A stretch of DNA of 64,000 nucleotides. It comes from Clostridia bacterium. GTDB taxonomy: Bacteria > Bacillota > Clostridia > Monoglobales > Monoglobaceae. Both the position numbers and the translations under genes were made by a program. Of this stretch, positions 1-64,000 are shown piece after piece. The DNA lies in NCBI GenBank assembly GCA_017546145.1, contig JAFYXN010000005.1, positions 1-64,000 on the forward strand, read 5' to 3'. Positions within the stretch are counted from its first letter, which is position 1. Every line of letters begins with the position of its first letter. The notes beneath the pieces were generated by a model. The model searched no databases. It saw only the letters and a program-made list of their open reading frames with translations, and was not told the DNA's origin.

Positions 1-141
1 CCCATCAATGGTTTTACCAGTAAAGGAAAAGCCTTTGGAGGAAAACCCTTGGCTAAATAATACTAAAATAAATAAAAAAGAAAATAATAATATTTTATAT
101 AATAATACTAAATCTAATCCTATCCCATCTAAGAATAAAAT
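1..141 (+). other. Candidate iteron origin, partial second copy
   Basis: A CC dinucleotide recurs exactly every 15 bp (2-3, 17-18, 32-33, 47-48) inside aaRCCTT-type units. It is followed by an A/T-only-like stretch (about 54-115). This is the same layout as the origin at 6693-6899, and bases 37-141 align with 6795-6899 almost without change. More iterons probably lie left of the window. Confidence 0.6.
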
Positions 142-511
142 AAGTTTTAATATGTCTGAGATTGATAGATGCCGATGGGAGATAAAAGATAATATCGAAT
201 ATGATATTCTGGTTGAGAGGGAGCATATACATAGGGATATGCTTGATGAAATTGTGGAGCTTATGGTTGAAACCATTTGCTCAAAAAATGAAACCTTAAC
301 TATTGCAAGTAATACATATCCTCACGAGCTTGTAAAAAAGAAGTTCCTGAAAATTAACAGCGAGCATATTGAGTACGTCATTGAATGTGTGAGCAGCAAT
401 ACAACAAAAATCGGCAATATCAAGCAATATATGCTTGCGGCAGTTTTCAATGCACCTAACACTATCAGTAGTTATTATACAACCAGAGTGAATAGAGATA
501 TATATGGATAA
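2..511 (+). CDS. Replication initiator (DUF6017-like C-terminal part), cut by the window edge
   Basis: This is the 3' part of a gene whose start lies left of the window. The frame is open to base 2 and no ribosome site precedes the ATG at 8. The protein is a close relative of the initiator at 6370-7257: both have proline/lysine pentapeptide repeats, an Asn-rich linker and a C-terminal alpha-helical domain ending in YYTTRVN. The C-terminal domains are clearly alike (roughly two thirds identical by eye), yet the DNA of the linker (37-141) matches 6795-6899 with only about four differences. That points to selection on the DNA itself, probably an origin. It lies outside the tRNA-bounded element, so a second related element, or its relic, must adjoin on the left. 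Confidence 0.75.
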   Translation, partial: PSMVLPVKEKPLEENPWLNNTKINKKENNNILYNNTKSNPIPSKNKISFNMSEIDRCRWEIKDNIEYDILVEREHIHRDMLDEIVELMVETICSKNETLTIASNTYPHELVKKKFLKINSEHIEYVIECVSSNTTKIGNIKQYMLAAVFNAPNTISSYYTTRVNRDIYG

Positions 512-526
512 AAATGTGAATTAATC

Positions 527-555
527 TTGACATTTGTTTAATTTTGGTTTACAAT
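527..555 (+). promoter_or_regulatory. Sigma-A promoter of the AAA ATPase gene
   Basis: TTGACA (527-532), a 17-bp spacer and TACAAT (550-555) lie about 50 bp before the gene at 607, which has a strong GAGGGGG ribosome site at 593-599. Confidence 0.75.
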
Positions 556-606
556 GACCATAGTAAAGTGTAACTTTGGATTAGCCATAAACGAGGGGGC
601 TTTAAT

Positions 607-1872
607 ATGTATTCTATAAAAAGAAATATCGAAGAAATCGTAGAAAAACGAGCAAAAAATAATAAAGCAATTTTGCTTACAGGACCTCGACAAGTAGGAA
701 AATCCACGCTATTTAAGCATTTATTCAAGAATGTTAATCAGGTAACATTTGATGATGACTTGCTGTTAGCACAAGCTGAAGAGGATGTGGGCCTTTTTCT
801 TTTGAATAATCCTACACCGCTTGTAATTGATGAGGTTCAGAAATGCCCTTCAATATTTAATCGCTTGAAAATTGTGTTGGATAATACTGAAGATTATGGT
901 AATTTCTTTTTGACAGGTTTGCAAAAACTGCAGCTTATGGAAAATGTAAGTGAGTCTTTAGCAGGCAGAATATCTGTCGTTGAGCTTGAAGGATTATCTC
1001 TTCGTGAAATTAACAATGTTGATTTTAATAAGCATTTTGTTCCTACGGAGGATTATTTATTCGAAAGAGAAAAATGCATTAAACCATACCGCAGTGATAT
1101 ATGGGCAATTATTCATAGAGGTAGTTATCCGGAGCTTTATGCAAATCAAGATAAAGAGTGGACAGATTTTTATCAATCCTATGTGAAAACATATATAGAG
1201 CGTGATGTAAACAAGCTTATTAAAGCTAAAAATCATATGACCTTTGTAAAGTTCATGACAAGTGTCGCAGCACGAACAGGCCAGGTGGTTAATTATGCGA
1301 ATATAGCATCTGAGATTGGTGTATCTGAAGTTACAGTAAAGGAATGGGTATCAATATTAGAAAAGAGTGGAATCATCTATATTTTAAAACCATATACATC
1401 AAGTGTTTTAAATCGTGCTATAAAGACACCTAAACTTTATTTTCGTGATACAGGACTATGTTGCTATCTTACACGATGGTTGACCGTTGACACATTAAAA
1501 AATGGTGCTATGGCAGGTGCTATGTTTGAAACCTTTGTAATTAACGAAATTCTAAAATCTTATTCAAATGAAGGTATAGACTATGATTTTAATGTGTTTT
1601 ACTACAAGGGTAAGGATAAGAAAAAAATGAAGGAAGATGGCGAAGAAATAGAACTTGATGGTGAAATTGATTTCATTATTCAAGAAGATGGTATCCTTTA
1701 TCCTGTTGAAATTAAAATGACAGCTTCGCCAAAAGCTAATATGGCATCAGTTTTTGATGTTTTGGATGGTGTGCCGGATAAAAAACGTGGTATGGGAGCA
1801 ATTATTTGCTTATATGATAAAAAGATGTATTTGAGAGATAATCTTGTGGCATTACCAATAGAATATATTTAA
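607..1872 (+). CDS. AAA ATPase with DUF4143 C-terminal domain
   Basis: This 421-residue protein belongs to the widespread AAA_14/DUF4143 family of archaeal/bacterial ATPases. A Walker A motif, GPRQVGKST, is at residues 26-34 and a Walker B, LVIDEVQ, at about 72-78. A sensor-like FFLTG stretch follows near residue 100. The C-terminal third carries GEIDFII and VEIKM about 20 residues apart, the spaced Asp and Glu-x-Lys pattern of a PD-(D/E)XK nuclease-like fold that this family is known for. The cellular role of the family is not established. It is monocistronic with its own consensus promoter. It lies between a fragment of a replication initiator and the stranded tRNA half, outside the main element, and may belong to a neighbouring mobile element. 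Confidence 0.85.
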   Translation: MYSIKRNIEEIVEKRAKNNKAILLTGPRQVGKSTLFKHLFKNVNQVTFDDDLLLAQAEEDVGLFLLNNPTPLVIDEVQKCPSIFNRLKIVLDNTEDYGNFFLTGLQKLQLMENVSESLAGRISVVELEGLSLREINNVDFNKHFVPTEDYLFEREKCIKPYRSDIWAIIHRGSYPELYANQDKEWTDFYQSYVKTYIERDVNKLIKAKNHMTFVKFMTSVAARTGQVVNYANIASEIGVSEVTVKEWVSILEKSGIIYILKPYTSSVLNRAIKTPKLYFRDTGLCCYLTRWLTVDTLKNGAMAGAMFETFVINEILKSYSNEGIDYDFNVFYYKGKDKKKMKEDGEEIELDGEIDFIIQEDGILYPVEIKMTASPKANMASVFDVLDGVPDKKRGMGAIICLYDKKMYLRDNLVALPIEYI

Positions 1873-2048
1873 TAAAAAAGGATGCATATATTCATTTCTA
1901 CAACAACGAAAGAATACAACTAAAAACAAAACTGACACCACATGAAATGCGATGTCAGTATGTTGTTTGAATTTAATATTTAAACTGCCATAGTTCCTTT
2001 TTTGTACTGTCTGCACAAACTGGTGCAGTTCACAGCTTGCTCCTTTTT

Positions 2049-2108
2049 TGGAGGAGAGGATGGGATTCGAACCCACGGTACGCTATAAACGTACACAGCA
2101 TTTCCAAT
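2049..2108 (-). pseudogene. tRNA-Ser(GGA) 3' half, stranded by integration
   Basis: Read on the minus strand this is the anticodon loop onward: the 3' side of the anticodon stem (TGCTG), a long class II variable arm (GTACG/CGTAC), a T arm with GGTTCGAATCC, the acceptor strand CCTCTCC, and an encoded CCA. The 5' half is 58.4 kb away at 60481-60512. Joined, the acceptor stem pairs 7/7 and the anticodon stem 5/5, and the total is 92 nt, the same as the intact tRNA-Ser at 60239-60330. The base before CCA is U, whereas bacterial tRNA-Ser normally has G. This half may therefore be drifting, or may have been supplied by an earlier element. Confidence 0.85.
2098..2108. other. attL core (11 bp)
   Basis: The sequence gcatttccaat is identical to 60470-60480, and the flanks diverge at once on both sides. 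It covers the anticodon loop of the disrupted tRNA-Ser. In the reconstructed target the core is flanked by the inverted pair CAGCA/TGCTG, which is the anticodon stem, a classic site for tyrosine integrases. Confidence 0.82.
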
Positions 2109-2173
2109 TTTGTTGGATAATGTAACGATAACGAAAATAAATGAAAAATGTTTGAAAATAAATATAGATAAAA

Positions 2174-2217
2174 ACGGTTTAAACCTGCATAAAATACGGG
2201 TTTGAGCCGTTTTTTTG
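2174..2217 (+). terminator. Hairpin with T tract
   Basis: A 13-bp stem with G-T wobbles (2174-2186 with 2198-2210) is followed by seven T. It lies just inside the left end of the element and would insulate it from chromosomal readthrough. Confidence 0.65.
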
Positions 2218-2275
2218 TGTGCAAATATGCTTTGGGACAATATTTTATGAAAAATTTATAAAAGATCAAATTTCA

Positions 2276-2294
2276 GAAAGTTTTTGGGAACTTT
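2276..2294 (+). repeat. Left integrase arm-type repeat
   Basis: The sequence gaaagtttttgggaacttt occurs again without change at 60359-60377 near the other end. The unit TTTTTGGGAA is itself doubled here (2281-2290 and 2292-2301). Paired repeats flanking the core inside both ends are what arm-binding sites of a lambda-type integrase look like. The function is inferred. Confidence 0.7.
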
Positions 2295-2347
2295 TTGGGA
2301 ATAGATTGCCATCTACCATTGGAAAAGTATAAAAGGGGTGTAAAATT

Positions 2348-2848
2348 ATGTGTTTAGCACGAGCTTCGAATGAAAATTTTCTTACAAAAGCGGAATTTTG
2401 TGATTTTTGCGGAATTTCTAAGTCAACAGGATACCAATTGATGAAAAAACGAAAAGTTGAATTTATAAAATGCTGCGATGGTTTATTACATTATTACAAG
2501 ATTCCGATTGTAGAAGCATATCGCTATCTTCGGGAAAAAGAACTAAAAAACAAATTACCCGGTGAGTGCCAAAAGAGGATTAAGAAATATTATGAGGACA
2601 AGCTTGAACCATATGAAGATCTTGTTACCTCAAATGATATTATGGAGATTACAGGATATAGAAGGGAGCCGATAAGGAACTGGATTAACAGTGGAAAAAT
2701 ACTTGGCATTATTGTCAGAGGAAGGTTTTGCGTAGCTAAAGAAGATTTGCTGGATTTTTTGATAAGCCCGTACTACTTTAGCATTATTCGTAAATCAAAA
2801 ACACACATTGAAGATTTTGAGAGAATTGGAGGATTTAAAAATGGTTGA
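2348..2848 (+). CDS. Protein with two excisionase-like helix-turn-helix domains
   Basis: This 166-residue protein starts with a helix-turn-helix of the MerR/excisionase sort (residues about 10-45, FLTKAEFCDFCGIS then STGYQLM). A second one follows (about 92-140, TSNDIMEITGYRREPIRNWI) and ends in a typical RGRFCVAKEDLLDFL wing. Such doubled domains bind DNA in control regions of integrative elements. It is the first gene inside the left end and overlaps the next gene by 8 bp, so the two are probably translated together. It may be a regulator or an accessory directionality factor. The excisionase of the right-end integrase is more likely the gene at 58590. Confidence 0.7.
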   Translation: MCLARASNENFLTKAEFCDFCGISKSTGYQLMKKRKVEFIKCCDGLLHYYKIPIVEAYRYLREKELKNKLPGECQKRIKKYYEDKLEPYEDLVTSNDIMEITGYRREPIRNWINSGKILGIIVRGRFCVAKEDLLDFLISPYYFSIIRKSKTHIEDFERIGGFKNG

Positions 2849-3506
2849 ATATTTTGTAACTAAAGGAAAATTGGCAGTAAGAAATAGTGAGCCACTTGTT
2901 GTGGCAGACGGAGAAACGAAGGCACTTTCAAAGGACGAATTTATATTGTGGACAAGTCTGCACTGGAATGTGATGAATAAGGAATCACTCAAAGCAGAAT
3001 TTGACAGGAGGTTGAAAAAGTATCACTTGCATGGGGATGTGTCCTTTGAACAGACGCTCGCCAGATTAAAAAACAGAGGGCTTATCGTAAGCCAATCAGA
3101 CTATCTGGCAGTAGATGCTTTATACAATCTTATTAAGGATTTGTATGTAGTTCCCCTTGGAACAGTGAATGTATTTAAAAAAGCAATGATGTTTGGAGTT
3201 ATGCTTATCAATGGCGTTCCCTTTGATAAATGCAGAGAGGCAATGGATGGTTTCAATCTGAACTGTCTTGAAAAACAAATTGTCGGTTTTTCAAAACGTC
3301 TCAAGGTTTCAGGAGCAGAGCTTATCCGCATCAGCGATAAAGAATTATGGGCAATAAAGTTTGAAGAAGACATTGTTCCTCTTGCTTATGAGGAGCACGA
3401 GGATATGGACTCTATTGGAAACTTCACAAGGTTTTCAAAGGATAAAAACAAAGTCCTTGAGGCGATTGTAAATCTGTATTTAAAGAAACAAATTGTATTT
3501 GAATAA
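2841..3506 (+). CDS. Element-borne protein of unknown function
   Basis: The start at 2841 is preferred over an earlier in-frame ATG at 2808 because GGAGG lies 9 bp before it and it overlaps the upstream stop. The 221-residue product has no signal peptide or membrane segment. Its first half reads like a winged-helix fold (FILWTSLHWNVMNKESL and TLARLKNRGLI), followed by a mainly helical part with an acidic tail. I do not recognise a family. Overlap with the two-HTH gene suggests a joint regulatory job in maintenance of the element. Confidence 0.55.
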   Translation: MVEYFVTKGKLAVRNSEPLVVADGETKALSKDEFILWTSLHWNVMNKESLKAEFDRRLKKYHLHGDVSFEQTLARLKNRGLIVSQSDYLAVDALYNLIKDLYVVPLGTVNVFKKAMMFGVMLINGVPFDKCREAMDGFNLNCLEKQIVGFSKRLKVSGAELIRISDKELWAIKFEEDIVPLAYEEHEDMDSIGNFTRFSKDKNKVLEAIVNLYLKKQIVFE

Positions 3507-3525
3507 TAGAAAGGTTTGGTGACTT

Positions 3526-4365
3526 ATGAAAAGGGTAGTAAGTATTTTATTAATGGTTGTAATAATGGCGATGTGCGTGAGCGTATCCGCTCAAAGTGAT
3601 GTAAAAGTAACGTTGGATGGGAATGAAATAAATTTCCCTGATGTAAAACCGTTTATTGACCAGCTGGATAGAGTTTTAGTACCAATCAGATTTGTATCAG
3701 AGGCACTTGGCGCTTTTGTTGATTGGGAAAACGAAACAAGAACCGCACTTATTAAACAAGACAACGATGAAATCCGTTATACAGTTTATCAGCCGATGGC
3801 ATACTTAAACGGCGAAATGATGGTTATGGATACATACGGAATTTTAAAGGACTGCAGAACGATGGTTCCTATAAGATTTATTTCTGAACTTTTAGGTTGT
3901 ACGGTTGTCTGGGATGAGAAAACTTCAACAGTTGTTATCACATCACCAAAGGATGCAGTTGCTTTTCCAAAGCCTGAGATTTCTGTAAATTACCCCGAGA
4001 GTGTTTCAGACAAAAGACTTCTCTGGATTGATATAGACAATTACAGAGACTTTCAGCGTAGCGGTGATTATGAATTCAAAGTTGAGTTTATAAATCCCGT
4101 ACAGTTTAACACATATGAGCAGGACGAAGGTGCAATCAATGGATGGCAGAAATATTCAAGATGCAATTTTGTTTCGGCATCTAACAGTTATAAAACCATC
4201 TACTCAATCACAAGAGCATTTTACACAAGCAGAGATGATATGAAAACTTATAAGCCAAAAGATGGTGACGAAATCACCTTCAGACTGACAGTCAGAAACA
4301 AAGTGACAAAAGAAACAAAAGAGTATATTTTTACGGAAGCCCTAAAGCTTCCGTATGAAGTATAA
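3526..4365 (+). CDS. Secreted copper-amine-oxidase-N-like domain protein
   Basis: This 279-residue protein has an N-terminal signal peptide (MKRVVSILLMVVIMAMCVSV, cut near SVSAQ). Two halves of a copper amine oxidase N-terminal-like domain follow, with the typical phrases VLVPIRFVSEALGA and TMVPIRFISELLGC, each followed by VxWxxxT and a beta strand. Despite the name, this domain in Clostridia is a wall-associated beta module, not an oxidase. The C-terminal 120 residues look like a separate beta-rich domain. The same domain type recurs in the two giant beta-helix proteins at 33065 and 36620. Here it sits within element maintenance genes 19 bp after the previous gene. Confidence 0.75.
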   Translation: MKRVVSILLMVVIMAMCVSVSAQSDVKVTLDGNEINFPDVKPFIDQLDRVLVPIRFVSEALGAFVDWENETRTALIKQDNDEIRYTVYQPMAYLNGEMMVMDTYGILKDCRTMVPIRFISELLGCTVVWDEKTSTVVITSPKDAVAFPKPEISVNYPESVSDKRLLWIDIDNYRDFQRSGDYEFKVEFINPVQFNTYEQDEGAINGWQKYSRCNFVSASNSYKTIYSITRAFYTSRDDMKTYKPKDGDEITFRLTVRNKVTKETKEYIFTEALKLPYEV

Positions 4366-4392
4366 AAAAATTATTTTAAGGAGGTAGACTAT

Positions 4393-5064
4393 ATGATCTA
4401 CAAAAAAATTGACACAAGCAAAGTAAAACAAGAATTGGATTTTGACCAGATACAAAGTGATTTGGCAAAGTTCAAAAGCCACACACCAATGCCGCAGGAT
4501 GATGTAATAACACTTATGAATTATATCGACAAGTTTGAGCGATTGATAGCCGATGAAGATTATAATGAGCTTGAATACAGTGCAGAGTGTTTTATGTGTA
4601 ATCTTCGTGACATCCTGGCAAATGTAAAACAAGAGCCAAGAAAAAGAGCACTTACTAGATGTGCAGAGCGAATGGGCATAACAGTACAGAAAACGAATGG
4701 CGTTCTGGAAGTAACCTTGCCTATGATTTTGCCGAGCAAATCAAAAACGAAATCGGAATATTTATTCGATCCGATATTTTATGCAATGGAAGAATTTTCG
4801 AAAACCGAACCTCTTTTTATAAAAGAAAAGGCAATGATGTGCATCGAATTTATCTACGATAAAAATAACAAAAATATTCCGCGTGGCGACCATGACAATA
4901 AGGAAGTTAAGCAGGTAATTGATGCAATTGCCTCCTTTGTTGTCCGGGATGACAGTGATGATTATTTAAGTCTTTGCCAGATTTCGTCTGAAGGTGATTA
5001 CAATCACACAAAGGTTTATGTTATGCCCGAAAAAAGCTTTGCAGAATTCTTTTTAAACCATTAA
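4393..5064 (+). CDS. Unknown cytoplasmic protein
   Basis: AAGGAGG precedes the ATG. The 223-residue product starts with about 80 helical residues rich in charged positions, then a central alpha/beta part with TLPMILPSKS and a histidine/aspartate cluster (PRGDHDNKEVKQV). No membrane segment, signal or known motif is visible. It ends the short left-end operon (2348-5064) and is followed by a strong terminator at 5136. I do not recognise the family. Confidence 0.5.
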   Translation: MIYKKIDTSKVKQELDFDQIQSDLAKFKSHTPMPQDDVITLMNYIDKFERLIADEDYNELEYSAECFMCNLRDILANVKQEPRKRALTRCAERMGITVQKTNGVLEVTLPMILPSKSKTKSEYLFDPIFYAMEEFSKTEPLFIKEKAMMCIEFIYDKNNKNIPRGDHDNKEVKQVIDAIASFVVRDDSDDYLSLCQISSEGDYNHTKVYVMPEKSFAEFFLNH

Positions 5065-5135
5065 AATAGCCCGAAAATGTCGCAAAAACCGTATCACAAA
5101 ACGGCAATTTTAAGCGAAAATTTTGTGACATGGCG

Positions 5136-5164
5136 AAAAGCCCGTAAAATCGGGCTTTTCGAGG
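5136..5164 (+). terminator. Rho-independent terminator
   Basis: A perfect 9-bp stem, aaaagcccg/cgggctttt, encloses a 6-base loop (5136-5159). Further T-rich sequence follows after GAGGC. Confidence 0.75.
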
Positions 5165-5236
5165 CTTTTTCTCTGGCAAAAAAAGACCATAAATAAGAAG
5201 ATTGGATAAAAATAAAGCAAAGGAGTAAAAACAAAT

Positions 5237-6373
5237 ATGATTAAAAAGCAGACAATAGAATATAAACTGGTAAGCATAATAGGATTAGCAGGAGAGATAC
5301 AGACAGAAGAAATATATAAATTAAATTATGGAAAAGAGTATATAAGAAAAACAATAAGTAAGTTAATAACAAAGAAATGTATTAAAGTATATAAGTTTGA
5401 TAATAAGAAATATTTAAGATTAACAGTAGCTTGTAAAAAGTACTTGTTGGAAAATTATCCTGAAAGATTTGAGTCTATATTTGTAGGTGCAGCCAGAGCT
5501 AATAAAATACGAAACGAGGAACACAGACGAACAAGGTATCACAGACTTGGAGAACTTTTAATTCTTTTAGACCTTGCAGACATAAAAATATTCGCTGATG
5601 AAAAAACTCTTTGGAAAAAGACTCATGGATTTCAGGAAGCAGACGGAACAGACTTCACAGACTATTCGTCGGATAAAAAGACTGCAGAGTTCTATACAGC
5701 AACGGAATTAAAAAGCTTTGACTTTTTTGGAAATGCAAGAACATCAAGAGCAATGGGAATTATATACTCTCATCCGGATGTTTTTGTAATCTACTACTTT
5801 GTCAATGAATTTCCAAAACTGGAATACAAAACTGAAAGTAGTTTTTTCTACAGAGCAGGTTCCGGCATTCATTCTAATTTGAGGCAGGATTATCATGCTC
5901 AAGCAAAAATAATTTTTATTGGAGACAGTATGAAAATATTCAACGGTATTTTACGTGATAAAAGAAAGTCCACGGAGAAAATTCTTAAAATGAGCTATTA
6001 TGATGACCCTGTTATGTTCCTTGATAAATCTCATCTTGGTTCAAGGCAGCTTATGTATTTTATCAGCGAAAGAGCCAGGAATGAAATGAAAAAGTTTTCT
6101 TTTGATTATTTTGGTGCTAACACTTCAGGATGGCATATAGGGCTCATTCCAAACACGGATACCGTGGTCTATGATTGCACCATATGCAATCCAATAGATG
6201 TTTATTATGTTAAATATACCGGCATGGGAAAATCTGACACAGCAAAATCAGTAAATGTAATGTGCTTTGATTTTCAATATGAGTGCATAAGAAAATATGT
6301 TGGCGATTCTGATAATGTTAGATATTACACATACGATTCAGAAAAGGTGCTGGAAACGGAGGACACCCGATGA
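5237..6373 (+). CDS. Replication-relaxation family protein
   Basis: This 378-residue protein has an N-terminal winged helix (residues about 8-75, with KTISKLITKKCIKVYKFDNKKYL) and a body resembling Replic_Relax (PF13814) proteins of integrative and conjugative elements. Members are thought to help replication or relaxation of the element at its origin; biochemical proof is limited. It overlaps the downstream initiator gene by the ATGA quartet (6370-6373), which implies coupled translation and joint function. Codon use is A-rich in the first 80 codons. There is no relaxase HUH or three-histidine motif, so it is not a relaxase itself. Confidence 0.65.
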   Translation: MIKKQTIEYKLVSIIGLAGEIQTEEIYKLNYGKEYIRKTISKLITKKCIKVYKFDNKKYLRLTVACKKYLLENYPERFESIFVGAARANKIRNEEHRRTRYHRLGELLILLDLADIKIFADEKTLWKKTHGFQEADGTDFTDYSSDKKTAEFYTATELKSFDFFGNARTSRAMGIIYSHPDVFVIYYFVNEFPKLEYKTESSFFYRAGSGIHSNLRQDYHAQAKIIFIGDSMKIFNGILRDKRKSTEKILKMSYYDDPVMFLDKSHLGSRQLMYFISERARNEMKKFSFDYFGANTSGWHIGLIPNTDTVVYDCTICNPIDVYYVKYTGMGKSDTAKSVNVMCFDFQYECIRKYVGDSDNVRYYTYDSEKVLETEDTR

Positions 6374-7257
6374 CAAAATATACAATAAAAAAAGAGAAGG
6401 ATTTTGTACAGATACCCAATAGTATTCTGACAAGTCCTGATATAAGCCTTAAAGCAAAAGGCATACTTGCTTTGATGCTTTCCCTTCCTGATAACTGGAA
6501 ATTCAGTATAGAAGGAATTGCAAGTAAATGCAAAGAGAGCAGAGAATGTATTTCAAACGCAATAAAAGAGCTTGAATCAGCAGGTTATGTAAAAAGAAGT
6601 ATGAAGCACGGAGATGACGGCAAGATTACCGGGATGGAATATGAAATCTTTGAAGAACCATATACTGTAACCGAAGCTGAAGAACATAATGAAGAAAAGC
6701 CTTGCGAGGACAAGCCTTGCACGGCTAATCCTTCTGCGGAAAAACCTTGTACGGAAGAACCGTCAGAAGAAAAACCTTTGACGGATAAACCTTCGGAGGA
6801 AAACCCTTGGGTAAATAATACTAAAACCAATAAAAAAGAAAATAATAATATTTTATATAATAATACTCAATCTAATCCTATCCCATCTAAGAATAAAATG
6901 TCTGAACTGGATATATACAGAAAAGCTGTAAAGCAAAATATTGAATACGACATATTGGTGGAAAAAGAACCGCTACATAAGGACATGATTGATGAGATAG
7001 TGGAGCTGATGGCGGAAACACTAAACTCCAAAAGAGAAGAAATAACCATTGCAAGTGATACGCATAGTATGGATGATGTCAGAGAAAGATTTACGGATAT
7101 TACTAGCGAACACATTGAGTACATCATAGAGTGTGTAAGCAAGAACACAACCAAAGTCAGCAACATTAAGCAATATATGCTTGCTGCTATCTTTAATGCG
7201 CCAAACACCATGGGCAGCTACTATACCACCAGGGTGAATTATGATTGGCACAGATAG
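6370..7257 (+). CDS. Replication initiator with internal iteron origin
   Basis: The N-terminal 75 residues form a helix-turn-helix like the HTH_36 domain of RepA/phage replisome organisers (IPNSILTSPDISLKAKGILA, then FSIEGIASKCKESRECISNAI). Residues about 107-147 are eight pentapeptide repeats of the form xxKPx. An Asn-rich linker follows, and then a C-terminal helical domain (about 180-295) of the DUF6017 sort. The repeats are encoded by 15-bp iterons and the linker by an AT-rich stretch, so the gene appears to contain its own origin, as lambda O does. The product would bind the iterons and load host helicase. It is paralogous to the partial gene at the left window edge. It is coupled to the replication-relaxation gene by a 4-bp overlap. 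Confidence 0.8.
   Translation: MTKYTIKKEKDFVQIPNSILTSPDISLKAKGILALMLSLPDNWKFSIEGIASKCKESRECISNAIKELESAGYVKRSMKHGDDGKITGMEYEIFEEPYTVTEAEEHNEEKPCEDKPCTANPSAEKPCTEEPSEEKPLTDKPSEENPWVNNTKTNKKENNNILYNNTQSNPIPSKNKMSELDIYRKAVKQNIEYDILVEKEPLHKDMIDEIVELMAETLNSKREEITIASDTHSMDDVRERFTDITSEHIEYIIECVSKNTTKVSNIKQYMLAAIFNAPNTMGSYYTTRVNYDWHR
6693..6899 (+). other. Candidate replication origin: eight 15-bp iterons plus AT-rich region
   Basis: A unit close to GAAAAACCTTGNACG repeats with exact 15-bp phase. Its CC pair falls at 6700, 6715, 6730, 6745, 6760, 6775, 6790 and 6805. Directly after the last unit comes about 80 bp of nearly pure A/T (6811-6890), a natural unwinding element. The array lies inside the initiator reading frame. 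The related copy at 1-141 keeps the same period and nearly the same bases. A coding explanation alone (pentapeptide repeats) would not require the AT-rich part to be conserved at the DNA level. Confidence 0.72.
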
Positions 7258-7280
7258 CGTCAAAATATTTAACTTAAAAA

Positions 7281-7309
7281 TTGACATTTAACTTTAATTG
7301 TGTTATAAT
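7281..7309 (+). promoter_or_regulatory. Consensus promoter of the AbiE-like pair
   Basis: TTGACA (7281-7286), 17 bp and TATAAT (7304-7309) make a perfect sigma-A promoter. It lies 31 bp before the gene at 7341. Confidence 0.85.
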
Positions 7310-7340
7310 CAAATCGCAGAGTTAAAAGGTTGGTGATTTT

Positions 7341-8291
7341 ATGGAATACATTACAGAGATTTTAGGCGTAAAAATTAGTCGAAAAAACTGGGAAGACAGT
7401 AATAAACTTCCATATTTTTTAATAGATGAGTATAGCTTTGAGTTGGTTCGGCTTGATAATTATAATTGTGTTTTTATTAAACCGAAAAAAGATGTAGCAG
7501 TTATAAATACAGTAAAAAAACACTTAATAGCAATACAAAAAACTTGTAAGTATCCAGTTGTTTTTGAGCTTGATAAAATAACTAGGCAGAAAAGAAAATC
7601 TTTTATTGAAAATAAAATACCTTTTGTAGTGACAGATAAACAACTCTATCTTCCGTTTATGGGAGTATCATTACAGGAGAGTTTTGATAGCGAACCATCG
7701 ACAATGTTAAGTTTAAAAAAAGTGCTTCCGTCTGCGCAGATGATTTTGTTTGCATTTATATATAAAAAGTGTAAGCCTATGTATCTGAGTGAAACCGCAA
7801 AGAAATTTAACCTGACATCTATGTCTGTGTTAAGAGCAGCAAGACAACTTGCAGAATTTGGACTTGTCAACATTGAGACCGAAGGACGAATGAAATTGAT
7901 ATGCAGTAATTCAGCTCCGATGGAATTATTTGAAAAAGCAAAACCTTATTTTATTAATCCTATACGAAAAACAGTGTATGTTGACAAGGACCAAATTGAT
8001 AGTTCAATGTTTAGGTCCGGATTATCAGCACTTTCTGTGTATGGAATGTTGAATCCGCCACAACCGGAAGTGTACGGCAGTATAGGACAAATAAAGAACG
8101 CGAGCTATTCCGAAACGCTGATAGATATAGAAACGCAATGTATTCTTGAGTTTTGGAAATATGACACCACCAAGTTATGTGACAGTAATATTGCTGATGT
8201 TTTATCTCTTGCGCTTTGTTTTGTCGATAACGCAGATGACCGTGTGCAAATAGAAATCGAAAAATTATTAAATAGCAAAGAGTGGGATTGA
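7341..8291 (+). CDS. AbiEi-like antitoxin/regulator with winged helix
   Basis: This 316-residue protein sits 3 bp before a nucleotidyltransferase gene, in the order antitoxin then toxin seen in AbiE-type (type IV) systems. A winged helix-turn-helix is at about residues 128-185 (KPMYLSETAKKFNLTSMSVL, then AARQLAEFGLVNIETEGRMK). The first 110 residues resemble a small alpha/beta domain with an FELDKITRQKR stretch. Antitoxins of this group repress their own promoter and counteract the toxin without a tight complex. The consensus promoter upstream fits an autorepressed operon. Family assignment rests mainly on the partner and the HTH, since the sequence is not close to the textbook lactococcal AbiEi. 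Confidence 0.65.
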   Translation: MEYITEILGVKISRKNWEDSNKLPYFLIDEYSFELVRLDNYNCVFIKPKKDVAVINTVKKHLIAIQKTCKYPVVFELDKITRQKRKSFIENKIPFVVTDKQLYLPFMGVSLQESFDSEPSTMLSLKKVLPSAQMILFAFIYKKCKPMYLSETAKKFNLTSMSVLRAARQLAEFGLVNIETEGRMKLICSNSAPMELFEKAKPYFINPIRKTVYVDKDQIDSSMFRSGLSALSVYGMLNPPQPEVYGSIGQIKNASYSETLIDIETQCILEFWKYDTTKLCDSNIADVLSLALCFVDNADDRVQIEIEKLLNSKEWD

Positions 8292-8294
8292 TAT

Positions 8295-9056
8295 ATGGTT
8301 ACAGGAATTAATAGTTTCAGAGAACGATTTAAGGATATGGAAGATCAATATACAATAATAGGAGGAACAGCTTGTGATTTGCTGATGAGTGAAATCGGAG
8401 AAAATTTTAGGGCAACAAAAGACCTGGATATTGTTCTTATAATAGAAAGCATTACTGCTGAGTTTGGAAGAATATTTTGGGAATATATAGTTGATGCAGG
8501 ATATGAACATAAAAACAAAAGTACAGGCGAACCGCAATTTTATAGATTTTCTCATCCGGTATCATCTGAATATCCGTTTATGATTGAAATTTTTTCAAGA
8601 AAACCGGATAATTTGATTTTGCCGGAGGATGCAGTACTTACGCCACTACCGCTTGATGAAGAGTTGTCAAGCTTATCGGCTATTTTGCTCGATGATAATT
8701 ATTATGATTTCATCAAAAGTGGTATTATACAGCTTGATGGAATTGCTATTCTGGATGCTCTCCACCTTATTCCTCTAAAAGCAAAAGCGTGGGCAGATCT
8801 TTCAGAGAAAAAGGTATCTGATTCAAATTCAGTTGACAGTAAAGATATAAAAAAGCATAAAAACGATATTTACAGACTTACATCACTTTTGACACCTGAA
8901 ATGCAAATTACAGTTTCACCGGAAATATATGATGATATACAGGTGTTTATAAATGCAGTCGGTGATGATAATGTGAACTTTAAGCAGCTTGGAATAAGAG
9001 GTATTACACAATCATCAAGTGTAGTTGACAGGTTGCGTGCAGCATACATAAAATAA
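8295..9056 (+). CDS. AbiEii-like nucleotidyltransferase toxin
   Basis: The 253-residue protein shows the nucleotidyltransferase signature: GGTACDLL (residues 23-30), then RATKDLDIVL (39-48) with the paired acidic residues DxD, and a third acidic strand, FMIEIFSRKP, near residue 98. Helical residues such as LIPLKAKAWADL follow near 150. AbiEii/MenT-type toxins add nucleotides to tRNA ends or other targets and cause growth arrest during phage infection. The gene starts 3 bp after the antitoxin stop. The full DxD and third acid appear intact, so the enzyme is probably active. A plain nucleotidyltransferase without toxin function is the main alternative. Confidence 0.7.
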   Translation: MVTGINSFRERFKDMEDQYTIIGGTACDLLMSEIGENFRATKDLDIVLIIESITAEFGRIFWEYIVDAGYEHKNKSTGEPQFYRFSHPVSSEYPFMIEIFSRKPDNLILPEDAVLTPLPLDEELSSLSAILLDDNYYDFIKSGIIQLDGIAILDALHLIPLKAKAWADLSEKKVSDSNSVDSKDIKKHKNDIYRLTSLLTPEMQITVSPEIYDDIQVFINAVGDDNVNFKQLGIRGITQSSSVVDRLRAAYIK

Positions 9057-9121
9057 AACATGAATAAGAGATGAAATAAATACGGCGAAAGAAATGTGAA
9101 TAAATATTTAAAATTTATTCC

Positions 9122-9422
9122 GGTGGAGAACCTGAGTTTATTGAAAAAGATATTTTTAAGCAGATATTACCTATAGCAGAACAATTAATTGAACAAAGCT
9201 CCCCTGTAGAAACACCGCAGAAAACACGAAAGATATATTTACAACTATTCTTGATTTTTGCAGAGAACCGAGAATGCGGGTAGAGATACAAGAGTATATA
9301 GGGTTAAAGGATAAAAATAATTTTATAAAATTTACTTAAAACCTTTGATGGCTGATGGACGGTTAGCTATGACTATTCCTGAAAACCCGAATAATAGAAA
9401 TCAAAAGTACATTGCAAAGTAA
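9122..9422 (+). pseudogene. Relic of an AlbA_2/AAA_4 (Schlafen-like) ATP-binding protein, C-terminal part
   Basis: The C-terminal part of a divergent AAA_4 protein is readable only by changing frame. One frame gives GGEPEFIEKDIFKQILPI. A second gives ILDFCREPRMRVEIQEYIGL, the winged helix typical of this family. A third gives LKPLMADGRLAMTIPENP up to a stop at 9422. Two frameshifts and no start make it dead. Another relic of the same family, from the middle of the protein, is at 15245-15520. Confidence 0.75.
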
Positions 9423-9456
9423 TTTGATTTATATGTAATTTAATATGTATGAATGC

Positions 9457-9492
9457 CCCTTGGGCAGTTCTTGAAAGTCCAAGGGCGTTTTT
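9457..9492 (+). terminator. Hairpin with T tract
   Basis: The stem cccttgg/ccaaggg (9457-9463 with 9479-9485) is followed by GC and five T. Confidence 0.55.
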
Positions 9493-9977
9493 ATTGAAAC
9501 CTTGAATAGCTATATTTTATATGGAACAAGGGCATAATTCTCGAAAAAGTTCGTTTGTTTTGCTTGATATTTACATACAAGCAACATTAAGTCTTTTTTT
9601 GTGAGGTGTTTGGGAAGGGTCTTGGGATTTGCAATAATGCTTTAGGTCTGTTTTGCGCTCAAATGGAGGATTTCTGTTTCTGTTTTGAATTCTATGTCAT
9701 TTTGAAATAAATTTATGATGTTGTCAATTTTTAAGATGTAACTTTTGTGTGTTGAAGGAAGGAGATGCACAACATTAACATAGAAGCAATCATACGAGCA
9801 TCTAGCGGAAGACGGGAACGGGGATAAGCATTATTAATTTCGAGAGACGTTAAAAATGTGTGCAATTGTAACCAGAAATAACAATTTACATATATTAGTA
9901 CTAATAAAAATAGTCCGTTTTGTCCGGAAGAAAATGATATAATATTATTAAAACAATAAATTTGTAATTGAAAAATA
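9493..9977. other. Gene-free stretch
   Basis: I see no convincing gene in these 485 bases. An 84-codon minus-strand frame (9731-9985) lacks a ribosome site and a recognisable product. A TATAAT at 9938-9943 has no good -35 partner. It may be decayed sequence between the AbiE pair and the defence genes. Confidence 0.5.
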
Positions 9978-10006
9978 CTCCTCAATATGTTATTATAATT
10001 GAGGGG
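9978..10006 (+). promoter_or_regulatory. Hairpin that could mask the ribosome site of the GHKL gene
   Basis: CTCCTCAAT (9978-9986) can pair with ATTGAGGGG (9998-10006) to give nine pairs with one wobble. The 3' arm is the GAGGGGGG ribosome site of the TTG-initiated gene at 10017, so translation could be kept low until the stem opens. This is inference from base pairing. Confidence 0.45.
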
Positions 10007-10016
10007 GGAGATTTAG

Positions 10017-10940
10017 TTGCAAATAAAATTATCGCTATTAAAAAATGTTTTTGATGCGGTTAAAGCTGTGTCGGGTCTGTTTGCGCTTACATCTGGCGAC
10101 AGGATTGATATTGAATTAGATTATGCGTCGGATGATTTAAAACCAGAATGCTTAGCTATTGTGGCTGCGGCAATATCGTATGCAAGAAGTAGTGGAGTGG
10201 ATGTTACAATTAAAAAGTCAAATGTTTCTAAAGATCCTAAAAAGAAAAGCTCGAAAACTAAAAGTAAAGCTGGTTTATTATTTGCAGAAAAACTGGGATT
10301 TACAGGATTACTTGATTATAAAGCAACGAAGAGAGATATAGGAATTATCGAATTAAAATCCAATAAAGAGAATAGTGATATTATAAACAAGACTATGCAA
10401 GAAATGTGGAAGAATTTTTCTATAAAGGAATCAGTATATAAATGCATAAATTATTGTTTATGGGAACAAATTGATAATATAGAAAACCATGCAAATTGTG
10501 AAGGCCCCAAATATCTAATGGTGTGGGAAAATAGAGAGCAAAAAACATTATCCGTCTGTGTTATAGATACTGGGATAGGCATACATAAGGCTTTAACAAC
10601 AGATAGTGAGAGTACATATAAATATTTTACTCCCAAAGAGGCGGTTGAAAAATGCATTAATGAAAAAGTTACAAATGGTAAAGGAAAAGGAAATGGATTA
10701 TATCATAATGGCAGGTTTATTAATGCCAATGATGGAACGATGATTATATACTCTGGAAGTTATTATACAGAAAAAGACAAGAACGGGATTACTACTGGTA
10801 GAGTACCATATTGGCAAGGCACAATTGTCTATCAAAAAATAAACACACAGGTGACTGTGGATTTCGATGAGATTTTTACAAATACAGAAGTTCCTACATC
10901 GGTATTAGAATGCCATGAAATGGTTAATAATTTGTGGTAA
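10017..10940 (+). CDS. GHKL-type ATPase (histidine-kinase-like)
   Basis: The 307-residue protein starts at TTG after GAGGGGGG. Residues about 140-235 carry the GHKL ATP-binding motifs: an N box (LWEQIDNIENHA), a G1 box (VIDTGIGI) and a G2 box (GKGKGNGLYHNG). There is no dimerisation/phosphorylation histidine domain, receiver or membrane segment, so it is not a classical sensor kinase. The N-terminal 90 residues contain a Lys/Ser-rich stretch (DPKKKSSKTKSKAG). It is followed 13 bp later by a STAS-like gene. GHKL plus STAS pairs recall anti-sigma/anti-anti-sigma logic, and similar pairs with DUF4325 occur in mobile elements. A defence role is a guess from location. Confidence 0.75.
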   Translation: MQIKLSLLKNVFDAVKAVSGLFALTSGDRIDIELDYASDDLKPECLAIVAAAISYARSSGVDVTIKKSNVSKDPKKKSSKTKSKAGLLFAEKLGFTGLLDYKATKRDIGIIELKSNKENSDIINKTMQEMWKNFSIKESVYKCINYCLWEQIDNIENHANCEGPKYLMVWENREQKTLSVCVIDTGIGIHKALTTDSESTYKYFTPKEAVEKCINEKVTNGKGKGNGLYHNGRFINANDGTMIIYSGSYYTEKDKNGITTGRVPYWQGTIVYQKINTQVTVDFDEIFTNTEVPTSVLECHEMVNNLW

Positions 10941-10953
10941 AGGAGTGACTAAA

Positions 10954-11229
10954 ATGAAAGTTGAATTTAAAAAATATGGAACTAGTTTAGGAACAAGAGA
11001 AACTGGTAAAGAAATACGAAAGACTATACTTGAAAACTTAAAAAACGAAGAGGATATTATTTTTGACTTTGATGGTGTTTCTATCTTATCAAATTCGTTT
11101 GCAGATGAAGTGTTTGGAAAATTGATCGGATGTATTAGTTTTGAAAAATTTAAAGAAAAAACAAAATTTCAAAATATAAATGGTGCAGTAAAAACGGTTA
11201 TATTAAAAGCTATAAACGATTCGATATAA
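10954..11229 (+). CDS. STAS-like protein (DUF4325)
   Basis: The start at 10954 follows AAAGGAG by 9 bp and is preferred over an in-frame ATG at 10915 that overlaps the upstream gene. The 91-residue product has the core of a STAS-like DUF4325 domain: DIIFDFDGVSILSNSFADEV (residues about 31-50), then FGKLIG and a final helix. In STAS proteins the ISNS-type loop after the DFDGV strand is where a phosphorylatable serine sits, and here serines flank it. It would be the partner of the GHKL ATPase 13 bp upstream. A strong terminator at 11316 closes the pair. Confidence 0.75.
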   Translation: MKVEFKKYGTSLGTRETGKEIRKTILENLKNEEDIIFDFDGVSILSNSFADEVFGKLIGCISFEKFKEKTKFQNINGAVKTVILKAINDSI

Positions 11230-11315
11230 ATATAAAGGCTTAAACTTTTAAAAGGTGCATCATTTGCATAATACAGTTAATAGTTAGTGGACATTTCGCA
11301 TAAATTTTAATTTTG

Positions 11316-11354
11316 AAGCAAGCAGCTACATTTGAGTGTGGTTGTTTGCTTTTT
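11316..11354 (+). terminator. Rho-independent terminator
   Basis: A 15-bp stem with wobbles (11316-11330 with 11337-11351), a 6-base loop and a T tract end the GHKL-STAS pair. Confidence 0.8.
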
Positions 11355-11386
11355 AACCAAAAACTAAAAAGGTATAAAGATACCTA

Positions 11387-11415
11387 TTGACAAAATGCAT
11401 TTGTTGTTGTATAAT
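11387..11415 (+). promoter_or_regulatory. Consensus promoter of the methylase/TIR operon
   Basis: TTGACA (11387-11392), 17 bp and TATAAT (11410-11415) lie 20 bp before the ATG at 11435. The longer reading frame that begins at 11387 would start inside this promoter, so that start is rejected. Confidence 0.85.
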
Positions 11416-11434
11416 TGCAATCAGAGGTGGTAGT

Positions 11435-13198
11435 ATGTTTGTTAAATTGCAGAGATTTTTAGAAATCAGCAATAGAAGTTTGACGAGGAATCAAGCTCAG
11501 CAGTTGTTTTTATATATGGCATTCGTGTTAAGATTTTGCCGTAAATTTAGTATTAATTTAAAAGAAGAGGATACCTTACCCGGATTGTTGTCGAGATTGT
11601 TTCAAAAAATATCAAGGTATGAAATCAAGGAATCGGCTTTTGCTTTCGATTCATATATGCCGTGGAATATTTTGCAGCAGGACTGGAATTTGCATGACAG
11701 TATAAATGAATTGTTTTATGAATTATATAAAACAGAATTCGCCTCAGCAGAATGGCTGATTAATGCTGTGGATGAAATACTGGGCAATGAGGTTTTAACA
11801 CCAAAACTTGTACGCACATTGATAGCAAAGTTAGCAGCACAAAAACGGGTCAGTCAAATTACAGATTTATGTAGCGGCACTTTTTTATTAGGCCTCGAAG
11901 TTTGGAATGAAATGGGTAAAAATGATGATGTTAATTGTTATGGAGAAGAAATAAATCCATATTTTTGCGCAATATCAAGGCTTTTACTTTTTTTGTGTGA
12001 TGTAGGAAACTTTGCTGTTAAAGAACAAGATGTGATTAAGGACAATCCGGATAAAATAGTTTCCCAAGCATCCAAGGTTATCGTAGCGGATCTCCCTCTT
12101 GTCGGAAACAGAACTATTCCTGTGCCGGATAAGGATAGCTTTTTATCTGAAAAAAAGCGTACATTGTATGCAGATTGGATGATAATATATAAAATTTTAC
12201 AACAGTTAACTTCGGGAGATCGTGCATTTTTGCTGGTGACAAAAGGTGCTCTTGTTAGGGAAAATGAATATTTTTTACGAAAGCATTTTATTGATGCTGA
12301 TTGTGTTGATGCTGTTATGACGCTTCCAAACAGTATTTACCCGAATTATAATTTGCCAATGAATTTGCTAATTTTTGAAAAAGGGCGTTCAGAAGAAAGA
12401 AAAGGGACAGTACTTTTTATAGATTTGAATCAGGAGTCAACGCCTACATTGCATGATAATACAATTGAACAAATTTTCCGGATGTTTTACGAATATAAAG
12501 CAGAAGAACCATTTGCGAGAATTGTTGATTATGATGAAATAGTGAGCAAGGACTATATATTAAATCCTCAAATATATCTGGCTGGCGAGGGCGTTCTGGA
12601 TGGGCAATTAGCCATAAGGGATATAGCCTGTGTGACACGAGGAATACAGGATCTGTCGGGCAACAGAGCGGTTAATTCAAAAGAAAGATATTTACTTAAT
12701 GTTCGTGATATTCAAGAGGGCGAGATAATATATGAAACGGCTGAAGTTATCGAAGGCGGTAATCCATTATGGGAAGAAAAATTCCTTATAAAGGAAGACG
12801 ATATTATTATTACTGCAAAAGGTGCAACGATAAAATTAGCTATTGTCCCGCCAAATCCCAGTTCGGCTTATATAAGTGGAAACCTAATGATTCTTAGAGT
12901 GAACACAGACAGGTACTCGCCTTATGTTTTATATGAGTATCTGTTGTCCGAAAAAGGTCAACGGGCACTTAACTTAATACAAACCGGAACGACAATTCGT
13001 GTTCTGGGAACAAAAAAAATGGAACAGCTTAAGATACCTGAATATGAATGTGAAACTGTAAGGATGATAGGTGATGGTTTAAAGCTTGCAACTCTTCAAT
13101 ATAGACAAGCTTTAGAAGATGCAAATTTGAAATTCAAATTAAAGAAGGAAGCGTTGTTATCTTGTTTTAACAAAAGAAAGGGGAATGAAAATGTATAA
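11435..13198 (+). CDS. Degenerate N6-adenine methylase fused to an HsdS-like recognition domain
   Basis: This 587-residue protein starts after AGAGGTGG. Residues about 110-370 follow the type I HsdM fold. The motif I equivalent is TDLCSGTFLLG (near 143), where DPxxGSGxL is expected. YGEEINPYFCAISRLLL follows. The catalytic motif IV position reads ADLPLVGN (near 217) instead of NPPF/Y. So both the cofactor loop and the catalytic tetrapeptide are altered, and methyl transfer is doubtful. Residues about 388-587 resemble one target-recognition domain of HsdS, with IRDIACVTRG and a terminal IQTGTTIRVLGTKKMEQLKI. It overlaps the TIR gene by 8 bp. No HsdR is nearby. It may act as a DNA-sensing subunit for the TIR protein (inference). 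Confidence 0.72.
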   Translation: MFVKLQRFLEISNRSLTRNQAQQLFLYMAFVLRFCRKFSINLKEEDTLPGLLSRLFQKISRYEIKESAFAFDSYMPWNILQQDWNLHDSINELFYELYKTEFASAEWLINAVDEILGNEVLTPKLVRTLIAKLAAQKRVSQITDLCSGTFLLGLEVWNEMGKNDDVNCYGEEINPYFCAISRLLLFLCDVGNFAVKEQDVIKDNPDKIVSQASKVIVADLPLVGNRTIPVPDKDSFLSEKKRTLYADWMIIYKILQQLTSGDRAFLLVTKGALVRENEYFLRKHFIDADCVDAVMTLPNSIYPNYNLPMNLLIFEKGRSEERKGTVLFIDLNQESTPTLHDNTIEQIFRMFYEYKAEEPFARIVDYDEIVSKDYILNPQIYLAGEGVLDGQLAIRDIACVTRGIQDLSGNRAVNSKERYLLNVRDIQEGEIIYETAEVIEGGNPLWEEKFLIKEDDIIITAKGATIKLAIVPPNPSSAYISGNLMILRVNTDRYSPYVLYEYLLSEKGQRALNLIQTGTTIRVLGTKKMEQLKIPEYECETVRMIGDGLKLATLQYRQALEDANLKFKLKKEALLSCFNKRKGNENV

Positions 13199-13946
13199 AG
13201 TTTTTATAAGTCATAGTGCTAAAGATAATAGTGAGGTGAGGGATTTTATTAATCTCCTTGTTCTGGGAATGAACATACAAAAAGAAGATATATTCTCCAT
13301 ATCATTGCATGAAAATTTACCTACAGGAAGAATGTTTTCTGAAAAGATTAAAGATGCAATGATTTCTTCTGAAAAAATCATTTGCTTCATTACACAAAAC
13401 TACCTGCAAAGCAGGTTTTGTATGGCTGAACTTGGTGCAGCGTGGATTCAGGACCAAAAAATTATACCGGTATTATTTTCTCCGATTACTTATGATGATT
13501 TAAACAATACCCCCATAATTGGAACCCAAATGTGTTATGGTGATAAAAAAGAAGGGCTAATGGCTATCCACGATGAGTTTTTTAATAACGGCATTACAAA
13601 AACAATTAACTCGAATGAGTTTAGTCGTTATTTGGATTTATATATTGATTCATTAAAAAAAACAACATTGATTGAAAAGGACGATGATGGTTTCTATACA
13701 GTTAAAATTGCAGATGTACGAAATGTTCCGCATGACTTTAAATGTTATAAAATTCAGGGGTTATTAAATTTGGATGAAAAACTTTTAAGCGGGGAAACCC
13801 ATTGGATTTTTTATAGAACAGGAATGTATGAAGAATTAAAAATTGGTGATATAATTCGATTTAAAGTCAGCCAAACGGAGATAAGGCAGTTCAGAGATTT
13901 AACAAATGCAAGGAATATATATCCGGATACACTGGAAGTGTTGTGA
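13191..13946 (+). CDS. TIR-domain protein
   Basis: The start at 13191 is chosen because AAGGGG lies 7 bp upstream. Residues 1-130 are a TIR domain: MYKVFISHSAKDNSEV at the N terminus, LPTGRMFSEKI, IICFITQNYL, and the catalytic-loop motif SRFCMAELGAAW with a Glu near residue 81, matching the NAD-cleaving glutamate of bacterial TIR enzymes. Residues about 160-251 are a beta-rich domain of unknown type. TIR NADases in defence systems deplete NAD or make cyclic-ADP-ribose signals once a partner detects infection. The overlapping methylase-like gene is the obvious partner. It is not arranged like Thoeris, because no SLOG/Macro or Sir2 gene is near. Confidence 0.82.
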   Translation: MYKVFISHSAKDNSEVRDFINLLVLGMNIQKEDIFSISLHENLPTGRMFSEKIKDAMISSEKIICFITQNYLQSRFCMAELGAAWIQDQKIIPVLFSPITYDDLNNTPIIGTQMCYGDKKEGLMAIHDEFFNNGITKTINSNEFSRYLDLYIDSLKKTTLIEKDDDGFYTVKIADVRNVPHDFKCYKIQGLLNLDEKLLSGETHWIFYRTGMYEELKIGDIIRFKVSQTEIRQFRDLTNARNIYPDTLEVL

Positions 13947-14082
13947 ACAATAAATAATTATAATGATATATGAAATTCTTGTGAATGAAAATTGAACTAT
14001 GAAATAAAGGTTTATGCAATGGGGATAAATAGATTTTAGAAGAAATGAATTATGTATTCTTGATGAAAAGGAGGAGTTGCAA

Positions 14083-15243
14083 ATGGAAATAAAAAACAGG
14101 CTAAGAAATGATTTGTGGAAAGCCGTATATGCACATTACGAAGGAAAAGATTATACAGAATCTGTAAGAGATGCAATGTTATATGTATGTGAATTTCTAA
14201 GAGAAAAAAGCGGTATTATTGACAAAGATGGAACAAAATTGGTGGAGAATACTCTTTTTGGAAATTCTCCTGTAATTTTAGTCAATAAAAATGAAACCAC
14301 AACAGAAAAAGATGTTCAGCAAGGGATAGGCTTTTTGTTAAAAGGCTTAATGCAATCAATAAGAAACCCTTTAAGTCACGAAAAAACAACATATACACAA
14401 AACGATTCGGAGGCTATTATATTATTTGTTAATTATGTTTTAAATCAAATGGACAGTTCTGGCGGGAAGTCAAAGATTGATAGCTTAAAGGACTTAATTT
14501 ATGATGCAAATTTTACTTCATCAAAAGAATATGCTGAATTGCTAATAAAATAAATTCCAGTAAAGAAAAGATATGATCTTTTATTGGAATTGTACAAAGA
14601 TAGGGAAGCACTAACTCAAAATAAATTAAAAAATTTCTTAAATGAATTAATGAATTCATTATCAAGTGCAGAGTTTTCTGATTTTATTCAGGTAGTAACT
14701 TCAAGTTTGATGATTTGTCAAAACAATAGGGACTTGCGTATGTACTTTCATTATTTTATGGAGAGTACATATAGTCACATAGATAGACTTGCACAATTAC
14801 GAATTGAAAATTTCATATACGAATCTATAAAAAATGGCGAAATTGAGTATGTAGATAATCCTTTTGCACTAGAAGAAGAGGAAGAATGTAATTCTCAAGG
14901 TTCTTTAGGAACATGGATAAATGATAAATTATATCTGTTGTCAAACAGAGAACAAATATTAGATAAGTTATTTATGAAGTTAGGTGGTGGCAATAGTTCG
15001 GAGCAGAAGTATGTATTAACATTTTTTTGTGATTGTGTGTTTAATTCTTCTGTTAAATTGACTGATTACAGAAAAAACATAGTTAAAGATGGTTTAAAAA
15101 ATGGGGATAAGCAAATTTCAGATAATCTATTTTGTATTATGAATTTTGAATGTGAAAGCATATGGTATGCGACTTTTAAAGAGGAATATGAGTTGTGCTG
15201 TGAAAAAAACAAAAAAGAAGTTGATGAAGAATTTCCATTTTGA
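14083..15243 (+). pseudogene. TIGR02391-family gene interrupted by an in-frame stop
   Basis: The start ATG at 14083 follows AAAGGAGGAG. The first 157 residues match the TIGR02391 (Ymh-like) family: AVYAHYEGKDYTESVRDAM and the conserved core LMQSIRNPLSHEK. A TAA at 14551-14553 stops it, but the same frame continues without a gap as IPVKKRYDLLLELYKDREAL and stays open to 15243 with protein-like composition. The downstream part would otherwise have only a TTG start and no ribosome site. The simplest reading is one gene of about 386 codons with a nonsense mutation. Readthrough or two separate products is possible. Members often sit in defence regions; the function is not established. Confidence 0.7.
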
Positions 15244-15244
15244 A

Positions 15245-15498
15245 AGAGGTTATAATCGTAAGTATAATTTGTTTACAGAACTTAAAGTTTTTCCTTATGC
15301 AACAATTGAGGATTTAGATAAAGAAGCATTTTCAAAAGTTCGCATTATGGAACATAATCGTGTCGGTGGATTACATTTGTGGGAAAGAATGACCAATATG
15401 TAACTTTTGAAAAGTACAAATTTGTACTGCAAAGATCCGATGACAGGCGATGAAGGATTAACACTTGTCAGAATTTTGCTTTTAGGTAAGCCCAACTT

Positions 15499-15520
<22 letters not shown>
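15245..15520 (+). pseudogene. Relic of an AlbA_2/AAA_4 (Schlafen-like) protein, middle part
   Basis: One frame gives FPYATIEDLDKEAFSKVRIM and WERM up to a stop at 15403. The next frame continues LLKSTNLYCKDPMTGDEGLT and LLLGKPNLIF. The pattern (D)xxTGxEGLTLxxILLxGK is characteristic of this family just after its AlbA_2 domain. A frameshift and the loss of both ends show decay. It is not the missing half of the 9.1-kb relic in collinear order. Confidence 0.65.
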
Positions 15521-18559
<3,039 letters not shown>

Positions 18560-18737
18560 TTTAAAGGTGAAGATACGAACAAAGATTGAGAGAAAAACTA
18601 TGATAAAGCGTTAATACCCAAATATATAAAGCCGCAAGAATGACTGAAAAAACAACTTAAAATTCAAGTGGAGGCACTTTGCAGTATGATCGGATCTGTG
18701 TGATAGTGCATAGATTGAGGATAAATGAGAAGTGTAC

Positions 18738-18836
18738 TGACTCCCAAAAGTTAGAGAAAAATTACGGCTATGCGACTAATGAGGATTGAATCTTGTATTG
18801 AACAGGATTCAATCCTTTTAGTTTGCGTTTAATCTA
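18738..18836 (-). mobile_element. IS3-family insertion sequence relic
   Basis: The minus strand reads IKRKLKGLNPVQYKIQSSLV and a stop, the usual C terminus of an IS3-family OrfB transposase. It is followed by TCTAACTTTTGGGAGTCA, an IS3-type terminal inverted repeat. Only this end remains. The inverted repeat ggattgaatc/gattcaatcc (18783-18815) inside it may act as a terminator for the GH2 gene. I see nothing else in 18560-19036. Confidence 0.65.
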
Positions 18837-19036
18837 CCTATGCTTACTGCTCACGATATCGGCATTGAGTTTGTATAATTGATTAAAAAGGATGATATAA
18901 CCGAGTCTTTATCAGTGCGTGGGATAAAATTCATAAAATTATTTGCAATAATCATAACATACTTGTTGAAAAACATAGTTGCTGTGTGTTACCATAACGA
19001 TATATAACCATAAATTTAGATGTAGAAGGTGGGAAA

Positions 19037-19708
19037 ATGTATATTACTTGGTTAGGACAAAGCGGATATATATTAAATGACGGAAAGACAGAAATATGTA
19101 TTGACCCGTATTTATCGGATGCGGTAAACAGACTGGCGGGCAGACCGAGAACAAAGCCGGTTCCGATTGAACCTGAAGATGTAAAATCGGATGTAATAAT
19201 ATGTACCCACAATCATCTTGACCATATTGATATTGATGCTATCCCCAAAATGAATAAAGAAAACATACTGTTTTTGGCTCCCTCCTGTTGTGAGGAAGTA
19301 CTGAGGGAGTTAGGAGTTAAAAATTATAAACCTTTTGACAATGGGACTGTCATAGAGGTTAGTGATTTTAAAATTAATGCTGTTTTTGCCGACCATACTG
19401 TCCCTGCAATTGGAGTTCTTGTTGAACATAAAGGTAAAAGACTATATTTTTCAGGGGATACCTTCTATAACGAAAGGTTAGAGAGTATCATATGTGATTA
19501 TGTGTTCATTTGCATCAATGGAAAACTTGGCAACATGACTGTTGAAGAGGCTATTAGATTGACGGAAAAAATTCAGCCGACGGTAGCTGTTCCCAATCAC
19601 TATGATATGTTTGAAAGCAACAGCGAAAATCCTGAAAGGTTTGATGTTCCTAACAGATTTATTATGGAATTTAATATGACCTATAAATTAGAAGAATTGA
19701 GGGGATAG
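19037..19708 (+). CDS. UlaG-like metallo-beta-lactamase-fold hydrolase
   Basis: The 223-residue protein has the metal-binding HNHLDH motif (residues 58-63), preceded by DVIICT. Further ligands are ADHTVPAIG (His), YFSGDTFY (Asp) and PNHYDMF (His). This is the compact UlaG/YtkL type, which hydrolyses lactones such as L-ascorbate 6-phosphate and related ester bonds. Next to an esterase and sugar-acid enzymes, a sugar-lactone substrate is plausible. The gene is followed after 2 bp by the esterase, so the two are cotranscribed. Confidence 0.82.
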   Translation: MYITWLGQSGYILNDGKTEICIDPYLSDAVNRLAGRPRTKPVPIEPEDVKSDVIICTHNHLDHIDIDAIPKMNKENILFLAPSCCEEVLRELGVKNYKPFDNGTVIEVSDFKINAVFADHTVPAIGVLVEHKGKRLYFSGDTFYNERLESIICDYVFICINGKLGNMTVEEAIRLTEKIQPTVAVPNHYDMFESNSENPERFDVPNRFIMEFNMTYKLEELRG

Positions 19709-19710
19709 TA

Positions 19711-20388
19711 ATGGATGACTATAATATATTGGAATTTAATGGGATGCAGTATGCTGTTAAATTCCCTAAGGACTATGAGATTGAAAATAAGTATCCTGTA
19801 TTGATGTTTTTACATGGTGCAGGTACGAGGGGAAATGATATAAACAAGGTTTTTACAAACCCATTTTTTGAGGAAATACAAAAACATTCGGAATTTCCTT
19901 TCATTGTTGTGGCGCCTTTGTGTAATGCTGATACGTGGTTTGATATTTTCAGTAATGTCATTGAATTTACAAAGTATATTTCTACCATTTCTTTTACTGA
20001 TGAAAGAAAAATTTATGGTATTGGTGCAAGTATGGGCGGATATGCACTGTGGCAGCTTGCAATGAGTTGTCCTGAGGTGTTTGCTGCGATTGTCCCAATC
20101 TGTGGAGGCGGAATGTACTGGAATGCAGCAAGGATTAAAGACATACCGGTATGGGCGTTTCATGGAGCCAAGGATGACGTTGTGTCGATGGATGAAAGTG
20201 AAAGAATGGTTGATGCAGTAAATCGTGCCGGAGGAAATGCAAGGTTGACTGTTTATCCTGAAAGTGCACACGATGCGTGGACGGATACATACGGAAATTA
20301 TGGAGTATTTGAGTGGCTTCTTGAAAATGAAAAGCAAGGCTGCAAAGTGAATACTACAGAAATGAATAGCAGCAAAATATATGGATAA
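19711..20388 (+). CDS. Alpha/beta-hydrolase (carboxylesterase/dienelactone-hydrolase type)
   Basis: This 225-residue protein has a nucleophile elbow GIGASMGGYA (Ser near residue 107), an oxyanion segment FLHGAGTRG, an acid residue in FHGAKDDVVS (about 154) and a catalytic His in ESAHDAW (about 188). The triad is complete and no signal peptide is present. Such esterases remove acyl or phenolic groups from imported oligosaccharides. It lies 2 bp after the UlaG-like gene. Confidence 0.85.
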   Translation: MDDYNILEFNGMQYAVKFPKDYEIENKYPVLMFLHGAGTRGNDINKVFTNPFFEEIQKHSEFPFIVVAPLCNADTWFDIFSNVIEFTKYISTISFTDERKIYGIGASMGGYALWQLAMSCPEVFAAIVPICGGGMYWNAARIKDIPVWAFHGAKDDVVSMDESERMVDAVNRAGGNARLTVYPESAHDAWTDTYGNYGVFEWLLENEKQGCKVNTTEMNSSKIYG

Positions 20389-20401
20389 AAGGGGTGAAAA
20401 C

Positions 20402-21130
20402 ATGTTCGATTTAAAAGGTAAAACCGCGCTTGTTACCGGGTCGTCACAAGGTATTGGTAAAGAAATTGCCAAAACACTGCGGGATGCCGGAGCAAAGGTT
20501 TTTGTTCACGGACAGAATTTTTCGGAAAAGTTGGATTTAGCGGCAAAGTATGTAGGAACAGACAGTATTGTTGAGGCAGATTTATTTGAATCCGGAGTCG
20601 CAGACAAGCTTTTTGCTCAGACCGGAGGAGTAGATATTCTTGTACTTAATGCTTCAATCCAAATTAAAAAGCCTTGGGGTGAATTTTCAGAAGAAGAGTT
20701 TGATAGGCATATAAACTGCAACCTGAAAAGCAGTTATTTTATAATTAAAAAGTATATAAACTATATGAAGCAAAAGGGATGGGGAAGAATTGTTACAATT
20801 GGAAGTACCAATCAGTATAACAATCACCCTGAATTAGCAATTTATGGAGTCACAAAGGCTGCACAGATGAAACTGGTACAGAATATTGCTCCATATATTG
20901 CTCCCTATGGGATTACTATAAATAATATTGCACCGGGGGCAATAGAAACACCGAGAAATGATAAGGCATTAGCCGATAAGGAGTTTCGTGATAAGGTTGT
21001 TGCGTCTATCCCTGCAGGATATATAGGAAATGCAGGTGATATGAACGGAGCTGTATTGCTACTGTGCAGCAATGAAGGGCGTTACATAACAGGCAGCGAG
21101 ATTATTGCAGACGGTGGTATGCATTTGTAA
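20402..21130 (+). CDS. SDR-family oxidoreductase, KduD/FabG-like
   Basis: The start at 20402 follows AAAAGGGGTG and overlaps nothing functional upstream. The 242-residue protein has the nucleotide motif TGSSQGIG (residues about 11-18), a central LVLNAS, the YGVTKAAQ active-site Tyr and Lys (about 148 and 152), and the C-terminal PGAIETPRN plus ITGSEIIADGGM. It is classical SDR with the catalytic Ser in IGSTNQY. In a gene set with KDG kinase and KDPG aldolase the likely reaction is interconversion of a ketodeoxyuronate and KDG (KduD-like). The substrate is inferred from neighbours. Confidence 0.85.
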   Translation: MFDLKGKTALVTGSSQGIGKEIAKTLRDAGAKVFVHGQNFSEKLDLAAKYVGTDSIVEADLFESGVADKLFAQTGGVDILVLNASIQIKKPWGEFSEEEFDRHINCNLKSSYFIIKKYINYMKQKGWGRIVTIGSTNQYNNHPELAIYGVTKAAQMKLVQNIAPYIAPYGITINNIAPGAIETPRNDKALADKEFRDKVVASIPAGYIGNAGDMNGAVLLLCSNEGRYITGSEIIADGGMHL

Positions 21131-21142
21131 AGGAGGACAAAG

Positions 21143-21772
21143 ATGAAAAAAATAATTGGAGAATATGGAGTAGTGCCCGTAGTGGTGCTTAAAAAGACAG
21201 AGGACGCAGTCCCCCTTGCAGATGCTCTTGTAAGGGGCGGGCTTCCTTGTGCAGAGGTAACATTCAGAACAGATGCTGCGGAGGAGTCAATCCGTCTTAT
21301 GAGTGAAAAATATCCCGAAATGTTAGTCGGTGCAGGTACAGTCCTCACCACCGAGCAGGTTGACAGAGCGGTTGGTGCAGGTGCAAAGTTCATTGTCAGC
21401 CCCGGTTTTGACCCTGAGATTGTGGACTATTGTATTGAAAAGAATATACCCGTTTTCCCCGGTTGCATCACTCCCTCAGAGGTTGCGCAGGCTGTGAAGA
21501 GAGGACTTGAAGTTGTTAAGTTTTTCCCTGCAGAGCAGTCAGGCGGAGTTGCGATGATCAGGGCAATGGGTGCTCCTTACGGAATGGTTAAGTTTATGCC
21601 GACCGGAGGAATAAATGCAAAGAATCTTTCTGAATATCTCTCATGCAGTAACATAGTTTGCTGTGGCGGAAGCTGGATGGTTAAGGGTGACCTTATAGCA
21701 GAAGGCAAATTCGACGAGATAACAGAACTTACAAGAGAAGCAGTGGAGCTTGTAAAAAATATCAGAGCGTAG
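21143..21772 (+). CDS. KDPG/KHG-type aldolase
   Basis: The 209-residue protein matches bacterial Eda: a catalytic Glu in CAEVTFRT (about 39), the glycine-rich LVGAGTVLT, FIVSPGFDPEIVDY, the PGCITPSEV loop and the Schiff-base Lys in VVKFFPAE (about 125). FMPTGGI, the phosphate-binding loop, follows. It cleaves 2-keto-3-deoxy-6-phosphogluconate, or a related acid, to pyruvate and glyceraldehyde 3-phosphate. AGGAGG precedes the start. It sits directly before the matching kinase, so the two catalyse successive steps. Confidence 0.92.
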   Translation: MKKIIGEYGVVPVVVLKKTEDAVPLADALVRGGLPCAEVTFRTDAAEESIRLMSEKYPEMLVGAGTVLTTEQVDRAVGAGAKFIVSPGFDPEIVDYCIEKNIPVFPGCITPSEVAQAVKRGLEVVKFFPAEQSGGVAMIRAMGAPYGMVKFMPTGGINAKNLSEYLSCSNIVCCGGSWMVKGDLIAEGKFDEITELTREAVELVKNIRA

Positions 21773-21782
21773 GGGGAGACAA

Positions 21783-22880
21783 ATGAAATTAAACTTAAAA
21801 GAAAAAGAAAATTGCAAATATGATGCGGTATCACTTGGCGAGGTTATGCTCAGACTCGACCCGGGTGAGGGCAGAATAAGAACGGCAAGGCAGTTTCGTG
21901 CTTGGGAGGGTGGTGGAGAGTATAACGTTATCCGCGGACTTCACAAGTGCTTTAAGATGGATACAGCTGTAATTACTGCATTTGCAGAAAATGAGGTTGG
22001 CTATCTTATGGAGGACTTCATAGAGCAGGGCGGTGTTGATACATCACTTATTCATTGGATGAAAACTGACGGAATAGGCAGAATTTGCAGAAATGGTCTC
22101 AACTTTACAGAAAGAGGCTATGGAATAAGAGGAGCTGTTGGATGCTCAGACAGAGCAAATACTGCAATATCAAAAGCAACCCCAAAAGACTTTGACTTTG
22201 AATATATCTTCGGTACACTTGGTGTACGGTGGTTACATACGGGCGGTATCTATGCCGCACTTTCAGAGCAGTCCTGTGAAACAGTTTTAGATGCTGTAAA
22301 GATTGCTAAAAAGCACGGAACGATTATTTCTTATGACTTAAATTATCGCCCGTCAATGTGGAGTGCAATCGGTGGATTGGAGAAAGCACAAGAGGTAAAC
22401 AAAGAGATTGCAAAATATGTTGATGTAATGATTGGCAACGAGGAAGATTTTACAGCATGTCTTGGTTTAAAGGTTGAGGGGAATGACGAGAACTTAAAAG
22501 AGCTTAATCTTGAGGGTTACAAGAAAATGATAGCAGAGGCAGCAAAGGACTATCCAAACTTCAAGGTGATTGCAACAACATTAAGAGAGGTAAAAACTGC
22601 GACGGTTAATGATTGGAGTGCAATTTGTTGGTCAGATGGCAAGGTATATAAGGCAAAGGACTATAAGGGCTTAGAGATAATGGACAGAGTTGGCGGAGGC
22701 GATTCCTTTGCATCAGGTCTTATCTATGGACTTATGACAACGGAAAACCCAGAACTTGCTGTTAATTACGGAGCAGCACATGGAGCACTTGCTATGACAA
22801 CGCCCGGTGATACCACAATGGCAAACAAAAAAGAGGTTGAAGCCATTATGGGCGGTGCAGGTGCAAGAGTGCAGAGATAA
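21783..22880 (+). CDS. PfkB-family sugar-acid kinase (KDG kinase-like)
   Basis: The 365-residue protein has the N-terminal PfkB pattern (LGEVMLRLDPGEG and WEGGGEYNVIRGL) and the C-terminal signature DRVGGGDSFASG with the catalytic Asp near 307. It is about 30-50 residues longer than typical KdgK; the extra length lies near residues 225-250. It should phosphorylate 2-keto-3-deoxygluconate, or an isomer, to feed the aldolase encoded 10 bp upstream. Confidence 0.85.
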   Translation: MKLNLKEKENCKYDAVSLGEVMLRLDPGEGRIRTARQFRAWEGGGEYNVIRGLHKCFKMDTAVITAFAENEVGYLMEDFIEQGGVDTSLIHWMKTDGIGRICRNGLNFTERGYGIRGAVGCSDRANTAISKATPKDFDFEYIFGTLGVRWLHTGGIYAALSEQSCETVLDAVKIAKKHGTIISYDLNYRPSMWSAIGGLEKAQEVNKEIAKYVDVMIGNEEDFTACLGLKVEGNDENLKELNLEGYKKMIAEAAKDYPNFKVIATTLREVKTATVNDWSAICWSDGKVYKAKDYKGLEIMDRVGGGDSFASGLIYGLMTTENPELAVNYGAAHGALAMTTPGDTTMANKKEVEAIMGGAGARVQR

Positions 22881-22896
22881 AAAGGAGAGATTTTAA

Positions 22897-23805
22897 ATGA
22901 ATTTTAATGTAAGAGAAGAAATAATAAAGTTGACACCGCAGTGGAAAGGCGAAAGACTTCCCGACGGCAGACCAAAGGTTGATGAAAAATATTTAAAGGC
23001 ACTGAAAACACTTACACTTGAAGAGGTGTGGAAACCGATTTTTGTAAAGGGCTATGAAAGTCAGTTTGAGGGTAGACTGCATACTTTGCATGATGATGGA
23101 AGAAAGCTGATAGGACGAGCTGTAACTGCTACATATTGTCCATATCGTCCCGACCTTGATGAAGTGGTAAAGGATATAGGACGTTCAGAAAACAGAACAG
23201 GTACATATAATCAGTGGGTTATAGATAACCTTATGGAGTATGATGTTCCGGTAATTGATATGTACGATAAAATATATAAGGGAACTTTCCTTGGCGGAAA
23301 CCTAACAACAGGACTTAAAAACAAAACAAAGAACGAAAACGGTGGTGCTGTAATCTGGGGAGGGGTGCGTGACACCGAACAGATGAAAAAGGTTGAAGAT
23401 ACTCAGGTGTATTATCGTGGGATTGACCCTACTCCTATCCGTGATTTTATTATGACGGGTTATAATACTGCAACTCGTATAGGCAATGCGATTTGTCTGC
23501 CCGGCGATGTAGTTTTTGGTGCAGGTGGCGGTGTGTTATTTATCCCCAGTCATCTTGTTGAAGAAGTTGTTGGCGGGGCTGCAAAGACACAGGTGAAGGA
23601 TTTGTTTGGCTTTGAAATGATTACTTTAAATAAATTTACAACTTCGCAGATTGATAAAAATACATGGTCTAAGGAAATGCTTGACTTGCTTATGGACTTT
23701 ATTGAAAAGGATGATAGAGCCGCCGAATATAGAGGACTGGATTGGTCATTAGAATATGATTTAGCGATAAATGGCGACCCCAACGATACGCAATCGGCTT
23801 TGTAA
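22897..23805 (+). CDS. RraA-family protein
   Basis: The 302-residue protein contains the RraA/HMG-aldolase core: LIGRAVTATY, a dimer segment, NGGAVIWGGVRDTEQM (where GAxxDGGxRD is usual) and PGDVVFGAGGGVLFIP. The Asp of the metal-binding pair is kept in GVRD. N- and C-terminal extensions of about 60 residues each are unlike the roughly 160-residue RraA. Members of this broad family cleave or decarboxylate oxaloacetate-like and hydroxy-methyl-oxoglutarate substrates. In sugar-acid clusters their job is not settled. It lies 16 bp after the kinase, in the same operon. Confidence 0.8.
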   Translation: MNFNVREEIIKLTPQWKGERLPDGRPKVDEKYLKALKTLTLEEVWKPIFVKGYESQFEGRLHTLHDDGRKLIGRAVTATYCPYRPDLDEVVKDIGRSENRTGTYNQWVIDNLMEYDVPVIDMYDKIYKGTFLGGNLTTGLKNKTKNENGGAVIWGGVRDTEQMKKVEDTQVYYRGIDPTPIRDFIMTGYNTATRIGNAICLPGDVVFGAGGGVLFIPSHLVEEVVGGAAKTQVKDLFGFEMITLNKFTTSQIDKNTWSKEMLDLLMDFIEKDDRAAEYRGLDWSLEYDLAINGDPNDTQSAL

Positions 23806-23874
23806 AAGATGTTTGGGAGAAATAAGAATAAGGGAAGTCTAGTATAAAGAGAATAACCGAAAGTGGTGAGAGTG

Positions 23875-25194
23875 ATGAATTCGAGAAAAGATGTATTGAA
23901 GCTGTTTTATGAGCAGGAAGAATTTATGCAAGAGAGAATTAAAACGGGAATAGAGCAGTTCAGAAAAGGAAACTGTACTATAAAAGTGACTGATACACAA
24001 GGCAGACCTATAAAAGGAGCATGCATTTCTGTTTCACATAAGAAACATGAATTCAAATTTGGTGCAAATTTGTTTGCTCTTGACCAGTTTGAAACCGAAG
24101 AAAAGAACAAAAAATACAGGAAAATGTTTAAAGATATATTTAACATTGCCACTTTGCCTTTTTACTGGTCAACAATAGAGCCCGAAAAGGGCTTGCTGCG
24201 TTATGAAAAAGGATGCCCTGAGATGTACAGACGGCCTCCCATTGATACCTGCATTGAATATTGCGAAGAAAACGGCATAGAACCCCGTGAACACGCCCTT
24301 GCGTATCAGACGGGTTTTCCGCGGTGGTTATACGGAAAAAGCACGTTTGAAGTGAAAAAGGAATTAAGCAGGAGAATAGCGGAAGTGGCAGAAAGATATG
24401 CCGACAAAATCCCGTCAATGGAAGTTACAAATGAACTGAACTGGGACATGAATAATATAGATTTTTACAAGCAGGATGACTTTGTTTACTGGTGTTTCAA
24501 AGAAGCGGAAAAGTTTATGCCAAATAATCAGATTGCCATAAATGAGCATGGCCATGCCTGGTACGCCGGTAACGGTACCAACAGAGACCGCTGTTATATG
24601 CAAATTGAAAATCTCTTGAGAAAGGGCGCAAGAGTTGACGCTATCGGGCTGCAGTTTCATATGTATACCAAGCCGGAGGATGAATACGACTGGACCAGAA
24701 AAACTTATAATCCTGAGTTTTTATATAGAATTATGGATAAATATGCAGAGTTTGGGCTTCCGCTTCAGATGACGGAAATTAGCATTCCTGCATATTCCGA
24801 TGATGCGGTTGATGAGGAGATTCAGGCGGAAATACTTAAAAATCTGTATTCAATATGGTTTAGTCATAAAAATATGGAGCAGATAGTTTACTGGAACTTT
24901 ATAGACGGATATGCCGCAGCAGAGCGCGGAAACATGACGGACGGAGAAAATCAGTTTCACAGTGGATTTTTAAGGTTTGATTTTAGTGAAAAACCTGCAT
25001 TTACCGTACTTAACAACCTCATAAACAAAGAATGGCGGACAAATGAAAGGTTTGTTACCGACAATAACGGAAAAGGCAGCTTCAGAGGCTTTTACGGTGA
25101 TTATGACGTTGACGTTGAGTTTGACGGAAAAGTATCATCACATAAAATAAGTTTTTCAAAAAAAGAGACCGGCTGCATAAAAATCAGTATATAG
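23875..25194 (+). CDS. GH10-like glycoside hydrolase, catalytic residues intact
   Basis: The start ATG at 23875 is preferred over a GTG at 23863 on the basis of GGTGAG. Residues about 30-75 are a small beta domain (KVTDTQGRPIKGACISV and HEFKFGANLF). The rest is a TIM barrel like GH10 enzymes, with WSTIEPEKG, an acid/base Glu in EVTNELNW (about 186) and a nucleophile in QMTEISIP (about 300), then IVYWNFIDG. There is no signal peptide, so it acts inside the cell on short oligosaccharides. A paralogue with altered catalytic residues follows immediately. Confidence 0.85.
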   Translation: MNSRKDVLKLFYEQEEFMQERIKTGIEQFRKGNCTIKVTDTQGRPIKGACISVSHKKHEFKFGANLFALDQFETEEKNKKYRKMFKDIFNIATLPFYWSTIEPEKGLLRYEKGCPEMYRRPPIDTCIEYCEENGIEPREHALAYQTGFPRWLYGKSTFEVKKELSRRIAEVAERYADKIPSMEVTNELNWDMNNIDFYKQDDFVYWCFKEAEKFMPNNQIAINEHGHAWYAGNGTNRDRCYMQIENLLRKGARVDAIGLQFHMYTKPEDEYDWTRKTYNPEFLYRIMDKYAEFGLPLQMTEISIPAYSDDAVDEEIQAEILKNLYSIWFSHKNMEQIVYWNFIDGYAAAERGNMTDGENQFHSGFLRFDFSEKPAFTVLNNLINKEWRTNERFVTDNNGKGSFRGFYGDYDVDVEFDGKVSSHKISFSKKETGCIKISI

Positions 25195-25207
25195 GAGTAT
25201 GGTGAAA

Positions 25208-26515
25208 ATGGAAAACAGGAAAAATTCTCTTAAGTTGTTTCGCGAGCATAGTGCTTATGTGACGGATAATGTAAATAACGGTATTGAACAGAACCGAAAA
25301 GGATATTTAAGCATAAAAGTGCTTGATGAAAATAAAAATCCCATTAAGGGTGCAAGGGTTACTGCTGTTTTGAAAAATCATGAATTCAAGTTTGGTGCCG
25401 ACCTGAAAAATCCTGATAAAAACGGTGATTACGGTGATAGCTTTAAAAAGCTGTTCAATCTGGCAAATATTCAGCCTGACTGGGTTGGTGACTCCCAAAA
25501 TTGCAGTTCGGTAACGGATTTATGCATGGATTATTGCACGGAAAATGATATTGAGCCTCGCTTTCAGCCCCTTGCTTCAGAAGGTATGTTTCCAAAATGG
25601 TTATATGGTAAAAGCAGTGATGAGGTTAAATCGGAATTAAGCAGAAGCATAAAGGAAATATCTGAGAAATACTCATCAAAAGTACGGACTGTTGAGGCAA
25701 TACGGGGAATGTTCGGTTATGATGAAAATGTAAGCTTTTATAATGATAATGATTATGTTGCATGGTGCCTTAAACAAGCAGAAAAGTATATGTCCTGCAA
25801 TCAGATTGTCATAAATGAGCTTTCTCATGTGTGGTATGACGGACTTGGTGTTAACAGAGACCGTTATTATATGGCGATTGAACGGCTTTTGTCTGAAAAC
25901 GTAAAAATAGATGCAATCGGCATGGAATTCGGAATGTCAATGAGTGCAAGGGAACAGTTTCTTGACTCGATGCGTGTTCATATGTATGTGGGATGGTGGC
26001 CGAAGGAGCTGGAGGAGTACAGAAAGGCATATGATCCCGTTCATCTTTATAAAACACTCGATAAATATTCTGATTTTAACCGTCCTATTCATATAACGGG
26101 AGTTATGATACCTGCGTATACGAATATGGTGGAAGATGAGGAAATACAGGCAGAGTTACTTAAATACCTTTATTCCATTTGGTTTAGCCATAAGAATGTT
26201 GAACAAATTATTTATTGGAGTTTCGTTGACGGAAATGAAGACAACGGCTTGCTTGGAGGACTCCTGAGAAGTGATTTGAGCAAAAAGCCTACGTTTGATG
26301 TGCTTGATTCTTTGATTAATAAGGAGTGGCATACGGAAGAAACTTTTGTGACGGATGACAAGGGTGTTGGCACATTTAAGGGCTTTTATGGTGATTATGA
26401 ACTAAAGATTGAGACGGCAGAAAGGGTAATCACGAAAAACGTTGAACACAGCAAAAAGCGTGAAATAAGCTTATGCCCTGTCTGGGGAAAGAAATATATA
26501 GAAATTGTAATATAA
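25208..26515 (+). CDS. GH10-like pseudoenzyme paralogue
   Basis: The protein aligns end to end with the one before it (shared WLYGKS, NQIxINE, NRDRxYM, SIWFSHKNxEQI, NKEWxTxExFVTD and GFYGDY). At the acid/base position the partner has EVTNELNW, and here the line reads VEAIRGMFGY, so the Glu aligns with Gly. At the nucleophile, QMTEISIPAY becomes HITGVMIPAY, again Glu to Gly. A loop of about 20 residues (FGMSMSAREQFLDSM) is inserted before the nucleophile strand. The frame is long and clean, so it is under selection as a protein and is not a decaying gene. It may bind sugar, sense, or regulate its active neighbour. The start at 25208 is 10 bp after AGGAG. Confidence 0.8.
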   Translation: MENRKNSLKLFREHSAYVTDNVNNGIEQNRKGYLSIKVLDENKNPIKGARVTAVLKNHEFKFGADLKNPDKNGDYGDSFKKLFNLANIQPDWVGDSQNCSSVTDLCMDYCTENDIEPRFQPLASEGMFPKWLYGKSSDEVKSELSRSIKEISEKYSSKVRTVEAIRGMFGYDENVSFYNDNDYVAWCLKQAEKYMSCNQIVINELSHVWYDGLGVNRDRYYMAIERLLSENVKIDAIGMEFGMSMSAREQFLDSMRVHMYVGWWPKELEEYRKAYDPVHLYKTLDKYSDFNRPIHITGVMIPAYTNMVEDEEIQAELLKYLYSIWFSHKNVEQIIYWSFVDGNEDNGLLGGLLRSDLSKKPTFDVLDSLINKEWHTEETFVTDDKGVGTFKGFYGDYELKIETAERVITKNVEHSKKREISLCPVWGKKYIEIVI

Positions 26516-26522
26516 AAATTAT

Positions 26523-26558
26523 AAGGAGCTGTGGCAATATGCCGCGGCTCCTTGTAAT
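26523..26558. terminator. Bidirectional terminator
   Basis: A 13-bp stem with wobbles (26523-26535 with 26541-26553) and a 5-base loop lies between convergent genes, ending the catabolic operon on the plus strand and the AraC gene on the minus strand. Confidence 0.85.
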
Positions 26559-26560
26559 TT

Positions 26561-27460
26561 TTAATCAATAACTGGTTGTTTTTTAGATTTGTATTCTGTA
26601 GGGGTTCTACCAGTAATTTTTTTAAATGTTTTGTTAAAATTTGCTGTGTTTTTAAAACCGCATTTTAATGCTATGTCAATCATCGTGAGACTGCTGTTAC
26701 AAAGATATGATATAGCAAGTTCAATTCGTTTGGAAATAATATATTCCCAAGGAGAGACTCCGTTCAGTTTTTTAAAAACGGTAGAATAGTAGGTTTCGCT
26801 TAAATTAGCGACTCTGGCAATTTCAGATAGTTTCAAATCATCACTTAAATGGGCTTGTATATGGTCCATAGAAGCTTCTATGGATTCCTTTGAGTTTTTA
26901 CATATCAGGAAATCTGATTTATCTTTATTTTTATAATCAAAATGGCGAATTAAAAGAACAAAAAAGGAAAGAAGATTATTTTTGACCATAAGACTGTATT
27001 CCTGATATTTGTTCTGCATCTCTGTTTCAATATTAAGCAGAATAGATTCAACCTCTTTGTGATATGGATTTTTCCTGTCTAAGCGGTTGCAAAAACTGCT
27101 GATGCTTTTATCCGTAAACAATTTGAGAGATTCGGGAAGATAGAACATATCATAAGAAGACCAGATTAACCTGGTCTCAAAATGAATGTTCATAATTTCC
27201 ATTGGCTCGTCAGGATTAATTTTTGAAATCCAATGAAACTCGTTACTTCTGAAAATAAAAACATCTCCGGCTCTTATTGAATAATCAGTAGTTGAAGTTT
27301 TGTAAGTACCACTGCCTGATTTGAAATACCCTATTTCAAATTCAAGGTGCCTGTGCTCACGAAATGAACGGGGTTGAGGACTCGGGTGGCTGTGAAAAAG
27401 CTTCAGCGGAAAATCGTGTTGAGAGTCGGGAGGAGAAAGAGAGATTACCCTAATATCCAT
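26561..27460 (-). CDS. AraC-family transcriptional regulator
   Basis: The 299-residue protein has a cupin-like sensing domain (residues about 25-100, REHRHLEFEIGYFKSGSGTY and SIRAGDVFIFRSNEFHWI). A C-terminal AraC double helix-turn-helix follows (about 195-295), with LKLSEIARVANLSETYYSTV and MIDIALKCGFKNTANFNKTF and an ending of ITGRTPTEY. It lies divergent from the dehydratase/transporter genes and convergent with the catabolic run. This is the usual position for a local activator responding to a sugar or sugar acid. It has a perfect consensus promoter of its own. Confidence 0.92.
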   Translation of the reverse strand: MDIRVISLSPPDSQHDFPLKLFHSHPSPQPRSFREHRHLEFEIGYFKSGSGTYKTSTTDYSIRAGDVFIFRSNEFHWISKINPDEPMEIMNIHFETRLIWSSYDMFYLPESLKLFTDKSISSFCNRLDRKNPYHKEVESILLNIETEMQNKYQEYSLMVKNNLLSFFVLLIRHFDYKNKDKSDFLICKNSKESIEASMDHIQAHLSDDLKLSEIARVANLSETYYSTVFKKLNGVSPWEYIISKRIELAISYLCNSSLTMIDIALKCGFKNTANFNKTFKKITGRTPTEYKSKKQPVID

Positions 27461-27524
27461 AGTTGTTCTCCTTTCTACAGAATATGAAGTGTAGTATAAT
27501 ATAATTGTTAACTACTCACGATTT

Positions 27525-27553
27525 ATTATACTTGATAAAAAATTCTTTGTCAA
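27525..27553 (-). promoter_or_regulatory. Consensus promoter of the AraC gene
   Basis: On the minus strand, TTGACA (27553-27548), 17 bp and TATAAT (27530-27525) lead into the AraC gene. The forward promoter for 27686 is less clear: TTGAAG at 27600-27605 and an extended -10, TGCTATCAT, at 27623-27631. Confidence 0.85.
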
Positions 27554-27685
27554 GAATATACGAAAATACATAACATTCTTTGCGAATTTCATAAGATAGT
27601 TGAAGATTTAAATATCGGAATATGCTATCATTATTATTGGACTTATGTATATTAAAATTATTTTATTGAGGAGATGAATGGATTT

Positions 27686-29026
27686 ATGAACATCAATACA
27701 TATTCAAAGCCATCAGATTTAAAAATTACAGATTTGTTAGTTGCTGAAATTGATGGTGCACCTAAACATTGCATTCTGATAAAAATTTTAACAAATCAGG
27801 GCTTGGTTGGTTACGGAGAAGTGCGCGATGCGTCAAGTGCTACATATGCATTAATGCTTAAAAGCAGACTTATAGGAGAAAATCCGTGTAATGTTGATAA
27901 GCTTTTCAGAAGAATTAAGCAATTCGGCGGACATTCAAGACAGGGCGGCGGCGTTTCGGGTGTTGAAATTGCTTTATGGGATTTAGCCGGCAAGGCATAT
28001 GGAGTTCCGCTTTACCAGCTGTTAGGCGGAAAATTCAGGGATAAGGTTCGTATGTACTGCGATACTGACGTTGACGGAAAGCATACGGGGACAGATATGG
28101 GTAAGGCACTGCAGAAGAGATTGGATGCAGGGTTTACTTTCTTGAAAATGGATTTGGGCATTGAGCTGATGCTTGACGAACCCGGTTGCTTAAATGCACC
28201 GGTTGGTTTTTTGGAGGATATAAAAAAATATTCTATGAAAGCTATCAACCATCAAAAGGGCTCAATAGACAGGGATATGATGCTTGGAAAAAACTATGAA
28301 ACATTTACAATTCCTCATCATGCAACCGGTATACATTTAACTCAAAAGGGTATGGATTACCTTGAAAACTATGTCAGAGAGGTTAGAGAAGTAATCGGAT
28401 ATGAAGTGCCTCTGGCGATTGATCACTTCGGTCATATCTGTATTGAAGATTGTATTATGTTTGCAAAGCGTTTGGAGAAATATAACATTGCATGGATAGA
28501 GGATATTGCTCCATGGCACTATACAAACCATTATGTAAAGATTGCACAAGGTTGTAATGTTCCGATTTGCACTGGTGAAGATATTTATCTTGCCGAAAAC
28601 TTTGAGCCGTTAATGGCGCAGGGAGGCGTTTCTGTAGTACACCCAGATATACTTACTGTAGGTGGTGCTCTGGAAATGAAAAAGCTTGGAAACATGTGTG
28701 ATAAATACGGTGTTGCTATGGCAATTCATATGGCAGAAAGCCCCATTGCCTGCATGGCAGCAATTCATACAGCAGCTGCAGTTCAAAATGTTTTAGCTGT
28801 TGAATATCATTCCAGTGAAATCGAATGGTGGAATGACATTGCGATAGGAATTGACAAGCCTTTGATAAAGGATGGATTTGCAACTGTTCCGGATAAGCCG
28901 GGTCTTGGTATTGACGAGCTTAACGAAGAATTGATTGCACAGCATCTTCATGAAAAGTGTCAAAAAGCGTGGGCGCCTACTTCTAATTGGGATTCAGAGT
29001 GGGCAAATGACAGAATTTGGAGTTAG
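27686..29026 (+). CDS. Enolase-superfamily sugar-acid dehydratase
   Basis: The 446-residue product of this start (12 bp after GAGGAG) is of the mandelate racemase/muconate lactonizing type. It has the capping domain (GLVGYGEVRDAS) and VEIALWDLAGKAYGVPLYQL. A catalytic-strand FLKMDLG shows one lysine where KxK is common. Metal ligands appear in PLAIDHFGH, WIEDIAPW and CTGEDIY, and a late His is in AIHMAESPIA. The DHFGH segment and the KMD variant fit the mannonate/gluconate-dehydratase-like branch. The product would be a 2-keto-3-deoxy acid, feeding the kinase and aldolase encoded at 21-23 kb. An insertion of about 35 residues near 175 is unusual. Confidence 0.87.
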   Translation: MNINTYSKPSDLKITDLLVAEIDGAPKHCILIKILTNQGLVGYGEVRDASSATYALMLKSRLIGENPCNVDKLFRRIKQFGGHSRQGGGVSGVEIALWDLAGKAYGVPLYQLLGGKFRDKVRMYCDTDVDGKHTGTDMGKALQKRLDAGFTFLKMDLGIELMLDEPGCLNAPVGFLEDIKKYSMKAINHQKGSIDRDMMLGKNYETFTIPHHATGIHLTQKGMDYLENYVREVREVIGYEVPLAIDHFGHICIEDCIMFAKRLEKYNIAWIEDIAPWHYTNHYVKIAQGCNVPICTGEDIYLAENFEPLMAQGGVSVVHPDILTVGGALEMKKLGNMCDKYGVAMAIHMAESPIACMAAIHTAAAVQNVLAVEYHSSEIEWWNDIAIGIDKPLIKDGFATVPDKPGLGIDELNEELIAQHLHEKCQKAWAPTSNWDSEWANDRIWS

Positions 29027-29073
29027 AAAAAAAGAACTAGGCCATAAAAAATATTTAATAAAGGAAGATTTGT

Positions 29074-30042
29074 GTGAAAATAAAACAAAAAAAGGATAAT
29101 GCTCTACAGACAAAAACCACTAAAACTTCTTGGCGACAAAGTGAAGCAGTTAAATGCCTGAAAAAGAATAAAATGACATATATGTTTTTGCTTCCTGGAA
29201 TAATATTGACTTTAGTTTTTTGCTATATTCCAATGGCAGGACTTTACATAGCATTTGTTGATTACAATCCGTTTGAGGGTATTATGGGAAGTCCCTTTGT
29301 CGGCTTAACAAATATTAAGGAAATTTTCCAGATACCGGCAATGTATAAGGCGATATTCAATACCCTGAAGCTAAGTCTATTGAATTTGGCATTGGTGTTT
29401 CCGTTACCTTTGATTTTTGCATTGCTGCTGAACGAGATAAGGAATATAAGATTTAAGCGTTTTGTGCAGACAGTCAGCTATTTGCCGCACTTTATCTCCA
29501 CCATTGCAGTTGTGGGTATCGCTACTACACTTTACAGCAGCTCAGGTATAATCAATGATATTCGTGTTGCGATGTTTGGGGCTGAAACAGAACGAATTTT
29601 GTTTTTAAGCTTGCAGGATTTTTTTGTACCGAATATTTTGATACTGACATTATGGCAAAGCTTAGGCTGGAGCTCAATCCTTTATCTTTCAGCTCTTTCA
29701 GGCATAGATCCTGAACTTTACGAAGCAGCTATCATTGATGGTGCGGGGAAGTTTAAACAATGTTGGCACATAACCCTGCCATGCCTGAGTACTACAATAA
29801 TTATGTTGCTTGTGCTGCAGATTGGCGGCTTGTTTACATCAAACTTTGACTTGGTTTACGGTTTGCAGAATACTTTTATAGATTTTGAAGTAATTTCAAC
29901 TGTTGTGTACAAAGAAGGTATTGAAAACGGTAACTATCCTGTTTCTACAGCTTTTAGCTTTATAAGCGGACTTATGAGCCTTGTGCTTATATTGGGCAGC
30001 AATTACATCTCAAAGAAAATCAACGATGTGTCGCTTATATAG
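29074..30042 (+). CDS. ABC sugar transporter permease, LplB type
   Basis: The 322-residue protein starts at GTG after AAAGGAAG. A charged N tail is followed by a first membrane helix (MFLLPGIILTLVFCYIPM) and five more. The EAA loop reads YEAAIIDGAGKFKQCWHITLP. It is the first permease of an LplB-YtcP-LipO oligosaccharide importer, a Firmicutes type that uses a shared ATPase encoded elsewhere; none is encoded here. Confidence 0.92.
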   Translation: MKIKQKKDNALQTKTTKTSWRQSEAVKCLKKNKMTYMFLLPGIILTLVFCYIPMAGLYIAFVDYNPFEGIMGSPFVGLTNIKEIFQIPAMYKAIFNTLKLSLLNLALVFPLPLIFALLLNEIRNIRFKRFVQTVSYLPHFISTIAVVGIATTLYSSSGIINDIRVAMFGAETERILFLSLQDFFVPNILILTLWQSLGWSSILYLSALSGIDPELYEAAIIDGAGKFKQCWHITLPCLSTTIIMLLVLQIGGLFTSNFDLVYGLQNTFIDFEVISTVVYKEGIENGNYPVSTAFSFISGLMSLVLILGSNYISKKINDVSLI

Positions 30043-30054
30043 GGGGGATAAGGT

Positions 30055-30978
30055 ATGTTTGTTAATAAGATGAAAAATGAAGGTAAGAGCTATGCTGTTT
30101 TTAAAGTATTCAATGGACTTGTTATGCTGTTTATAATCCTTATTACGTTGGTTCCGTATTTGAACATTCTTGCAAAGTCATTAAACGAGGGAACAGACAC
30201 AATGCGTGGCGGGGTTGGTTTATGGCCCAGAGCGTTTACTTTTGAGAATTTCAGGGTTTTGCTTGCCGATGTTTCGATGTATAAGGCATTCTTTGTTACT
30301 GTCTGCAAGGTTCTGTGTCAGGTAGTAGGCGGCGTACTGGTTCAGTTTATGGCAGGATACGCGTTATCGCGAAGAAACCTTTGGGGAATGAAAATTGCGA
30401 ATTTATATTTTCTGATACCAATGTATGTTACGGGCGGCACCATTGCTAACTATATCTTGTTTTCCAGAATCGGATTGCTGGATAATTTCTGGGTATATAT
30501 ACTGCCGACGATGTGGAATTTTTATAATGTAATCATTATTCGTTCTTATATGCAGTCAAGCATTCCGGATGCAATAATAGAGGCGGCCCGCATAGACGGA
30601 GCGCAGGAGTGGACATTGTTTAGCCGGATAGTTTTGCCGTTGTGTAAGCCTATTTTAGCAACAATAGTGCTATGGATAGCAGTTAATTCGTGGAATGAAT
30701 GGACATCTACGCTTTACTACATACAAGATCCGGATTTACACACACTGCAGTATAAGCTGATGCAGACATTGAAACAGACCGAACGCATGAAGGCCCTGCT
30801 GATGGAGGCAATTAAGTCGGGAAAGAACGCAGAGGATATTGCAAGAAGTATGAAGGTAACGGGCGAAGCAGTACAGTCTGCTCAGGTTATTATAGTAACT
30901 ATACCAATTATTATAGTTTATCCTTTTATACAAAAGTATTTTGTAACAGGTGTTACACTGGGTGGCGTTAAGGGTTAA
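30055..30978 (+). CDS. ABC sugar transporter permease, YtcP type
   Basis: The 307-residue protein has six predicted membrane helices, the EAA loop IEAARIDGAQEWTLFSRIVLP and the typical C-terminal end IVYPFIQKYFVTGVTLGGVK. It pairs with the LplB-type permease 12 bp upstream. The region between helices 5 and 6 is the usual variable periplasm-facing loop. Together with the lipoprotein encoded next it forms an oligosaccharide importer. Confidence 0.92.
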   Translation: MFVNKMKNEGKSYAVFKVFNGLVMLFIILITLVPYLNILAKSLNEGTDTMRGGVGLWPRAFTFENFRVLLADVSMYKAFFVTVCKVLCQVVGGVLVQFMAGYALSRRNLWGMKIANLYFLIPMYVTGGTIANYILFSRIGLLDNFWVYILPTMWNFYNVIIIRSYMQSSIPDAIIEAARIDGAQEWTLFSRIVLPLCKPILATIVLWIAVNSWNEWTSTLYYIQDPDLHTLQYKLMQTLKQTERMKALLMEAIKSGKNAEDIARSMKVTGEAVQSAQVIIVTIPIIIVYPFIQKYFVTGVTLGGVKG

Positions 30979-31036
30979 ACAGTAATATTAATATGTACAA
31001 ATATTTATATTAAGATAAATATGAGGGGGAATAGTA

Positions 31037-32950
31037 ATGAAGGAACAAAGTAAAAAATTAAAGGTAGTTTCAGGATTATTATGTATGACACTGATGATTG
31101 GTGGACTTGCAGGTTGTAAAGACAATAAAAAAGCGGAGGCGGTTCTTCCCTGGGCAATTAATGAGATGGAGGTTGACACAATTGATGAATTGCCGGATTG
31201 GACGGGAACAGAACTTGACCTGTCAGTATGGTATTGCTATGGTGACCATAATGAAGCAATAGGAAAGCTGAAAAAGGACGATAAGTTTCAGGCAGAACTT
31301 AAAAGAGTATCAGGAATTAGTTTTAGCGAGAAAACCTCATATGATAATGGAGGCGGAAGCGCAGATTCAAAGATTGCAAAGATGGTATCCAGTAAAACAT
31401 GGCCACATGTAGCAGTCGGACTTGACCAGAGCATAATAAAGACTATGATTGAGAGCGATAAGATATATGCTTTGGATGAGTATATCGAAAAGTACATGCC
31501 AAACTATATGAAGTATATTAACTCAACTGAGCACACACGTGCTGCATATGATAAAAAAGGATATGATGGAAAGATATATACTTTGTGGAGATTGGGTAAT
31601 GAAATGCATAGATACACCGACCCTGAGTATAGCGATGAGAAGTACGCTGACATTATATACATTAATCCAAGCAGAGATAGCATTTGGATTAGAGATGATA
31701 TTTTGAAAAAAATCCATCCCGAAGCAAGAACTGTGGCAGAACTGCAGGATATATATATGAATAATGGTGAATTTAGTGATGCGGAGATTACAGATTTCAC
31801 TATTAAAAGCCGTGATGAGTTCCGCAAGCTTCTGGAGGATATATCTGCGCTTAACATAACCGAAAATGGACGCAAGGTATGGCCCACATATTCATATGAT
31901 GGTATGGATAACTGGAGTGTATTTGGACAAATGAAAGGACTTGCGGGTGATGCAGCATATACAGGAAACGATTATTTTGTATATTTTGATGCACAAGAAA
32001 AAAAGCTTATGAATCCGCTTAAACAGGATTGGTTTAAGGAACATGTAAAATTCTGGGCAGACCTTTACCGTGACGGACTTGTGCCTCAGGAAGCGTTTAT
32101 TGATACAAGAGCAGCATTTGAAGAGAAAATGAATAATGGCGAATATGCAATTATATATGGAGTAAATCTACCTCCTACAGATGAAACTCTTAAGGCAGCA
32201 GGCAAAAACTATTCTTACAGAAAGGTGTTTATCGATATACCGCTTGATACTACCCGTTTTCTCAGTGCAAGATCCGAGAATATTTTCGGAAGCCATTGTC
32301 TGACATTCTTTAAGGATGCATTGTCAGAATCACAGCTTGAACAAATTTTACGGACTATGGATTTCTTCTATACAGATGCAGGCATGAAATATTCTGCCTG
32401 GGGACCTGAAAAGAGTGGTCTTTATGAAACCGATGAAAATGGGAATATGAGATATACAGATAAAGAATTTGAAGCGGCTATGTTATTTAATGGCGACAAG
32501 GAAGTATTGGTAGATTATGGTTATGAGTCCTTCCCGCTTATTGAGAAATTTATTAATAGGGACTTTAACAAGTATGCACCGGAGCTTATGTATGCTGATT
32601 ATGATGTGAAACGAGTTGCAAATGACTATATAGACGAATTTTTGTTTAATTTTGTAGAGCCGGTACCGGATATGCCTATTGTAGACCTTAACTGGAACAT
32701 TTGGAATTTCACGGGCAATGTGGAAGGCGTAAAGAGTATGTGGAATGCACGCACTTCGGTGGAGGAAGCAATTACCAAGATATTGACAGCAAAGACCGAT
32801 GCCGAATTTGAACAATATTATCAGGACGCCATTGCTGTAGAGGAACGCTTGGGCTATGATGATGAGTGCTTTGAGGAAATGAATAAGTTCTATATTGAAA
32901 GAAACGGTAAGGAAGCAGTAGATGCAGTGAAGAATTGGACAGGCAAATAG
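31037..32950 (+). CDS. Extracellular solute-binding lipoprotein
   Basis: The 637-residue protein has a lipoprotein signal with lipobox GGLAGC (Cys near 27). The mature part is rich in Trp/Asp/Tyr, with LDLSVWYCYGDHNE and later WPTYSYDGMDN. It is longer than the usual 420-540 residues of family 1 binding proteins but typical for LipO/YtcQ partners of LplB-YtcP permeases, which take large oligosaccharides. It would be anchored outside the membrane and hand sugars to the two permeases encoded upstream. Confidence 0.9.
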   Translation: MKEQSKKLKVVSGLLCMTLMIGGLAGCKDNKKAEAVLPWAINEMEVDTIDELPDWTGTELDLSVWYCYGDHNEAIGKLKKDDKFQAELKRVSGISFSEKTSYDNGGGSADSKIAKMVSSKTWPHVAVGLDQSIIKTMIESDKIYALDEYIEKYMPNYMKYINSTEHTRAAYDKKGYDGKIYTLWRLGNEMHRYTDPEYSDEKYADIIYINPSRDSIWIRDDILKKIHPEARTVAELQDIYMNNGEFSDAEITDFTIKSRDEFRKLLEDISALNITENGRKVWPTYSYDGMDNWSVFGQMKGLAGDAAYTGNDYFVYFDAQEKKLMNPLKQDWFKEHVKFWADLYRDGLVPQEAFIDTRAAFEEKMNNGEYAIIYGVNLPPTDETLKAAGKNYSYRKVFIDIPLDTTRFLSARSENIFGSHCLTFFKDALSESQLEQILRTMDFFYTDAGMKYSAWGPEKSGLYETDENGNMRYTDKEFEAAMLFNGDKEVLVDYGYESFPLIEKFINRDFNKYAPELMYADYDVKRVANDYIDEFLFNFVEPVPDMPIVDLNWNIWNFTGNVEGVKSMWNARTSVEEAITKILTAKTDAEFEQYYQDAIAVEERLGYDDECFEEMNKFYIERNGKEAVDAVKNWTGK

Positions 32951-32985
32951 GAGTTATTATTCGATATAAGACCTACAGGGAAAAT

Positions 32986-33029
32986 ACAAAGCCTATCCCT
33001 TAAAGATTACGGCAAGGTGTAGGCTTTGT
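32986..33029 (+). terminator. Intergenic hairpin after the transporter genes
   Basis: The perfect 10-bp stem acaaagccta/taggctttgt (32986-32995 with 33020-33029) is followed by an A-rich rather than T-rich run. It may be a weak terminator, or an RNA stability element that sets the ratio of transporter to surface protein. Confidence 0.45.
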
Positions 33030-33064
33030 AAAAACAGGTCCTGTCATGAGGAAAGGGAAATCTA

Positions 33065-36000
33065 ATGAAGAAAAAGTTTGTTTCCATATTAATCGTGCTT
33101 ACTATGCTACTTAGTATGCAAAATACATTTGCCTATCTTGCGTATAATGTGGGTCCCATTACATATGAACTGGAGAATGAAAATATAGTAGATGTAGAAA
33201 AAGCCTCTGTAGAACAAGAAGGTATTAATGTTAATGCTGACGGAGCCGTTACATACGATTTTTATCTTCCTTTTAATGCGGTGTCGTTTGATGTAACGTA
33301 TACTTCGGCACAAGATTTTTCTCTCTCTTTTGTAACAGAAGAGAGGACTGTTACAGCTTCTCTCGTTGCCGGTGAAAACATAACTGAAAATGTTTCTTTG
33401 GCAATTACAGAAAGAAAGGGCGAGAGAATTGTTAGTTTTTCTGTGACGGGTGCATGTTCCATCAAAAAGATAATATTCAATAAGGAAAAGGTTGAGACTG
33501 CTAATGTTGAGCTATTTCTTTGTGACCTTACTGAAAAGGAAACGGCAATTCAAAGTGCAGTTCTTTTGGATACCAAAGCAAGTATGCTTATGGTAAACGG
33601 AGGCAGACGATATATAGACAACAATGACCCTCGGGAAATACCATATACTTTTGAGGGAAGGGTATATCTTCCTGCGCATACTTTAGCAAGAGCTTTTGGT
33701 ATGTATATAGAGGATATGCCACATAGGGATTATTTACTGATACGCAATGATAAAACTGAGTTTGTATTTTATAAGCAAATCGCATACAAGGAAATTTTTG
33801 GAAGTAGCAAGGCAGAGATAAATAATGTTGTTATATACAAAGATGGAGAAGCATATTTACCGCTTAGGTATTTTGCAGAGAGTATTGGTAAGACAGTTGG
33901 CTACAAAGATGGCATAATAGCAATAGATGATAAGTTTTCCGTCGCTGATATATTAAATAATGAAGATGTTTTTGAATATGTCAGAGGAGAGTTTGAAGCT
34001 TTTTACCCGGATAATAGTATGGGAAGAACCTATTATGTTTCACAAACAAGCGAAACGAAGGATACACCTGACGGAAGTGCAGAAAGACCGTTTAAAACCT
34101 TGGAAGAGGCAGCACAGGTTGCTGTGGCAGGGGATACTGTTATTGTTCATGAGGGTGTATACAGGGAAACCCTAATTCCTAAAAATAGCGGAACACCGAC
34201 CGCACCAATAGTATTCAAGGCGGCTGACGGAGAGGATGTAGTAATTTCTGCAGCTGATACAGTCAGCGGTTTTAAATTAGATTCAAAGGGTTATTACAAA
34301 GCACCCATATCCTGGAATTTGGGAGATGGAAGAAATCAGGTTTTTTATAATGGTAAGTCAATGGTAGAGGCACGGTATCCAAACGGTCCTGCGATTGAAA
34401 TGGGTGAAAATAATGAGCCGTTAAGCTCCCTTTGGCCTGTTCTTGGTGATATCGTTTCAAGCGATGAAGATAAATACTTATTGACAAGTGATACATTACT
34501 TTCACAGGAAGAGAATTATTGGAAAGGTGCAACTCTCGTGGCAATGCGGGGACAAGGCTGGTGCCTGTCAACAGCAAAGGTTCAGGAGTCAGGTAATGGA
34601 TACTTAAAGGTTGAAGATACTTCAAATTACTATTGGTATGACCAGCAGGTACGTCATTGGAAGTATGCATATCTGAGCGGACATATAAATGCCCTTGACA
34701 CATATGAGGAATGGATTATTGATGGCGGATACCTTTATTTCATTCCTCCGAAAAATGCAAATACTTCCGGTTTAGAGGTAGAAGTTAAGAGACGACAGCT
34801 TGTGGCAGACTTATCTCAGAATTCTTTTGTGAAGCTTGATGGCTTTAAAACAATCGGCGGAAGTATAAAAATGAATGACAGTGAAATGTGTACTCTCAGC
34901 AATATGGAAATGAAGTACCTTAATCACTTTGTAAAGAGTAAAGACCAACATTCAGGCTTCATTGACGATGCAAATGTTAGTGACCCCAAAGGTGCACCGT
35001 CGCGGGGTGAGGTAGGAATTTATATTGGTGGCAGAGATAATATCGTTATTAACAATACGATGGACAGTGCCGCAGGCGCAGCAATATATGGCGTTGGATG
35101 CTATACATACATTGAAAACAATCTGATCAAGGATTGCGGATATGCCGGAAGCTATGTTGCAGGATTGTATTTCAGCGGCGAGGCTTGGAAGCCGGCTACA
35201 TCCAAGAGAGGTGGACACTTCATTTATCATAATACTGTATACAATGCAGGACGCTCGGTTTTACAGCATACACGACCTGCAGGACAGGGATTGTGGCCTT
35301 ATCTTCCGGAGGAAATTGCCTATAATGATTTTCACGATGGTATGCTTGCGTCATTGGATACAGGTGTTACATATGAATATTATGTTTTGATGGGACACGA
35401 GAAGCTATTTACAAAAATGCATCATAATTTAGTATATGTTACTTCAGAACAATGGAATCCATACAGTATGGGAATTTATCATGACGGTGGGTCAGAAAAT
35501 ATTGATACATACTGCAATGTTGTGTTTAGCGAAAAACCAAACATTGGTTTTTCTGACGCATATATACACACAAGTAAAGCTGATGAAAGTGAGTCCTATT
35601 GTCCATGTTGGAATAATATTCAAATTATGGGCGGTGTTGAGGGCGGCAAAGACGGTCTTGTTGCTACAGATTTCCCCAATCAGAAACCATTTTATGCTGG
35701 CGCATTTGGTGATGAAGAATATTTGGTAAACTTTAATGCGATTTCAAAAGCTGAGGTTAATACAGATATTTATTATGCAAAAGATGCTGTGCTTTCAAGT
35801 GGAACTGCATTAAACGGATATGCGGCAGTGTTAGATGAGGTCGGTGAATACGTTAAGTTTGAGGATGTTAATTTCCATGATGGAAAGAATGAAATTTCTA
35901 TTGAATTCTATGGAGATAAGTATAACACAGGTGACAAAATAGAAATAATCATTGGTAATGACACCGCTACCCAAAAGGTGTATAGCGGGACGCTCATAGC

Positions 36001-36571
36001 GACTTCGCCTATGAAAGACGATGTGAATATATTCAGAATACAAATTGGAGTTATATCAGGTGAAAAGGATGTGCTTATAAAAACAACATCGCCAAAATCT
36101 GCACAAATCCTCAGTATGAAACCCGGAAGAAGCTATTTTGACTATGTTGATTTAGATTCTCAAAAGCTGTATGGCGGTTGGTATACATACTATGTTGGTG
36201 AAAACTTAGCCTCGCCGCCGGAAAGACGATATTTGGTTCCGGATGATGCGGCTAATCCTACTGTATTCAATACATACAATGGAACAACAATAGTTTACGA
36301 AGATGTTTTATTTGCAGTAAGTCCGACTACATTCGAAGCAAGTGTTTCAGCAGCGTCCGGTTATCATGGACAGACGATCGAGATAAGAATAGACGATTTG
36401 CAAAGCGAACCTGTGGTTGAGTTAACAACCGTCAATACCGGCAACTGGTATAATTTCGGTATACTAAATGCTGAAGTTCAAAAACAGATTTCTACCGGTA
36501 AGCACACGGTATATCTAAGCTTTAAGGGAAGCGGCTTGACAAGTGTTTATTGGTTTAAGTTCGGCAATTAA
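33065..36571 (+). CDS. Giant secreted right-handed beta-helix protein 1
   Basis: This 1168-residue protein has a signal peptide (KKKFVSILIVLTMLLSM). Residues about 170-300 are a copper-amine-oxidase-N-like module (LPAHTLARAFGMYIEDMP and YLPLRYFAESIGKTVGY). A DUF1565/parallel beta-helix begins near 320 with TYYVSQTSETKDTPDGSAER and PFKTLEEAAQVAVAGDTVIV. The helix contains GEVGIYIGGRDNIVINNTMD and KDQHSGFIDDANV. Two beta-sandwich modules like CBM6/35 close it (EVGEYVKFEDVNFHDGKNEI and HGQTIEIRIDDLQSEPVVEL). The fold is that of pectate lyases and many other polysaccharide lyases and hydrolases, but I cannot point to a known catalytic triad. It is paralogous to the next gene. Confidence 0.82.
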   Translation: MKKKFVSILIVLTMLLSMQNTFAYLAYNVGPITYELENENIVDVEKASVEQEGINVNADGAVTYDFYLPFNAVSFDVTYTSAQDFSLSFVTEERTVTASLVAGENITENVSLAITERKGERIVSFSVTGACSIKKIIFNKEKVETANVELFLCDLTEKETAIQSAVLLDTKASMLMVNGGRRYIDNNDPREIPYTFEGRVYLPAHTLARAFGMYIEDMPHRDYLLIRNDKTEFVFYKQIAYKEIFGSSKAEINNVVIYKDGEAYLPLRYFAESIGKTVGYKDGIIAIDDKFSVADILNNEDVFEYVRGEFEAFYPDNSMGRTYYVSQTSETKDTPDGSAERPFKTLEEAAQVAVAGDTVIVHEGVYRETLIPKNSGTPTAPIVFKAADGEDVVISAADTVSGFKLDSKGYYKAPISWNLGDGRNQVFYNGKSMVEARYPNGPAIEMGENNEPLSSLWPVLGDIVSSDEDKYLLTSDTLLSQEENYWKGATLVAMRGQGWCLSTAKVQESGNGYLKVEDTSNYYWYDQQVRHWKYAYLSGHINALDTYEEWIIDGGYLYFIPPKNANTSGLEVEVKRRQLVADLSQNSFVKLDGFKTIGGSIKMNDSEMCTLSNMEMKYLNHFVKSKDQHSGFIDDANVSDPKGAPSRGEVGIYIGGRDNIVINNTMDSAAGAAIYGVGCYTYIENNLIKDCGYAGSYVAGLYFSGEAWKPATSKRGGHFIYHNTVYNAGRSVLQHTRPAGQGLWPYLPEEIAYNDFHDGMLASLDTGVTYEYYVLMGHEKLFTKMHHNLVYVTSEQWNPYSMGIYHDGGSENIDTYCNVVFSEKPNIGFSDAYIHTSKADESESYCPCWNNIQIMGGVEGGKDGLVATDFPNQKPFYAGAFGDEEYLVNFNAISKAEVNTDIYYAKDAVLSSGTALNGYAAVLDEVGEYVKFEDVNFHDGKNEISIEFYGDKYNTGDKIEIIIGNDTATQKVYSGTLIATSPMKDDVNIFRIQIGVISGEKDVLIKTTSPKSAQILSMKPGRSYFDYVDLDSQKLYGGWYTYYVGENLASPPERRYLVPDDAANPTVFNTYNGTTIVYEDVLFAVSPTTFEASVSAASGYHGQTIEIRIDDLQSEPVVELTTVNTGNWYNFGILNAEVQKQISTGKHTVYLSFKGSGLTSVYWFKFGN

Positions 36572-36619
36572 AGCTGAAAGATACAGCCCGATATTAAATT
36601 CAACATAAGGAGGAAATAA

Positions 36620-39600
36620 ATGAAAAGACGAATTCTATGTTTAATGCTGGCCACAGCACTTCTTATTCCTGCATTATCTTCCGTGAATGCAGGAGCGGTG
36701 AAAGGAAATGTTTATTTCGTAGGCCCGAGAGAGTATACTCTAACCGAGAAATATCTTGATGATGTAAAGAATGCGAAGATGTCCGGCGAAAAAATTGAAC
36801 TTGAAGCAGGCGGTTCAGTGACATTTGGCTTTTATCTGCCATTCAATGCCGAAAGCTTGACACTTGAATTTTCGGGAACACCCGCACCTGTGTCTGTTTC
36901 GACTGGAACGGAAAAGTATGTTATTGACCCGGGCGAAAGCAAAGAGTACACATACTTGCTTGACACATATGAAAGAATTGGAGAGAAGATATATACGGTT
37001 TCATCAAATTTGCCGGTTAAATTGTCCAGACTGACATTTGATGTTGCGGCAGAACGAAGCACATATGCCAGTGCCGAAAAGGCACCTGCCATATCTGACG
37101 AAGAGTTTATGCTTCAGAATTCTTTCATAATTAAAACAGATTGCCCGATGATAATTGTAAACGGTGGAAGAAGATACATAAATCTTGATGATTATTCCGA
37201 GTTGCCCATATATGTAAATGGAAGTGTTTATATCCCTATACACACTTTAGCAAGAGCACTTGGTATTTATTATGAGGATCTGCCGGATAAAAAATATGTT
37301 CTTTTGAGAAACGATACAGATGAACTTGTATTTACAGAAAAGTTCTCATACAGCAATAACAATCTGAAACAAAAAACACCAATAAACAATGTTGTTCATT
37401 ATAGAAATGGCAGGACATATCTTCCGGTTCGGTATGTTTCGGAATTTTATGGTCGCAAAGTGGGATATAAGGATGGTATGATAGCCATTGATGATAACAA
37501 ATATTATGTTGCGGATATCCTGAACAGCAGCACCTCAGTACACAAACATGTTGAAAGTCTGTTTGCGGAGCTGATGCCAGATGCTGAAAGCGGTAAAACC
37601 TACTATGTTGCAAAAACAGCAAACGCAAGCGATGCCAATTCTGGAACATATGATGCACCTTTTAAGACCATTACAAAGGCAGGACAGGTTGCAAAGGCGG
37701 GCGATACAGTTATTGTCCGTGAAGGAGTGTATCGTGAAACTGTTACGGTAAAAAATAATGGCACGCCTACCTCTCCGATCACATTCAAAGCGGCAGAGGG
37801 TGAAAAAGTTGTTATTTCAGCAACTGAAGAAATAAAAGATTTTATGCCATATGGCGAGAATATGGCTGTTGCGGCAATTCCGTATGATATGGGCTTTGGA
37901 AAGAACCAGATATTTTTTGGTGAAAAAACAATTCCTGAAGCAAGATATCCCAATGGCCCCGGTATAGATATGGGCAAAAAAAATGAACCCTTATCTTCCA
38001 ACTGGCCGGTAACTGCACCTTTGATTACGGATAAGCAAAAAAATCTTACAGTTTATAATGAAGAATTGCTGAATCAACCTGAGGGAACATGGGATGGTGC
38101 GCGTTATATCACCGTCCGCGGCCTGGCATATGCAACAAGCTATGCGATTGTTGAACATTCAAAACCGGGTGAGCTTACTCTGACAGAACCAAGTGTTTAT
38201 TGGTGGGATACAGGAACCTCCAATGATGGAATACAGTGGGGTTATCTGTGCGGCAGCCGTGCGGCGTTGGATGAGCCGGGAGAATGGGTTATTGAAAATA
38301 AAACCTTATTTATAATGCCTCCGGAAGGTACAGCAATTGATGAACTGGTAGTTGAAGCGAAGGCTCGTCAGCTGGTGGTTGATATACCGGATAATAAGTG
38401 CGTAAGATTTGAAGGCTTTACCACAATTGGCGGAAGTATGCGGCTGAATAACAGTGAGCTTTGCGTGATTAAAGATTGCACTATCAAGTATAACAATCAC
38501 TATACCTACAGCAAGGACCAGCATTCAGGCTTTATTGATGATGCTAATGTTATGGACTCCAATGGTGCTCCCGCAAGAGGTGAGGTAGGACTGTATGTTG
38601 GAGGCAAAGATAACATTTTTGTTGGCAATACCTTTGATGAGGCAGCAGCTGCTGCGATTTACGGCGTGGGTCTTTATATTTATATAGAAAATAACCTTAT
38701 AAAAAACTGTGGTTATGCAGGAAGCTATGTTGCCGGTCTGAATTTTAACGGTGAAGCGTGGAAAGGCTCTGACTCTCCAAGAGGCGGAATGGTTATTGTT
38801 GGCAATACAGCGTACAATGCAGGCCGTTCACCACTCCAGACTACCCGCCCTGCGGCAAAAGGTGAATGGGCTATTATACCCTATGAGGTAGCATTTAATG
38901 ACTTCCACAACGGTATGCTGACCTCTCTTGACACCGGCGTTGTATATACATATTTTTCGGATCATGGTAACAACCGTAAGAAAACACAGATGCATCACAA
39001 TTTTGTTTACTATGACTTGGATGAGGGAAATCCTTTCTCATTTGGTATATACCACGACGGCGGAACACTTAATATTGATACCTATAACAATCTCGTATTT
39101 TGTACGGAACGCGGCGTAAGATTTACACACGAACCATATGTTTTCAATTATCCCGGAGCCGACAAAACAAATGCCAATAATGTTTGGAACAATTCTGCAA
39201 TAAAAAGAGCTGTTACGGGCGGCAGGGACGGTCTTGTGCCAAGTGACTATCCGGATGGAATGATGTTTGACGCAGGCTGCGTTATGGGCAGAGAACCATA
39301 TACCAAGAACTATGAAATGATTATCAACAACGACCCGAAACTGAATGTTGTAGACGGATATATAAGTGCCGAAAACGCCGAACCGGGTGCAGGAGCCGAG
39401 TACATCGGCAATGATGTCAGACTTGAAAAAGCAGGTGAATGGGTAAAATTCCCGGCTGTAGATTTTGGTGAGGGTAAAAACAGTATTACGCTTTACTATA
39501 AAGGAGACAGATACCTCGAAACTCCGGCATTGGAGATAGTTATAGACGATATAGACGGAGGCACGCCGCAAAAAAGTGGAGATGTGTACTTCTGGGGAGC

Positions 39601-40630
39601 TACGGTTGATGATGTATGCACACTGAATACTAAGTTGCCGTTATATAGCGGTAAGCACGATGTGTATGTGCGAGTAAGCAAAGAAGCAGGTGCCATTGAC
39701 ATAAGCGGCATTAAAACAGATTCGGTTACGGCAAATGACGATGCAACGCTCGGCAGCAATATACTTTATGGTGGCGATTTCGTTGATTGCAGTGTATCGG
39801 TCAAAGGCGGCAATGCACCGGAAATAAAGTTTGGTGCTATGGAGGACTTTAGCAATCCGTATGCTGTAGCTATATTACCGGGCAGTAACCTCGTTTATGA
39901 ACAGGTGCTTGTTGAAAAGTCCTCTGATGTCGCAATAATAAAGTACCGCAATGATAGCGGCGACGGAGGACAGAAAATACAGATTCGCCTTAATTCACTT
40001 GAATCAGAACCTCTTGCAGAGTTTGAGACAGAAGCCGTTCAAAGCGGTGTATGGACAGAAGAAAGAGTGGCACTTAGCAGCGAACTTGAACCCGGAACCT
40101 ATAGCTTCTATGTGACATTTAAGGAGAATACAAACACCACGCCGATAAGTACGAGCCTTTATGCTGTTAAATTTGGTAGAGAGGCAGAGGAACGCATCAA
40201 AGAAAATACTCTGTATGGCGGCGATTTTGACAGCTTTATTGCGGCACCCGACGGAGAACTTGCCCCGATGCGCAAGTTTGCCGGAGCAGGAGAAACTCTG
40301 CCGTATGTAAATAACACATGGCCGGGTACAGTTCTTGTATACAAGGATGTTGAACTTAAACATGACTCTGCAAAAATCATTGTAAACCAAAGTACTGACG
40401 GGGATTATTCGGGTCAGCATGTGCAGGTGCGTATAGGCTCGGCAACAGCGAAACCGATTGCTGAGTTTATGTCTGACGGCGATGGCTGGACAAATCGCAA
40501 AGACATAGAGGTTCCCATAAAGGACGGACTTGCCGCAGGTAAATATGATATTTATTTAACCTTTGAAGAACCCGGCGGAATATATGTCAACAAAACCTGC
40601 AATCTATACACATTTATTTTTACAGAATAA
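36620..40630 (+). CDS. Giant secreted right-handed beta-helix protein 2
   Basis: The 1336-residue paralogue of the previous gene has the same order: a signal peptide, an unknown beta domain, a copper-amine-oxidase-N-like module (IPIHTLARALGIYYEDLPD), a beta-helix from about 330 (TYYVAKTANASDANSGTYDA) and C-terminal CBM6-like modules. It carries two further copies of the terminal module, each starting LYGGDF and containing a QKIQIRL or QHVQVRI strand, so it is about 170 residues longer. The strongly shared beta-helix segment (SKDQHSGFIDDANVMDSNGA and LYVGGKDNIF) is the best candidate for the active or binding face. The gene is 48 bp after its partner, so both are made together. Confidence 0.82.
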   Translation: MKRRILCLMLATALLIPALSSVNAGAVKGNVYFVGPREYTLTEKYLDDVKNAKMSGEKIELEAGGSVTFGFYLPFNAESLTLEFSGTPAPVSVSTGTEKYVIDPGESKEYTYLLDTYERIGEKIYTVSSNLPVKLSRLTFDVAAERSTYASAEKAPAISDEEFMLQNSFIIKTDCPMIIVNGGRRYINLDDYSELPIYVNGSVYIPIHTLARALGIYYEDLPDKKYVLLRNDTDELVFTEKFSYSNNNLKQKTPINNVVHYRNGRTYLPVRYVSEFYGRKVGYKDGMIAIDDNKYYVADILNSSTSVHKHVESLFAELMPDAESGKTYYVAKTANASDANSGTYDAPFKTITKAGQVAKAGDTVIVREGVYRETVTVKNNGTPTSPITFKAAEGEKVVISATEEIKDFMPYGENMAVAAIPYDMGFGKNQIFFGEKTIPEARYPNGPGIDMGKKNEPLSSNWPVTAPLITDKQKNLTVYNEELLNQPEGTWDGARYITVRGLAYATSYAIVEHSKPGELTLTEPSVYWWDTGTSNDGIQWGYLCGSRAALDEPGEWVIENKTLFIMPPEGTAIDELVVEAKARQLVVDIPDNKCVRFEGFTTIGGSMRLNNSELCVIKDCTIKYNNHYTYSKDQHSGFIDDANVMDSNGAPARGEVGLYVGGKDNIFVGNTFDEAAAAAIYGVGLYIYIENNLIKNCGYAGSYVAGLNFNGEAWKGSDSPRGGMVIVGNTAYNAGRSPLQTTRPAAKGEWAIIPYEVAFNDFHNGMLTSLDTGVVYTYFSDHGNNRKKTQMHHNFVYYDLDEGNPFSFGIYHDGGTLNIDTYNNLVFCTERGVRFTHEPYVFNYPGADKTNANNVWNNSAIKRAVTGGRDGLVPSDYPDGMMFDAGCVMGREPYTKNYEMIINNDPKLNVVDGYISAENAEPGAGAEYIGNDVRLEKAGEWVKFPAVDFGEGKNSITLYYKGDRYLETPALEIVIDDIDGGTPQKSGDVYFWGATVDDVCTLNTKLPLYSGKHDVYVRVSKEAGAIDISGIKTDSVTANDDATLGSNILYGGDFVDCSVSVKGGNAPEIKFGAMEDFSNPYAVAILPGSNLVYEQVLVEKSSDVAIIKYRNDSGDGGQKIQIRLNSLESEPLAEFETEAVQSGVWTEERVALSSELEPGTYSFYVTFKENTNTTPISTSLYAVKFGREAEERIKENTLYGGDFDSFIAAPDGELAPMRKFAGAGETLPYVNNTWPGTVLVYKDVELKHDSAKIIVNQSTDGDYSGQHVQVRIGSATAKPIAEFMSDGDGWTNRKDIEVPIKDGLAAGKYDIYLTFEEPGGIYVNKTCNLYTFIFTE

Positions 40631-40674
40631 TTGGTAAATCTATTTACCGGTATAAAAAACAGAGGAGGTATGAC

Positions 40675-42993
40675 ATGAAAAGATTTATTAGTGCGGTGCT
40701 GACTGCGATGCTCATAATTCTGAGTATTGGCACTGTGCCGGTTCTGGCGTCATCATCGTTGATTGTTGATCTGGATGTTTCAGGCTACAATCAAACCGAT
40801 AAAACAGGTATTTTGAATGCTGTTACGGAAAAAGCGGACTATATAACGATACCGACAGGCAATGCACCTACATTAAAGTCAATGAGTGCTATTTCCGGAA
40901 CGACCTACTACCTGGATTTCCCATGGGGAAAGTACATTGAACTTAACGACCCCCAATTGTTTGGTAAAAATGAGCTTACCATTGAACTGTGGGCTAAACC
41001 AAACGCTGCAAAGGTGTACAGACTTCCGTTTGTTATGACAAACGGAACCCTTCATTCTATGCAGTTTCTGACCAATGAATCAGGTGCGGGGCTTTATGTA
41101 AAGCCTAACGGCGACCAGAACGGAAAACCCACTTATACCATAACCGGTTCAATGGGCACAGAGTGGCGGCACTATATTGTTACCAGACGATATGTCGCAG
41201 GCGAGGGGAAATGGTATACAGCCGGATACTGCGATGGCGTCAGGACTTTTGAAAACAGCTTTGACGGAGCTGCAATCAGCGAGAGCGGCGGATACTATCT
41301 GTCGCTCGGCGGAAACCGTGCCAACTCAACTTTTGAGGGATGTATAGGTGGTATGCGAGTTTACAGCAAAGCACTTTCTGCATCAGAAGCAAAGGCGGCT
41401 TTTGACGAAACCAAGTATGATTTTATGGAGGCTTCGCAGACTATGGGGCTGCAGTCAATAACGCCGGCAGAGGGTGACTTGCTGTGTACAACCGGAAACA
41501 TAGAGATTAATTTTGATAACTATATCGATCAATCAACGCTTGAACATATAACCTTTACAAAAGAAAATGGCGACGCTGTGCCCGGAAAGATTATAATTAA
41601 GGCAAGCGACGGCTATACAAAAAAGGTTACAATCCGTCACGGATTGCTGGAGGTTGGAGCGAGATATAAGGTTACGATAGGCAGCGATGTCAAATCAACA
41701 AATGATATTGCATATACGGGTAACCGGGAGATTGTATATACTGCGGTGCCGGCTATTATTTACGAAAACGACTTTTCGGGAAGCGAATATGTGGTAAATA
41801 ATCCGCCGCCTTTGAATGACGGAATTACATATTACAGTTCAGGTACGGCTGACAGCGCAGAGGATTTCTTGGTTTTGGAAACCGAGGACGGCGATAAATA
41901 TGTTGCGGGTGTTTCAAATGCCGTTTCAAAGTCCAGCCAAATGATTTACAATTTTGAGCCAAGCCTTTCCTCAGGTTATGTTGCTATTGAGCTTGGAGTG
42001 AAGGGATATGTGCCTGATTCCACCGCGACCGGCACAGCAGCCCGCGAAGTGCTCAGGTTTTATGACGGAGATGATACAACCTATAAGCAGTTTGGTGTTT
42101 TGTCCGATGTGGTGACTGTGGACAGCGTAAAGTCCTCCCCAAAAGCAGACGGCTTCAACTATATCAAGGTTGTTCTTTCAAAGGGAAGCGACGGAAATTA
42201 TAATTTTGATTTCTATAGCGACCAAAGCTCCGACCAATATACTCGCTTCAGTCCAAGCACATCTGCAAGTGTGCTGACTGCTGATGATATAGGCAAAGTG
42301 CTTTTGGCACATGTATATCCTACAGATGAAAGTCAGACAGGAACTGTGGGGTTTGCCATTACATCACTTAAAATTTACTATACTGACGGCCCGGGAGTGA
42401 TAGGCGGTACTGAAGGTGAAATTGCAAAAACAACAGATACTGTTGAAGTTTATTTTGACAGTGAAATGGACGAATCAAGTCTGGAAAATGCAGTGTACGA
42501 GCTAAAATCCTCATCGGGTGAGGAAACGGTCAGAGCTGTTTACTCAGACTATAATGCTGACACCTTTACCTTGACGCTATCCTTGGAGGATTACCTCTTG
42601 CCGAACACAGCCTATAATCTTTCAATAAAAAATGTATTATCGGCTTCAGGCAAGGACTTTGTAGGCGAAAATATACTGTCGGTTTATCTTGAAGATAGTG
42701 CCAACAAGCCTGAAAGTGCGGCGATAAGTCCGCTTGTTGTTGGCGGAGATGTTACAGCGACCGTGAATTTACCGGCAGGAGCAGAAACCGTATGCATTTT
42801 GACTGTATATGACAGTGTGGGCAGAATAAAAAATGCAAAAATGGAGACTGTTTCTTCGGCAGCAAATACAATAAGCTTGTCGGTGGACGGAGGCGTAAAG
42901 AATGGAGATATTGCAAAGCTTCTTATGTGGGAGCAGACCTCCGGCGGATATAACCCTGTTACGGTCGATGCGGTAACGCTTGAATGTAATTAA
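40675..42993 (+). CDS. Secreted LamG-domain protein with bacterial Ig-like domains
   Basis: The 772-residue protein has a signal peptide (LTAMLIILSIGTVPVLAS). A concanavalin/LamG domain spans about 60-245 (LTIELWAKPNAAKVYRLPFV and CIGGMRVYSKALSASEAKAA). Big_5-like Ig domains follow (PAEGDLLCTTGNIEINFDNY near 260 and TVEVYFDSEMDESSLENAVY near 580), with a beta-sandwich between. It should bind glycans at the surface. There is no SLH or sortase signal, so it is either free or held by partners. It shares its LamG type with the gene at 43310 and follows the beta-helix genes without a clear break. Confidence 0.82.
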   Translation: MKRFISAVLTAMLIILSIGTVPVLASSSLIVDLDVSGYNQTDKTGILNAVTEKADYITIPTGNAPTLKSMSAISGTTYYLDFPWGKYIELNDPQLFGKNELTIELWAKPNAAKVYRLPFVMTNGTLHSMQFLTNESGAGLYVKPNGDQNGKPTYTITGSMGTEWRHYIVTRRYVAGEGKWYTAGYCDGVRTFENSFDGAAISESGGYYLSLGGNRANSTFEGCIGGMRVYSKALSASEAKAAFDETKYDFMEASQTMGLQSITPAEGDLLCTTGNIEINFDNYIDQSTLEHITFTKENGDAVPGKIIIKASDGYTKKVTIRHGLLEVGARYKVTIGSDVKSTNDIAYTGNREIVYTAVPAIIYENDFSGSEYVVNNPPPLNDGITYYSSGTADSAEDFLVLETEDGDKYVAGVSNAVSKSSQMIYNFEPSLSSGYVAIELGVKGYVPDSTATGTAAREVLRFYDGDDTTYKQFGVLSDVVTVDSVKSSPKADGFNYIKVVLSKGSDGNYNFDFYSDQSSDQYTRFSPSTSASVLTADDIGKVLLAHVYPTDESQTGTVGFAITSLKIYYTDGPGVIGGTEGEIAKTTDTVEVYFDSEMDESSLENAVYELKSSSGEETVRAVYSDYNADTFTLTLSLEDYLLPNTAYNLSIKNVLSASGKDFVGENILSVYLEDSANKPESAAISPLVVGGDVTATVNLPAGAETVCILTVYDSVGRIKNAKMETVSSAANTISLSVDGGVKNGDIAKLLMWEQTSGGYNPVTVDAVTLECN

Positions 42994-43140
42994 AATATTA
43001 GGCTTTGTCTCAAAAAACAGTTGATGTATTAACATCCTCATTGCAGAACCTAACGACTATTCTTTGCCTAAGGAACGGTTTACGGGCAGTTCCCTGCAAT
43101 AATATAATCAGCTGTTTCGTGCGACATAGTCAGATATATA
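42993..43140. repeat. 148-bp palindromic repeat, copy 1
   Basis: The unit begins aaatattaggctttgtctc and ends gacatagtcagatata. Its two ends are imperfect inverted repeats of about 30 bp (CTTTGTCTCAAAAAACAG against CTATGTCGCACGAAACAG). An inner pair, attgcag/ctgcaat, extends the hairpin. A second copy follows head to tail with no gap. It fits a miniature inverted-repeat element or a structured RNA. There is no coding potential. Confidence 0.75.
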
Positions 43141-43288
43141 AAATATTAGGCTTTGTCTCAAAAAAATAATTGATATATTAACATCCCCATTGCAGAATCT
43201 AACGATTATTCTTTGCCTAAGGAACGGTTTGCGGACAGTTCCCTGCGATAATATAATCAGCTGTTTTGTGTGACATAGTCAGATATAA
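43141..43288. repeat. 148-bp palindromic repeat, copy 2
   Basis: This is a tandem second copy of the preceding unit, differing at scattered sites (for example aacctaacgac becomes aatctaacgat). Most changes keep pairing through G-T. It ends about 20 bp before the gene at 43310, so it forms the leader of that LamG gene. Confidence 0.75.
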
Positions 43289-43309
43289 TAAATTAAAGGA
43301 GAGAAAAAA

Positions 43310-44461
43310 ATGAAAAAATTTCTATCTATAATACTTGCGACAGCAATGATTATGGGTGTGTTCTCAATGACTGCAGTTTATGCAGAAAACGAGCCTGCAC
43401 CTGTATTTACACTTGATTTTTCGGGATATGACGGAACAAATGTGTCAGGTCTGAAGAATAGTGTTTCGGGCTCGGCTTCGACATTTGCCGTGGGCACATC
43501 CGGGAATGCATTTCCTGCTGTGAGAACTGACTGTACCCCAAACGGTATCAATAAATACATCCAGTTCAGTGAGGATGATACCGGTAGTTCTCTTGGCGGA
43601 ATAGCAATTACAGATGCGACTCTTACCGCCCTGGACACTATGACATTTGAAACATGGGTTAGATTTACTTCACTTGATACGGGCAGCCAGCATTTGGTAT
43701 CTTTCAACTCTAATAGAGATAAGCACACCTTCCAGATTCAGCAGAGTGTACAAGTGAAGGTTGATGGAGTTGTGGACCCAACGCAATTCAAAATATATGT
43801 AAAACCTTGGGGAGACAACTACACGGTTTGGACTACTTCATTGGAGAAGACGATAACCAACAACGAATGGCATCATCTGGTTGTTACCCGCACCGATACT
43901 GAAGCGGTATTTTATATTGATGGAACTGAGGCAGGAAGAAAAACGCATACAACAGCTGTTACAAAAACATATACGCCATCGCTGATTCAGCTTGGCTGTG
44001 CAAAATGGGGCAACTATATGAAAGGCGGCATGGGCGCTCTGAATATATATAACAGCGTTTTGACAGGTGAGCAGGTTGCGAAGCTTTATGCCGATTCTGC
44101 AGCAAAATACACCTGTCAGGCTGTGACCTACAAGGACGCTGACGGGAATGCTATCTCAGAAGAGATGCCTGACGGCGATACAGAGGTAAGTGCTCGTTTT
44201 GCATATAAGAATACAACCTCCAGTGCTGTTGCTCCTTTGGTAATACTTGGCTATTTTGAAGACGGAAAACTTATTAATGCTAAGGTTGCTGATGAGGTAA
44301 GTGTTGCGGCAGGAAAAATAGGTGTTATAAACGCAGATGTTGACGAAATTACTACTAAACCAACCGGACAGGTTAAACTTTTTGTGTGGGATAGTTTTGA
44401 TAGCATGAAACCGATTCTAGACGGTGATTATCTGACTGTGCCATACCAGCAGAGTCTTTGA
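43310..44461 (+). CDS. Secreted LamG-domain protein
   Basis: The 383-residue protein follows AAAGGAGAG. It has a signal peptide (ILATAMIMGVFSMTAVYAE). A LamG/concanavalin-like fold spans about 35-260 (MTFETWVRFTSLDTGSQHLV and NNEWHHLVVTRTDTEAVFYI). The beta-sandwich tail (EVSARFAYKNTTSSAVAPLV) resembles the last domain of the gene at 40675. It is likely a secreted glycan-binding protein. The tandem 148-bp repeats lie in its leader and may affect its expression. Confidence 0.82.
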   Translation: MKKFLSIILATAMIMGVFSMTAVYAENEPAPVFTLDFSGYDGTNVSGLKNSVSGSASTFAVGTSGNAFPAVRTDCTPNGINKYIQFSEDDTGSSLGGIAITDATLTALDTMTFETWVRFTSLDTGSQHLVSFNSNRDKHTFQIQQSVQVKVDGVVDPTQFKIYVKPWGDNYTVWTTSLEKTITNNEWHHLVVTRTDTEAVFYIDGTEAGRKTHTTAVTKTYTPSLIQLGCAKWGNYMKGGMGALNIYNSVLTGEQVAKLYADSAAKYTCQAVTYKDADGNAISEEMPDGDTEVSARFAYKNTTSSAVAPLVILGYFEDGKLINAKVADEVSVAAGKIGVINADVDEITTKPTGQVKLFVWDSFDSMKPILDGDYLTVPYQQSL

Positions 44462-44481
44462 CCCGGCTGAAGCTGAAAATA

Positions 44482-44513
44482 ATCGGGTGTATGCTTTAAA
44501 GCATACACCCGAT
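44482..44513. repeat. Perfect 32-bp palindrome
   Basis: Sixteen bases (atcgggtgtatgcttt) are followed at once by their exact reverse complement. A small agggc/gccct hairpin follows (44516-44530). There is no T tract, so it is not a standard terminator. It may be a regulator or recombinase site, or a junction scar. Confidence 0.75.
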
Positions 44514-45050
44514 GAAGGGCTTTTGCCCTCTACGGTTATTGCTGATAATTTTACTCTGCTTGATGATGAGGGTGAAAACATAAATATTTCATCCGTCGTT
44601 TACAGCAAGGGGGAAAACCTGCTTTTGATTTATCCCGAAAAAGGAAGCCTGAAGTCACAACACTATACACTTTCAGCGGACTCAGAATTGAAAAATTCGG
44701 AGGGGCTTTCATCGGATTTGTCGGTGACGGGTTTAGTCCCTGATATGGAATGGGAAGCTGCACCTTATGGAGTTTCAGCAGCCTATTCCGTTTACAGAAA
44801 GGACGGAAAAATTCTGTATAGCCTGAAGGGAATTGATGATTACAGTGCCTCGTTTGAGATAATAAATACTTCAGGGACAGACTACGCTAATTTTGCGTAC
44901 ACAGTACATCCCAAGAATGAACCGCAGGTGGTTCTGGCTTCGGGAAGTATAACGATTGCATGTGATGAAACTGTGAAGATAGATATAAATGTCAGTGACT
45001 ATATTATGGAAGCTGATGATGATTTGATTGTTGATTTTGATTTTTCTTAA
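44487..45050 (+). pseudogene. Orphan C-terminal fragment of a surface protein
   Basis: The frame reads as a beta-rich Ig-like segment (LLPSTVIADNFTLLDDEGEN, then YTLSADSELKNSEGLSSDLS). It ends in a second beta-sandwich, closing with DLIVDFDFS. The only start is a GTG inside the 32-bp palindrome, with no ribosome site and no signal peptide. The frame continues upstream to about 44460 (DPAEAENNRV), which is out of phase with the preceding gene. A domain lost by deletion or a frameshift from the LamG gene is likely. A short real gene remains possible. Confidence 0.55.
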
Positions 45051-45078
45051 CTTTATTGAGGAAAGGTGATGTTGAGTG

Positions 45079-48000
45079 ATGAAACAGATGTCTTTGATTT
45101 TGGTGCTTGCCATTATTCTTACCACCTTGAGTATGCCGTTTGTGGAGGCAGCCGGTACACATGACCCGTACTTGGCACTTGAAATGGTCAAATTTGATGA
45201 AATTGTGAATAAAGCTGCAAACACCACAGCAGATGACCGTGGATTTGTCAGAAATATTACTGCCGGAAAGCATATACTTTTTAGAGCTGTTGATTTTGGC
45301 GAATTTGGACCTGTTGGTGTGGATATTTACGCAGCTTCGGAAGGCACCTCTGCCGGCGGCGAGGTTGTAATACGGATAGATGACCCCAAAAGTGAGCCTA
45401 TTGCACGGGTTACGACTGAAGGTGCCGGTTGGGCGAATGCGGTCAGATTGTATACTGATATTACGAAGAGGTTTACCGGCGTTCATGATGTATATGTTTC
45501 TAATGAGGGCGGGGTATCAAACCTTTTTAGAGCTGTGTTTGTTGAAGGCGAAGAGGTTTCCTCCGGTGCGGTGGCATATGTAGGTGATGTGGAATTTGAT
45601 GACATTAAGGGCAATCCTTATGAGTATTCAATTTATACACTTTGGAATTTAGGAATTTTGGAGGGCTTTGCCGAGGGTGTGTATGAGCCGGAGATAGGTG
45701 TTTCAAGAGCTGACTTTTCCAAAATTTTATTTAAAGTTTTAAATGACGGGGAATATAAGAGTACAGAGCAAATTTATTCAGATGTTCCCAAAGATGATGA
45801 AGCTTTTGACGCTGTTGGATTTCTTAACAGTCGTGGTGTGATTTCTATGCCCGAGGATAAGAAGTTTAATCCATACAGTTTTATTAAAACAGTGGACGCT
45901 GTTGTTATGACTGTTCGTGCACTTGGATACGAACCTCTTGCAAAGCTGAGAGGCGGGTATCCCACAGGCTATATGACCATTGCGGTCGAGGAGGGCCTTT
46001 TGAGAGGTCTTAAGATAGACGAGCATCTTCGCCGTGATACAATGGCGGTGCTTGTTGAAAATATGCTTGATGCAGATTATTTAGATATAAAGAGCATAAG
46101 CAGTGACGGTAATGTGGATTACGAAAAAACAGCGGGTATACTTGAACTGACCCGTGGTATATACAGGGGTAAAGGGATTATTTCGGCAAATTCCTGTACC
46201 CAATTAAACATTCCGGACAGCTCGGTTGAAAGCGGGGAAGTGGTTATTAACGGAAAAACCTACCTCGTAGGTGATACTGCGGCAGAGCTGTTGCTTGGAT
46301 ATGATGTAAATTATTTTTACACAGTGGACAAGGAAGCTGATAAGAGGACGATTATCTGCGTTCGCCCTCAAAACGGTCTTGACATTGATGTATATGATAC
46401 AGCAGAAAATGCTGAAGGTGTTGATATCGATGAAAAAGGTATCAGCTGTGGTATTGTTGGCGGTAGGGATAAGGCTGTAAGTTTTTCTGATGCTACACGG
46501 TTTATATATAACGGTGTTGCGATTGATGGCTTGCTTTCAGATGCTATGGGCGGAAATGAATTCCGCGGCAGAATTACACATATTAAGCACTCAAATGCCG
46601 ACGATGTAGTTTTAATTGAACATTATACAAACATAGTGGTCGAGAGTGTGGACACATTGAAGAATGTCGTAAAAGACAAGCTTTCGGGTAAAGTGTTTAA
46701 TCTTGCCACTAAGGACAATAATGTTTTAATTCTGAAAGATGGGGAACGGTCGTCGTTCAGATCTATTGTTACAGGCTCGGTGCTTACAGTATATGCTTCA
46801 AACAGCAGTTCGAAGCGAGGCTTTATAAAGGCAATAATAGAGTCTGGGGTTGTTTCCGGAACGGTAACTATGGTTAAGGCGGAAACGGTTATTATTGATA
46901 ATCAGGAATATAAGATTTCTCCTGATTGCAGGGACACCATTTTTGTCGGTATGACAGGGAATTTTGTAATTAATTCATTTGGGGAGATTGTGACCATTGA
47001 TTATACAGCCAAAGAAGGGGCGCAGGTTGGAATAATTCTTGATTACGCACAAGAGTCAGAGCCGTTTGAAGACTACCTGCGAATCAAGGTATTCAACAAG
47101 GATGAGCAAACTGTAATTTTGCCGTTAAAACAGACGGTTACCATGGATGGTGTAGTTTGCAAGACCGTAAATGAGGTGGTTAATGGAAAAGGCTCGTATC
47201 GTGGTCTGAAGAATGTGAATATGCAGACGCTGATTCACTATAATGTGAATAGCAGCGGTGAAATAAATATGATTGATACATACCTGATGGGTGCAGAAAA
47301 TAGCAATGATGTACTCAAACGATTGACAACTGGCGTGGAAAGCATGAATTTTGTAAGGGATAACTCTATGATTGTCCGCAGCACCGGTGCGGGTGCATTC
47401 CCGTATGATACCGACCCCGAATTCTTTATCTTTTGGGAGGCTAACGATCCGGATACGCTGATTTACAATAGCAAGTTTGAGATAGGCGGCGATATTGGAA
47501 GCGAGACCATATTCAATGGGGATATTTATTCACTTGATTCTAAAAATCCTTATGCAGAATATGTTATTTGGCAGGGACGTGGCGATGTAAGCAAATGGAA
47601 GCCGGTTAAGATTTTTAATGAGATAAGTTACAGCATAGACGAAAACGGCGATTATGGATATACGGTCAATCTGAAAAGCTCGACCGGTGAAGAAGATTAT
47701 TTTATCTCGGAGGAGAATCTTGGCCAAAATGCCGCGCTTAAAGCTATTTTAGATACGATTGTTAAGGGCGATGCAGTCAGGTTTAAGCTGAATCAAAAGG
47801 GTCATATTGTAAACGGACAGGTGATGTTCTTCCATGATGGCAGTGAAACGCGCAACGGCGTTTCGGCTGCGGTGTCTAAAAGCTTAGGCATTGGAAGCGG
47901 TGCTGATCGTTATCAGTATCTAAGAACTCTGTATGGTAAGGTTGTAGCCAAGTTTGGAAAGTTTATTGAGCTTGAATACCTTGATGCAAAGGGAAATGCT

Positions 48001-48180
48001 GTAAGAGAATACTGCTATGTTGACGGCAATGTTGCAAAGTGTGACTACACCGATACGACCAGACCGGCATTGGAGGTATCAATCCCCGGTGATAACATTG
48101 AAGTAGGCAGCAAGGTTGCGGTGTTTACTGCAAACGCTGTTACTCAGCAAGTGGTTATATATGTTCATCAAAATCTTTAA
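45079..48180 (+). CDS. SLH-anchored surface protein with CBM6-like domain
   Basis: The product is about 1033 residues, with a signal peptide (SLILVLAIILTTLSMPFVEA). A CBM6-like module comes first (GKHILFRAVDFGEFGPVGVD, VIRIDDPKSEPIARVTTEG), the same type as ends both beta-helix proteins. Two to three SLH repeats follow at about 180-345 (YTLWNLGILEGFAEGVYEPE, VGFLNSRGVISMPEDKKFNP). The remaining 680 residues are beta-rich repeats of unknown type. SLH domains bind pyruvylated wall polymer, so this is a wall-fixed protein and may hold the glycan-active proteins at the surface. The ATG at 45079 was chosen; a GTG lies 3 bp before it. Confidence 0.82.
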   Translation: MKQMSLILVLAIILTTLSMPFVEAAGTHDPYLALEMVKFDEIVNKAANTTADDRGFVRNITAGKHILFRAVDFGEFGPVGVDIYAASEGTSAGGEVVIRIDDPKSEPIARVTTEGAGWANAVRLYTDITKRFTGVHDVYVSNEGGVSNLFRAVFVEGEEVSSGAVAYVGDVEFDDIKGNPYEYSIYTLWNLGILEGFAEGVYEPEIGVSRADFSKILFKVLNDGEYKSTEQIYSDVPKDDEAFDAVGFLNSRGVISMPEDKKFNPYSFIKTVDAVVMTVRALGYEPLAKLRGGYPTGYMTIAVEEGLLRGLKIDEHLRRDTMAVLVENMLDADYLDIKSISSDGNVDYEKTAGILELTRGIYRGKGIISANSCTQLNIPDSSVESGEVVINGKTYLVGDTAAELLLGYDVNYFYTVDKEADKRTIICVRPQNGLDIDVYDTAENAEGVDIDEKGISCGIVGGRDKAVSFSDATRFIYNGVAIDGLLSDAMGGNEFRGRITHIKHSNADDVVLIEHYTNIVVESVDTLKNVVKDKLSGKVFNLATKDNNVLILKDGERSSFRSIVTGSVLTVYASNSSSKRGFIKAIIESGVVSGTVTMVKAETVIIDNQEYKISPDCRDTIFVGMTGNFVINSFGEIVTIDYTAKEGAQVGIILDYAQESEPFEDYLRIKVFNKDEQTVILPLKQTVTMDGVVCKTVNEVVNGKGSYRGLKNVNMQTLIHYNVNSSGEINMIDTYLMGAENSNDVLKRLTTGVESMNFVRDNSMIVRSTGAGAFPYDTDPEFFIFWEANDPDTLIYNSKFEIGGDIGSETIFNGDIYSLDSKNPYAEYVIWQGRGDVSKWKPVKIFNEISYSIDENGDYGYTVNLKSSTGEEDYFISEENLGQNAALKAILDTIVKGDAVRFKLNQKGHIVNGQVMFFHDGSETRNGVSAAVSKSLGIGSGADRYQYLRTLYGKVVAKFGKFIELEYLDAKGNAVREYCYVDGNVAKCDYTDTTRPALEVSIPGDNIEVGSKVAVFTANAVTQQVVIYVHQNL

Positions 48181-48258
48181 AGCAGATTACAGAATGAATT
48201 ACAACGACAAGCCGCTGGCAAACAAATTCCAGCAGTGGCAGAAATGATGAGGTTCTAT

Positions 48259-50025
48259 ATGAAAAAAATTTTGATTTCCATTACTCTTATTATTGTGGCG
48301 ATGGTTGCAAACATACAGCTTGTTTTTGGTGAAGGAACCACCGTTTATACGGTCACTCCCGATGTGAACGGGGACAGTTTTACTGTTGCGGGAACTGTTT
48401 CAGGGAACAAAGGCAATGTGATGCTGACGCTTGTGGTAAAGAAGCCTGACGGCAGTTTTTTTGCAGGAGCACAGACGGTGGCAATGCGAAATTCGCAAGG
48501 AAAGATTGCGTTTGCTTTTGATGAGATAAAATTCCCGTACGCAGCGGATACAGGAATGTATTCATTCACCGTGACCGGCGATGGATTTACTGCTCCGACA
48601 TCGGTTCCGACTTATAATTATGTGTCACTTGAAGACAAAAGACAGCTTTTGATTGATATAAATGCTCTTGCTGCGGCAGGCGGCAGCGGTATATATGAAA
48701 AGGTCAGCCCGTATGCCGAACTTCTGGGCGTTTCTGCATCAGAGCTTTCGAGTTTTGACACCGACGCAATAGATATTTTTAATACCTGTATGAAGACAAA
48801 GACATACACGGTTCCTGACGCACTGGATACCGAAGCTAAGGTTTTGCAGGTGAGGAACAGCTGCGGAGAGCTTGTGTTGCAAACCCAAGATGCTTTTGTG
48901 GTTGCTTCATTTGCTAATATTAAAGATGCTGATATGACGGCTGATTGGATGACCCGAAATTATACTGCTCTGGATTTTGACAAAAATGACGCAGGAACAC
49001 CGGAAGACGAGGCGGTGATTACGACATATTTCAATAATGTGAAAGGAACCGCCACCTTTGCGACGAGAATTGCTGCGTGTAATAATGTTGCTTCGCTGTC
49101 GGATGTGAGGGAAGATATAAACGAAAGTGCACTTCTTTCAGCAATTGAAACGATGCATTTTAGTAATACATATAGTATTATCACCGGATTTCCCAGCTTA
49201 TTTACGATAAACACAACGAATCTTGCGACACTTGGCGGTCTGTCCAGTGAAGCGCCGGGTGAAATATATACTCAGATTGCAAAAAACTATTATGCGAACT
49301 ATGCAGATGTTATTACAGCTTTTGATACAGCCGTAACAAACGCTATATCGTTACTTGGAGGCGGCGGAACCGACGAAGGAACTGACGGCGGAGGCTGGAC
49401 CGGAGGCGGAGGCGGCGGTGTGTCGATTACAGATAAAAAAGATAACACTACCGATAAGCCTTCAGCATCGACCGAACAGCTGGGCGAAGCTCAAAACAAT
49501 GGCTTCAGGGATTTAGCTGATGTTGAGTGGGCAAAGGATGCCATTATTTATCTTTCTGAGAGAGGAATTATAAATGGCAAGGCACAGGGCGTTTTTGCTC
49601 CAAATGATTTTATTACGAGAGCAGAATTTATAAAGATTCTGGTAGGTGCAACCAACGCAGAGATTAAGTCGGATGCAAAGTCTTCTTTTGCCGATGTATC
49701 TGCAAATAAGTGGTATGTCCCATATCTTGCAGCAGCTGAAAAGAATAAGCTGGTTCTGGGCAGTGATGATAATTTGTTTATGCCTGAAAGTAATATTACC
49801 AGACAGGATGTTGCGGTTATTTTGTACCGTGCGTTCAAGCCCTTGGCAAAAACCGAACCGCTTAAATTCAAGGATACCGCAAGTATAAGCGATTATGCGG
49901 CAGAGGCTGTTGAGTCCTTGACAGCGGCAAAGATTATCAACGGAATGGGTGATGGAATGTTTTCACCTTTGGAGGGTGCAACCAGAGCTCAAGCGGCGGT
50001 TATGATTTATAAGCTTATTAAATAG
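48259..50025 (+). CDS. SLH-anchored surface protein with Ig-like N-terminal domain
   Basis: The ATG at 48259 follows GAGG and leads into a signal peptide (KKILISITLIIVAMVANIQL), so earlier in-frame ATGs at 48235-48250 are rejected. The 588-residue protein has an Ig-like domain (about 15-110), a helical middle and a Gly-rich linker (about 370-392). Three C-terminal SLH repeats follow from about 415: DLADVEWAKDAIIYLSERGI, DVSANKWYVPYLAAAEKNKL, and FKDTASISDYAAEAVESLTA. It is the second wall-anchored member of the locus. Confidence 0.87.
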   Translation: MKKILISITLIIVAMVANIQLVFGEGTTVYTVTPDVNGDSFTVAGTVSGNKGNVMLTLVVKKPDGSFFAGAQTVAMRNSQGKIAFAFDEIKFPYAADTGMYSFTVTGDGFTAPTSVPTYNYVSLEDKRQLLIDINALAAAGGSGIYEKVSPYAELLGVSASELSSFDTDAIDIFNTCMKTKTYTVPDALDTEAKVLQVRNSCGELVLQTQDAFVVASFANIKDADMTADWMTRNYTALDFDKNDAGTPEDEAVITTYFNNVKGTATFATRIAACNNVASLSDVREDINESALLSAIETMHFSNTYSIITGFPSLFTINTTNLATLGGLSSEAPGEIYTQIAKNYYANYADVITAFDTAVTNAISLLGGGGTDEGTDGGGWTGGGGGGVSITDKKDNTTDKPSASTEQLGEAQNNGFRDLADVEWAKDAIIYLSERGIINGKAQGVFAPNDFITRAEFIKILVGATNAEIKSDAKSSFADVSANKWYVPYLAAAEKNKLVLGSDDNLFMPESNITRQDVAVILYRAFKPLAKTEPLKFKDTASISDYAAEAVESLTAAKIINGMGDGMFSPLEGATRAQAAVMIYKLIK

Positions 50026-50071
50026 CCATATTACGCAGTATAATATCAATTTTTTCAGGAGGATTTTAGAA

Positions 50072-51244
50072 ATGAGTAGAATATGTATACCGGATTACGA
50101 ATATAAGGAAAGAATACAGAAAGCGGCACGTCTCGTTCGCGAAAAAGGTCTTGATGTTATGGTGGTTTCATCAACAGAATCGGACTATGCAAACGCAAGA
50201 TATTTCAGCGGTTTTTGGCCACTTTTTGAGCGTGCGGGTGTAGCAATCTCCGCAAACGGCGATGCGGCTTTGATGGTTGGCCCTGAATCTGCTGTATTTG
50301 CCGCTGACAGAAGCCACATCGATAAAATTTTTGTGCTTAAAGAATTCAGAGAATCAGCAGATCCTGCATATCCTGAACTTTCTGCATCTACATTTAAAGA
50401 TGTTTTTAAAGCTATAGGCGTAACGAACGAAAATATCAAAATCGGTCTGGGTAGCTATGTTGAATGTACTCTTCCTATCTTTGAGGGACTTAAGGAAAGC
50501 TATCCAAACGCAGAAATCGTTAAATGCAACGATATTATGGTTGAGTTAAGAAAAATCAAGAGCAAAAACGAACTTGCTTGTATTCAGGAAGGCTTCAGAA
50601 TTGTTGATATTGCAACCGATGAAGTTATCCGCAATCTTAAACCCGGTGTAACAGAACTCCAGATGGTAGGTATCGCACAGAAGGTTATTTATGAAGAAGG
50701 TGCAGAATACGAAGGTCTTCCTATGTATGTATTCAGCGAGAAATCCACAAGCCACGCTATCAGCCGAAGCGGTTACAGAACTATTAACAAAGGTGACATT
50801 GTTCAGCTTAATCTTTCGGCAAAAATTGACGGATATTCACCCGCAATAGGTCTTCCCGTTGTAATGGGCAAACTTGAGGGCGAAAGAAGACGTGTTGTTG
50901 AATTTTGTAAAGAAGCACACGATTGGACCGTTAACCGAATTAAAGCAGGTGTTATTGCAAGTGACATCGCAAAGGACTTCTACAAGATGTATGTTGATAA
51001 TGGCTTTAAGGATAATTTTGTATATGGTCCTTGTCACGGAACAGGTATGATTGAAGTTGAAGCTCCTTGGATGGAAACAATAAGCGACTATAAACTTGAA
51101 GAAAACATGACTTTCCAGGTTGATACCTTTATCTCCGGTGACGGTTTTGGTGTCCGTTGGGAAAAGGGTATTGCCGTTACAAAAGATGGTTGTCATTCAA
51201 TGACAGATTACCTCAAGAAAGGAATTATAGAAATCGATGGCTAA
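50072..51244 (+). CDS. M24-fold protein, creatinase-like (metal ligands missing)
   Basis: The 390-residue protein has the creatinase N-terminal domain (residues 1-150, DVMVVSSTESDYANARYFSG) and a pita-bread C-terminal domain. Metal-dependent M24 peptidases carry two Asp on adjacent strands. Here the line reads DIVQLNLSAKIDGYSPAIG, with Asn in place of the first Asp and no Asp at the second. His (GPCHGTG), a second region near EAPW and a Glu (VRWEKGIAV) remain. That pattern resembles metal-free creatinase, a C-N hydrolase, more than an aminopeptidase. It overlaps the next gene by 8 bp and a creatininase-family gene follows. Confidence 0.8.
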   Translation: MSRICIPDYEYKERIQKAARLVREKGLDVMVVSSTESDYANARYFSGFWPLFERAGVAISANGDAALMVGPESAVFAADRSHIDKIFVLKEFRESADPAYPELSASTFKDVFKAIGVTNENIKIGLGSYVECTLPIFEGLKESYPNAEIVKCNDIMVELRKIKSKNELACIQEGFRIVDIATDEVIRNLKPGVTELQMVGIAQKVIYEEGAEYEGLPMYVFSEKSTSHAISRSGYRTINKGDIVQLNLSAKIDGYSPAIGLPVVMGKLEGERRRVVEFCKEAHDWTVNRIKAGVIASDIAKDFYKMYVDNGFKDNFVYGPCHGTGMIEVEAPWMETISDYKLEENMTFQVDTFISGDGFGVRWEKGIAVTKDGCHSMTDYLKKGIIEIDG

Positions 51245-51605
51245 CATAGGTAAAAAAGTCTGGATTCTCCCCGATTGTGAACTCCCTCCCGTTGGCGAGG
51301 GGGTCGCAAAGGGTCACGAATCGGTAATAATAGTAAACGACACGGACAAAGATGCCGTTATTGATGTGAAGCTGTTCTTTACGGACAAGGATGCCTACGA
51401 AGATATCCAGTGGACAGTTAAAGCAGGCAGGGTTCGGTGTTTTCGCACAAACAACATTGAGGATATGTGTGGCTTTAAAGTTCCTCTTGAAACTCAATAT
51501 GCTATGAAGCTTACTTCAAACTGTGAGATAGTTGTTCAGTACGGAAGACTTGACAACACACAGCCAAACCTTGCATTTTACACAACACTTGGCTTTGCCC
51601 AATAA
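51237..51605 (+). CDS. ASRT-family small-molecule-binding protein (PF07100)
   Basis: The 122-residue protein matches the Anabaena sensory rhodopsin transducer superfamily. It has GKKVWILPDCELPPVGEG, SVIIVNDTDKDAVIDVKLFF with a DxxxED step, then RVRCFRTNNIEDM, VPLETQYAMKL and VVQYGRLDNTQ. Most members are not linked to rhodopsins. They are tetrameric beta-sandwich proteins thought to bind sugar-like small molecules and are common in carbohydrate gene clusters. The start overlaps the M24 gene, and the stop is 13 bp before the creatininase-family gene. Confidence 0.82.
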   Translation: MANIGKKVWILPDCELPPVGEGVAKGHESVIIVNDTDKDAVIDVKLFFTDKDAYEDIQWTVKAGRVRCFRTNNIEDMCGFKVPLETQYAMKLTSNCEIVVQYGRLDNTQPNLAFYTTLGFAQ

Positions 51606-51618
51606 GGAGAAAAATACT

Positions 51619-52353
51619 ATGGAATATAATATGAGTTTCCCACGAGAACTTAATCGGGTAAAGGAAAACAGAATACCTACAGTTATCTGCGGCGGAACAG
51701 TTGAATATCACGGACCGCATTGTTCATATGGCTGTGATACCTTGGTTGCAGAAGGTCTTATAAAAAAGCTTTCTGAAACAAAGGAAATTATGATTGCCCC
51801 TACCATTTATTACAGCCCTTCCAGTTATGCTGTTGCTGACGAAACAAGTGGAACAGTACATATTGAAGAGGATGTTTTTGAGGCATACCTTTTCCAGATT
51901 TTTATGAATATGCTTGATGCAGGACTTCGGAACATCTATGTTGTTATTCACCATCAATTTGAACAGGAAAACTGTATGCCTATGACACTTTCGTATATGA
52001 AAGCCGCGAAACGTGCAACTATGCGTTATCTTGAAAAAACTCAAGGCAGAGGCTGGTGGGGCAGTGAAAACTACGCAAGCTACTATGAAAACCTTGGCGG
52101 CGGCGATGACCCATTCAGTTGGATTAAGGTAATTCCTACCATGAGCACTGAGGTTCAGAATGCAACAGGCTATGACCATGCAGGCAAATACGAATGTTCC
52201 ATTCTTATGTCACTTTATCCCGATGCGGTTAAGCTTGACCGTTTGGGCGATATAAAGCATTGGTTTACCGAAAGTGCTGCAGAGGCGTCAACTGAAATTG
52301 GTGACGAGATGGTTAGACTTTCTTTAGAGTATTTGGAGAAAACAATAAAGTGA
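51619..52353 (+). CDS. Creatininase-family hydrolase
   Basis: The start at 51619 follows AAGGAG; an overlapping upstream start at 51532 is rejected. The 244-residue protein shows GTVEYHGPHCSYGCDTLVAE, with the Glu, His and Asp metal ligands of the family. The usual NGHGGN segment reads IHHQFEQEN. YDHAGKYECSILMSLYPDAV closes the site. Known members open creatinine or act on lactams and formamides. Given the sugar-acid context, an amide or lactone sugar substrate is possible. Confidence 0.82.
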   Translation: MEYNMSFPRELNRVKENRIPTVICGGTVEYHGPHCSYGCDTLVAEGLIKKLSETKEIMIAPTIYYSPSSYAVADETSGTVHIEEDVFEAYLFQIFMNMLDAGLRNIYVVIHHQFEQENCMPMTLSYMKAAKRATMRYLEKTQGRGWWGSENYASYYENLGGGDDPFSWIKVIPTMSTEVQNATGYDHAGKYECSILMSLYPDAVKLDRLGDIKHWFTESAAEASTEIGDEMVRLSLEYLEKTIK

Positions 52354-52359
52354 GGTTGA

Positions 52360-53460
52360 TTGTCCTTGAAAATTAATTTAAAAAGAGGGTTCTTTGACAG
52401 AGAACCCTCTGAGTTTATCACTTATGGAGAAATAAAGGTGACAGCCTTTAAATACTCGTCAGGAATTGAAGCTTTGAGGGTGGAAAACTCCAAAGGACAT
52501 TTTATTATGTTGCCATTTCATGGTCAGCAGATTTGGAAATTCACCTTTGGAGGTCGTGATTTGTCGATGCAGACCACTATAAAAGAGCCTGTGTACTCAG
52601 ATAAATACTTAGGTAATTATGGCGGATTTTTGTATCACTGCGGAGTTTCGGCGTTTGGTGCGCCGCAGGCTGAGGACACCCACCCTCAGCATGGTGAAAT
52701 ACCAAACATTGAATATAACGAAGCGTATATTATATGCGGCGAGGATGAAAAGGGTAAGTATGTTTCAATAGGTGGCGTATTGGATTATGATATTGCCTTT
52801 GTTAGAAAATATAGATTCAACCCCGAATGCAGAATTTACGAAGCCGCAAGCACTATAAGAGTAGATGTCTCCATTGAGAATATGAAGAATACACCTATGG
52901 AGTATATGTATCTGTGTCACATAAATTTTGCACCAATTGACGGAGCAAAGCTGATATATAGTGCAAAACGAGATGCGGAGCATATCAAGGTTCACAAAAT
53001 AATCGGTCCTGATTTGCCAAAGACGAAGGCTGAAAAGCTAAAGAACTTTATGGATAAGGTTCAGGAAAATCCGGCACTTCATGATATGATAGGTATTGAA
53101 GGTGAGTGCTATGATCCGGAAATCTGCTTTGCAATTGAGTATACGGGTGACGAGAGCAAGCGTGCATATACTATGCAATATAAAGAGGGTGAGGGTGCAT
53201 GCTATGTAAGTCATCCGGTTGATGCACTTCCTGTAGGGGTAAGGTGGATTTCAAGGACTTCTGATGAGCAGGCAATGGGGATGGTTCTCCCCGCCACATC
53301 TGAGCATTTAGGGTATCTTGACTCTAAACGAAAGGGCTATGTAAAGGAATTGGGTCCAAAAGAAAAAATTAGCTTTTATATTGAAACGGGGTATTTGGAC
53401 AACTCTGATTCAAAAGTAATAATTGAAAGAATTAATGGAATATTGTCAGAAATATTTTAA
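52360..53460 (+). CDS. DUF4432 family protein (galactose-mutarotase fold)
   Basis: The TTG start at 52360 follows GAGG by 4 bp; a second TTG lies at 52366. The 366-residue protein has an aldose-epimerase-like beta-sandwich with FIMLPFHGQQIWKFTFGGRD, NYGGFLYHCGVSAFGAPQ and MEYMYLCHINFAPIDGA. The His and Glu spacing fits a sugar-ring-binding site. DUF4432 members are found with sugar-acid dehydrogenases and are thought to be mutarotases or isomerases; biochemical evidence is limited. It ends the short operon 50072-53460. Confidence 0.82.
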   Translation: MSLKINLKRGFFDREPSEFITYGEIKVTAFKYSSGIEALRVENSKGHFIMLPFHGQQIWKFTFGGRDLSMQTTIKEPVYSDKYLGNYGGFLYHCGVSAFGAPQAEDTHPQHGEIPNIEYNEAYIICGEDEKGKYVSIGGVLDYDIAFVRKYRFNPECRIYEAASTIRVDVSIENMKNTPMEYMYLCHINFAPIDGAKLIYSAKRDAEHIKVHKIIGPDLPKTKAEKLKNFMDKVQENPALHDMIGIEGECYDPEICFAIEYTGDESKRAYTMQYKEGEGACYVSHPVDALPVGVRWISRTSDEQAMGMVLPATSEHLGYLDSKRKGYVKELGPKEKISFYIETGYLDNSDSKVIIERINGILSEIF

Positions 53461-53560
53461 CGAAAAACATTATGGTTAAGACATATAGGTAACAGTTGTG
53501 ATAAGCTTTTTGCTTTTTACAATATATTTTTGCTAAGAAATTGTCACAAGGAGAATGTAT

Positions 53561-54931
53561 ATGTTGTTTAAAGAGGATTTTGCATGGGGTGTTGCTACGG
53601 CATCATATCAGATAGAAGGTGCGTATACTGAAGACGGAAGAGGCTTGAGTGTATGGGATGTATTTTCTCATGAAAAAGGAAAAACATACAGCGGACACAC
53701 AGGAGATATAGCATGCGACCATTATCACAGATTTAAAGAAGATATAAAAATTATGAGTGAGCTTGGCATTAAAGCGTATCGTTTTTCGCTAAGCTGGTCG
53801 CGCATTTTTCCTGAAGGAACAGGCAAGGTTAATGAAAAAGGGGTTAAATTTTATTCAGATCTTATAGATGAGCTTTTAAAATATGGCATAGAGCCTTACA
53901 TAACACTTTTTCACTGGGATTATCCGTATGAGCTTTACAAAAAAGGCGGTTGGCTTAACAACGACAGTGTAGGGTGGTTTGCAGATTATGCTCAAAAAGT
54001 GGTTGAGCTGTTCTCGGACAGGGTGAAAAATTTTATAACCTTCAACGAACCACAGTGCTTTATCGGGCATGGTTTTGAACAGGGAGTTCATGCTCCGGGA
54101 CTAAAGCTTCCATATAAGGATATATTCCAGATGTGCCATAATGTTTTAAAGGCGCATGGCGCTGCTGTAGTTGCTATGCGTCAAAATGCAAAACAGAAAA
54201 TCAAGATAGGCTATGCTCCTACAGGCGCAGCAAACTATCCTGCGTCAGATGATGCAGCAGATATAGAAGCTGCACGAAAAAGTTTTTTTGAATGTCCGCC
54301 TATCGTAAATGATAATATGATTATGGGGAGTGTAAGCTGGTGGAGTGACCCTGTAGTTCTTGGATGTTATCCGGAAGAAGGATTAAAGATGTATAAGGAA
54401 TATCTACCAGATATAACCGATGCTGACATGAAGCTGATTTCTCAGCCTATTGATTTTTACTGCCAGAATATCTATAACGGAAAAGAAGTAAAAGCAGATG
54501 AATTTGGCTCCCCGATTATAGTTGACCGCTGCCTCGGACACGGAAAAACAGCTGCCCAATGGCCTGTTACACCAAAGTGTATGCATTGGGCACCTAAATT
54601 CTTGTACGAAAGATATAATCTTCCGATTTTTATTTCCGAAAACGGAATGTCAGCGCATGATGTGGTGTCATTGGATGGCAAGGTTCATGACCCTAATCGC
54701 ATCGACTTTGTAAACCGCTATCTTTTGGAGCTTGAAAAAGCAATTGCTGACGGGGTTGATGTTCAGGGCTATTTCCTGTGGTCATTTATGGATAATTTTG
54801 AATGGGCGCTTGGATATTCTGAACGCTTTGGGATTGTATATGTTGACTATAACACTCAGGAAAGAATTGTTAAGGATTCGGGGTATTGGTATAAGAATTG
54901 GATTGAGTCAAATACCAATGGCAAAAATTAA
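53561..54931 (+). CDS. GH1 beta-glucosidase/6-phospho-beta-glycosidase
   Basis: The ATG at 53561 is 7 bp after AAGGAG and is preferred over one at 53555. The 456-residue protein opens with FAWGVATASYQIEGAYTEDG. It has an acid/base Glu in TFNEPQ (about 162) and a nucleophile in ISENGM (about 359), with LWSFMDNFEWALGYSERFG near the end. The GYSERFG/NFEW loop has a Glu that, in family members, favours unphosphorylated sugars. It has no signal peptide, so the enzyme is cytoplasmic. A TTGTGA/TACAAT-like promoter may lie near 53494. Confidence 0.92.
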   Translation: MLFKEDFAWGVATASYQIEGAYTEDGRGLSVWDVFSHEKGKTYSGHTGDIACDHYHRFKEDIKIMSELGIKAYRFSLSWSRIFPEGTGKVNEKGVKFYSDLIDELLKYGIEPYITLFHWDYPYELYKKGGWLNNDSVGWFADYAQKVVELFSDRVKNFITFNEPQCFIGHGFEQGVHAPGLKLPYKDIFQMCHNVLKAHGAAVVAMRQNAKQKIKIGYAPTGAANYPASDDAADIEAARKSFFECPPIVNDNMIMGSVSWWSDPVVLGCYPEEGLKMYKEYLPDITDADMKLISQPIDFYCQNIYNGKEVKADEFGSPIIVDRCLGHGKTAAQWPVTPKCMHWAPKFLYERYNLPIFISENGMSAHDVVSLDGKVHDPNRIDFVNRYLLELEKAIADGVDVQGYFLWSFMDNFEWALGYSERFGIVYVDYNTQERIVKDSGYWYKNWIESNTNGKN

Positions 54932-55173
54932 AGCTTACATAAAAACTGTTTTTAATTTTATAGGCAATATTTTGTTTCCGTAACGATGTGTTTTTGTATG
55001 ATGGAGTGGTAAAAGAAGTGGTATAGCACTTTAAAGCAAGTGGATATGACTGTTGAAACTGCATAAAACCCCAAATAATAACAAAAGATCTACAGGAAAA
55101 CACAAAAACGGTATAATTAATATATTAGTATTAAAAAAACAATATAGGTGAGACATATGAGGGGGAGAGTATA

Positions 55174-56454
55174 ATGAAACAGTTATCATTAATATTGATT
55201 GGAGGAGGAGACAGAGGGAGCAGTTATTTAAAATACTTGGACAAGAATCCTGAAAAATACAAACTTGTTGCACTTGCCGAGCCGGTTAAAGAAAAGCGAG
55301 AATATTTAAAAAACCGCTATAATGTGCCTGCTGATATGTGTTTTGAAAGCTTTGAAAAGATATTTTCAATACCTAAATTTGCGGATATAGCTATAATTGC
55401 TACTCAGGATAAAATGCACTATATTCCTGCGATGCAAGCAATTGAAAAAAAATATGATTTGCTTTTGGAAAAACCTATTGCACCGACTCCTGAAGAGTGT
55501 TATAGAATTGCTCAAAGTGCGAAAGAAAACGGTGTAAAGGTTTTAGTTTGTCACGTGCTTAGATACACACCTTTTTATAAGGCTGTAAAGAAGTTTATTG
55601 CTGATGGGCGGCTTGGAGAGGTGATGAACGTAATTCACACTGAAGGCGTTGGAAACGTACATATGAGCCACAGCTATGTAAGGGGAAACTGGAGTAAACT
55701 TGAGGAGTCTGCTCCGATGCTTTTAGCTAAATCTTGTCATGACACTGATTTGATGCAATGGCTGATAAATGAACCATGCAAAAAGGTACAGTCTATAGGG
55801 ACACTGTCATATTTTTGTAAAAAAAATAAACCCGAGGGAGCTCCTAAATATTGCACAGATGGATGTCCTCATAGCAATACATGCTTTTATTATGCACCTG
55901 ACCTATATAAAATTGATACTGCAGAGGTTGCTCATTTCCAAGCAATTGTTGCAAAGAAATTTAATCCTACGGAACAGGAAGTTGAGGAAGCTTTAAAAAC
56001 TTCACCTTATGGTAGGTGTGTATTCCAATGTGATAATAATGTTGTTGATCATCAGGTTGTCAATATGCAGTTTGGACACGATAAATATGTGAGTTTTACT
56101 ATGTCGGGTTTTAATAAAGGTGGAAGAACATCGGTATTCATGGGGACAAAAGGCGAACTTCGTGCTAATATGGAAAATCAAACCATGGATTTTTATGATT
56201 ATGCAACCCGTACAACAAAAAGTGTTTATACGCCTGATGTTGTGCTGGACCAGACAATAGCAGGTGGACACGGTGGAGGAGATTTTGGAATCATGGAGGA
56301 TTTGTATGAGTATATAGCAAATAATAATCCATCAGATTCTATTTCGGATGTATCGGTATCTTGCCTAAGTCATCTTATTTGTTTCGCAGCCGAAAAGTCG
56401 AGAGAACAAGAGACTACGATTGATATGGACAAATATGTGGCAATGCTAAGTTAA
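55174..56454 (+). CDS. Gfo/Idh/MocA-family oxidoreductase
   Basis: The 426-residue protein starts after GGGGGAGAG. It has a Rossmann entry (LILIGGGDRGSSYL), the family mark LLLEKPIAPTPEE (residues about 96-108) and a catalytic-strand LAKSCHDTDLMQWL with His/Asp. A Cys cluster (YCTDGCPHSNTCFY) near 230 is typical of one subgroup and may bind metal. These enzymes oxidise or epimerise sugars and also serve NAD-dependent glycosidases. It probably acts on a monosaccharide released by GH1 or GH2. Confidence 0.87.
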   Translation: MKQLSLILIGGGDRGSSYLKYLDKNPEKYKLVALAEPVKEKREYLKNRYNVPADMCFESFEKIFSIPKFADIAIIATQDKMHYIPAMQAIEKKYDLLLEKPIAPTPEECYRIAQSAKENGVKVLVCHVLRYTPFYKAVKKFIADGRLGEVMNVIHTEGVGNVHMSHSYVRGNWSKLEESAPMLLAKSCHDTDLMQWLINEPCKKVQSIGTLSYFCKKNKPEGAPKYCTDGCPHSNTCFYYAPDLYKIDTAEVAHFQAIVAKKFNPTEQEVEEALKTSPYGRCVFQCDNNVVDHQVVNMQFGHDKYVSFTMSGFNKGGRTSVFMGTKGELRANMENQTMDFYDYATRTTKSVYTPDVVLDQTIAGGHGGGDFGIMEDLYEYIANNNPSDSISDVSVSCLSHLICFAAEKSREQETTIDMDKYVAMLS

Positions 56455-56543
56455 TTATATTAGTAATATTATTTCGTTGCCTTGCGGATAAGAGAGTTTT
56501 TATTACTATTTATCCGACGCAGGCTGGTGAAAGGGAGAACTTT

Positions 56544-57190
56544 ATGAAAAATTGGTTAAATCTTCTTCACAGCCACAATTCTGCATATACATCATTGTTC
56601 AGACATGAAAAGGGAAGAAATACTACAAGATTATTTATAGGCGATAGTTATTTTAACAAGACCGGAAAAGGTGATATTAATACATATTTGAACCCCCCTT
56701 TGTATGATCTGGAAAATGTTCGCGGAAAAGGCTATATTGGAATGATTACGGGAAATCACGACATGCAAAGACTTGCATATAAGCGTGACACAGAGGAAAT
56801 TAAAGCGGCAATGGTTTTTTATTTACCATGTCCGGAGTTCCTTTTGTTTATTATGGTGATGAAATTGGAATGGATTATATTGAGGGGCTTCCGTCCAAAG
56901 AAGGTGGATATAATCGTACAGGCTCAAGGACTCCTATGCAGTGGGGAGAGGGAAAAAATTATCAATTTTCATCAAGTGATACACCGTATCTTCCAGCTGA
57001 TTCATGTCCGAATGCACCAACAGTTGAAAGACAGTTACATGAGAAAAACTCTCTGTTACATTTTGTAAAAAAGTTAATAGAATTACATAAAAATATACCA
57101 GCACTTCATACAGAAAGTGATTTCAATATTCTTTTACGCGAGTATCCATTTGTCTATGAACGCACAGATGGGGAAATGTTTACTATTTAG
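56544..57190 (+). pseudogene. GH13 alpha-amylase-family relic
   Basis: The first frame (56544-about 56820) reads HSHNSAYTSLFRHEKGRN, YLNPPLYDLENVRGKGYIGM and GNHDMQRLAYKR, with the conserved NHD. The second frame continues MSGVPFVYYGDEIGM, NRTGSRTPMQW and a stop at 57190. One T is missing in a run (gttttttattt, near 56818): with seven T the frames join. The N-terminal half of the barrel with the nucleophile and acid/base is absent. It is a dead C-terminal fragment of a GH13 enzyme, such as an oligo-1,6-glucosidase. Confidence 0.8.
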
Positions 57191-57214
57191 AAAAAAGCTT
57201 AAAACCTTAAACTT

Positions 57215-57259
57215 AAAAATTGGGCTGTCGCACTTTTTTAGTGAGACAGCCCAATTTTT
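57215..57259. terminator. Strong bidirectional hairpin
   Basis: The 19-nt arms (57215-57233 with 57241-57259) have one mismatch, TTGGGCTGTC pairing with GACAGCCCAA, and A/T tails on both sides. It separates the relic from the DUF6076 gene. Confidence 0.82.
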
Positions 57260-57343
57260 ATTTTCGTAATCAAAAAATTCATTATTTTATAGTTCTCTTA
57301 ATATTAGTTTTAAAGAGGCGTATAGTTAAGAATATGGAGCGTT

Positions 57344-58444
57344 TTAAATCTTACTCCACTCATCATCCATAAACCACTTTTTAAACTCATCGGCAGAAAT
57401 CTCACCATTTCTGTATGCGGTGAGTTTTTCTTTTGCATTGATTTTCCAGACTTCAAATTCTGTTTTAAGAAGCGGATTACGGCTAACTCTTGTAGCGTAT
57501 CGTTTGCGAGCAGCATAAAAATCCGCTTCAATACCCGGTTGTTTATTTTTATAAGTATTAAGAGCGCCGATGACAGAACACTTATCTTTAAATCCGGGCA
57601 TTGTTCTGTCACAGTAAAGAGAATCAACTCTGCCTTTAGGGATGAAAGGCGTATTGCAATTCTTACACATTTTAAATGGTAGATTGTTTTCCAGACTGGA
57701 ACTAAAATCGTAATACATCATCTGTTCGGTTGTGCAGAGAGATATAGAATATGCGATGCTCTCTTCATCTGTTTTTTGAGAAACAAAAAACTTGGAGTCA
57801 ACGGCCTCGCCTAAGTCGACGCTAAGACGAACCGGAAAATCCATATCAAAGAAATGAATTCTTCTGTTTACATCAAGCCATGCTAAGCGGTCAAGTCCTG
57901 TTGCGGTTGCAGGAGAATTACATATATCAGAAATATCACTTTTTATCATATTTATGGATAAATCAAATTCATCCAATAAAAGTTCAACTGCAGTGTTCCA
58001 TAAAAGAATACATTCTTTAAATTGTACAGAAACTTCTTTTTTAATTCTTGTAAATTGATTTGTAAAGTTTGTTATTGTGTTTTTATCAAAGCTATTTATG
58101 AAGTCCATGCAATCGCTTAAAGAGTAACGAGGATGTGTCGCTTTAATAGTAGTTATAAGTTTATAGGAAATTTCGTGAAGGTAAATACAATAATCATCTA
58201 TCTTAAATAATGCTTGTTCATATGCTTTAAAATTATTCTCGGTTTCATTATCAAGATAGGAGATATAAGATTTAATCAAATCACTATAAAGCTCCTTAAC
58301 ATATTCTTTGCTATAACTGATAGCAGTAATAAGATGTTGGCCAAGAGGAAATTCAGCGCCAAGATAGTTTGGATGAATAAAGTTGTCGCTGAATTTACAT
58401 TGCAACATATTACCTTTTTTATATATAGCATCAAAAATATGCAT
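57344..58444 (-). CDS. DUF6076-like protein with zinc-ribbon motif
   Basis: The ATG at 58444 follows GAGGGGGC on the minus strand; an earlier start at 58495 would overlap the promoter. The product has about 366 residues. It is helical and ends with CKNCNTPFIPKGRVDSLYC, a CxxC...C motif, followed by a basic tail (ARKRYATRVSRNPLLKTE). Proteins like this (DUF6076) occur beside integrases of Firmicutes elements; no function is known. It is transcribed divergently from xis-int out of overlapping promoters, which suggests it is made when excision is off. Confidence 0.65.
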   Translation of the reverse strand: MHIFDAIYKKGNMLQCKFSDNFIHPNYLGAEFPLGQHLITAISYSKEYVKELYSDLIKSYISYLDNETENNFKAYEQALFKIDDYCIYLHEISYKLITTIKATHPRYSLSDCMDFINSFDKNTITNFTNQFTRIKKEVSVQFKECILLWNTAVELLLDEFDLSINMIKSDISDICNSPATATGLDRLAWLDVNRRIHFFDMDFPVRLSVDLGEAVDSKFFVSQKTDEESIAYSISLCTTEQMMYYDFSSSLENNLPFKMCKNCNTPFIPKGRVDSLYCDRTMPGFKDKCSVIGALNTYKNKQPGIEADFYAARKRYATRVSRNPLLKTEFEVWKINAKEKLTAYRNGEISADEFKKWFMDDEWSKI

Positions 58445-58486
58445 TTTGATAGCCCCCTCGCGTGAAAAAGAAATATTTTCAAAAAT

Positions 58487-58530
58487 ATTATACACAAACT
58501 ATTGACAAAAGTCAAGACCTATGCTATTAT
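58487..58530. promoter_or_regulatory. Interlocked divergent promoters of xis-int and the DUF6076 gene
   Basis: Forward: TTGACA 58502-58507, 17 bp, TATTAT 58525-58530, towards xis. Reverse: TTGACT 58515-58510, 17 bp, TATAAT 58492-58487, towards DUF6076. The two -35 boxes form the inverted pair TTGAC-aaaa-GTCAA, so polymerase cannot occupy both promoters at once. Confidence 0.75.
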
Positions 58531-58589
58531 GTGTGCATAAGAGGTAATAAAATACGCATTATACACTTAAATTCAAGGAGGCGAAAGAT

Positions 58590-58811
58590 ATGTTAAATCA
58601 AACAAACAGACCAAAAAGCTACAACAAATTATTAAGCACATATCCAGAAGTTATGAATATAGAACAATTATGCGAAGCACTTGGCGGCATCAGCACAAGA
58701 ACCGGATATAAGCTTTTGAAGGAAGGAACAATTAAAAGCATTAAAGTAGGGAGAGAATACAGGATTGTAAAATCATATGTAACCGATTTTCTACTTGGCA
58801 AGGCACAATAG
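58590..58811 (+). CDS. Excisionase-like DNA-binding protein
   Basis: The 73-residue protein follows AGGAGGCG. It has a single helix-turn-helix of the HTH_17 type: MNIEQLCEALGGISTRTGY, then KLLKEGTIKSIKVGREYRI and a final VTDFLLGK. It lies before the integrase on the same strand and is the natural directionality factor. Some similar proteins only regulate. Confidence 0.85.
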   Translation: MLNQTNRPKSYNKLLSTYPEVMNIEQLCEALGGISTRTGYKLLKEGTIKSIKVGREYRIVKSYVTDFLLGKAQ

Positions 58812-58908
58812 AGGAACACATTTTATTGACGGAAAACACCTGAACATGATATAACTAAAACAATGGTAGGTGTTTAATCTGTTCCGGGATAGGAGGTATG
58901 AAAAGTCA

Positions 58909-60204
58909 ATGATAAAAAACGGAATAGAAGTTAAACCATATGTTCGTGAAAAGAAAGGACTTTATTATGTAGTGTTAGTATACAAAAACGCTGCAGGAAA
59001 AAGACGCGATAAAAGTTTTCCAACTAAATTATCGGTTAAGGGCAACAAGAAAAAGGCAGAGGCGATGGCAAAGGAGATTCTTGAAAATTTCGAGATTCCA
59101 TTAGAGGATTTGTATCTTCAGGATTTGACCGAGCGGAAAACTGGCAATAAATCACTGAAGACCTGTTCTGTTATACCGCCGGAGCTACTTGAAAAAGTGT
59201 CATTATCAGACTTGACCAAAGAACAAGTATCTAATATGCTGTTTGCCGATTATATGGTAAAATATTTACCTATAGTAAGGATGCGACAAATTGAGGAAAG
59301 TACATACTCGGGATATGCCGGGAATGTAAGGAATCCGATAGGGCCGTATTTTCGTGAAAAAAAGATAACTCTCGGCAACCTTACAGCGGATGATATTCAG
59401 GATTTCTATGATGTTCAGCTTCAAAGAGTAAAAGGCAGTACGGTGAATCATTATCACGCAATTATACGACTTGCTTTATGCTATGCAAGAAAAAAGGGAT
59501 ACATTAAAGAAAATCCCATTGAAGAAGTAGAAAAACCGGAAATAGAGCACTATGTTGCAAAGGTTTTAAACGCATCCGAACTTAATAAGGCTATTGAAAT
59601 AACAAAAGGTACAAAGTTAGAGTTTCCGGTTATTTTTGCCGGTGTGTATGGATTGCGTAGAAGTGAAATTGTGGGACTTCGGTGGTCATCAATTGATTTT
59701 GATAATGATATTGTTTTCATTAATCATAAAGTTGTAACACCGGAAGTTGACGGAGTGGTAAAAATTATCGCTAAAGACAAAGGTAAATCAGATGCAAGTA
59801 ATCGAGCATTGCCTTTGGATAAAGACACAAAGGCACGATTGTTAGCTCATAAAGAAAAGCAGGAAATGTATCTAAAGAAATTTAAGAGTTCGTATTCGAA
59901 AAAATGGCTTGACTATGTGATGGTAGATGAATTAGGAGATTTAATTTTGCCTAATTACATAACAGCGACTTTCAATCGTATGGTTGACAAAAAAGGATTG
60001 AAGGATGTACGATTTCACGATTTAAGACATACCTGTGCGTCGCTTTTGTTAAACCACGGAAAACTTAACGGAGTTGGCATGAAGGATATTCAGGTATGGC
60101 TCGGTCATAGTGACTTTGCAACTACTGCTAACATTTATTCACATGTTGACGCAAGCTCTAAACAAGCATCAATGGAAACAATTTCGGGATTAGTTAATAT
60201 ATAA
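58909..60204 (+). CDS. Tyrosine integrase of the element
   Basis: The 431-residue product starts 12 bp after AGGAGGT; an earlier in-frame ATG at 58870 overlaps the leader. It has an arm-binding domain (residues about 1-60, KPYVREKKGLYYVVLVYKN), a SAM-like core-binding domain (about 115-210) and a catalytic domain with Arg in YGLRRSEIVGLRW (about 250), HDLRHTCASLL (about 370), GHSDF and Tyr in ANIYSHV (about 408). All catalytic residues are present, so it should be active. It lies directly beside the replacement tRNA and attR. Confidence 0.93.
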   Translation: MIKNGIEVKPYVREKKGLYYVVLVYKNAAGKRRDKSFPTKLSVKGNKKKAEAMAKEILENFEIPLEDLYLQDLTERKTGNKSLKTCSVIPPELLEKVSLSDLTKEQVSNMLFADYMVKYLPIVRMRQIEESTYSGYAGNVRNPIGPYFREKKITLGNLTADDIQDFYDVQLQRVKGSTVNHYHAIIRLALCYARKKGYIKENPIEEVEKPEIEHYVAKVLNASELNKAIEITKGTKLEFPVIFAGVYGLRRSEIVGLRWSSIDFDNDIVFINHKVVTPEVDGVVKIIAKDKGKSDASNRALPLDKDTKARLLAHKEKQEMYLKKFKSSYSKKWLDYVMVDELGDLILPNYITATFNRMVDKKGLKDVRFHDLRHTCASLLLNHGKLNGVGMKDIQVWLGHSDFATTANIYSHVDASSKQASMETISGLVNI

Positions 60205-60238
60205 AAAACCGATGCAAAGTTTATACTTTACACCGGCG

Positions 60239-60330
60239 TGGCGGAGAGAGAGGGATTCGAACCCTCGAACGGGTATTAGCCGTTACACGATTTCCAATCG
60301 TGCGCCTTAGGCCAGCTCAGCCATCTCTCC
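60239..60330 (-). tRNA. tRNA-Ser(GGA), intact, carried by the element
   Basis: The 92-nt minus-strand gene has an acceptor stem GGAGAGA/TCTCTCC, an anticodon stem CACGA/TCGTG around TTGGAAA (anticodon GGA), a class II variable arm (AACGG/CCGTT), a T stem GAGGG/CCCTC, discriminator G and encoded CCA. It lies inside the element between the integrase and attR. Its anticodon stem differs from that of the disrupted target (CAGCA/TGCTG), so it should not be cut by the integrase. A TTGACA box at 60434-60429 on the minus strand is a possible promoter. Confidence 0.93.
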
Positions 60331-60358
60331 CAATATATTAACAGTTCGGAAAAATTGA

Positions 60359-60377
60359 GAAAGTTTTTGGGAACTTT
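60359..60377 (+). repeat. Right integrase arm-type repeat
   Basis: This is the same 19 bp as 2276-2294, followed by CTTTGGGAA, a second half-copy. It lies about 93 bp inside the attR core. Confidence 0.7.
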
Positions 60378-60469
60378 CTTTGGGAACTGCTAAAATTTGC
60401 AATATTAAATTTTAATAAAAACCAGTAATGTCAAGGGTTTAAGCTATATATCTATATATTAAATCAAAC

Positions 60470-60480
60470 GCATTTCCAAT
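60470..60480. other. attR core (11 bp)
   Basis: The sequence gcatttccaat is identical to 2098-2108. To its right lies the tRNA 5' half and to its left the element sequence ttaaatcaaac. Confidence 0.82.
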
Positions 60481-60512
60481 GCTGCGCCTTAAACCATCTC
60501 GACCACCTCTCC
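60481..60512 (-). pseudogene. tRNA-Ser(GGA) 5' half
   Basis: The minus strand reads GGAGAGGTGGTCGAGATGG, then TTTAAGGCGCAGC, running into the core at 60480. This is the acceptor strand, D arm and 5' side of the anticodon stem. It pairs fully with the half at 2049-2108. As the promoter-proximal half it may still be transcribed into the element. Confidence 0.85.
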
Positions 60513-60606
60513 AAGACCAAATAATTATACTATAAAAGATTTAAAAAATCAAGTAGTTATTTAAAAATTTATATAAATTTAATTTATACGGAAACCCTGG
60601 ACAATC

Positions 60607-60635
60607 TTGACAAAAGCTGCCTTGTGTGTGATAAT
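60607..60635 (+). promoter_or_regulatory. Promoter of the AI-2E transporter gene
   Basis: TTGACA (60607-60612), 17 bp and GATAAT (60630-60635) lie 39 bp before the ATG at 60675. Confidence 0.65.
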
Positions 60636-60674
60636 ATAAGCAATACAGAGTGCGTGCAAAAGAAGGTGGCAGGG

Positions 60675-61757
60675 ATGAGCGAAAGAGTTGAAAAACGAAG
60701 GGAATTTATTATAAACACTGTGTACATTGCAATTGTAGCAGCGCTTGTTTTTGTGTGCTTTAAATATGTTGCAAAGTGGATTATGCCGTTTATAATAGGC
60801 TTTGCGATTGCTTTTGCAGCAAGACCTGCGGTTTCTGCTGTGCATAAGGTGACAAGGCTTAACCGCAAAATAAGCGCGTTTTTGGTGATTATTTTTGAAT
60901 ACGTTTTGATGATTTTTCTTATATGGGTGCTTGGCTCTAAAATCTTCGGGTCGCTTAAAGACCTTTTTACCAAGCTTCCGGGGTACTATGACAAAAGTAT
61001 TTTGCCGTTTATAAGCTCTATTGCGGCTTATATTGAAGGCGTTGCGGCAAGGATTTCACCTGAAACACTTGAACAGATTTATTCCATGCTTGAAAGCGCA
61101 GCTGACAGCTTGCGCAAGTTTGTGCTTGAATTTTCGTCAGGTATGCTTTCGGGACTTGGAAATATGACAAAATCAATACCGTTTTTCCTTATTTCACTTG
61201 TATTTACAATTCTGGCCTCAATCTTTATTGCGATGGACTACCACAGAATAATAGATTTTATAAAAAAACAGCTGCCGCCAAAGGTGTCGGTATTTTTGAG
61301 CGACGCAAAGCAACAGATTGGCAAAACGGTGGTTCGGTATCTGCGTGCTTATCTGATAATATTTCTGCTTACCTTTGCTGAGCTTTCAATCGGATTTTCT
61401 GTTCTTGGTATTGAAAATGCTGTCGGACTTGCAGCAATAATTGCTGTGGCGGACGTTCTTCCTGTTATAGGCACAGGCGGAGTACTTATCCCGTGGGCAA
61501 TCTGGGCGCTTGTTACGCAGAATTACTTCCTTGCAGCAGGACTTGTAGTCCTTTATGCGGTGGTTTTGGTTGTAAGAAACTTTGCCGAACCAAAGATTGT
61601 AGGCGACCAGCTTGGTTTAAATCCGGTTGTTACGTTGATTGTAATTTATGTGGGTTATAGGATTATGGGCGTTGCCGGAATGATTTTACTTCCTATTATA
61701 ACAACTATATTGGTGGGACTTCACAAGGCGGGGAAGTTGAAACTTTGGAAGGATTAA
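60675..61757 (+). CDS. AI-2E family membrane transporter
   Basis: The start at 60675 is taken because it follows AGGTGGCAGGG; an in-frame ATG at 60624 falls in the promoter. The 360-residue protein has about eight membrane helices (from VYIAIVAALVFVCF), a long middle loop with RISPETLEQIYSMLE and the family-typical LPVIGTGGVLIPWAIWAL near residue 280. The family (YtvI/YdiK/TqsA) exports small molecules or ions. Substrates for clostridial members are unknown. It is a chromosomal gene outside the element. Confidence 0.87.
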   Translation: MSERVEKRREFIINTVYIAIVAALVFVCFKYVAKWIMPFIIGFAIAFAARPAVSAVHKVTRLNRKISAFLVIIFEYVLMIFLIWVLGSKIFGSLKDLFTKLPGYYDKSILPFISSIAAYIEGVAARISPETLEQIYSMLESAADSLRKFVLEFSSGMLSGLGNMTKSIPFFLISLVFTILASIFIAMDYHRIIDFIKKQLPPKVSVFLSDAKQQIGKTVVRYLRAYLIIFLLTFAELSIGFSVLGIENAVGLAAIIAVADVLPVIGTGGVLIPWAIWALVTQNYFLAAGLVVLYAVVLVVRNFAEPKIVGDQLGLNPVVTLIVIYVGYRIMGVAGMILLPIITTILVGLHKAGKLKLWKD

Positions 61758-61771
61758 ATTTAATATAAAAG

Positions 61772-61803
61772 AAATAGAGCTGATGCAAATCAGCTCTATT
61801 TCT
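61772..61803. terminator. Terminator of the AI-2E gene
   Basis: A perfect 13-bp stem, aaatagagctgat/atcagctctattt, has a GCAA loop (61772-61801). Confidence 0.82.
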
Positions 61804-62285
61804 TATGTTAAGGGGACTGGTGCGGTGATTGCTATCAGAATATTACTTAAGGGTTTTTAAAGACCTTCAAAGTTGGGCTTAATAAAATCGCCTTATGCAT
61901 GGCGATTGGTGGGTGTTTCGAAAATTGTTGAGGACATCGAAAATCGGTGGTGCAATCAGTTTCCGCTGCAGGCACCACCGATTTAATGAGGCACTTAATA
62001 AGTTTAAGTATCCGAATGTTCGATACCGCAGACAATTCGAGTATTACAGCCACCTGAGCCGCGAATCGGCGCGGCAGGGGGCACTGGGGGTCTTGCTGCA
62101 GAGACCCCCGGTAAATAAAAATATGTTTTGAAAAGTGTTTAATTGATAAAGTAATTTTTTATAGGCGGGCTCCGCCCCCTATGACCCCCATATCCGCCGC
62201 TCAAAGGCTTGACAGATGTAACTGCTCTGATTTTTTCATTACGCCAACGCTCGGATACTCAATATATATTGAGTGCCTCGCTAAA
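61804..62285. other. Gene-free region rich in hairpins
   Basis: No convincing gene. There is a 12-bp stem aatcggtggtgc/gcaccaccgatt (61942-61983), an 8-bp stem gggggtct/agaccccc (62086-62109), a ggcgggctccgcc stretch near 62164 and an 18-bp palindrome actcaatatatattgagt (62257-62274). These may be small repeat elements common in such genomes. Confidence 0.45.
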
Positions 62286-62324
62286 AACAACGGACTGCAA
62301 GGGAACTGATGTCCGTTGTTTTTT
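62286..62324. terminator. Bidirectional terminator
   Basis: A 10-bp stem, aacaacggac/gtccgttgtt (62286-62295 with 62311-62320), has T tracts on both strands. It can end the minus-strand RHH gene. Confidence 0.7.
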
Positions 62325-62419
62325 GACTAATTCAAAAATCATTGCAAACATCTGTATCGCACCTTTTCGATGGCGGTTTTTGTCAGGGTATTCCTTAGGG
62401 GTCTTAATTATTTTAGTTT

Positions 62420-62605
62420 TTACTTATTTTTAATAGTCATTTCCTGTCTTTTGAAAAAATCTTCAATTATGTTCACAATAATACTGTTAAAGCTTGTATC
62501 GTATTTTTTTGATAAAAGAATCACTTTGTTTGCTAATTCGTCGGAGATATATAGTGACTTATATCCTGATTTTGTTTTTTTGGTGGGTTTAAAATTTAAT
62601 GGCAT
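62420..62605 (-). CDS. Small ribbon-helix-helix-like protein
   Basis: The 61-residue protein is preceded by GGGGG 8 bp before the ATG. After a basic N tail (NFKPTKKTKSGY) comes the ribbon KSLYISDELANKVILLSKK and a second helix, SFNSIIVNIIEDFFK, the usual layout of Arc/CopG repressors. It is monocistronic. Target genes are unknown. Confidence 0.6.
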   Translation of the reverse strand: MPLNFKPTKKTKSGYKSLYISDELANKVILLSKKYDTSFNSIIVNIIEDFFKRQEMTIKNK

Positions 62606-62885
62606 AATTAGTCCCCCTTTTTTAGTTTATTTGTAGATTATACAGCATTTTCTTATTTAATCGGTTGTAAAAGTGAGACAAATTAAATTTTGTTACACTT
62701 TATGTTGCTAAACGAGCACAAAAGGGGCAGAAATTTTTTGCTCTTTTTGTGTTTTTAAAGCACTTTGCTCTTTAAACATAATTTTTTTGCCAAAAAGAAG
62801 GGAAATTCAAATTTTTGTCGAATATAAAAAGGAGACTCCTTTTTTAGGAAAACGTCTTAAAACATAAAAAAAGAGGTAAATAGCT

Positions 62886-64000
62886 ATGGCTAATGAAAAA
62901 CGCGAGGAATTTTTTGACGCGTCAAAGCTGAATATAATTCCCGTTGAGATTGAAAAGGAAATGCGTAAGTCATATCTTGACTATGCAATGTCCGTTATTG
63001 TGGGTCGTGCTCTGCCTGATGTCCGCGATGGTCTTAAGCCTGTTCACCGCCGTATTCTTTATGCGATGTACGAGGACAACCTGACTCCGGACAGAGAATA
63101 CCGCAAGAGTGCGACAACCGTAGGTAATGTGCTTGGCAGATACCATCCGCACGGTGACGCAGCCGTATATGATGCAATGGTTCGTATGGCGCAGGACTTC
63201 TCTATGAGATACCCAACCGTTGACGGTCACGGTAACTTTGGTTCTGTGGACGGTGACCCGCCTGCAGCTTACCGTTATACCGAGGCAAGAATGTCAAAGA
63301 TGGCAATGCGTATGCTGACCGACATCGAAAAAGAGACGGTTGACTTTATGCCAAACTTCGACGAAAGCCGAAAAGAGCCTGCGGTTCTTCCTTCGCGTTT
63401 TCCGCATCTTTTGGTAAACGGCTCAAACGGTATTGCGGTTGGTATGGCGACAAACATTCCGCCACACAACCTGACCGAGGTTATTGATGGTATTATTGCC
63501 GTTATCGACAATCCTGAAATCACCATTGACGAGCTGATGGAATATATCAAAGGCCCCGACTTCCCGACGGGTGCGCAGATTATGGGTACAGCAGGTATCC
63601 GTGCGGCATATCACACAGGACGCGGCAAGCTGCGCATTCGCTCCAAGGCAGAAATTGAGGAAACCAAGGAGGGCCGCCAGCGGATTATTGTTACCGAAAT
63701 TCCGTATATGGTAAACAAGGCAAGACTTATCGAAAAGATTGCCGAGCTTGTCCACGACAAACGAATTGAAGGCATATCCGACCTGCGCGACGAGTCAGAC
63801 CGTGACGGTATGCGCATAGTAATCGAGGTTAAGCGTGATGCAAATGCCACAATTGTTCTTAACCAGCTTTACAAATACACACAGCTTGAGGATACCTTCA
63901 GTGTAATCACTCTTGCTCTTGTAAATCAGGTAGAGCCAAAGGTTCTTAACCTCCGCGAGGTGCTTGACCACTACATTGACTTCCAGAAGGATGTTATTGT
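62886..64000 (+). CDS. gyrA: DNA gyrase subunit A, 5' part
   Basis: The gene starts at 62886 after AAGAGGT and runs off the right edge, giving 371 residues. The N-terminal pattern ([40 protein letters not shown]) and the active-site Tyr in [10 protein letters not shown] are those of GyrA. The quinolone-determining region reads [18 protein letters not shown], with Ala at the position of E. coli Ser83. The breakage-reunion domain and tower start are present; the C-terminal wrapping domain lies beyond the window. ParC is a less likely reading. Confidence 0.93.

Follow-up and report, generated by a model that had tools for sequence, protein, structure and literature searches.

PrrC is inactive in its EcoprrI complex and is released once the T4 Stp peptide disables the enzyme (PMC3710099, PMC3874165), and PrrC genes are linked to type I systems (PMC3710099). 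A resembling arrangement occurs in the window, by which we mean the whole 64,000-nucleotide stretch of DNA analysed from a Clostridia bacterium. Here, a toxin-type gene is found together with a gene for a type I-like methylase fused to one half of a specificity subunit (M~S). By analogy, the operon may be of a kind already known, in which a toxin linked to a type I methylase is kept under guard, as with PrrC. It differs from EcoprrI-PrrC in having an apparently dead, single-chain M~S, a TIR protein rather than a HEPN-ABC nuclease, and no HsdR; a HEPN-ABC PrrC within an hsdMSR locus is not present.

PARIS brings about abortive infection triggered by Ocr (PMC9122126). The likeness to the operon is one of proposed logic, with a phage anti-restriction protein as the trigger, but AriA/AriB-type genes are absent here and the proposed sensor is methylase-like. 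In SPARTA, guide-target binding switches on a TIR domain via a dead nucleic-acid enzyme. The operon likewise combines an apparently dead nucleic-acid enzyme with a TIR effector, and the SPARTA TIR is the second-ranking structural match of this effector (Z ~15.8). Unlike SPARTA, it has a type I methylase fold in place of an Argonaute and no guide, and no Argonaute or APAZ match was found in M~S, the TIR protein or their neighbours.

The gamma-class and 'type 1 1/2' methyltransferases M.XmnI, M.DrdI and M.AhdI have an M~S architecture with one methyltransferase core per recognition domain and are of the homodimer type (PMC3874165). The family described here differs in its decayed catalytic motifs and in its linkage to toxins. 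Esub1 (8VSQ; 8VSR with Prx, a phage protein) has a similar half-HsdS-like domain but was crystallised as ~200 aa without a methyltransferase core. SpbK has the closest TIR domain by sequence and structure, whereas the TIR protein of the window carries another C-terminal domain and belongs to a two-gene operon. Thoeris also uses a TIR protein within a two-gene defence. A preliminary description of the locus had set it apart from Thoeris, and this distinction holds, with no ThsA among the eight genes tested around it and a score of the TIR protein against ThsB_TIR (PF08937) of 18.5 bits, below the cut-off of 21.2. Nor does the locus correspond to MADS: MAD5 reached 36.5 bits against a cut-off of 400, and mad2 appeared as a generic methyltransferase match only.

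Operon layout

The genes for M~S and the TIR protein overlap by 8 nt, or by 14 nt if the TIR protein begins at 13185 (Table 1), in agreement with the overlapping reading frames noted earlier. The TIR ATG lies within the 3' end of the M~S gene (ATGTATAA), and the two genes form a typical translationally coupled pair. The M~S gene had been given a TTG start at 11387 and 603 aa. This TTG instead belongs to the -35 box of a sigma-A type promoter that is the sole site with a complete consensus between positions 9000 and 15700. The start codon is thus placed at the downstream ATG, preceded by AGAGGTGG, which shortens the protein to 587 aa. The gene overlap and the single promoter argue that M~S and the TIR protein are made together.

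No restriction subunit accompanies the pair, as the preliminary description had stated. A domain profile search of the neighbouring genes revealed no HsdR motor/nuclease subunit, and searches of the host's own genome (metagenome-assembled, 1.66 Mb, 33 contigs, completeness 89.5%) revealed neither an HSDR_N match, i.e., no hsdR, nor a second type I M-like gene. Because the genome is incomplete, the absence of hsdR is not final.

Table 1. Features of the M~S-TIR operon (positions in the window)
Feature	Position	Strand	Evidence
Promoter, sigma-A type consensus TTGACA-17 nt-TATAAT	11387..11415	+	12/12 matches
Ribosome-binding site AGAGGTG(G), 5' of ATG 11435	11424..11430	+	Sequence
Pseudo-methylase M~S fusion gene, 587 aa	11435..13198	+	ORF, domain matches and fold model
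Degenerate motif I, DLCSGTF (canonical DPxCGSG)	11864..11884	+	Alignment
Degenerate motif IV, DLPL (canonical NPPF/Y)	12089..12100	+	Alignment
Half-HsdS recognition domain	12605..13195	+	PADLOC match; closest solved relative Esub1 (8VSQ/8VSR)
TIR gene, 251 aa from ATG 13191, ribosome-binding site AAGGGG	13191..13946	+	ORF, profile and structure matches
Predicted catalytic Glu (E80) of the TIR domain	13428..13430	+	Alignments
TIR C-terminal domain, ~95 residues (ESHW / GDIIxFxV / ARNI type)	13653..13943	+	Shared with other TIR genes

The methylase-like protein

M~S comprises a helical N-terminus, an N6-methyltransferase core (residues ~118-385; PF02384 N6_Mtase, E 6.8e-33) and an HsdS-type recognition domain with a terminal coiled coil (~391-587; PADLOC Specificity_I, E 1.4e-11; PF01420, E 0.016, below the cut-off), which bears out the initial reading of a methylase/HsdS fusion that retains its recognition domain. 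A single S-type domain is fused to M, not the two-domain HsdS of type I systems. The loss of both catalytic motifs reported earlier stands for motif IV, where NPPY is replaced by a sequence that retains the second proline alone, the asparagine and the aromatic residue being gone. Motif I was said to be lost as well, but it keeps its aspartate and first glycine and lacks the second glycine of GxG. The intact motif I and NPPF/Y of a type I HsdM are both missing.

The AlphaFold2 model of M~S (mean pLDDT 72.7, with the N-terminal 110 residues poor) matches the type I M subunits 3LKD (Z 31.0) and EcoR124I (7BST, Z 25.7). It also matches 7EEW, an intact methyltransferase solved with the DNA mimic Ocr, with 436 residues aligned at a large overall rmsd. 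According to their entry titles, the matched structures include type I methyltransferases solved with Ocr or ArdA (7EEW, 7BST, 7BTO). The S part aligns with Esub1 (8VSQ, Z 20.1, rmsd 3.2 over 194 residues), and the entry title of 8VSR describes a co-crystal of Esub1 with a protein named Prx, presumably the streptococcal phage protein paratox. Given the matches of the model to type I M subunits, 7EEW and Esub1, the fold of M~S is predicted to be intact while its catalytic motifs are not.

Over its full length, M~S matches the profile of a pseudo-M~S family that combines a methyltransferase core with one HsdS domain. An 88-residue fragment of Esub1 searched against plasmids matched only M~S genes of this family. 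Judging by its motifs, M~S would no longer methylate DNA. That the fold and the recognition domain were kept as the catalytic motifs decayed points to a role in binding.

The TIR protein

The second gene encodes a TIR domain (PF13676 TIR_2, E 1e-11) that combines the TIR fold with a catalytic-type glutamate in an SxxCxxELG region, consistent with the intact catalytic region first described. The glutamate, E80, lies within SRFCMAELGAAW and is invariant in the TIR alignment. SpbK is the top structural match (Z 17.2, rmsd 2.8 over 153 residues) and is also the best match by sequence. The protein is a probable NAD-destroying effector with a predicted NADase activity.

The fold model of the TIR protein is unreliable in the C-terminal domain (pLDDT <50), for which Pfam gives a weak match to PulA_N1 (0.011). 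This domain recurs in a solo TIR gene (L058) and in a TIR gene of Enterococcus faecalis. The latter is located on a contig filed as phage (L153, 5986-8188), where the gene 16 nt 3' of the TIR gene appears, by eye and from its sequence, to encode a dGTPase-like HD protein; the two could constitute an unrelated two-gene defence unit. The TIR protein is thus also modular. Plasmid TIR matches from Enterococcus and Rhizobium were set aside, since the similarity is mainly in the TIR domain and the loci are unrelated.

Motif loss in the M~S family

Relatives of M~S were collected from plasmids, genomes, 85k species genomes (by pattern scan) and viral contigs, and those matching both the M and S parts were kept as full-length relatives. 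Some follow-on searches among relatives' relatives covered few genomes, since the groups concerned are small. NPP[FYW] is absent at motif IV in 28 of the 32 full-length relatives, whereas only two of 55 HsdM relatives, picked by profile from the same searches, lack NPP[FY] and 53 keep it (Fisher p 3e-16, kinship ignored). L124, one of the 55 HsdM, also aligns to the S columns and is counted too among the four intact M~S. The recurrence of a degenerate motif across the family indicates decay beyond chance. The family is not uniformly dead, as NPPF is kept in L108, L124, L144 and L146, and the statement that every M~S relative is without NPPF was dropped. Some degenerate relatives retain [ND]xPF (NFPF, NIPF), a motif with which they might have retained activity.

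A phylogeny of the M domain places 22 degenerate M~S together (SH-aLRT 87), next to the intact L108 and away from the canonical HsdM encoded at these loci; four late members (L144-L147) and two further members were left out of this tree. A clade of dead M~S that is separate from the HsdM of the same loci argues for a function kept without catalysis. The M~S of the window sits on a long branch, and its nearest rows are L097, a Tissierella prophage protein and G573. L097 is its closest relative, with 27-32% identity, and a single-protein viral scan with the window M~S gave no match. Proteins from Gillisia and Methanosphaera represent separate motif losses. The Methanosphaera case (L123, 3931-5959) adjoins an intact type I system and consists of a half-HsdS gene and an HsdM with CPPF for NPPF; here M and S are encoded separately, and the motif was lost independently.

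Neighbours of M~S genes

About half of the M~S relatives directly adjoin canonical type I genes. M~S is found beside hsdM-hsdS(-hsdR) in Salimicrobium, Lactococcus, Lactobacillus amylovorus, Paenibacillus, Ectobacillus and several Clostridia/Bacillota genomes, often together with a small conserved gene, one of a few kinds, directly upstream. At one of the type I-linked loci (G459), a SEFIR/TIR_2 gene (E 5e-19 and 1e-17) lies 435 nt upstream of M~S.

Reading the loci one by one also revealed toxin genes next to M~S where no type I system is in view. A PBECR3 RNase (E 2.8e-21) is encoded 40 nt downstream of M~S in G089, and an MqsR homolog 52-53 nt upstream in G241 and Clostridium beijerinckii, with Panacea or MqsA-Panacea as the antitoxin. 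The C. beijerinckii MqsR is below Pfam reach, yet it is 52% identical to that of G241. Small genes of other kinds also adjoin orphan M~S relatives, and some relatives (G233, G724, G389 and more) have neighbours of no known type.

Two small gene families recurrently adjoin M~S, one of ~151-171 aa (L093 10213-10713, L095 5216-5731, L012 8749-9204) and a second of 157-163 aa (L103 5995-6468, L104 6191-6682, L013 7248-7724). In G628 (L094 2709-4184), a truncated N6-methylase, a single HsdS domain and an HSDR_N nuclease domain are fused in one protein. Its gene lies beside M~S, a full type I system and a gene for a 294-aa protein with an Rx4H motif.

The co-occurrence of M~S with TIR genes in other genomes, which the preliminary description had put forward as a check, was not borne out. 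No second pair was found in ~1,530 genome searches (repeats counted), in the pattern scan of 85k species genomes, or in the viral and plasmid collections. TIR relatives elsewhere do not lie beside M~S, and M~S relatives elsewhere do not lie beside a TIR gene of the window type. A viral scan with the TIR pair alignment gave no match, and all three loci from a further viral TIR scan are solo, with no M~S nearby. TIR was thus dropped as a conserved partner of M~S. As the exact pair was seen only in the window, the evidence for coupling comes from a single operon in a single metagenome-assembled genome. What is seen repeatedly is the dead M~S, accompanied by interchangeable toxins or lying beside type I systems.

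Proposed function and alternatives

We tentatively favour a plausible reading of the pair as a two-gene operon for abortive-infection-type defence, in which a pseudo-methylase sensor and regulator restrains the TIR protein until a phage factor engages it. M~S would be a pseudo-enzyme with a type I methyltransferase fold and one target-recognition domain, probably a homodimer, and would be translated together with the TIR protein that it regulates. In an undisturbed cell, M~S would keep the TIR protein inactive within an M~S-TIR complex that we infer. By analogy with PrrC and PARIS, a phage product could then engage or displace M~S. The likeliest trigger may be an anti-restriction factor, e.g., a DNA mimic, or another small phage protein with affinity for the methylase/HsdS groove. 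The TIR protein would be released or assembled, NAD+ would be hydrolysed, and the cell would stop. That M~S recurs beside swappable toxins and beside genuine type I systems speaks for such a guard.

The preliminary description proposed a DNA-sensing dead methylase that triggers NAD loss. In such a model, M~S would bind a specific phage DNA sequence, and binding itself would activate the TIR NADase in a SPARTA-like manner. The recognition domain is indeed retained and is conserved in the M~S family, and SPARTA, whose TIR the window TIR matches, sets a precedent. However, a half-HsdS reads ~3-4 bp per subunit, so that its site would recur often in the host chromosome, and searches of the host's own genome (89.5% complete) gave no cognate type I methylase that could mask self sites. 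With the host's own sites not marked as self, plain DNA sensing is unlikely. The family context is more compatible with a guard whose cue is a phage protein or the failure of a restriction system.

M~S could also be the antitoxin or autorepressor in a selfish module resembling a toxin-antitoxin system, which primarily maintains the region, with any phage defence secondary. The complete MqsR/MqsA-Panacea locus among the toxin-linked relatives would suit such a module, as would the location of the operon in an accessory stretch of low GC that carries replication-type genes. MqsR loci already have their own antitoxin, though, and with roughly half of the relatives tied to type I restriction-modification loci and not to toxins, we regard this function as decidedly unlikely. 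That same association would be expected of a type I accessory subunit involved in specificity change, restriction alleviation or HsdM assembly, of which the window copy would be an orphan with an incidental TIR neighbour. Such a role is very unlikely in view of the 8-nt translational overlap with the TIR gene, the operon's own promoter, and the lack of hsdR or another type I hsdM in searches of its own genome. There is next to no chance that M~S has kept methylase activity with an unusual motif: the [ND]xPF of some relatives is similar to the NxP[FY] carried by KsgA/Erm RNA methylases, and M~S of the window retains the motif I aspartate, but DLPL has neither the asparagine nor the aromatic residue, GTF replaces GxG, and the control HsdM relatives keep NPP[FY] almost throughout.

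The guard function favoured for the operon may extend to the family. We speculate that dead single-chain type I methyltransferases are decoys that mimic a restriction enzyme: once a phage anti-restriction protein binds them, they would set free a swappable toxin (TIR NADase, PBECR RNase or MqsR), in some cases as a safeguard next to a real type I system. That they make up a previously undescribed defence class is possible, if somewhat unlikely; a literature search of partial coverage found no description of dead M~S/toxin pairs. If true, dead copies of restriction enzymes would be tripwires, with one tripwire wired to several toxins, and the guard/decoy principle of PrrC and PARIS would extend to a pseudo-enzyme family in Clostridia, Bacilli and other lineages. 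It would explain the extra methylase-like gene, annotated 'N-6 DNA methylase', in many type I loci and would provide testable targets for phage anti-restriction proteins. For annotation, we caution that many M~S-family genes probably do not methylate DNA.

Genes flanking the operon

Upstream, a GHKL-ATPase-like gene overlaps a STAS-like DUF4325 gene (10017-11229). The two resemble the N-terminal part of DrmA from DISARM (PADLOC E 7e-9 and 2e-5) and are kept outside the operon because of the promoter at 11387. A Ymh/TIGR02391 gene (14083-14553; PF09509, E 4e-24) is likewise excluded because of the 136-nt gap that separates it from the 3' end of the TIR gene. It is of HEPN type with an RNPLSH (Rx4H) motif, has its own strong ribosome-binding site, and could encode a second effector, an RNase. 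Directly 3' of it, a 219-aa protein (14584-15243) has no Pfam match above the cut-off and none in PADLOC/NCBIfam. The accessory stretch at positions 1-9056 encodes two DUF6017 proteins, HTH_17 and DUF6100, and has the appearance of a mobile-element remnant beside a sugar-metabolism region.

Follow-up and report, generated by a model that had tools for sequence, protein, structure and literature searches.

What does a cluster of large, modular surface proteins do in a ruminant-gut-type Clostridium, and why does one of its genes break off at a sequence known from prfB? The window, the whole 64,000-nucleotide stretch of DNA that was analyzed, carries the cluster on its forward strand as follows:

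33065-36571, forward strand, beta-helix protein 1, probably GH141-type, secreted, 1168 aa (Pfam, structure prediction and alignment)
36620-40630, forward strand, beta-helix protein 2, probably GH141-type, secreted, 1336 aa (Pfam and sequence comparison)
40675-42993, forward strand, LamG/Big_5 surface protein 1, unsplit (Pfam LamG_3, E 1e-14)
43310-44461, forward strand, LamG surface protein 2, short form of 383 aa, ending in CTT TGA C (Pfam LamG_3, E 1.2e-21)
44456-44462, forward strand, putative +1 slip site CTTTGAC (CTT at 44456-44458, stop codon TGA at 44459-44461)
44460-45050, forward strand, Ig-like tail of 196 codons in the +1 frame (listed as ORF 44487-45050 from GTG)
45076-48180, forward strand, CBM6 and SLH surface protein (Pfam CBM_6, E 3.7e-8, and two SLH stretches)
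48235-50025, forward strand, SLH protein with three C-terminal SLH stretches (Pfam)

An earlier note on this DNA had described two giant beta-helix ORFs with common copper-amine-oxidase-N (CuAO-N) and CBM6 modules, a CBM6-like module on an SLH-anchored protein, and two LamG proteins in between, and each of these is present. The beta-helix proteins are 43% identical to one another, and both match Pfam Cu_amine_oxidN1 (E 6.9e-8 in protein 1, 1e-10 in protein 2) and CBM_6 (one stretch in protein 1, E 1e-15; three in protein 2, E 1.9e-17). The E-values for the CuAO-N, CBM6 and LamG modules put a chance match far off. Protein 1 begins with a signal peptide and a beta-sandwich, followed by CuAO-N (residues 192-282), the beta-helix (about 319-900), a CBM35-like module (898-1023) and CBM6 (1032-1168). 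The earlier note does not mention the ORF at 44487-45050, which separates the second LamG gene from the CBM6/SLH gene.

The beta-helix proteins had been left unassigned to any known lyase family. They need not be lyases, as the best fold match is a GH141 enzyme and its catalytic-type residues are conserved. BT_1002 (GH141) ranked first in both structure searches (Foldseek E 9.9e-15; VIA Z 24.4), and the VIA alignment covers 410 residues at an rmsd of 2.7 and about 17% identity. The catalytic pair of BT_1002 is D523/D564 (PMC12786026), and the corresponding residues within the beta-helix of protein 1 are Asp765 and Asp807, which are invariant in all 33 aligned relatives. That alignment includes the two window proteins and was drawn from 34 homolog loci, with N-terminal-only matches and a few near-duplicates excluded. 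Compared with bona fide GH141_M proteins, the Asp pairs aligned at 96.3% with the 33-row profile and at 5.8% with a 9-row profile, a weak C-terminal comparison, and the profile comparison spans the GH141_M insertion region at 97.3%. Neither window beta-helix protein matches Pfam GH141_M (PF21231), and among the 33 relatives six match at E <= 0.01 (best 0.0011). The structure model is of low confidence over the catalytic part (about 765-860). GH141 members described in PMC12786026 include the fucosidase BT_1002, the xylanase Xyn141E and the Wf141 endo-fucanases; the window proteins share with this family the beta-helix, a GH141-like insertion region and the Asp pair, however they differ in their CuAO-N and CBM6/CBM35 architecture, their low identity to BT_1002 and their missing GH141_M match. 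The GH120 beta-xylosidase XylC (3vst) is strongly similar over the N-terminal ~100 residues (profile E 3.5e-35), but its second half is far weaker (8.6 bits), and the Asp spacing and insertion motif suit GH141 better.

If these proteins were polysaccharide lyases, their weak matches to Chondroitinas_B and pectate-lyase-like profiles would be explained, as would the rank of rhamnogalacturonan lyase 5olr, second among the fold matches (Z 20.9 over 238 residues). The sequence matches, however, span about 45 to 60 N-terminal residues, BT_1002 leads both structure lists over a much longer alignment, and the GH141 Asp pair is kept; structural similarity to lyases is common to all such beta-helices. 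We consider a lyase identity improbable, and PL6/PL9-like families appear an unlikely home for these proteins on account of the short N-terminal matches. Together, the alignments and models suggest that the beta-helix proteins are probably GH141-type hydrolases.

The genes on either side of the cluster bear on whether it serves glycan breakdown:

15647-29026, forward strand, sugar-breakdown cargo: GH2, metallo-beta-lactamase-fold protein, esterase-like, SDR, KDPG aldolase, PfkB kinase, RraA-like, two GH10-like and enolase-superfamily dehydratase genes
26561-27460, reverse strand, AraC regulator inside the cargo region
29074-32950, forward strand, ABC importer as a whole (permeases and binding lipoprotein)
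29074-30042, forward strand, ABC permease 1 (Pfam BPD_transp_1)
30055-30978, forward strand, ABC permease 2 (sequence and synteny)
31037-32950, forward strand, ABC binding lipoprotein (sequence and synteny; without a Pfam match, 47% identical to its G218 counterpart)
50072-56454, forward strand, M24 peptidase-like, ASRT, creatininase-like, DUF4432, GH1 and Gfo/Idh genes

The ABC permeases, binding protein, beta-helix protein(s), LamG/Ig, CBM6/SLH-type and SLH proteins are grouped in six other loci, found in G004 (two loci, with the order locally swapped), G008, G218, the buffalo-rumen genome G059, and G468. That much the same genes travel together bears out the proposal that they are a co-inherited surface set. 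In relatives, GH94, GH3, GH116, GH78 or GH95/GH29 genes lie nearby. A structural or adhesive S-layer system, as opposed to a degradative one, would account for the many SLH and Ig-like parts and for the weak resemblance of the tail's structure model to S-layer Ig domains (SbsC, E 6.7e-4). We regard it as quite unlikely given the importer, GH1, GH2, two GH10-like and KDPG aldolase/kinase genes that adjoin the set, and the glycosidases near it in relatives. We instead favor, with reasonable though not high confidence, a surface glycan-degradation locus on a tRNA-Ser-type element, equipped with GH141-type hydrolases and a frameshift-split lectin.

Named relatives of the beta-helix proteins come largely from marine Flavobacteriia, and a search of the beta-helix enzyme profile across the phylum returned one of 398 genomes, again G468. 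The locus puts a deep, putative GH141-type branch, with mostly marine named relatives, into ruminant gut bacteria. Two of the marine homolog loci examined are rich in sulfatases, but the scanned genes of the window showed none, and a sulfated algal polysaccharide was tentatively set aside as the substrate in the gut.

The earlier note had also placed the set on a mobile element, and the features that bear on this claim lie near the edges of the window:

2049 onward, partial tRNA-Ser-like repeat, candidate other end of the element (22 of its 26 first bases match those from 60239)
58870-60204, forward strand, tyrosine integrase adjoining tRNA-Ser
60239-60330, reverse strand, tRNA-Ser beside the integrase

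The integrase, the tRNA gene and the imperfect repeat speak for an element, and the glycan locus likely sits on one that looks tRNA-Ser-integrated. No empty attachment site was found in nine genomes of the genus, so the ends of the element are putative.

The LamG genes had been taken as ordinary, however the second is split at CTT TGA C. None of about 250 other ORFs in the comparison ends in CTT TGA. Joined across the slip site, LamG and tail would yield a predicted product of 579 aa. The tail is conserved as protein (window against G004, E 2.3e-27), and the window shows the core pattern of prfB-type sites, a YTT codon before a TGA or TAA stop and a long conserved +1 frame. Across genomes we counted ten split LamG/tail loci, of which seven have YTT TGA with a +1 tail and eight have the tail in +1 overall. 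Six end in CTT TGA and a seventh in TTT TGA; because G484 and G485 are nearly the same and do not count as independent, the six become five if this pair is taken as one. Three of six loci found later by protein similarity alone, after the frameshift idea had formed, again have CTT TGA and a +1 tail. Where BLAST could align the upstream LamG ORFs, their identity is just 22.5-35.8%, suggesting that the slip site outlives the sequence around it. The mechanism is not uniform, as G218 has CAG TAA at the split with its tail in +1, and G483 and G425 have the tail in frame behind TGA. The locus count leaves out G221, G069, G252, G175 and G468:C27, where the tail matches are partial and embedded in longer open frames. 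A search of the tail profile across the class hit five of 391 genomes, the window's own included, with no new split locus; the matches in G016 and G183 are in frame inside larger frames.

Decay, or a sequencing or assembly indel in a gene normally read in one frame, could also produce a split. G059 has, at the same place in the gene order, a LamG protein whose C-terminus is the tail, fused in frame (E 1.5e-14, residues 1117-1294 of 1298), and a looser relative in G362, counted neither as split nor as a sure ortholog, likewise carries the tail in one frame. Every split locus comes from a draft assembly, and two of the loci have the in-frame TGA instead. Against this, all ten tails are intact over 187-196 codons, and random indels would not pick one slip site, as the recurring CTT TGA and TTT TGA would demand. 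We therefore hold this explanation to be very unlikely.

Somewhat less improbable, but still doubtful, is that re-initiation or coupling past the LamG stop makes the tail as a small protein of its own. In the window, a GTG occurs 28 bases downstream of the first base of the stop codon, AGGAGAG directly follows the TGA in G425, and the G483 and G425 tails are outside the +1 frame. Yet by eye no signal peptide can be recognized on the tail, even though the neighboring proteins are secreted, an ATG precedes it in one of six loci, and its homology begins at the junction, upstream of usable start codons. The recurrence of frame and slip site across loci and the G059 fusion also argue for a tail that belongs to the LamG protein. 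Together the sequence comparisons point to RF2-like programmed +1 frameshifting, which would yield two forms of a surface lectin.

A bacterial CTTTGA +1 signal has been described for prfB, the release factor 2 (RF2) gene, which bacteria regulate through this slip, with the consensus CTT_TGA_C / YTT_TRA_C (PMC3711429, PMC12421855). The same genomes use it there, with CTT TAA C in prfB of G000, G004 and G008 and CTT TGA C in that of G218. Like prfB, the LamG site in the window has YTT, an RF2-read stop and then C, followed by a +1 tail. It differs in that the gene encodes a secreted protein, the site is at the 3′ end, making two stable products possible, and the stimulatory SD-like AGGGGG, which in prfB sits three bases ahead of the slip codon, is absent by eye in the window (cagcagagt precedes CTT) and in one G004 locus. 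Near-AGGGGG sequences lie upstream of the slip codon in two other loci (GGAGGTGGG in L018, GGGGTGCAT in L103). With AGGGGG absent, we treat the site as working like a full prfB cassette without filing it as one. In Yersinia, a +1 shift at the 3′ terminus of yopN joins it to the next ORF, giving YopN-TyeA in a secretion-related system (PMC4914553); the arrangement is alike, but the proteins and organism are unrelated. Our literature search on frameshifting with LamG, SLH or carbohydrate-active enzymes found nothing relevant.

From the domains, the conserved gene set, the catalytic Asp pair, the slip site and the conserved +1 tail in the sequence, we infer how hydrolysis, substrate, frameshifting and tail might fit together. 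The two secreted hydrolases would cut a polysaccharide near the cell while their CBM6 and CBM35-like modules hold them to it. LamG/Ig proteins would bind the polysaccharide, SLH proteins would anchor the set on the cell wall, and the cleaved pieces would enter through the ABC importer. At CTT TGA C, translation would mostly terminate and give the 383-aa protein. A fraction of ribosomes would instead shift by +1 on CUUU, in the manner of prfB, and read on through the 196-aa pair of Ig-like domains, such that the cell would make short and long lectin at a set ratio. The tail may help the lectin pack into the S-layer or reach through it. We see an even chance that, in a group of gut Clostridia, the CUUUGA site fixes the ratio of plain lectin to lectin with two S-layer-like Ig domains and so the make-up of the surface glycan machine, perhaps coupled to RF2 supply, and that related loci keep the two-product output through an in-frame UGA. 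Two-product output may then be what is selected, because those loci keep the stop-then-extend design.

A surface lectin gene would be an unusual place for a prfB-like ribosome slip. If the reading is correct, an RF2-type slip in secreted carbohydrate-binding proteins would be a conserved second use of the signal, recoding would gain a structural, dosage-setting role at the cell surface, and gene finders would be splitting such LamG proteins.

The genes that the earlier note described across 33065-50025 are present, and its reading of them as a surface complex is sound in outline. Two beta-helix ORFs (43% identity), each with a copper-amine-oxidase-N (CuAO-N) domain and CBM6, are followed 3′ by LamG, CBM6/SLH and SLH genes, while an ABC importer and sugar-breakdown genes lie 5′ of the surface genes:
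Upstream, sugar breakdown: GH2, SDR, KDPG aldolase, PfkB kinase, two GH10-like proteins, enolase-superfamily dehydratase
33065-36571: beta-helix protein 1
36620-40630: beta-helix protein 2
43310-44461: second LamG ORF
44460-45050: Ig-like tail, +1 frame
Downstream: M24, ASRT, creatininase-like, DUF4432, GH1, Gfo/Idh

The M24 peptidase-like, Anabaena-sensory-rhodopsin-transducer-like (ASRT), creatininase-like and DUF4432 genes are clustered directly behind the surface genes at 50072-53460. The two LamG genes are separated by a non-coding tandem duplication at 42991-43293, whose units are ~149 bp long and agree at 90% over 133 nt and exactly over a 27-nt end.

We consider a conserved stop-and-extend LamG gene the most interesting item of the region. 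The window's second LamG ORF closes with ...CAG AGT CTT TGA CCC, and 196 codons after this stop are open in the +1 frame. We surveyed 242 open frames of at least 150 codons on both strands of the window and 13 stretches. The +1 frame was open for at least 80 codons past the stop in 21 of the 242, and the four with YTT TGA were the four LamG loci, from which the idea of frameshifting came; the −1 direction yielded 30 frames, among them a minus-strand one with CTT TGA. Six split loci in other genomes (G218, G468, G484, G485, G483 and G425) were found later, solely by protein similarity of tail or enzyme. CTT TGA with a +1 tail occurs in three of these six, among which G484 and G485 are close relatives. 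In G218 the tail is +1 relative to CAG TAA, and a UUU-C slip is possible; G483 and G425 have it in frame 0 behind TGA:
L128 (G483), 813-815: in-frame TGA between LamG-type gene and tail
L129 (G425), 3062-3064: in-frame TGA between LamG-type gene and tail

This arrangement may reflect UGA readthrough or re-initiation, and the G425 tail, at a locus broken across two short contigs, may re-initiate. Across all ten split loci, YTT TGA with a +1 tail is found in seven, a +1 tail in eight and TGA in nine. TGA closes 52 of the 254 ORF ends in the comparison set, which includes some of these LamG ends; the other ~250 ends have CTT TGA at none and TTT TGA at four. Simple binomial values of 2.9e-6 for the TGA count among split loci and 3.0e-8 for CTT TGA in five of nine (assumed rate 3/250) are guides only, because they take no account of kinship and because four of the loci had prompted the idea.

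The +1 frame is coding, since the tail from G004 matches the window tail at E 2.3e-27. The slip site persists despite low identity of the upstream proteins: among 15 pairs from six loci, 10 were aligned by BLAST at 22.5-35.8% identity, and BLAST gave no alignment for five, all involving G218. An ATG precedes the tail in one of six loci examined, and no signal peptide was seen on the tails by eye. A Pfam scan of nine tails found no family above its cut-off; the modelled tail has two beta domains (pLDDT 78.5) and weakly resembles Ig domains of S-layer proteins (best E 6.7e-4). Pfam LamG, sought in the upstream ORFs of eight split loci, was found in the window, G004b (one of two G004 loci), G468 and G485, and was absent at E 0.001 from G004a, G008, G218 and G425. 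Judging from matches to a profile built on all ten split tails, in two genomes the tail is simply the protein C-terminus: a 1298-aa LamG protein of G059, where gene order is kept, has it at residues 1117-1294, and a 1330-aa protein of G362, different in architecture, at residues 1150-1305. At the junction, compared by eye, the G059 protein reads ...CYDPDAKYRL and the predicted window product ...SLDPAEAENNRVYAL; the domain preceding the stop, searched as a profile, gave no significant match on the G059 LamG protein.

The release factor 2 (RF2) gene prfB has CTT TAA C at its frameshift site in G000, G004 and G008 and CTT TGA C in G218, so slippage of this type operates in these cells. The prfB stimulator, given as AGGGGG in PMC12421855, however has no counterpart in the window or G004a; G004b and G468 come close to the canonical form, and the other split loci have a partial one. 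The stop-and-extend LamG gene is best explained by RF2-like +1 frameshifting, for which we claim novelty with respect to open-access text, including PMC5009743, PMC3711429 and PMC12421855.

The suspicion that the beta-helix proteins are lyases is probably wrong. The predicted structure of beta-helix protein 1 (mean pLDDT 77, poor at residues 777-856) has a CBM35-like domain at 898-1023 and CBM6 at 1032-1168, and both Foldseek and VIA ranked BT_1002 (GH141) first. A single-sequence PDB search matched mainly the core's N-terminal 80-95 residues to GH120 XylC; a 33-sequence profile reached XylC (3.5e-35), BT_1002 (4e-18) and others. Asp765 and Asp807 are unchanged in 33 of 33 aligned proteins. 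D523 and D564 are essential in BT_1002 (PMC12786026), and from their 41-residue spacing we infer that they are the Asp of MYDVAGVY and LYTDEGSS, with a numbering offset of 5. The window's genome encodes three further large secreted proteins with GH141_M over the Pfam cut-off, adjoining ABC importers (contigs C30 and C8):
L071, 6316-9984
L072, 7142-10834
L072, 10846-14406

Profile comparison with these three aligned the N-terminal half (97.3%), and a separate C-terminal-half run with a 33-row profile aligned both Asp (96.3%, E 2e-9); a 9-row profile gave the identical Asp pairing at 5.8% only. Pfam GH141_M itself had no match in the window's two beta-helix proteins, which, like the poor model at 777-856, counts against GH141. 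Given the BT_1002 fold match, the Asp invariance and the profile comparisons, we call them putative GH141-type hydrolases.

In the collection of named genomes, enzyme relatives occur at 34 loci, some matching the N-terminal segment only, from gut MAGs, Cohnella and marine Flavobacteriia. A search at E ≤1e-20 detected the core in 4 of 100 genomes, counting the window's own; further hits came from 4 of 95 genomes in G218's order, 1 of 28 in G059's order (G059 itself) and, phylum-wide, 1 of 398 (G468). Importer, enzyme(s), LamG/Ig, CBM6/SLH-type and SLH genes occur together in G004 (two loci, one reaching a contig end), G008, G218, G059 and G468, with the binding protein or split LamG gene relocated within the set in G004. 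G360 has the enzyme and SLH genes; its tail was not found. Neighboring enzymes differ between relatives' loci (GH94 and GH3; GH3; GH116 and a glucuronyl-esterase-like protein; GH78), and in G485 GH95 and GH29 adjoin the split LamG gene. The surface module thus appears to be redeployed on different glycans.

The window opens contig C16 of a 1.66-Mb draft genome (89.5% complete), with a GC content of 32-36% in its first 16 kb and 38-44% in most of 16-56 kb. Placement of the locus on a mobile element is likely: an integrase adjoining tRNA-Ser and a partial tRNA-Ser-like repeat from 2049 support an integrated element, and a search for its empty attachment site found none. The repeat (2049-2110), which resembles a degenerate 3′ portion of tRNA-Ser and received no gene call, is a candidate far attachment site. 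The element backbone carries a free-standing CuAO-N protein (3526-4365, E 3.4e-32), and its low-GC part has N6-methylase and TIR-domain genes with two small ORFs behind them (11387-15243), possibly a defence island. Past an AI-2E-like gene, non-coding 61835-62400 is part of a dispersed repeat: 60205-62400 as query had 17 own-genome matches, itself counted, most in the 61835-62400 part, and many in same-genus genomes.
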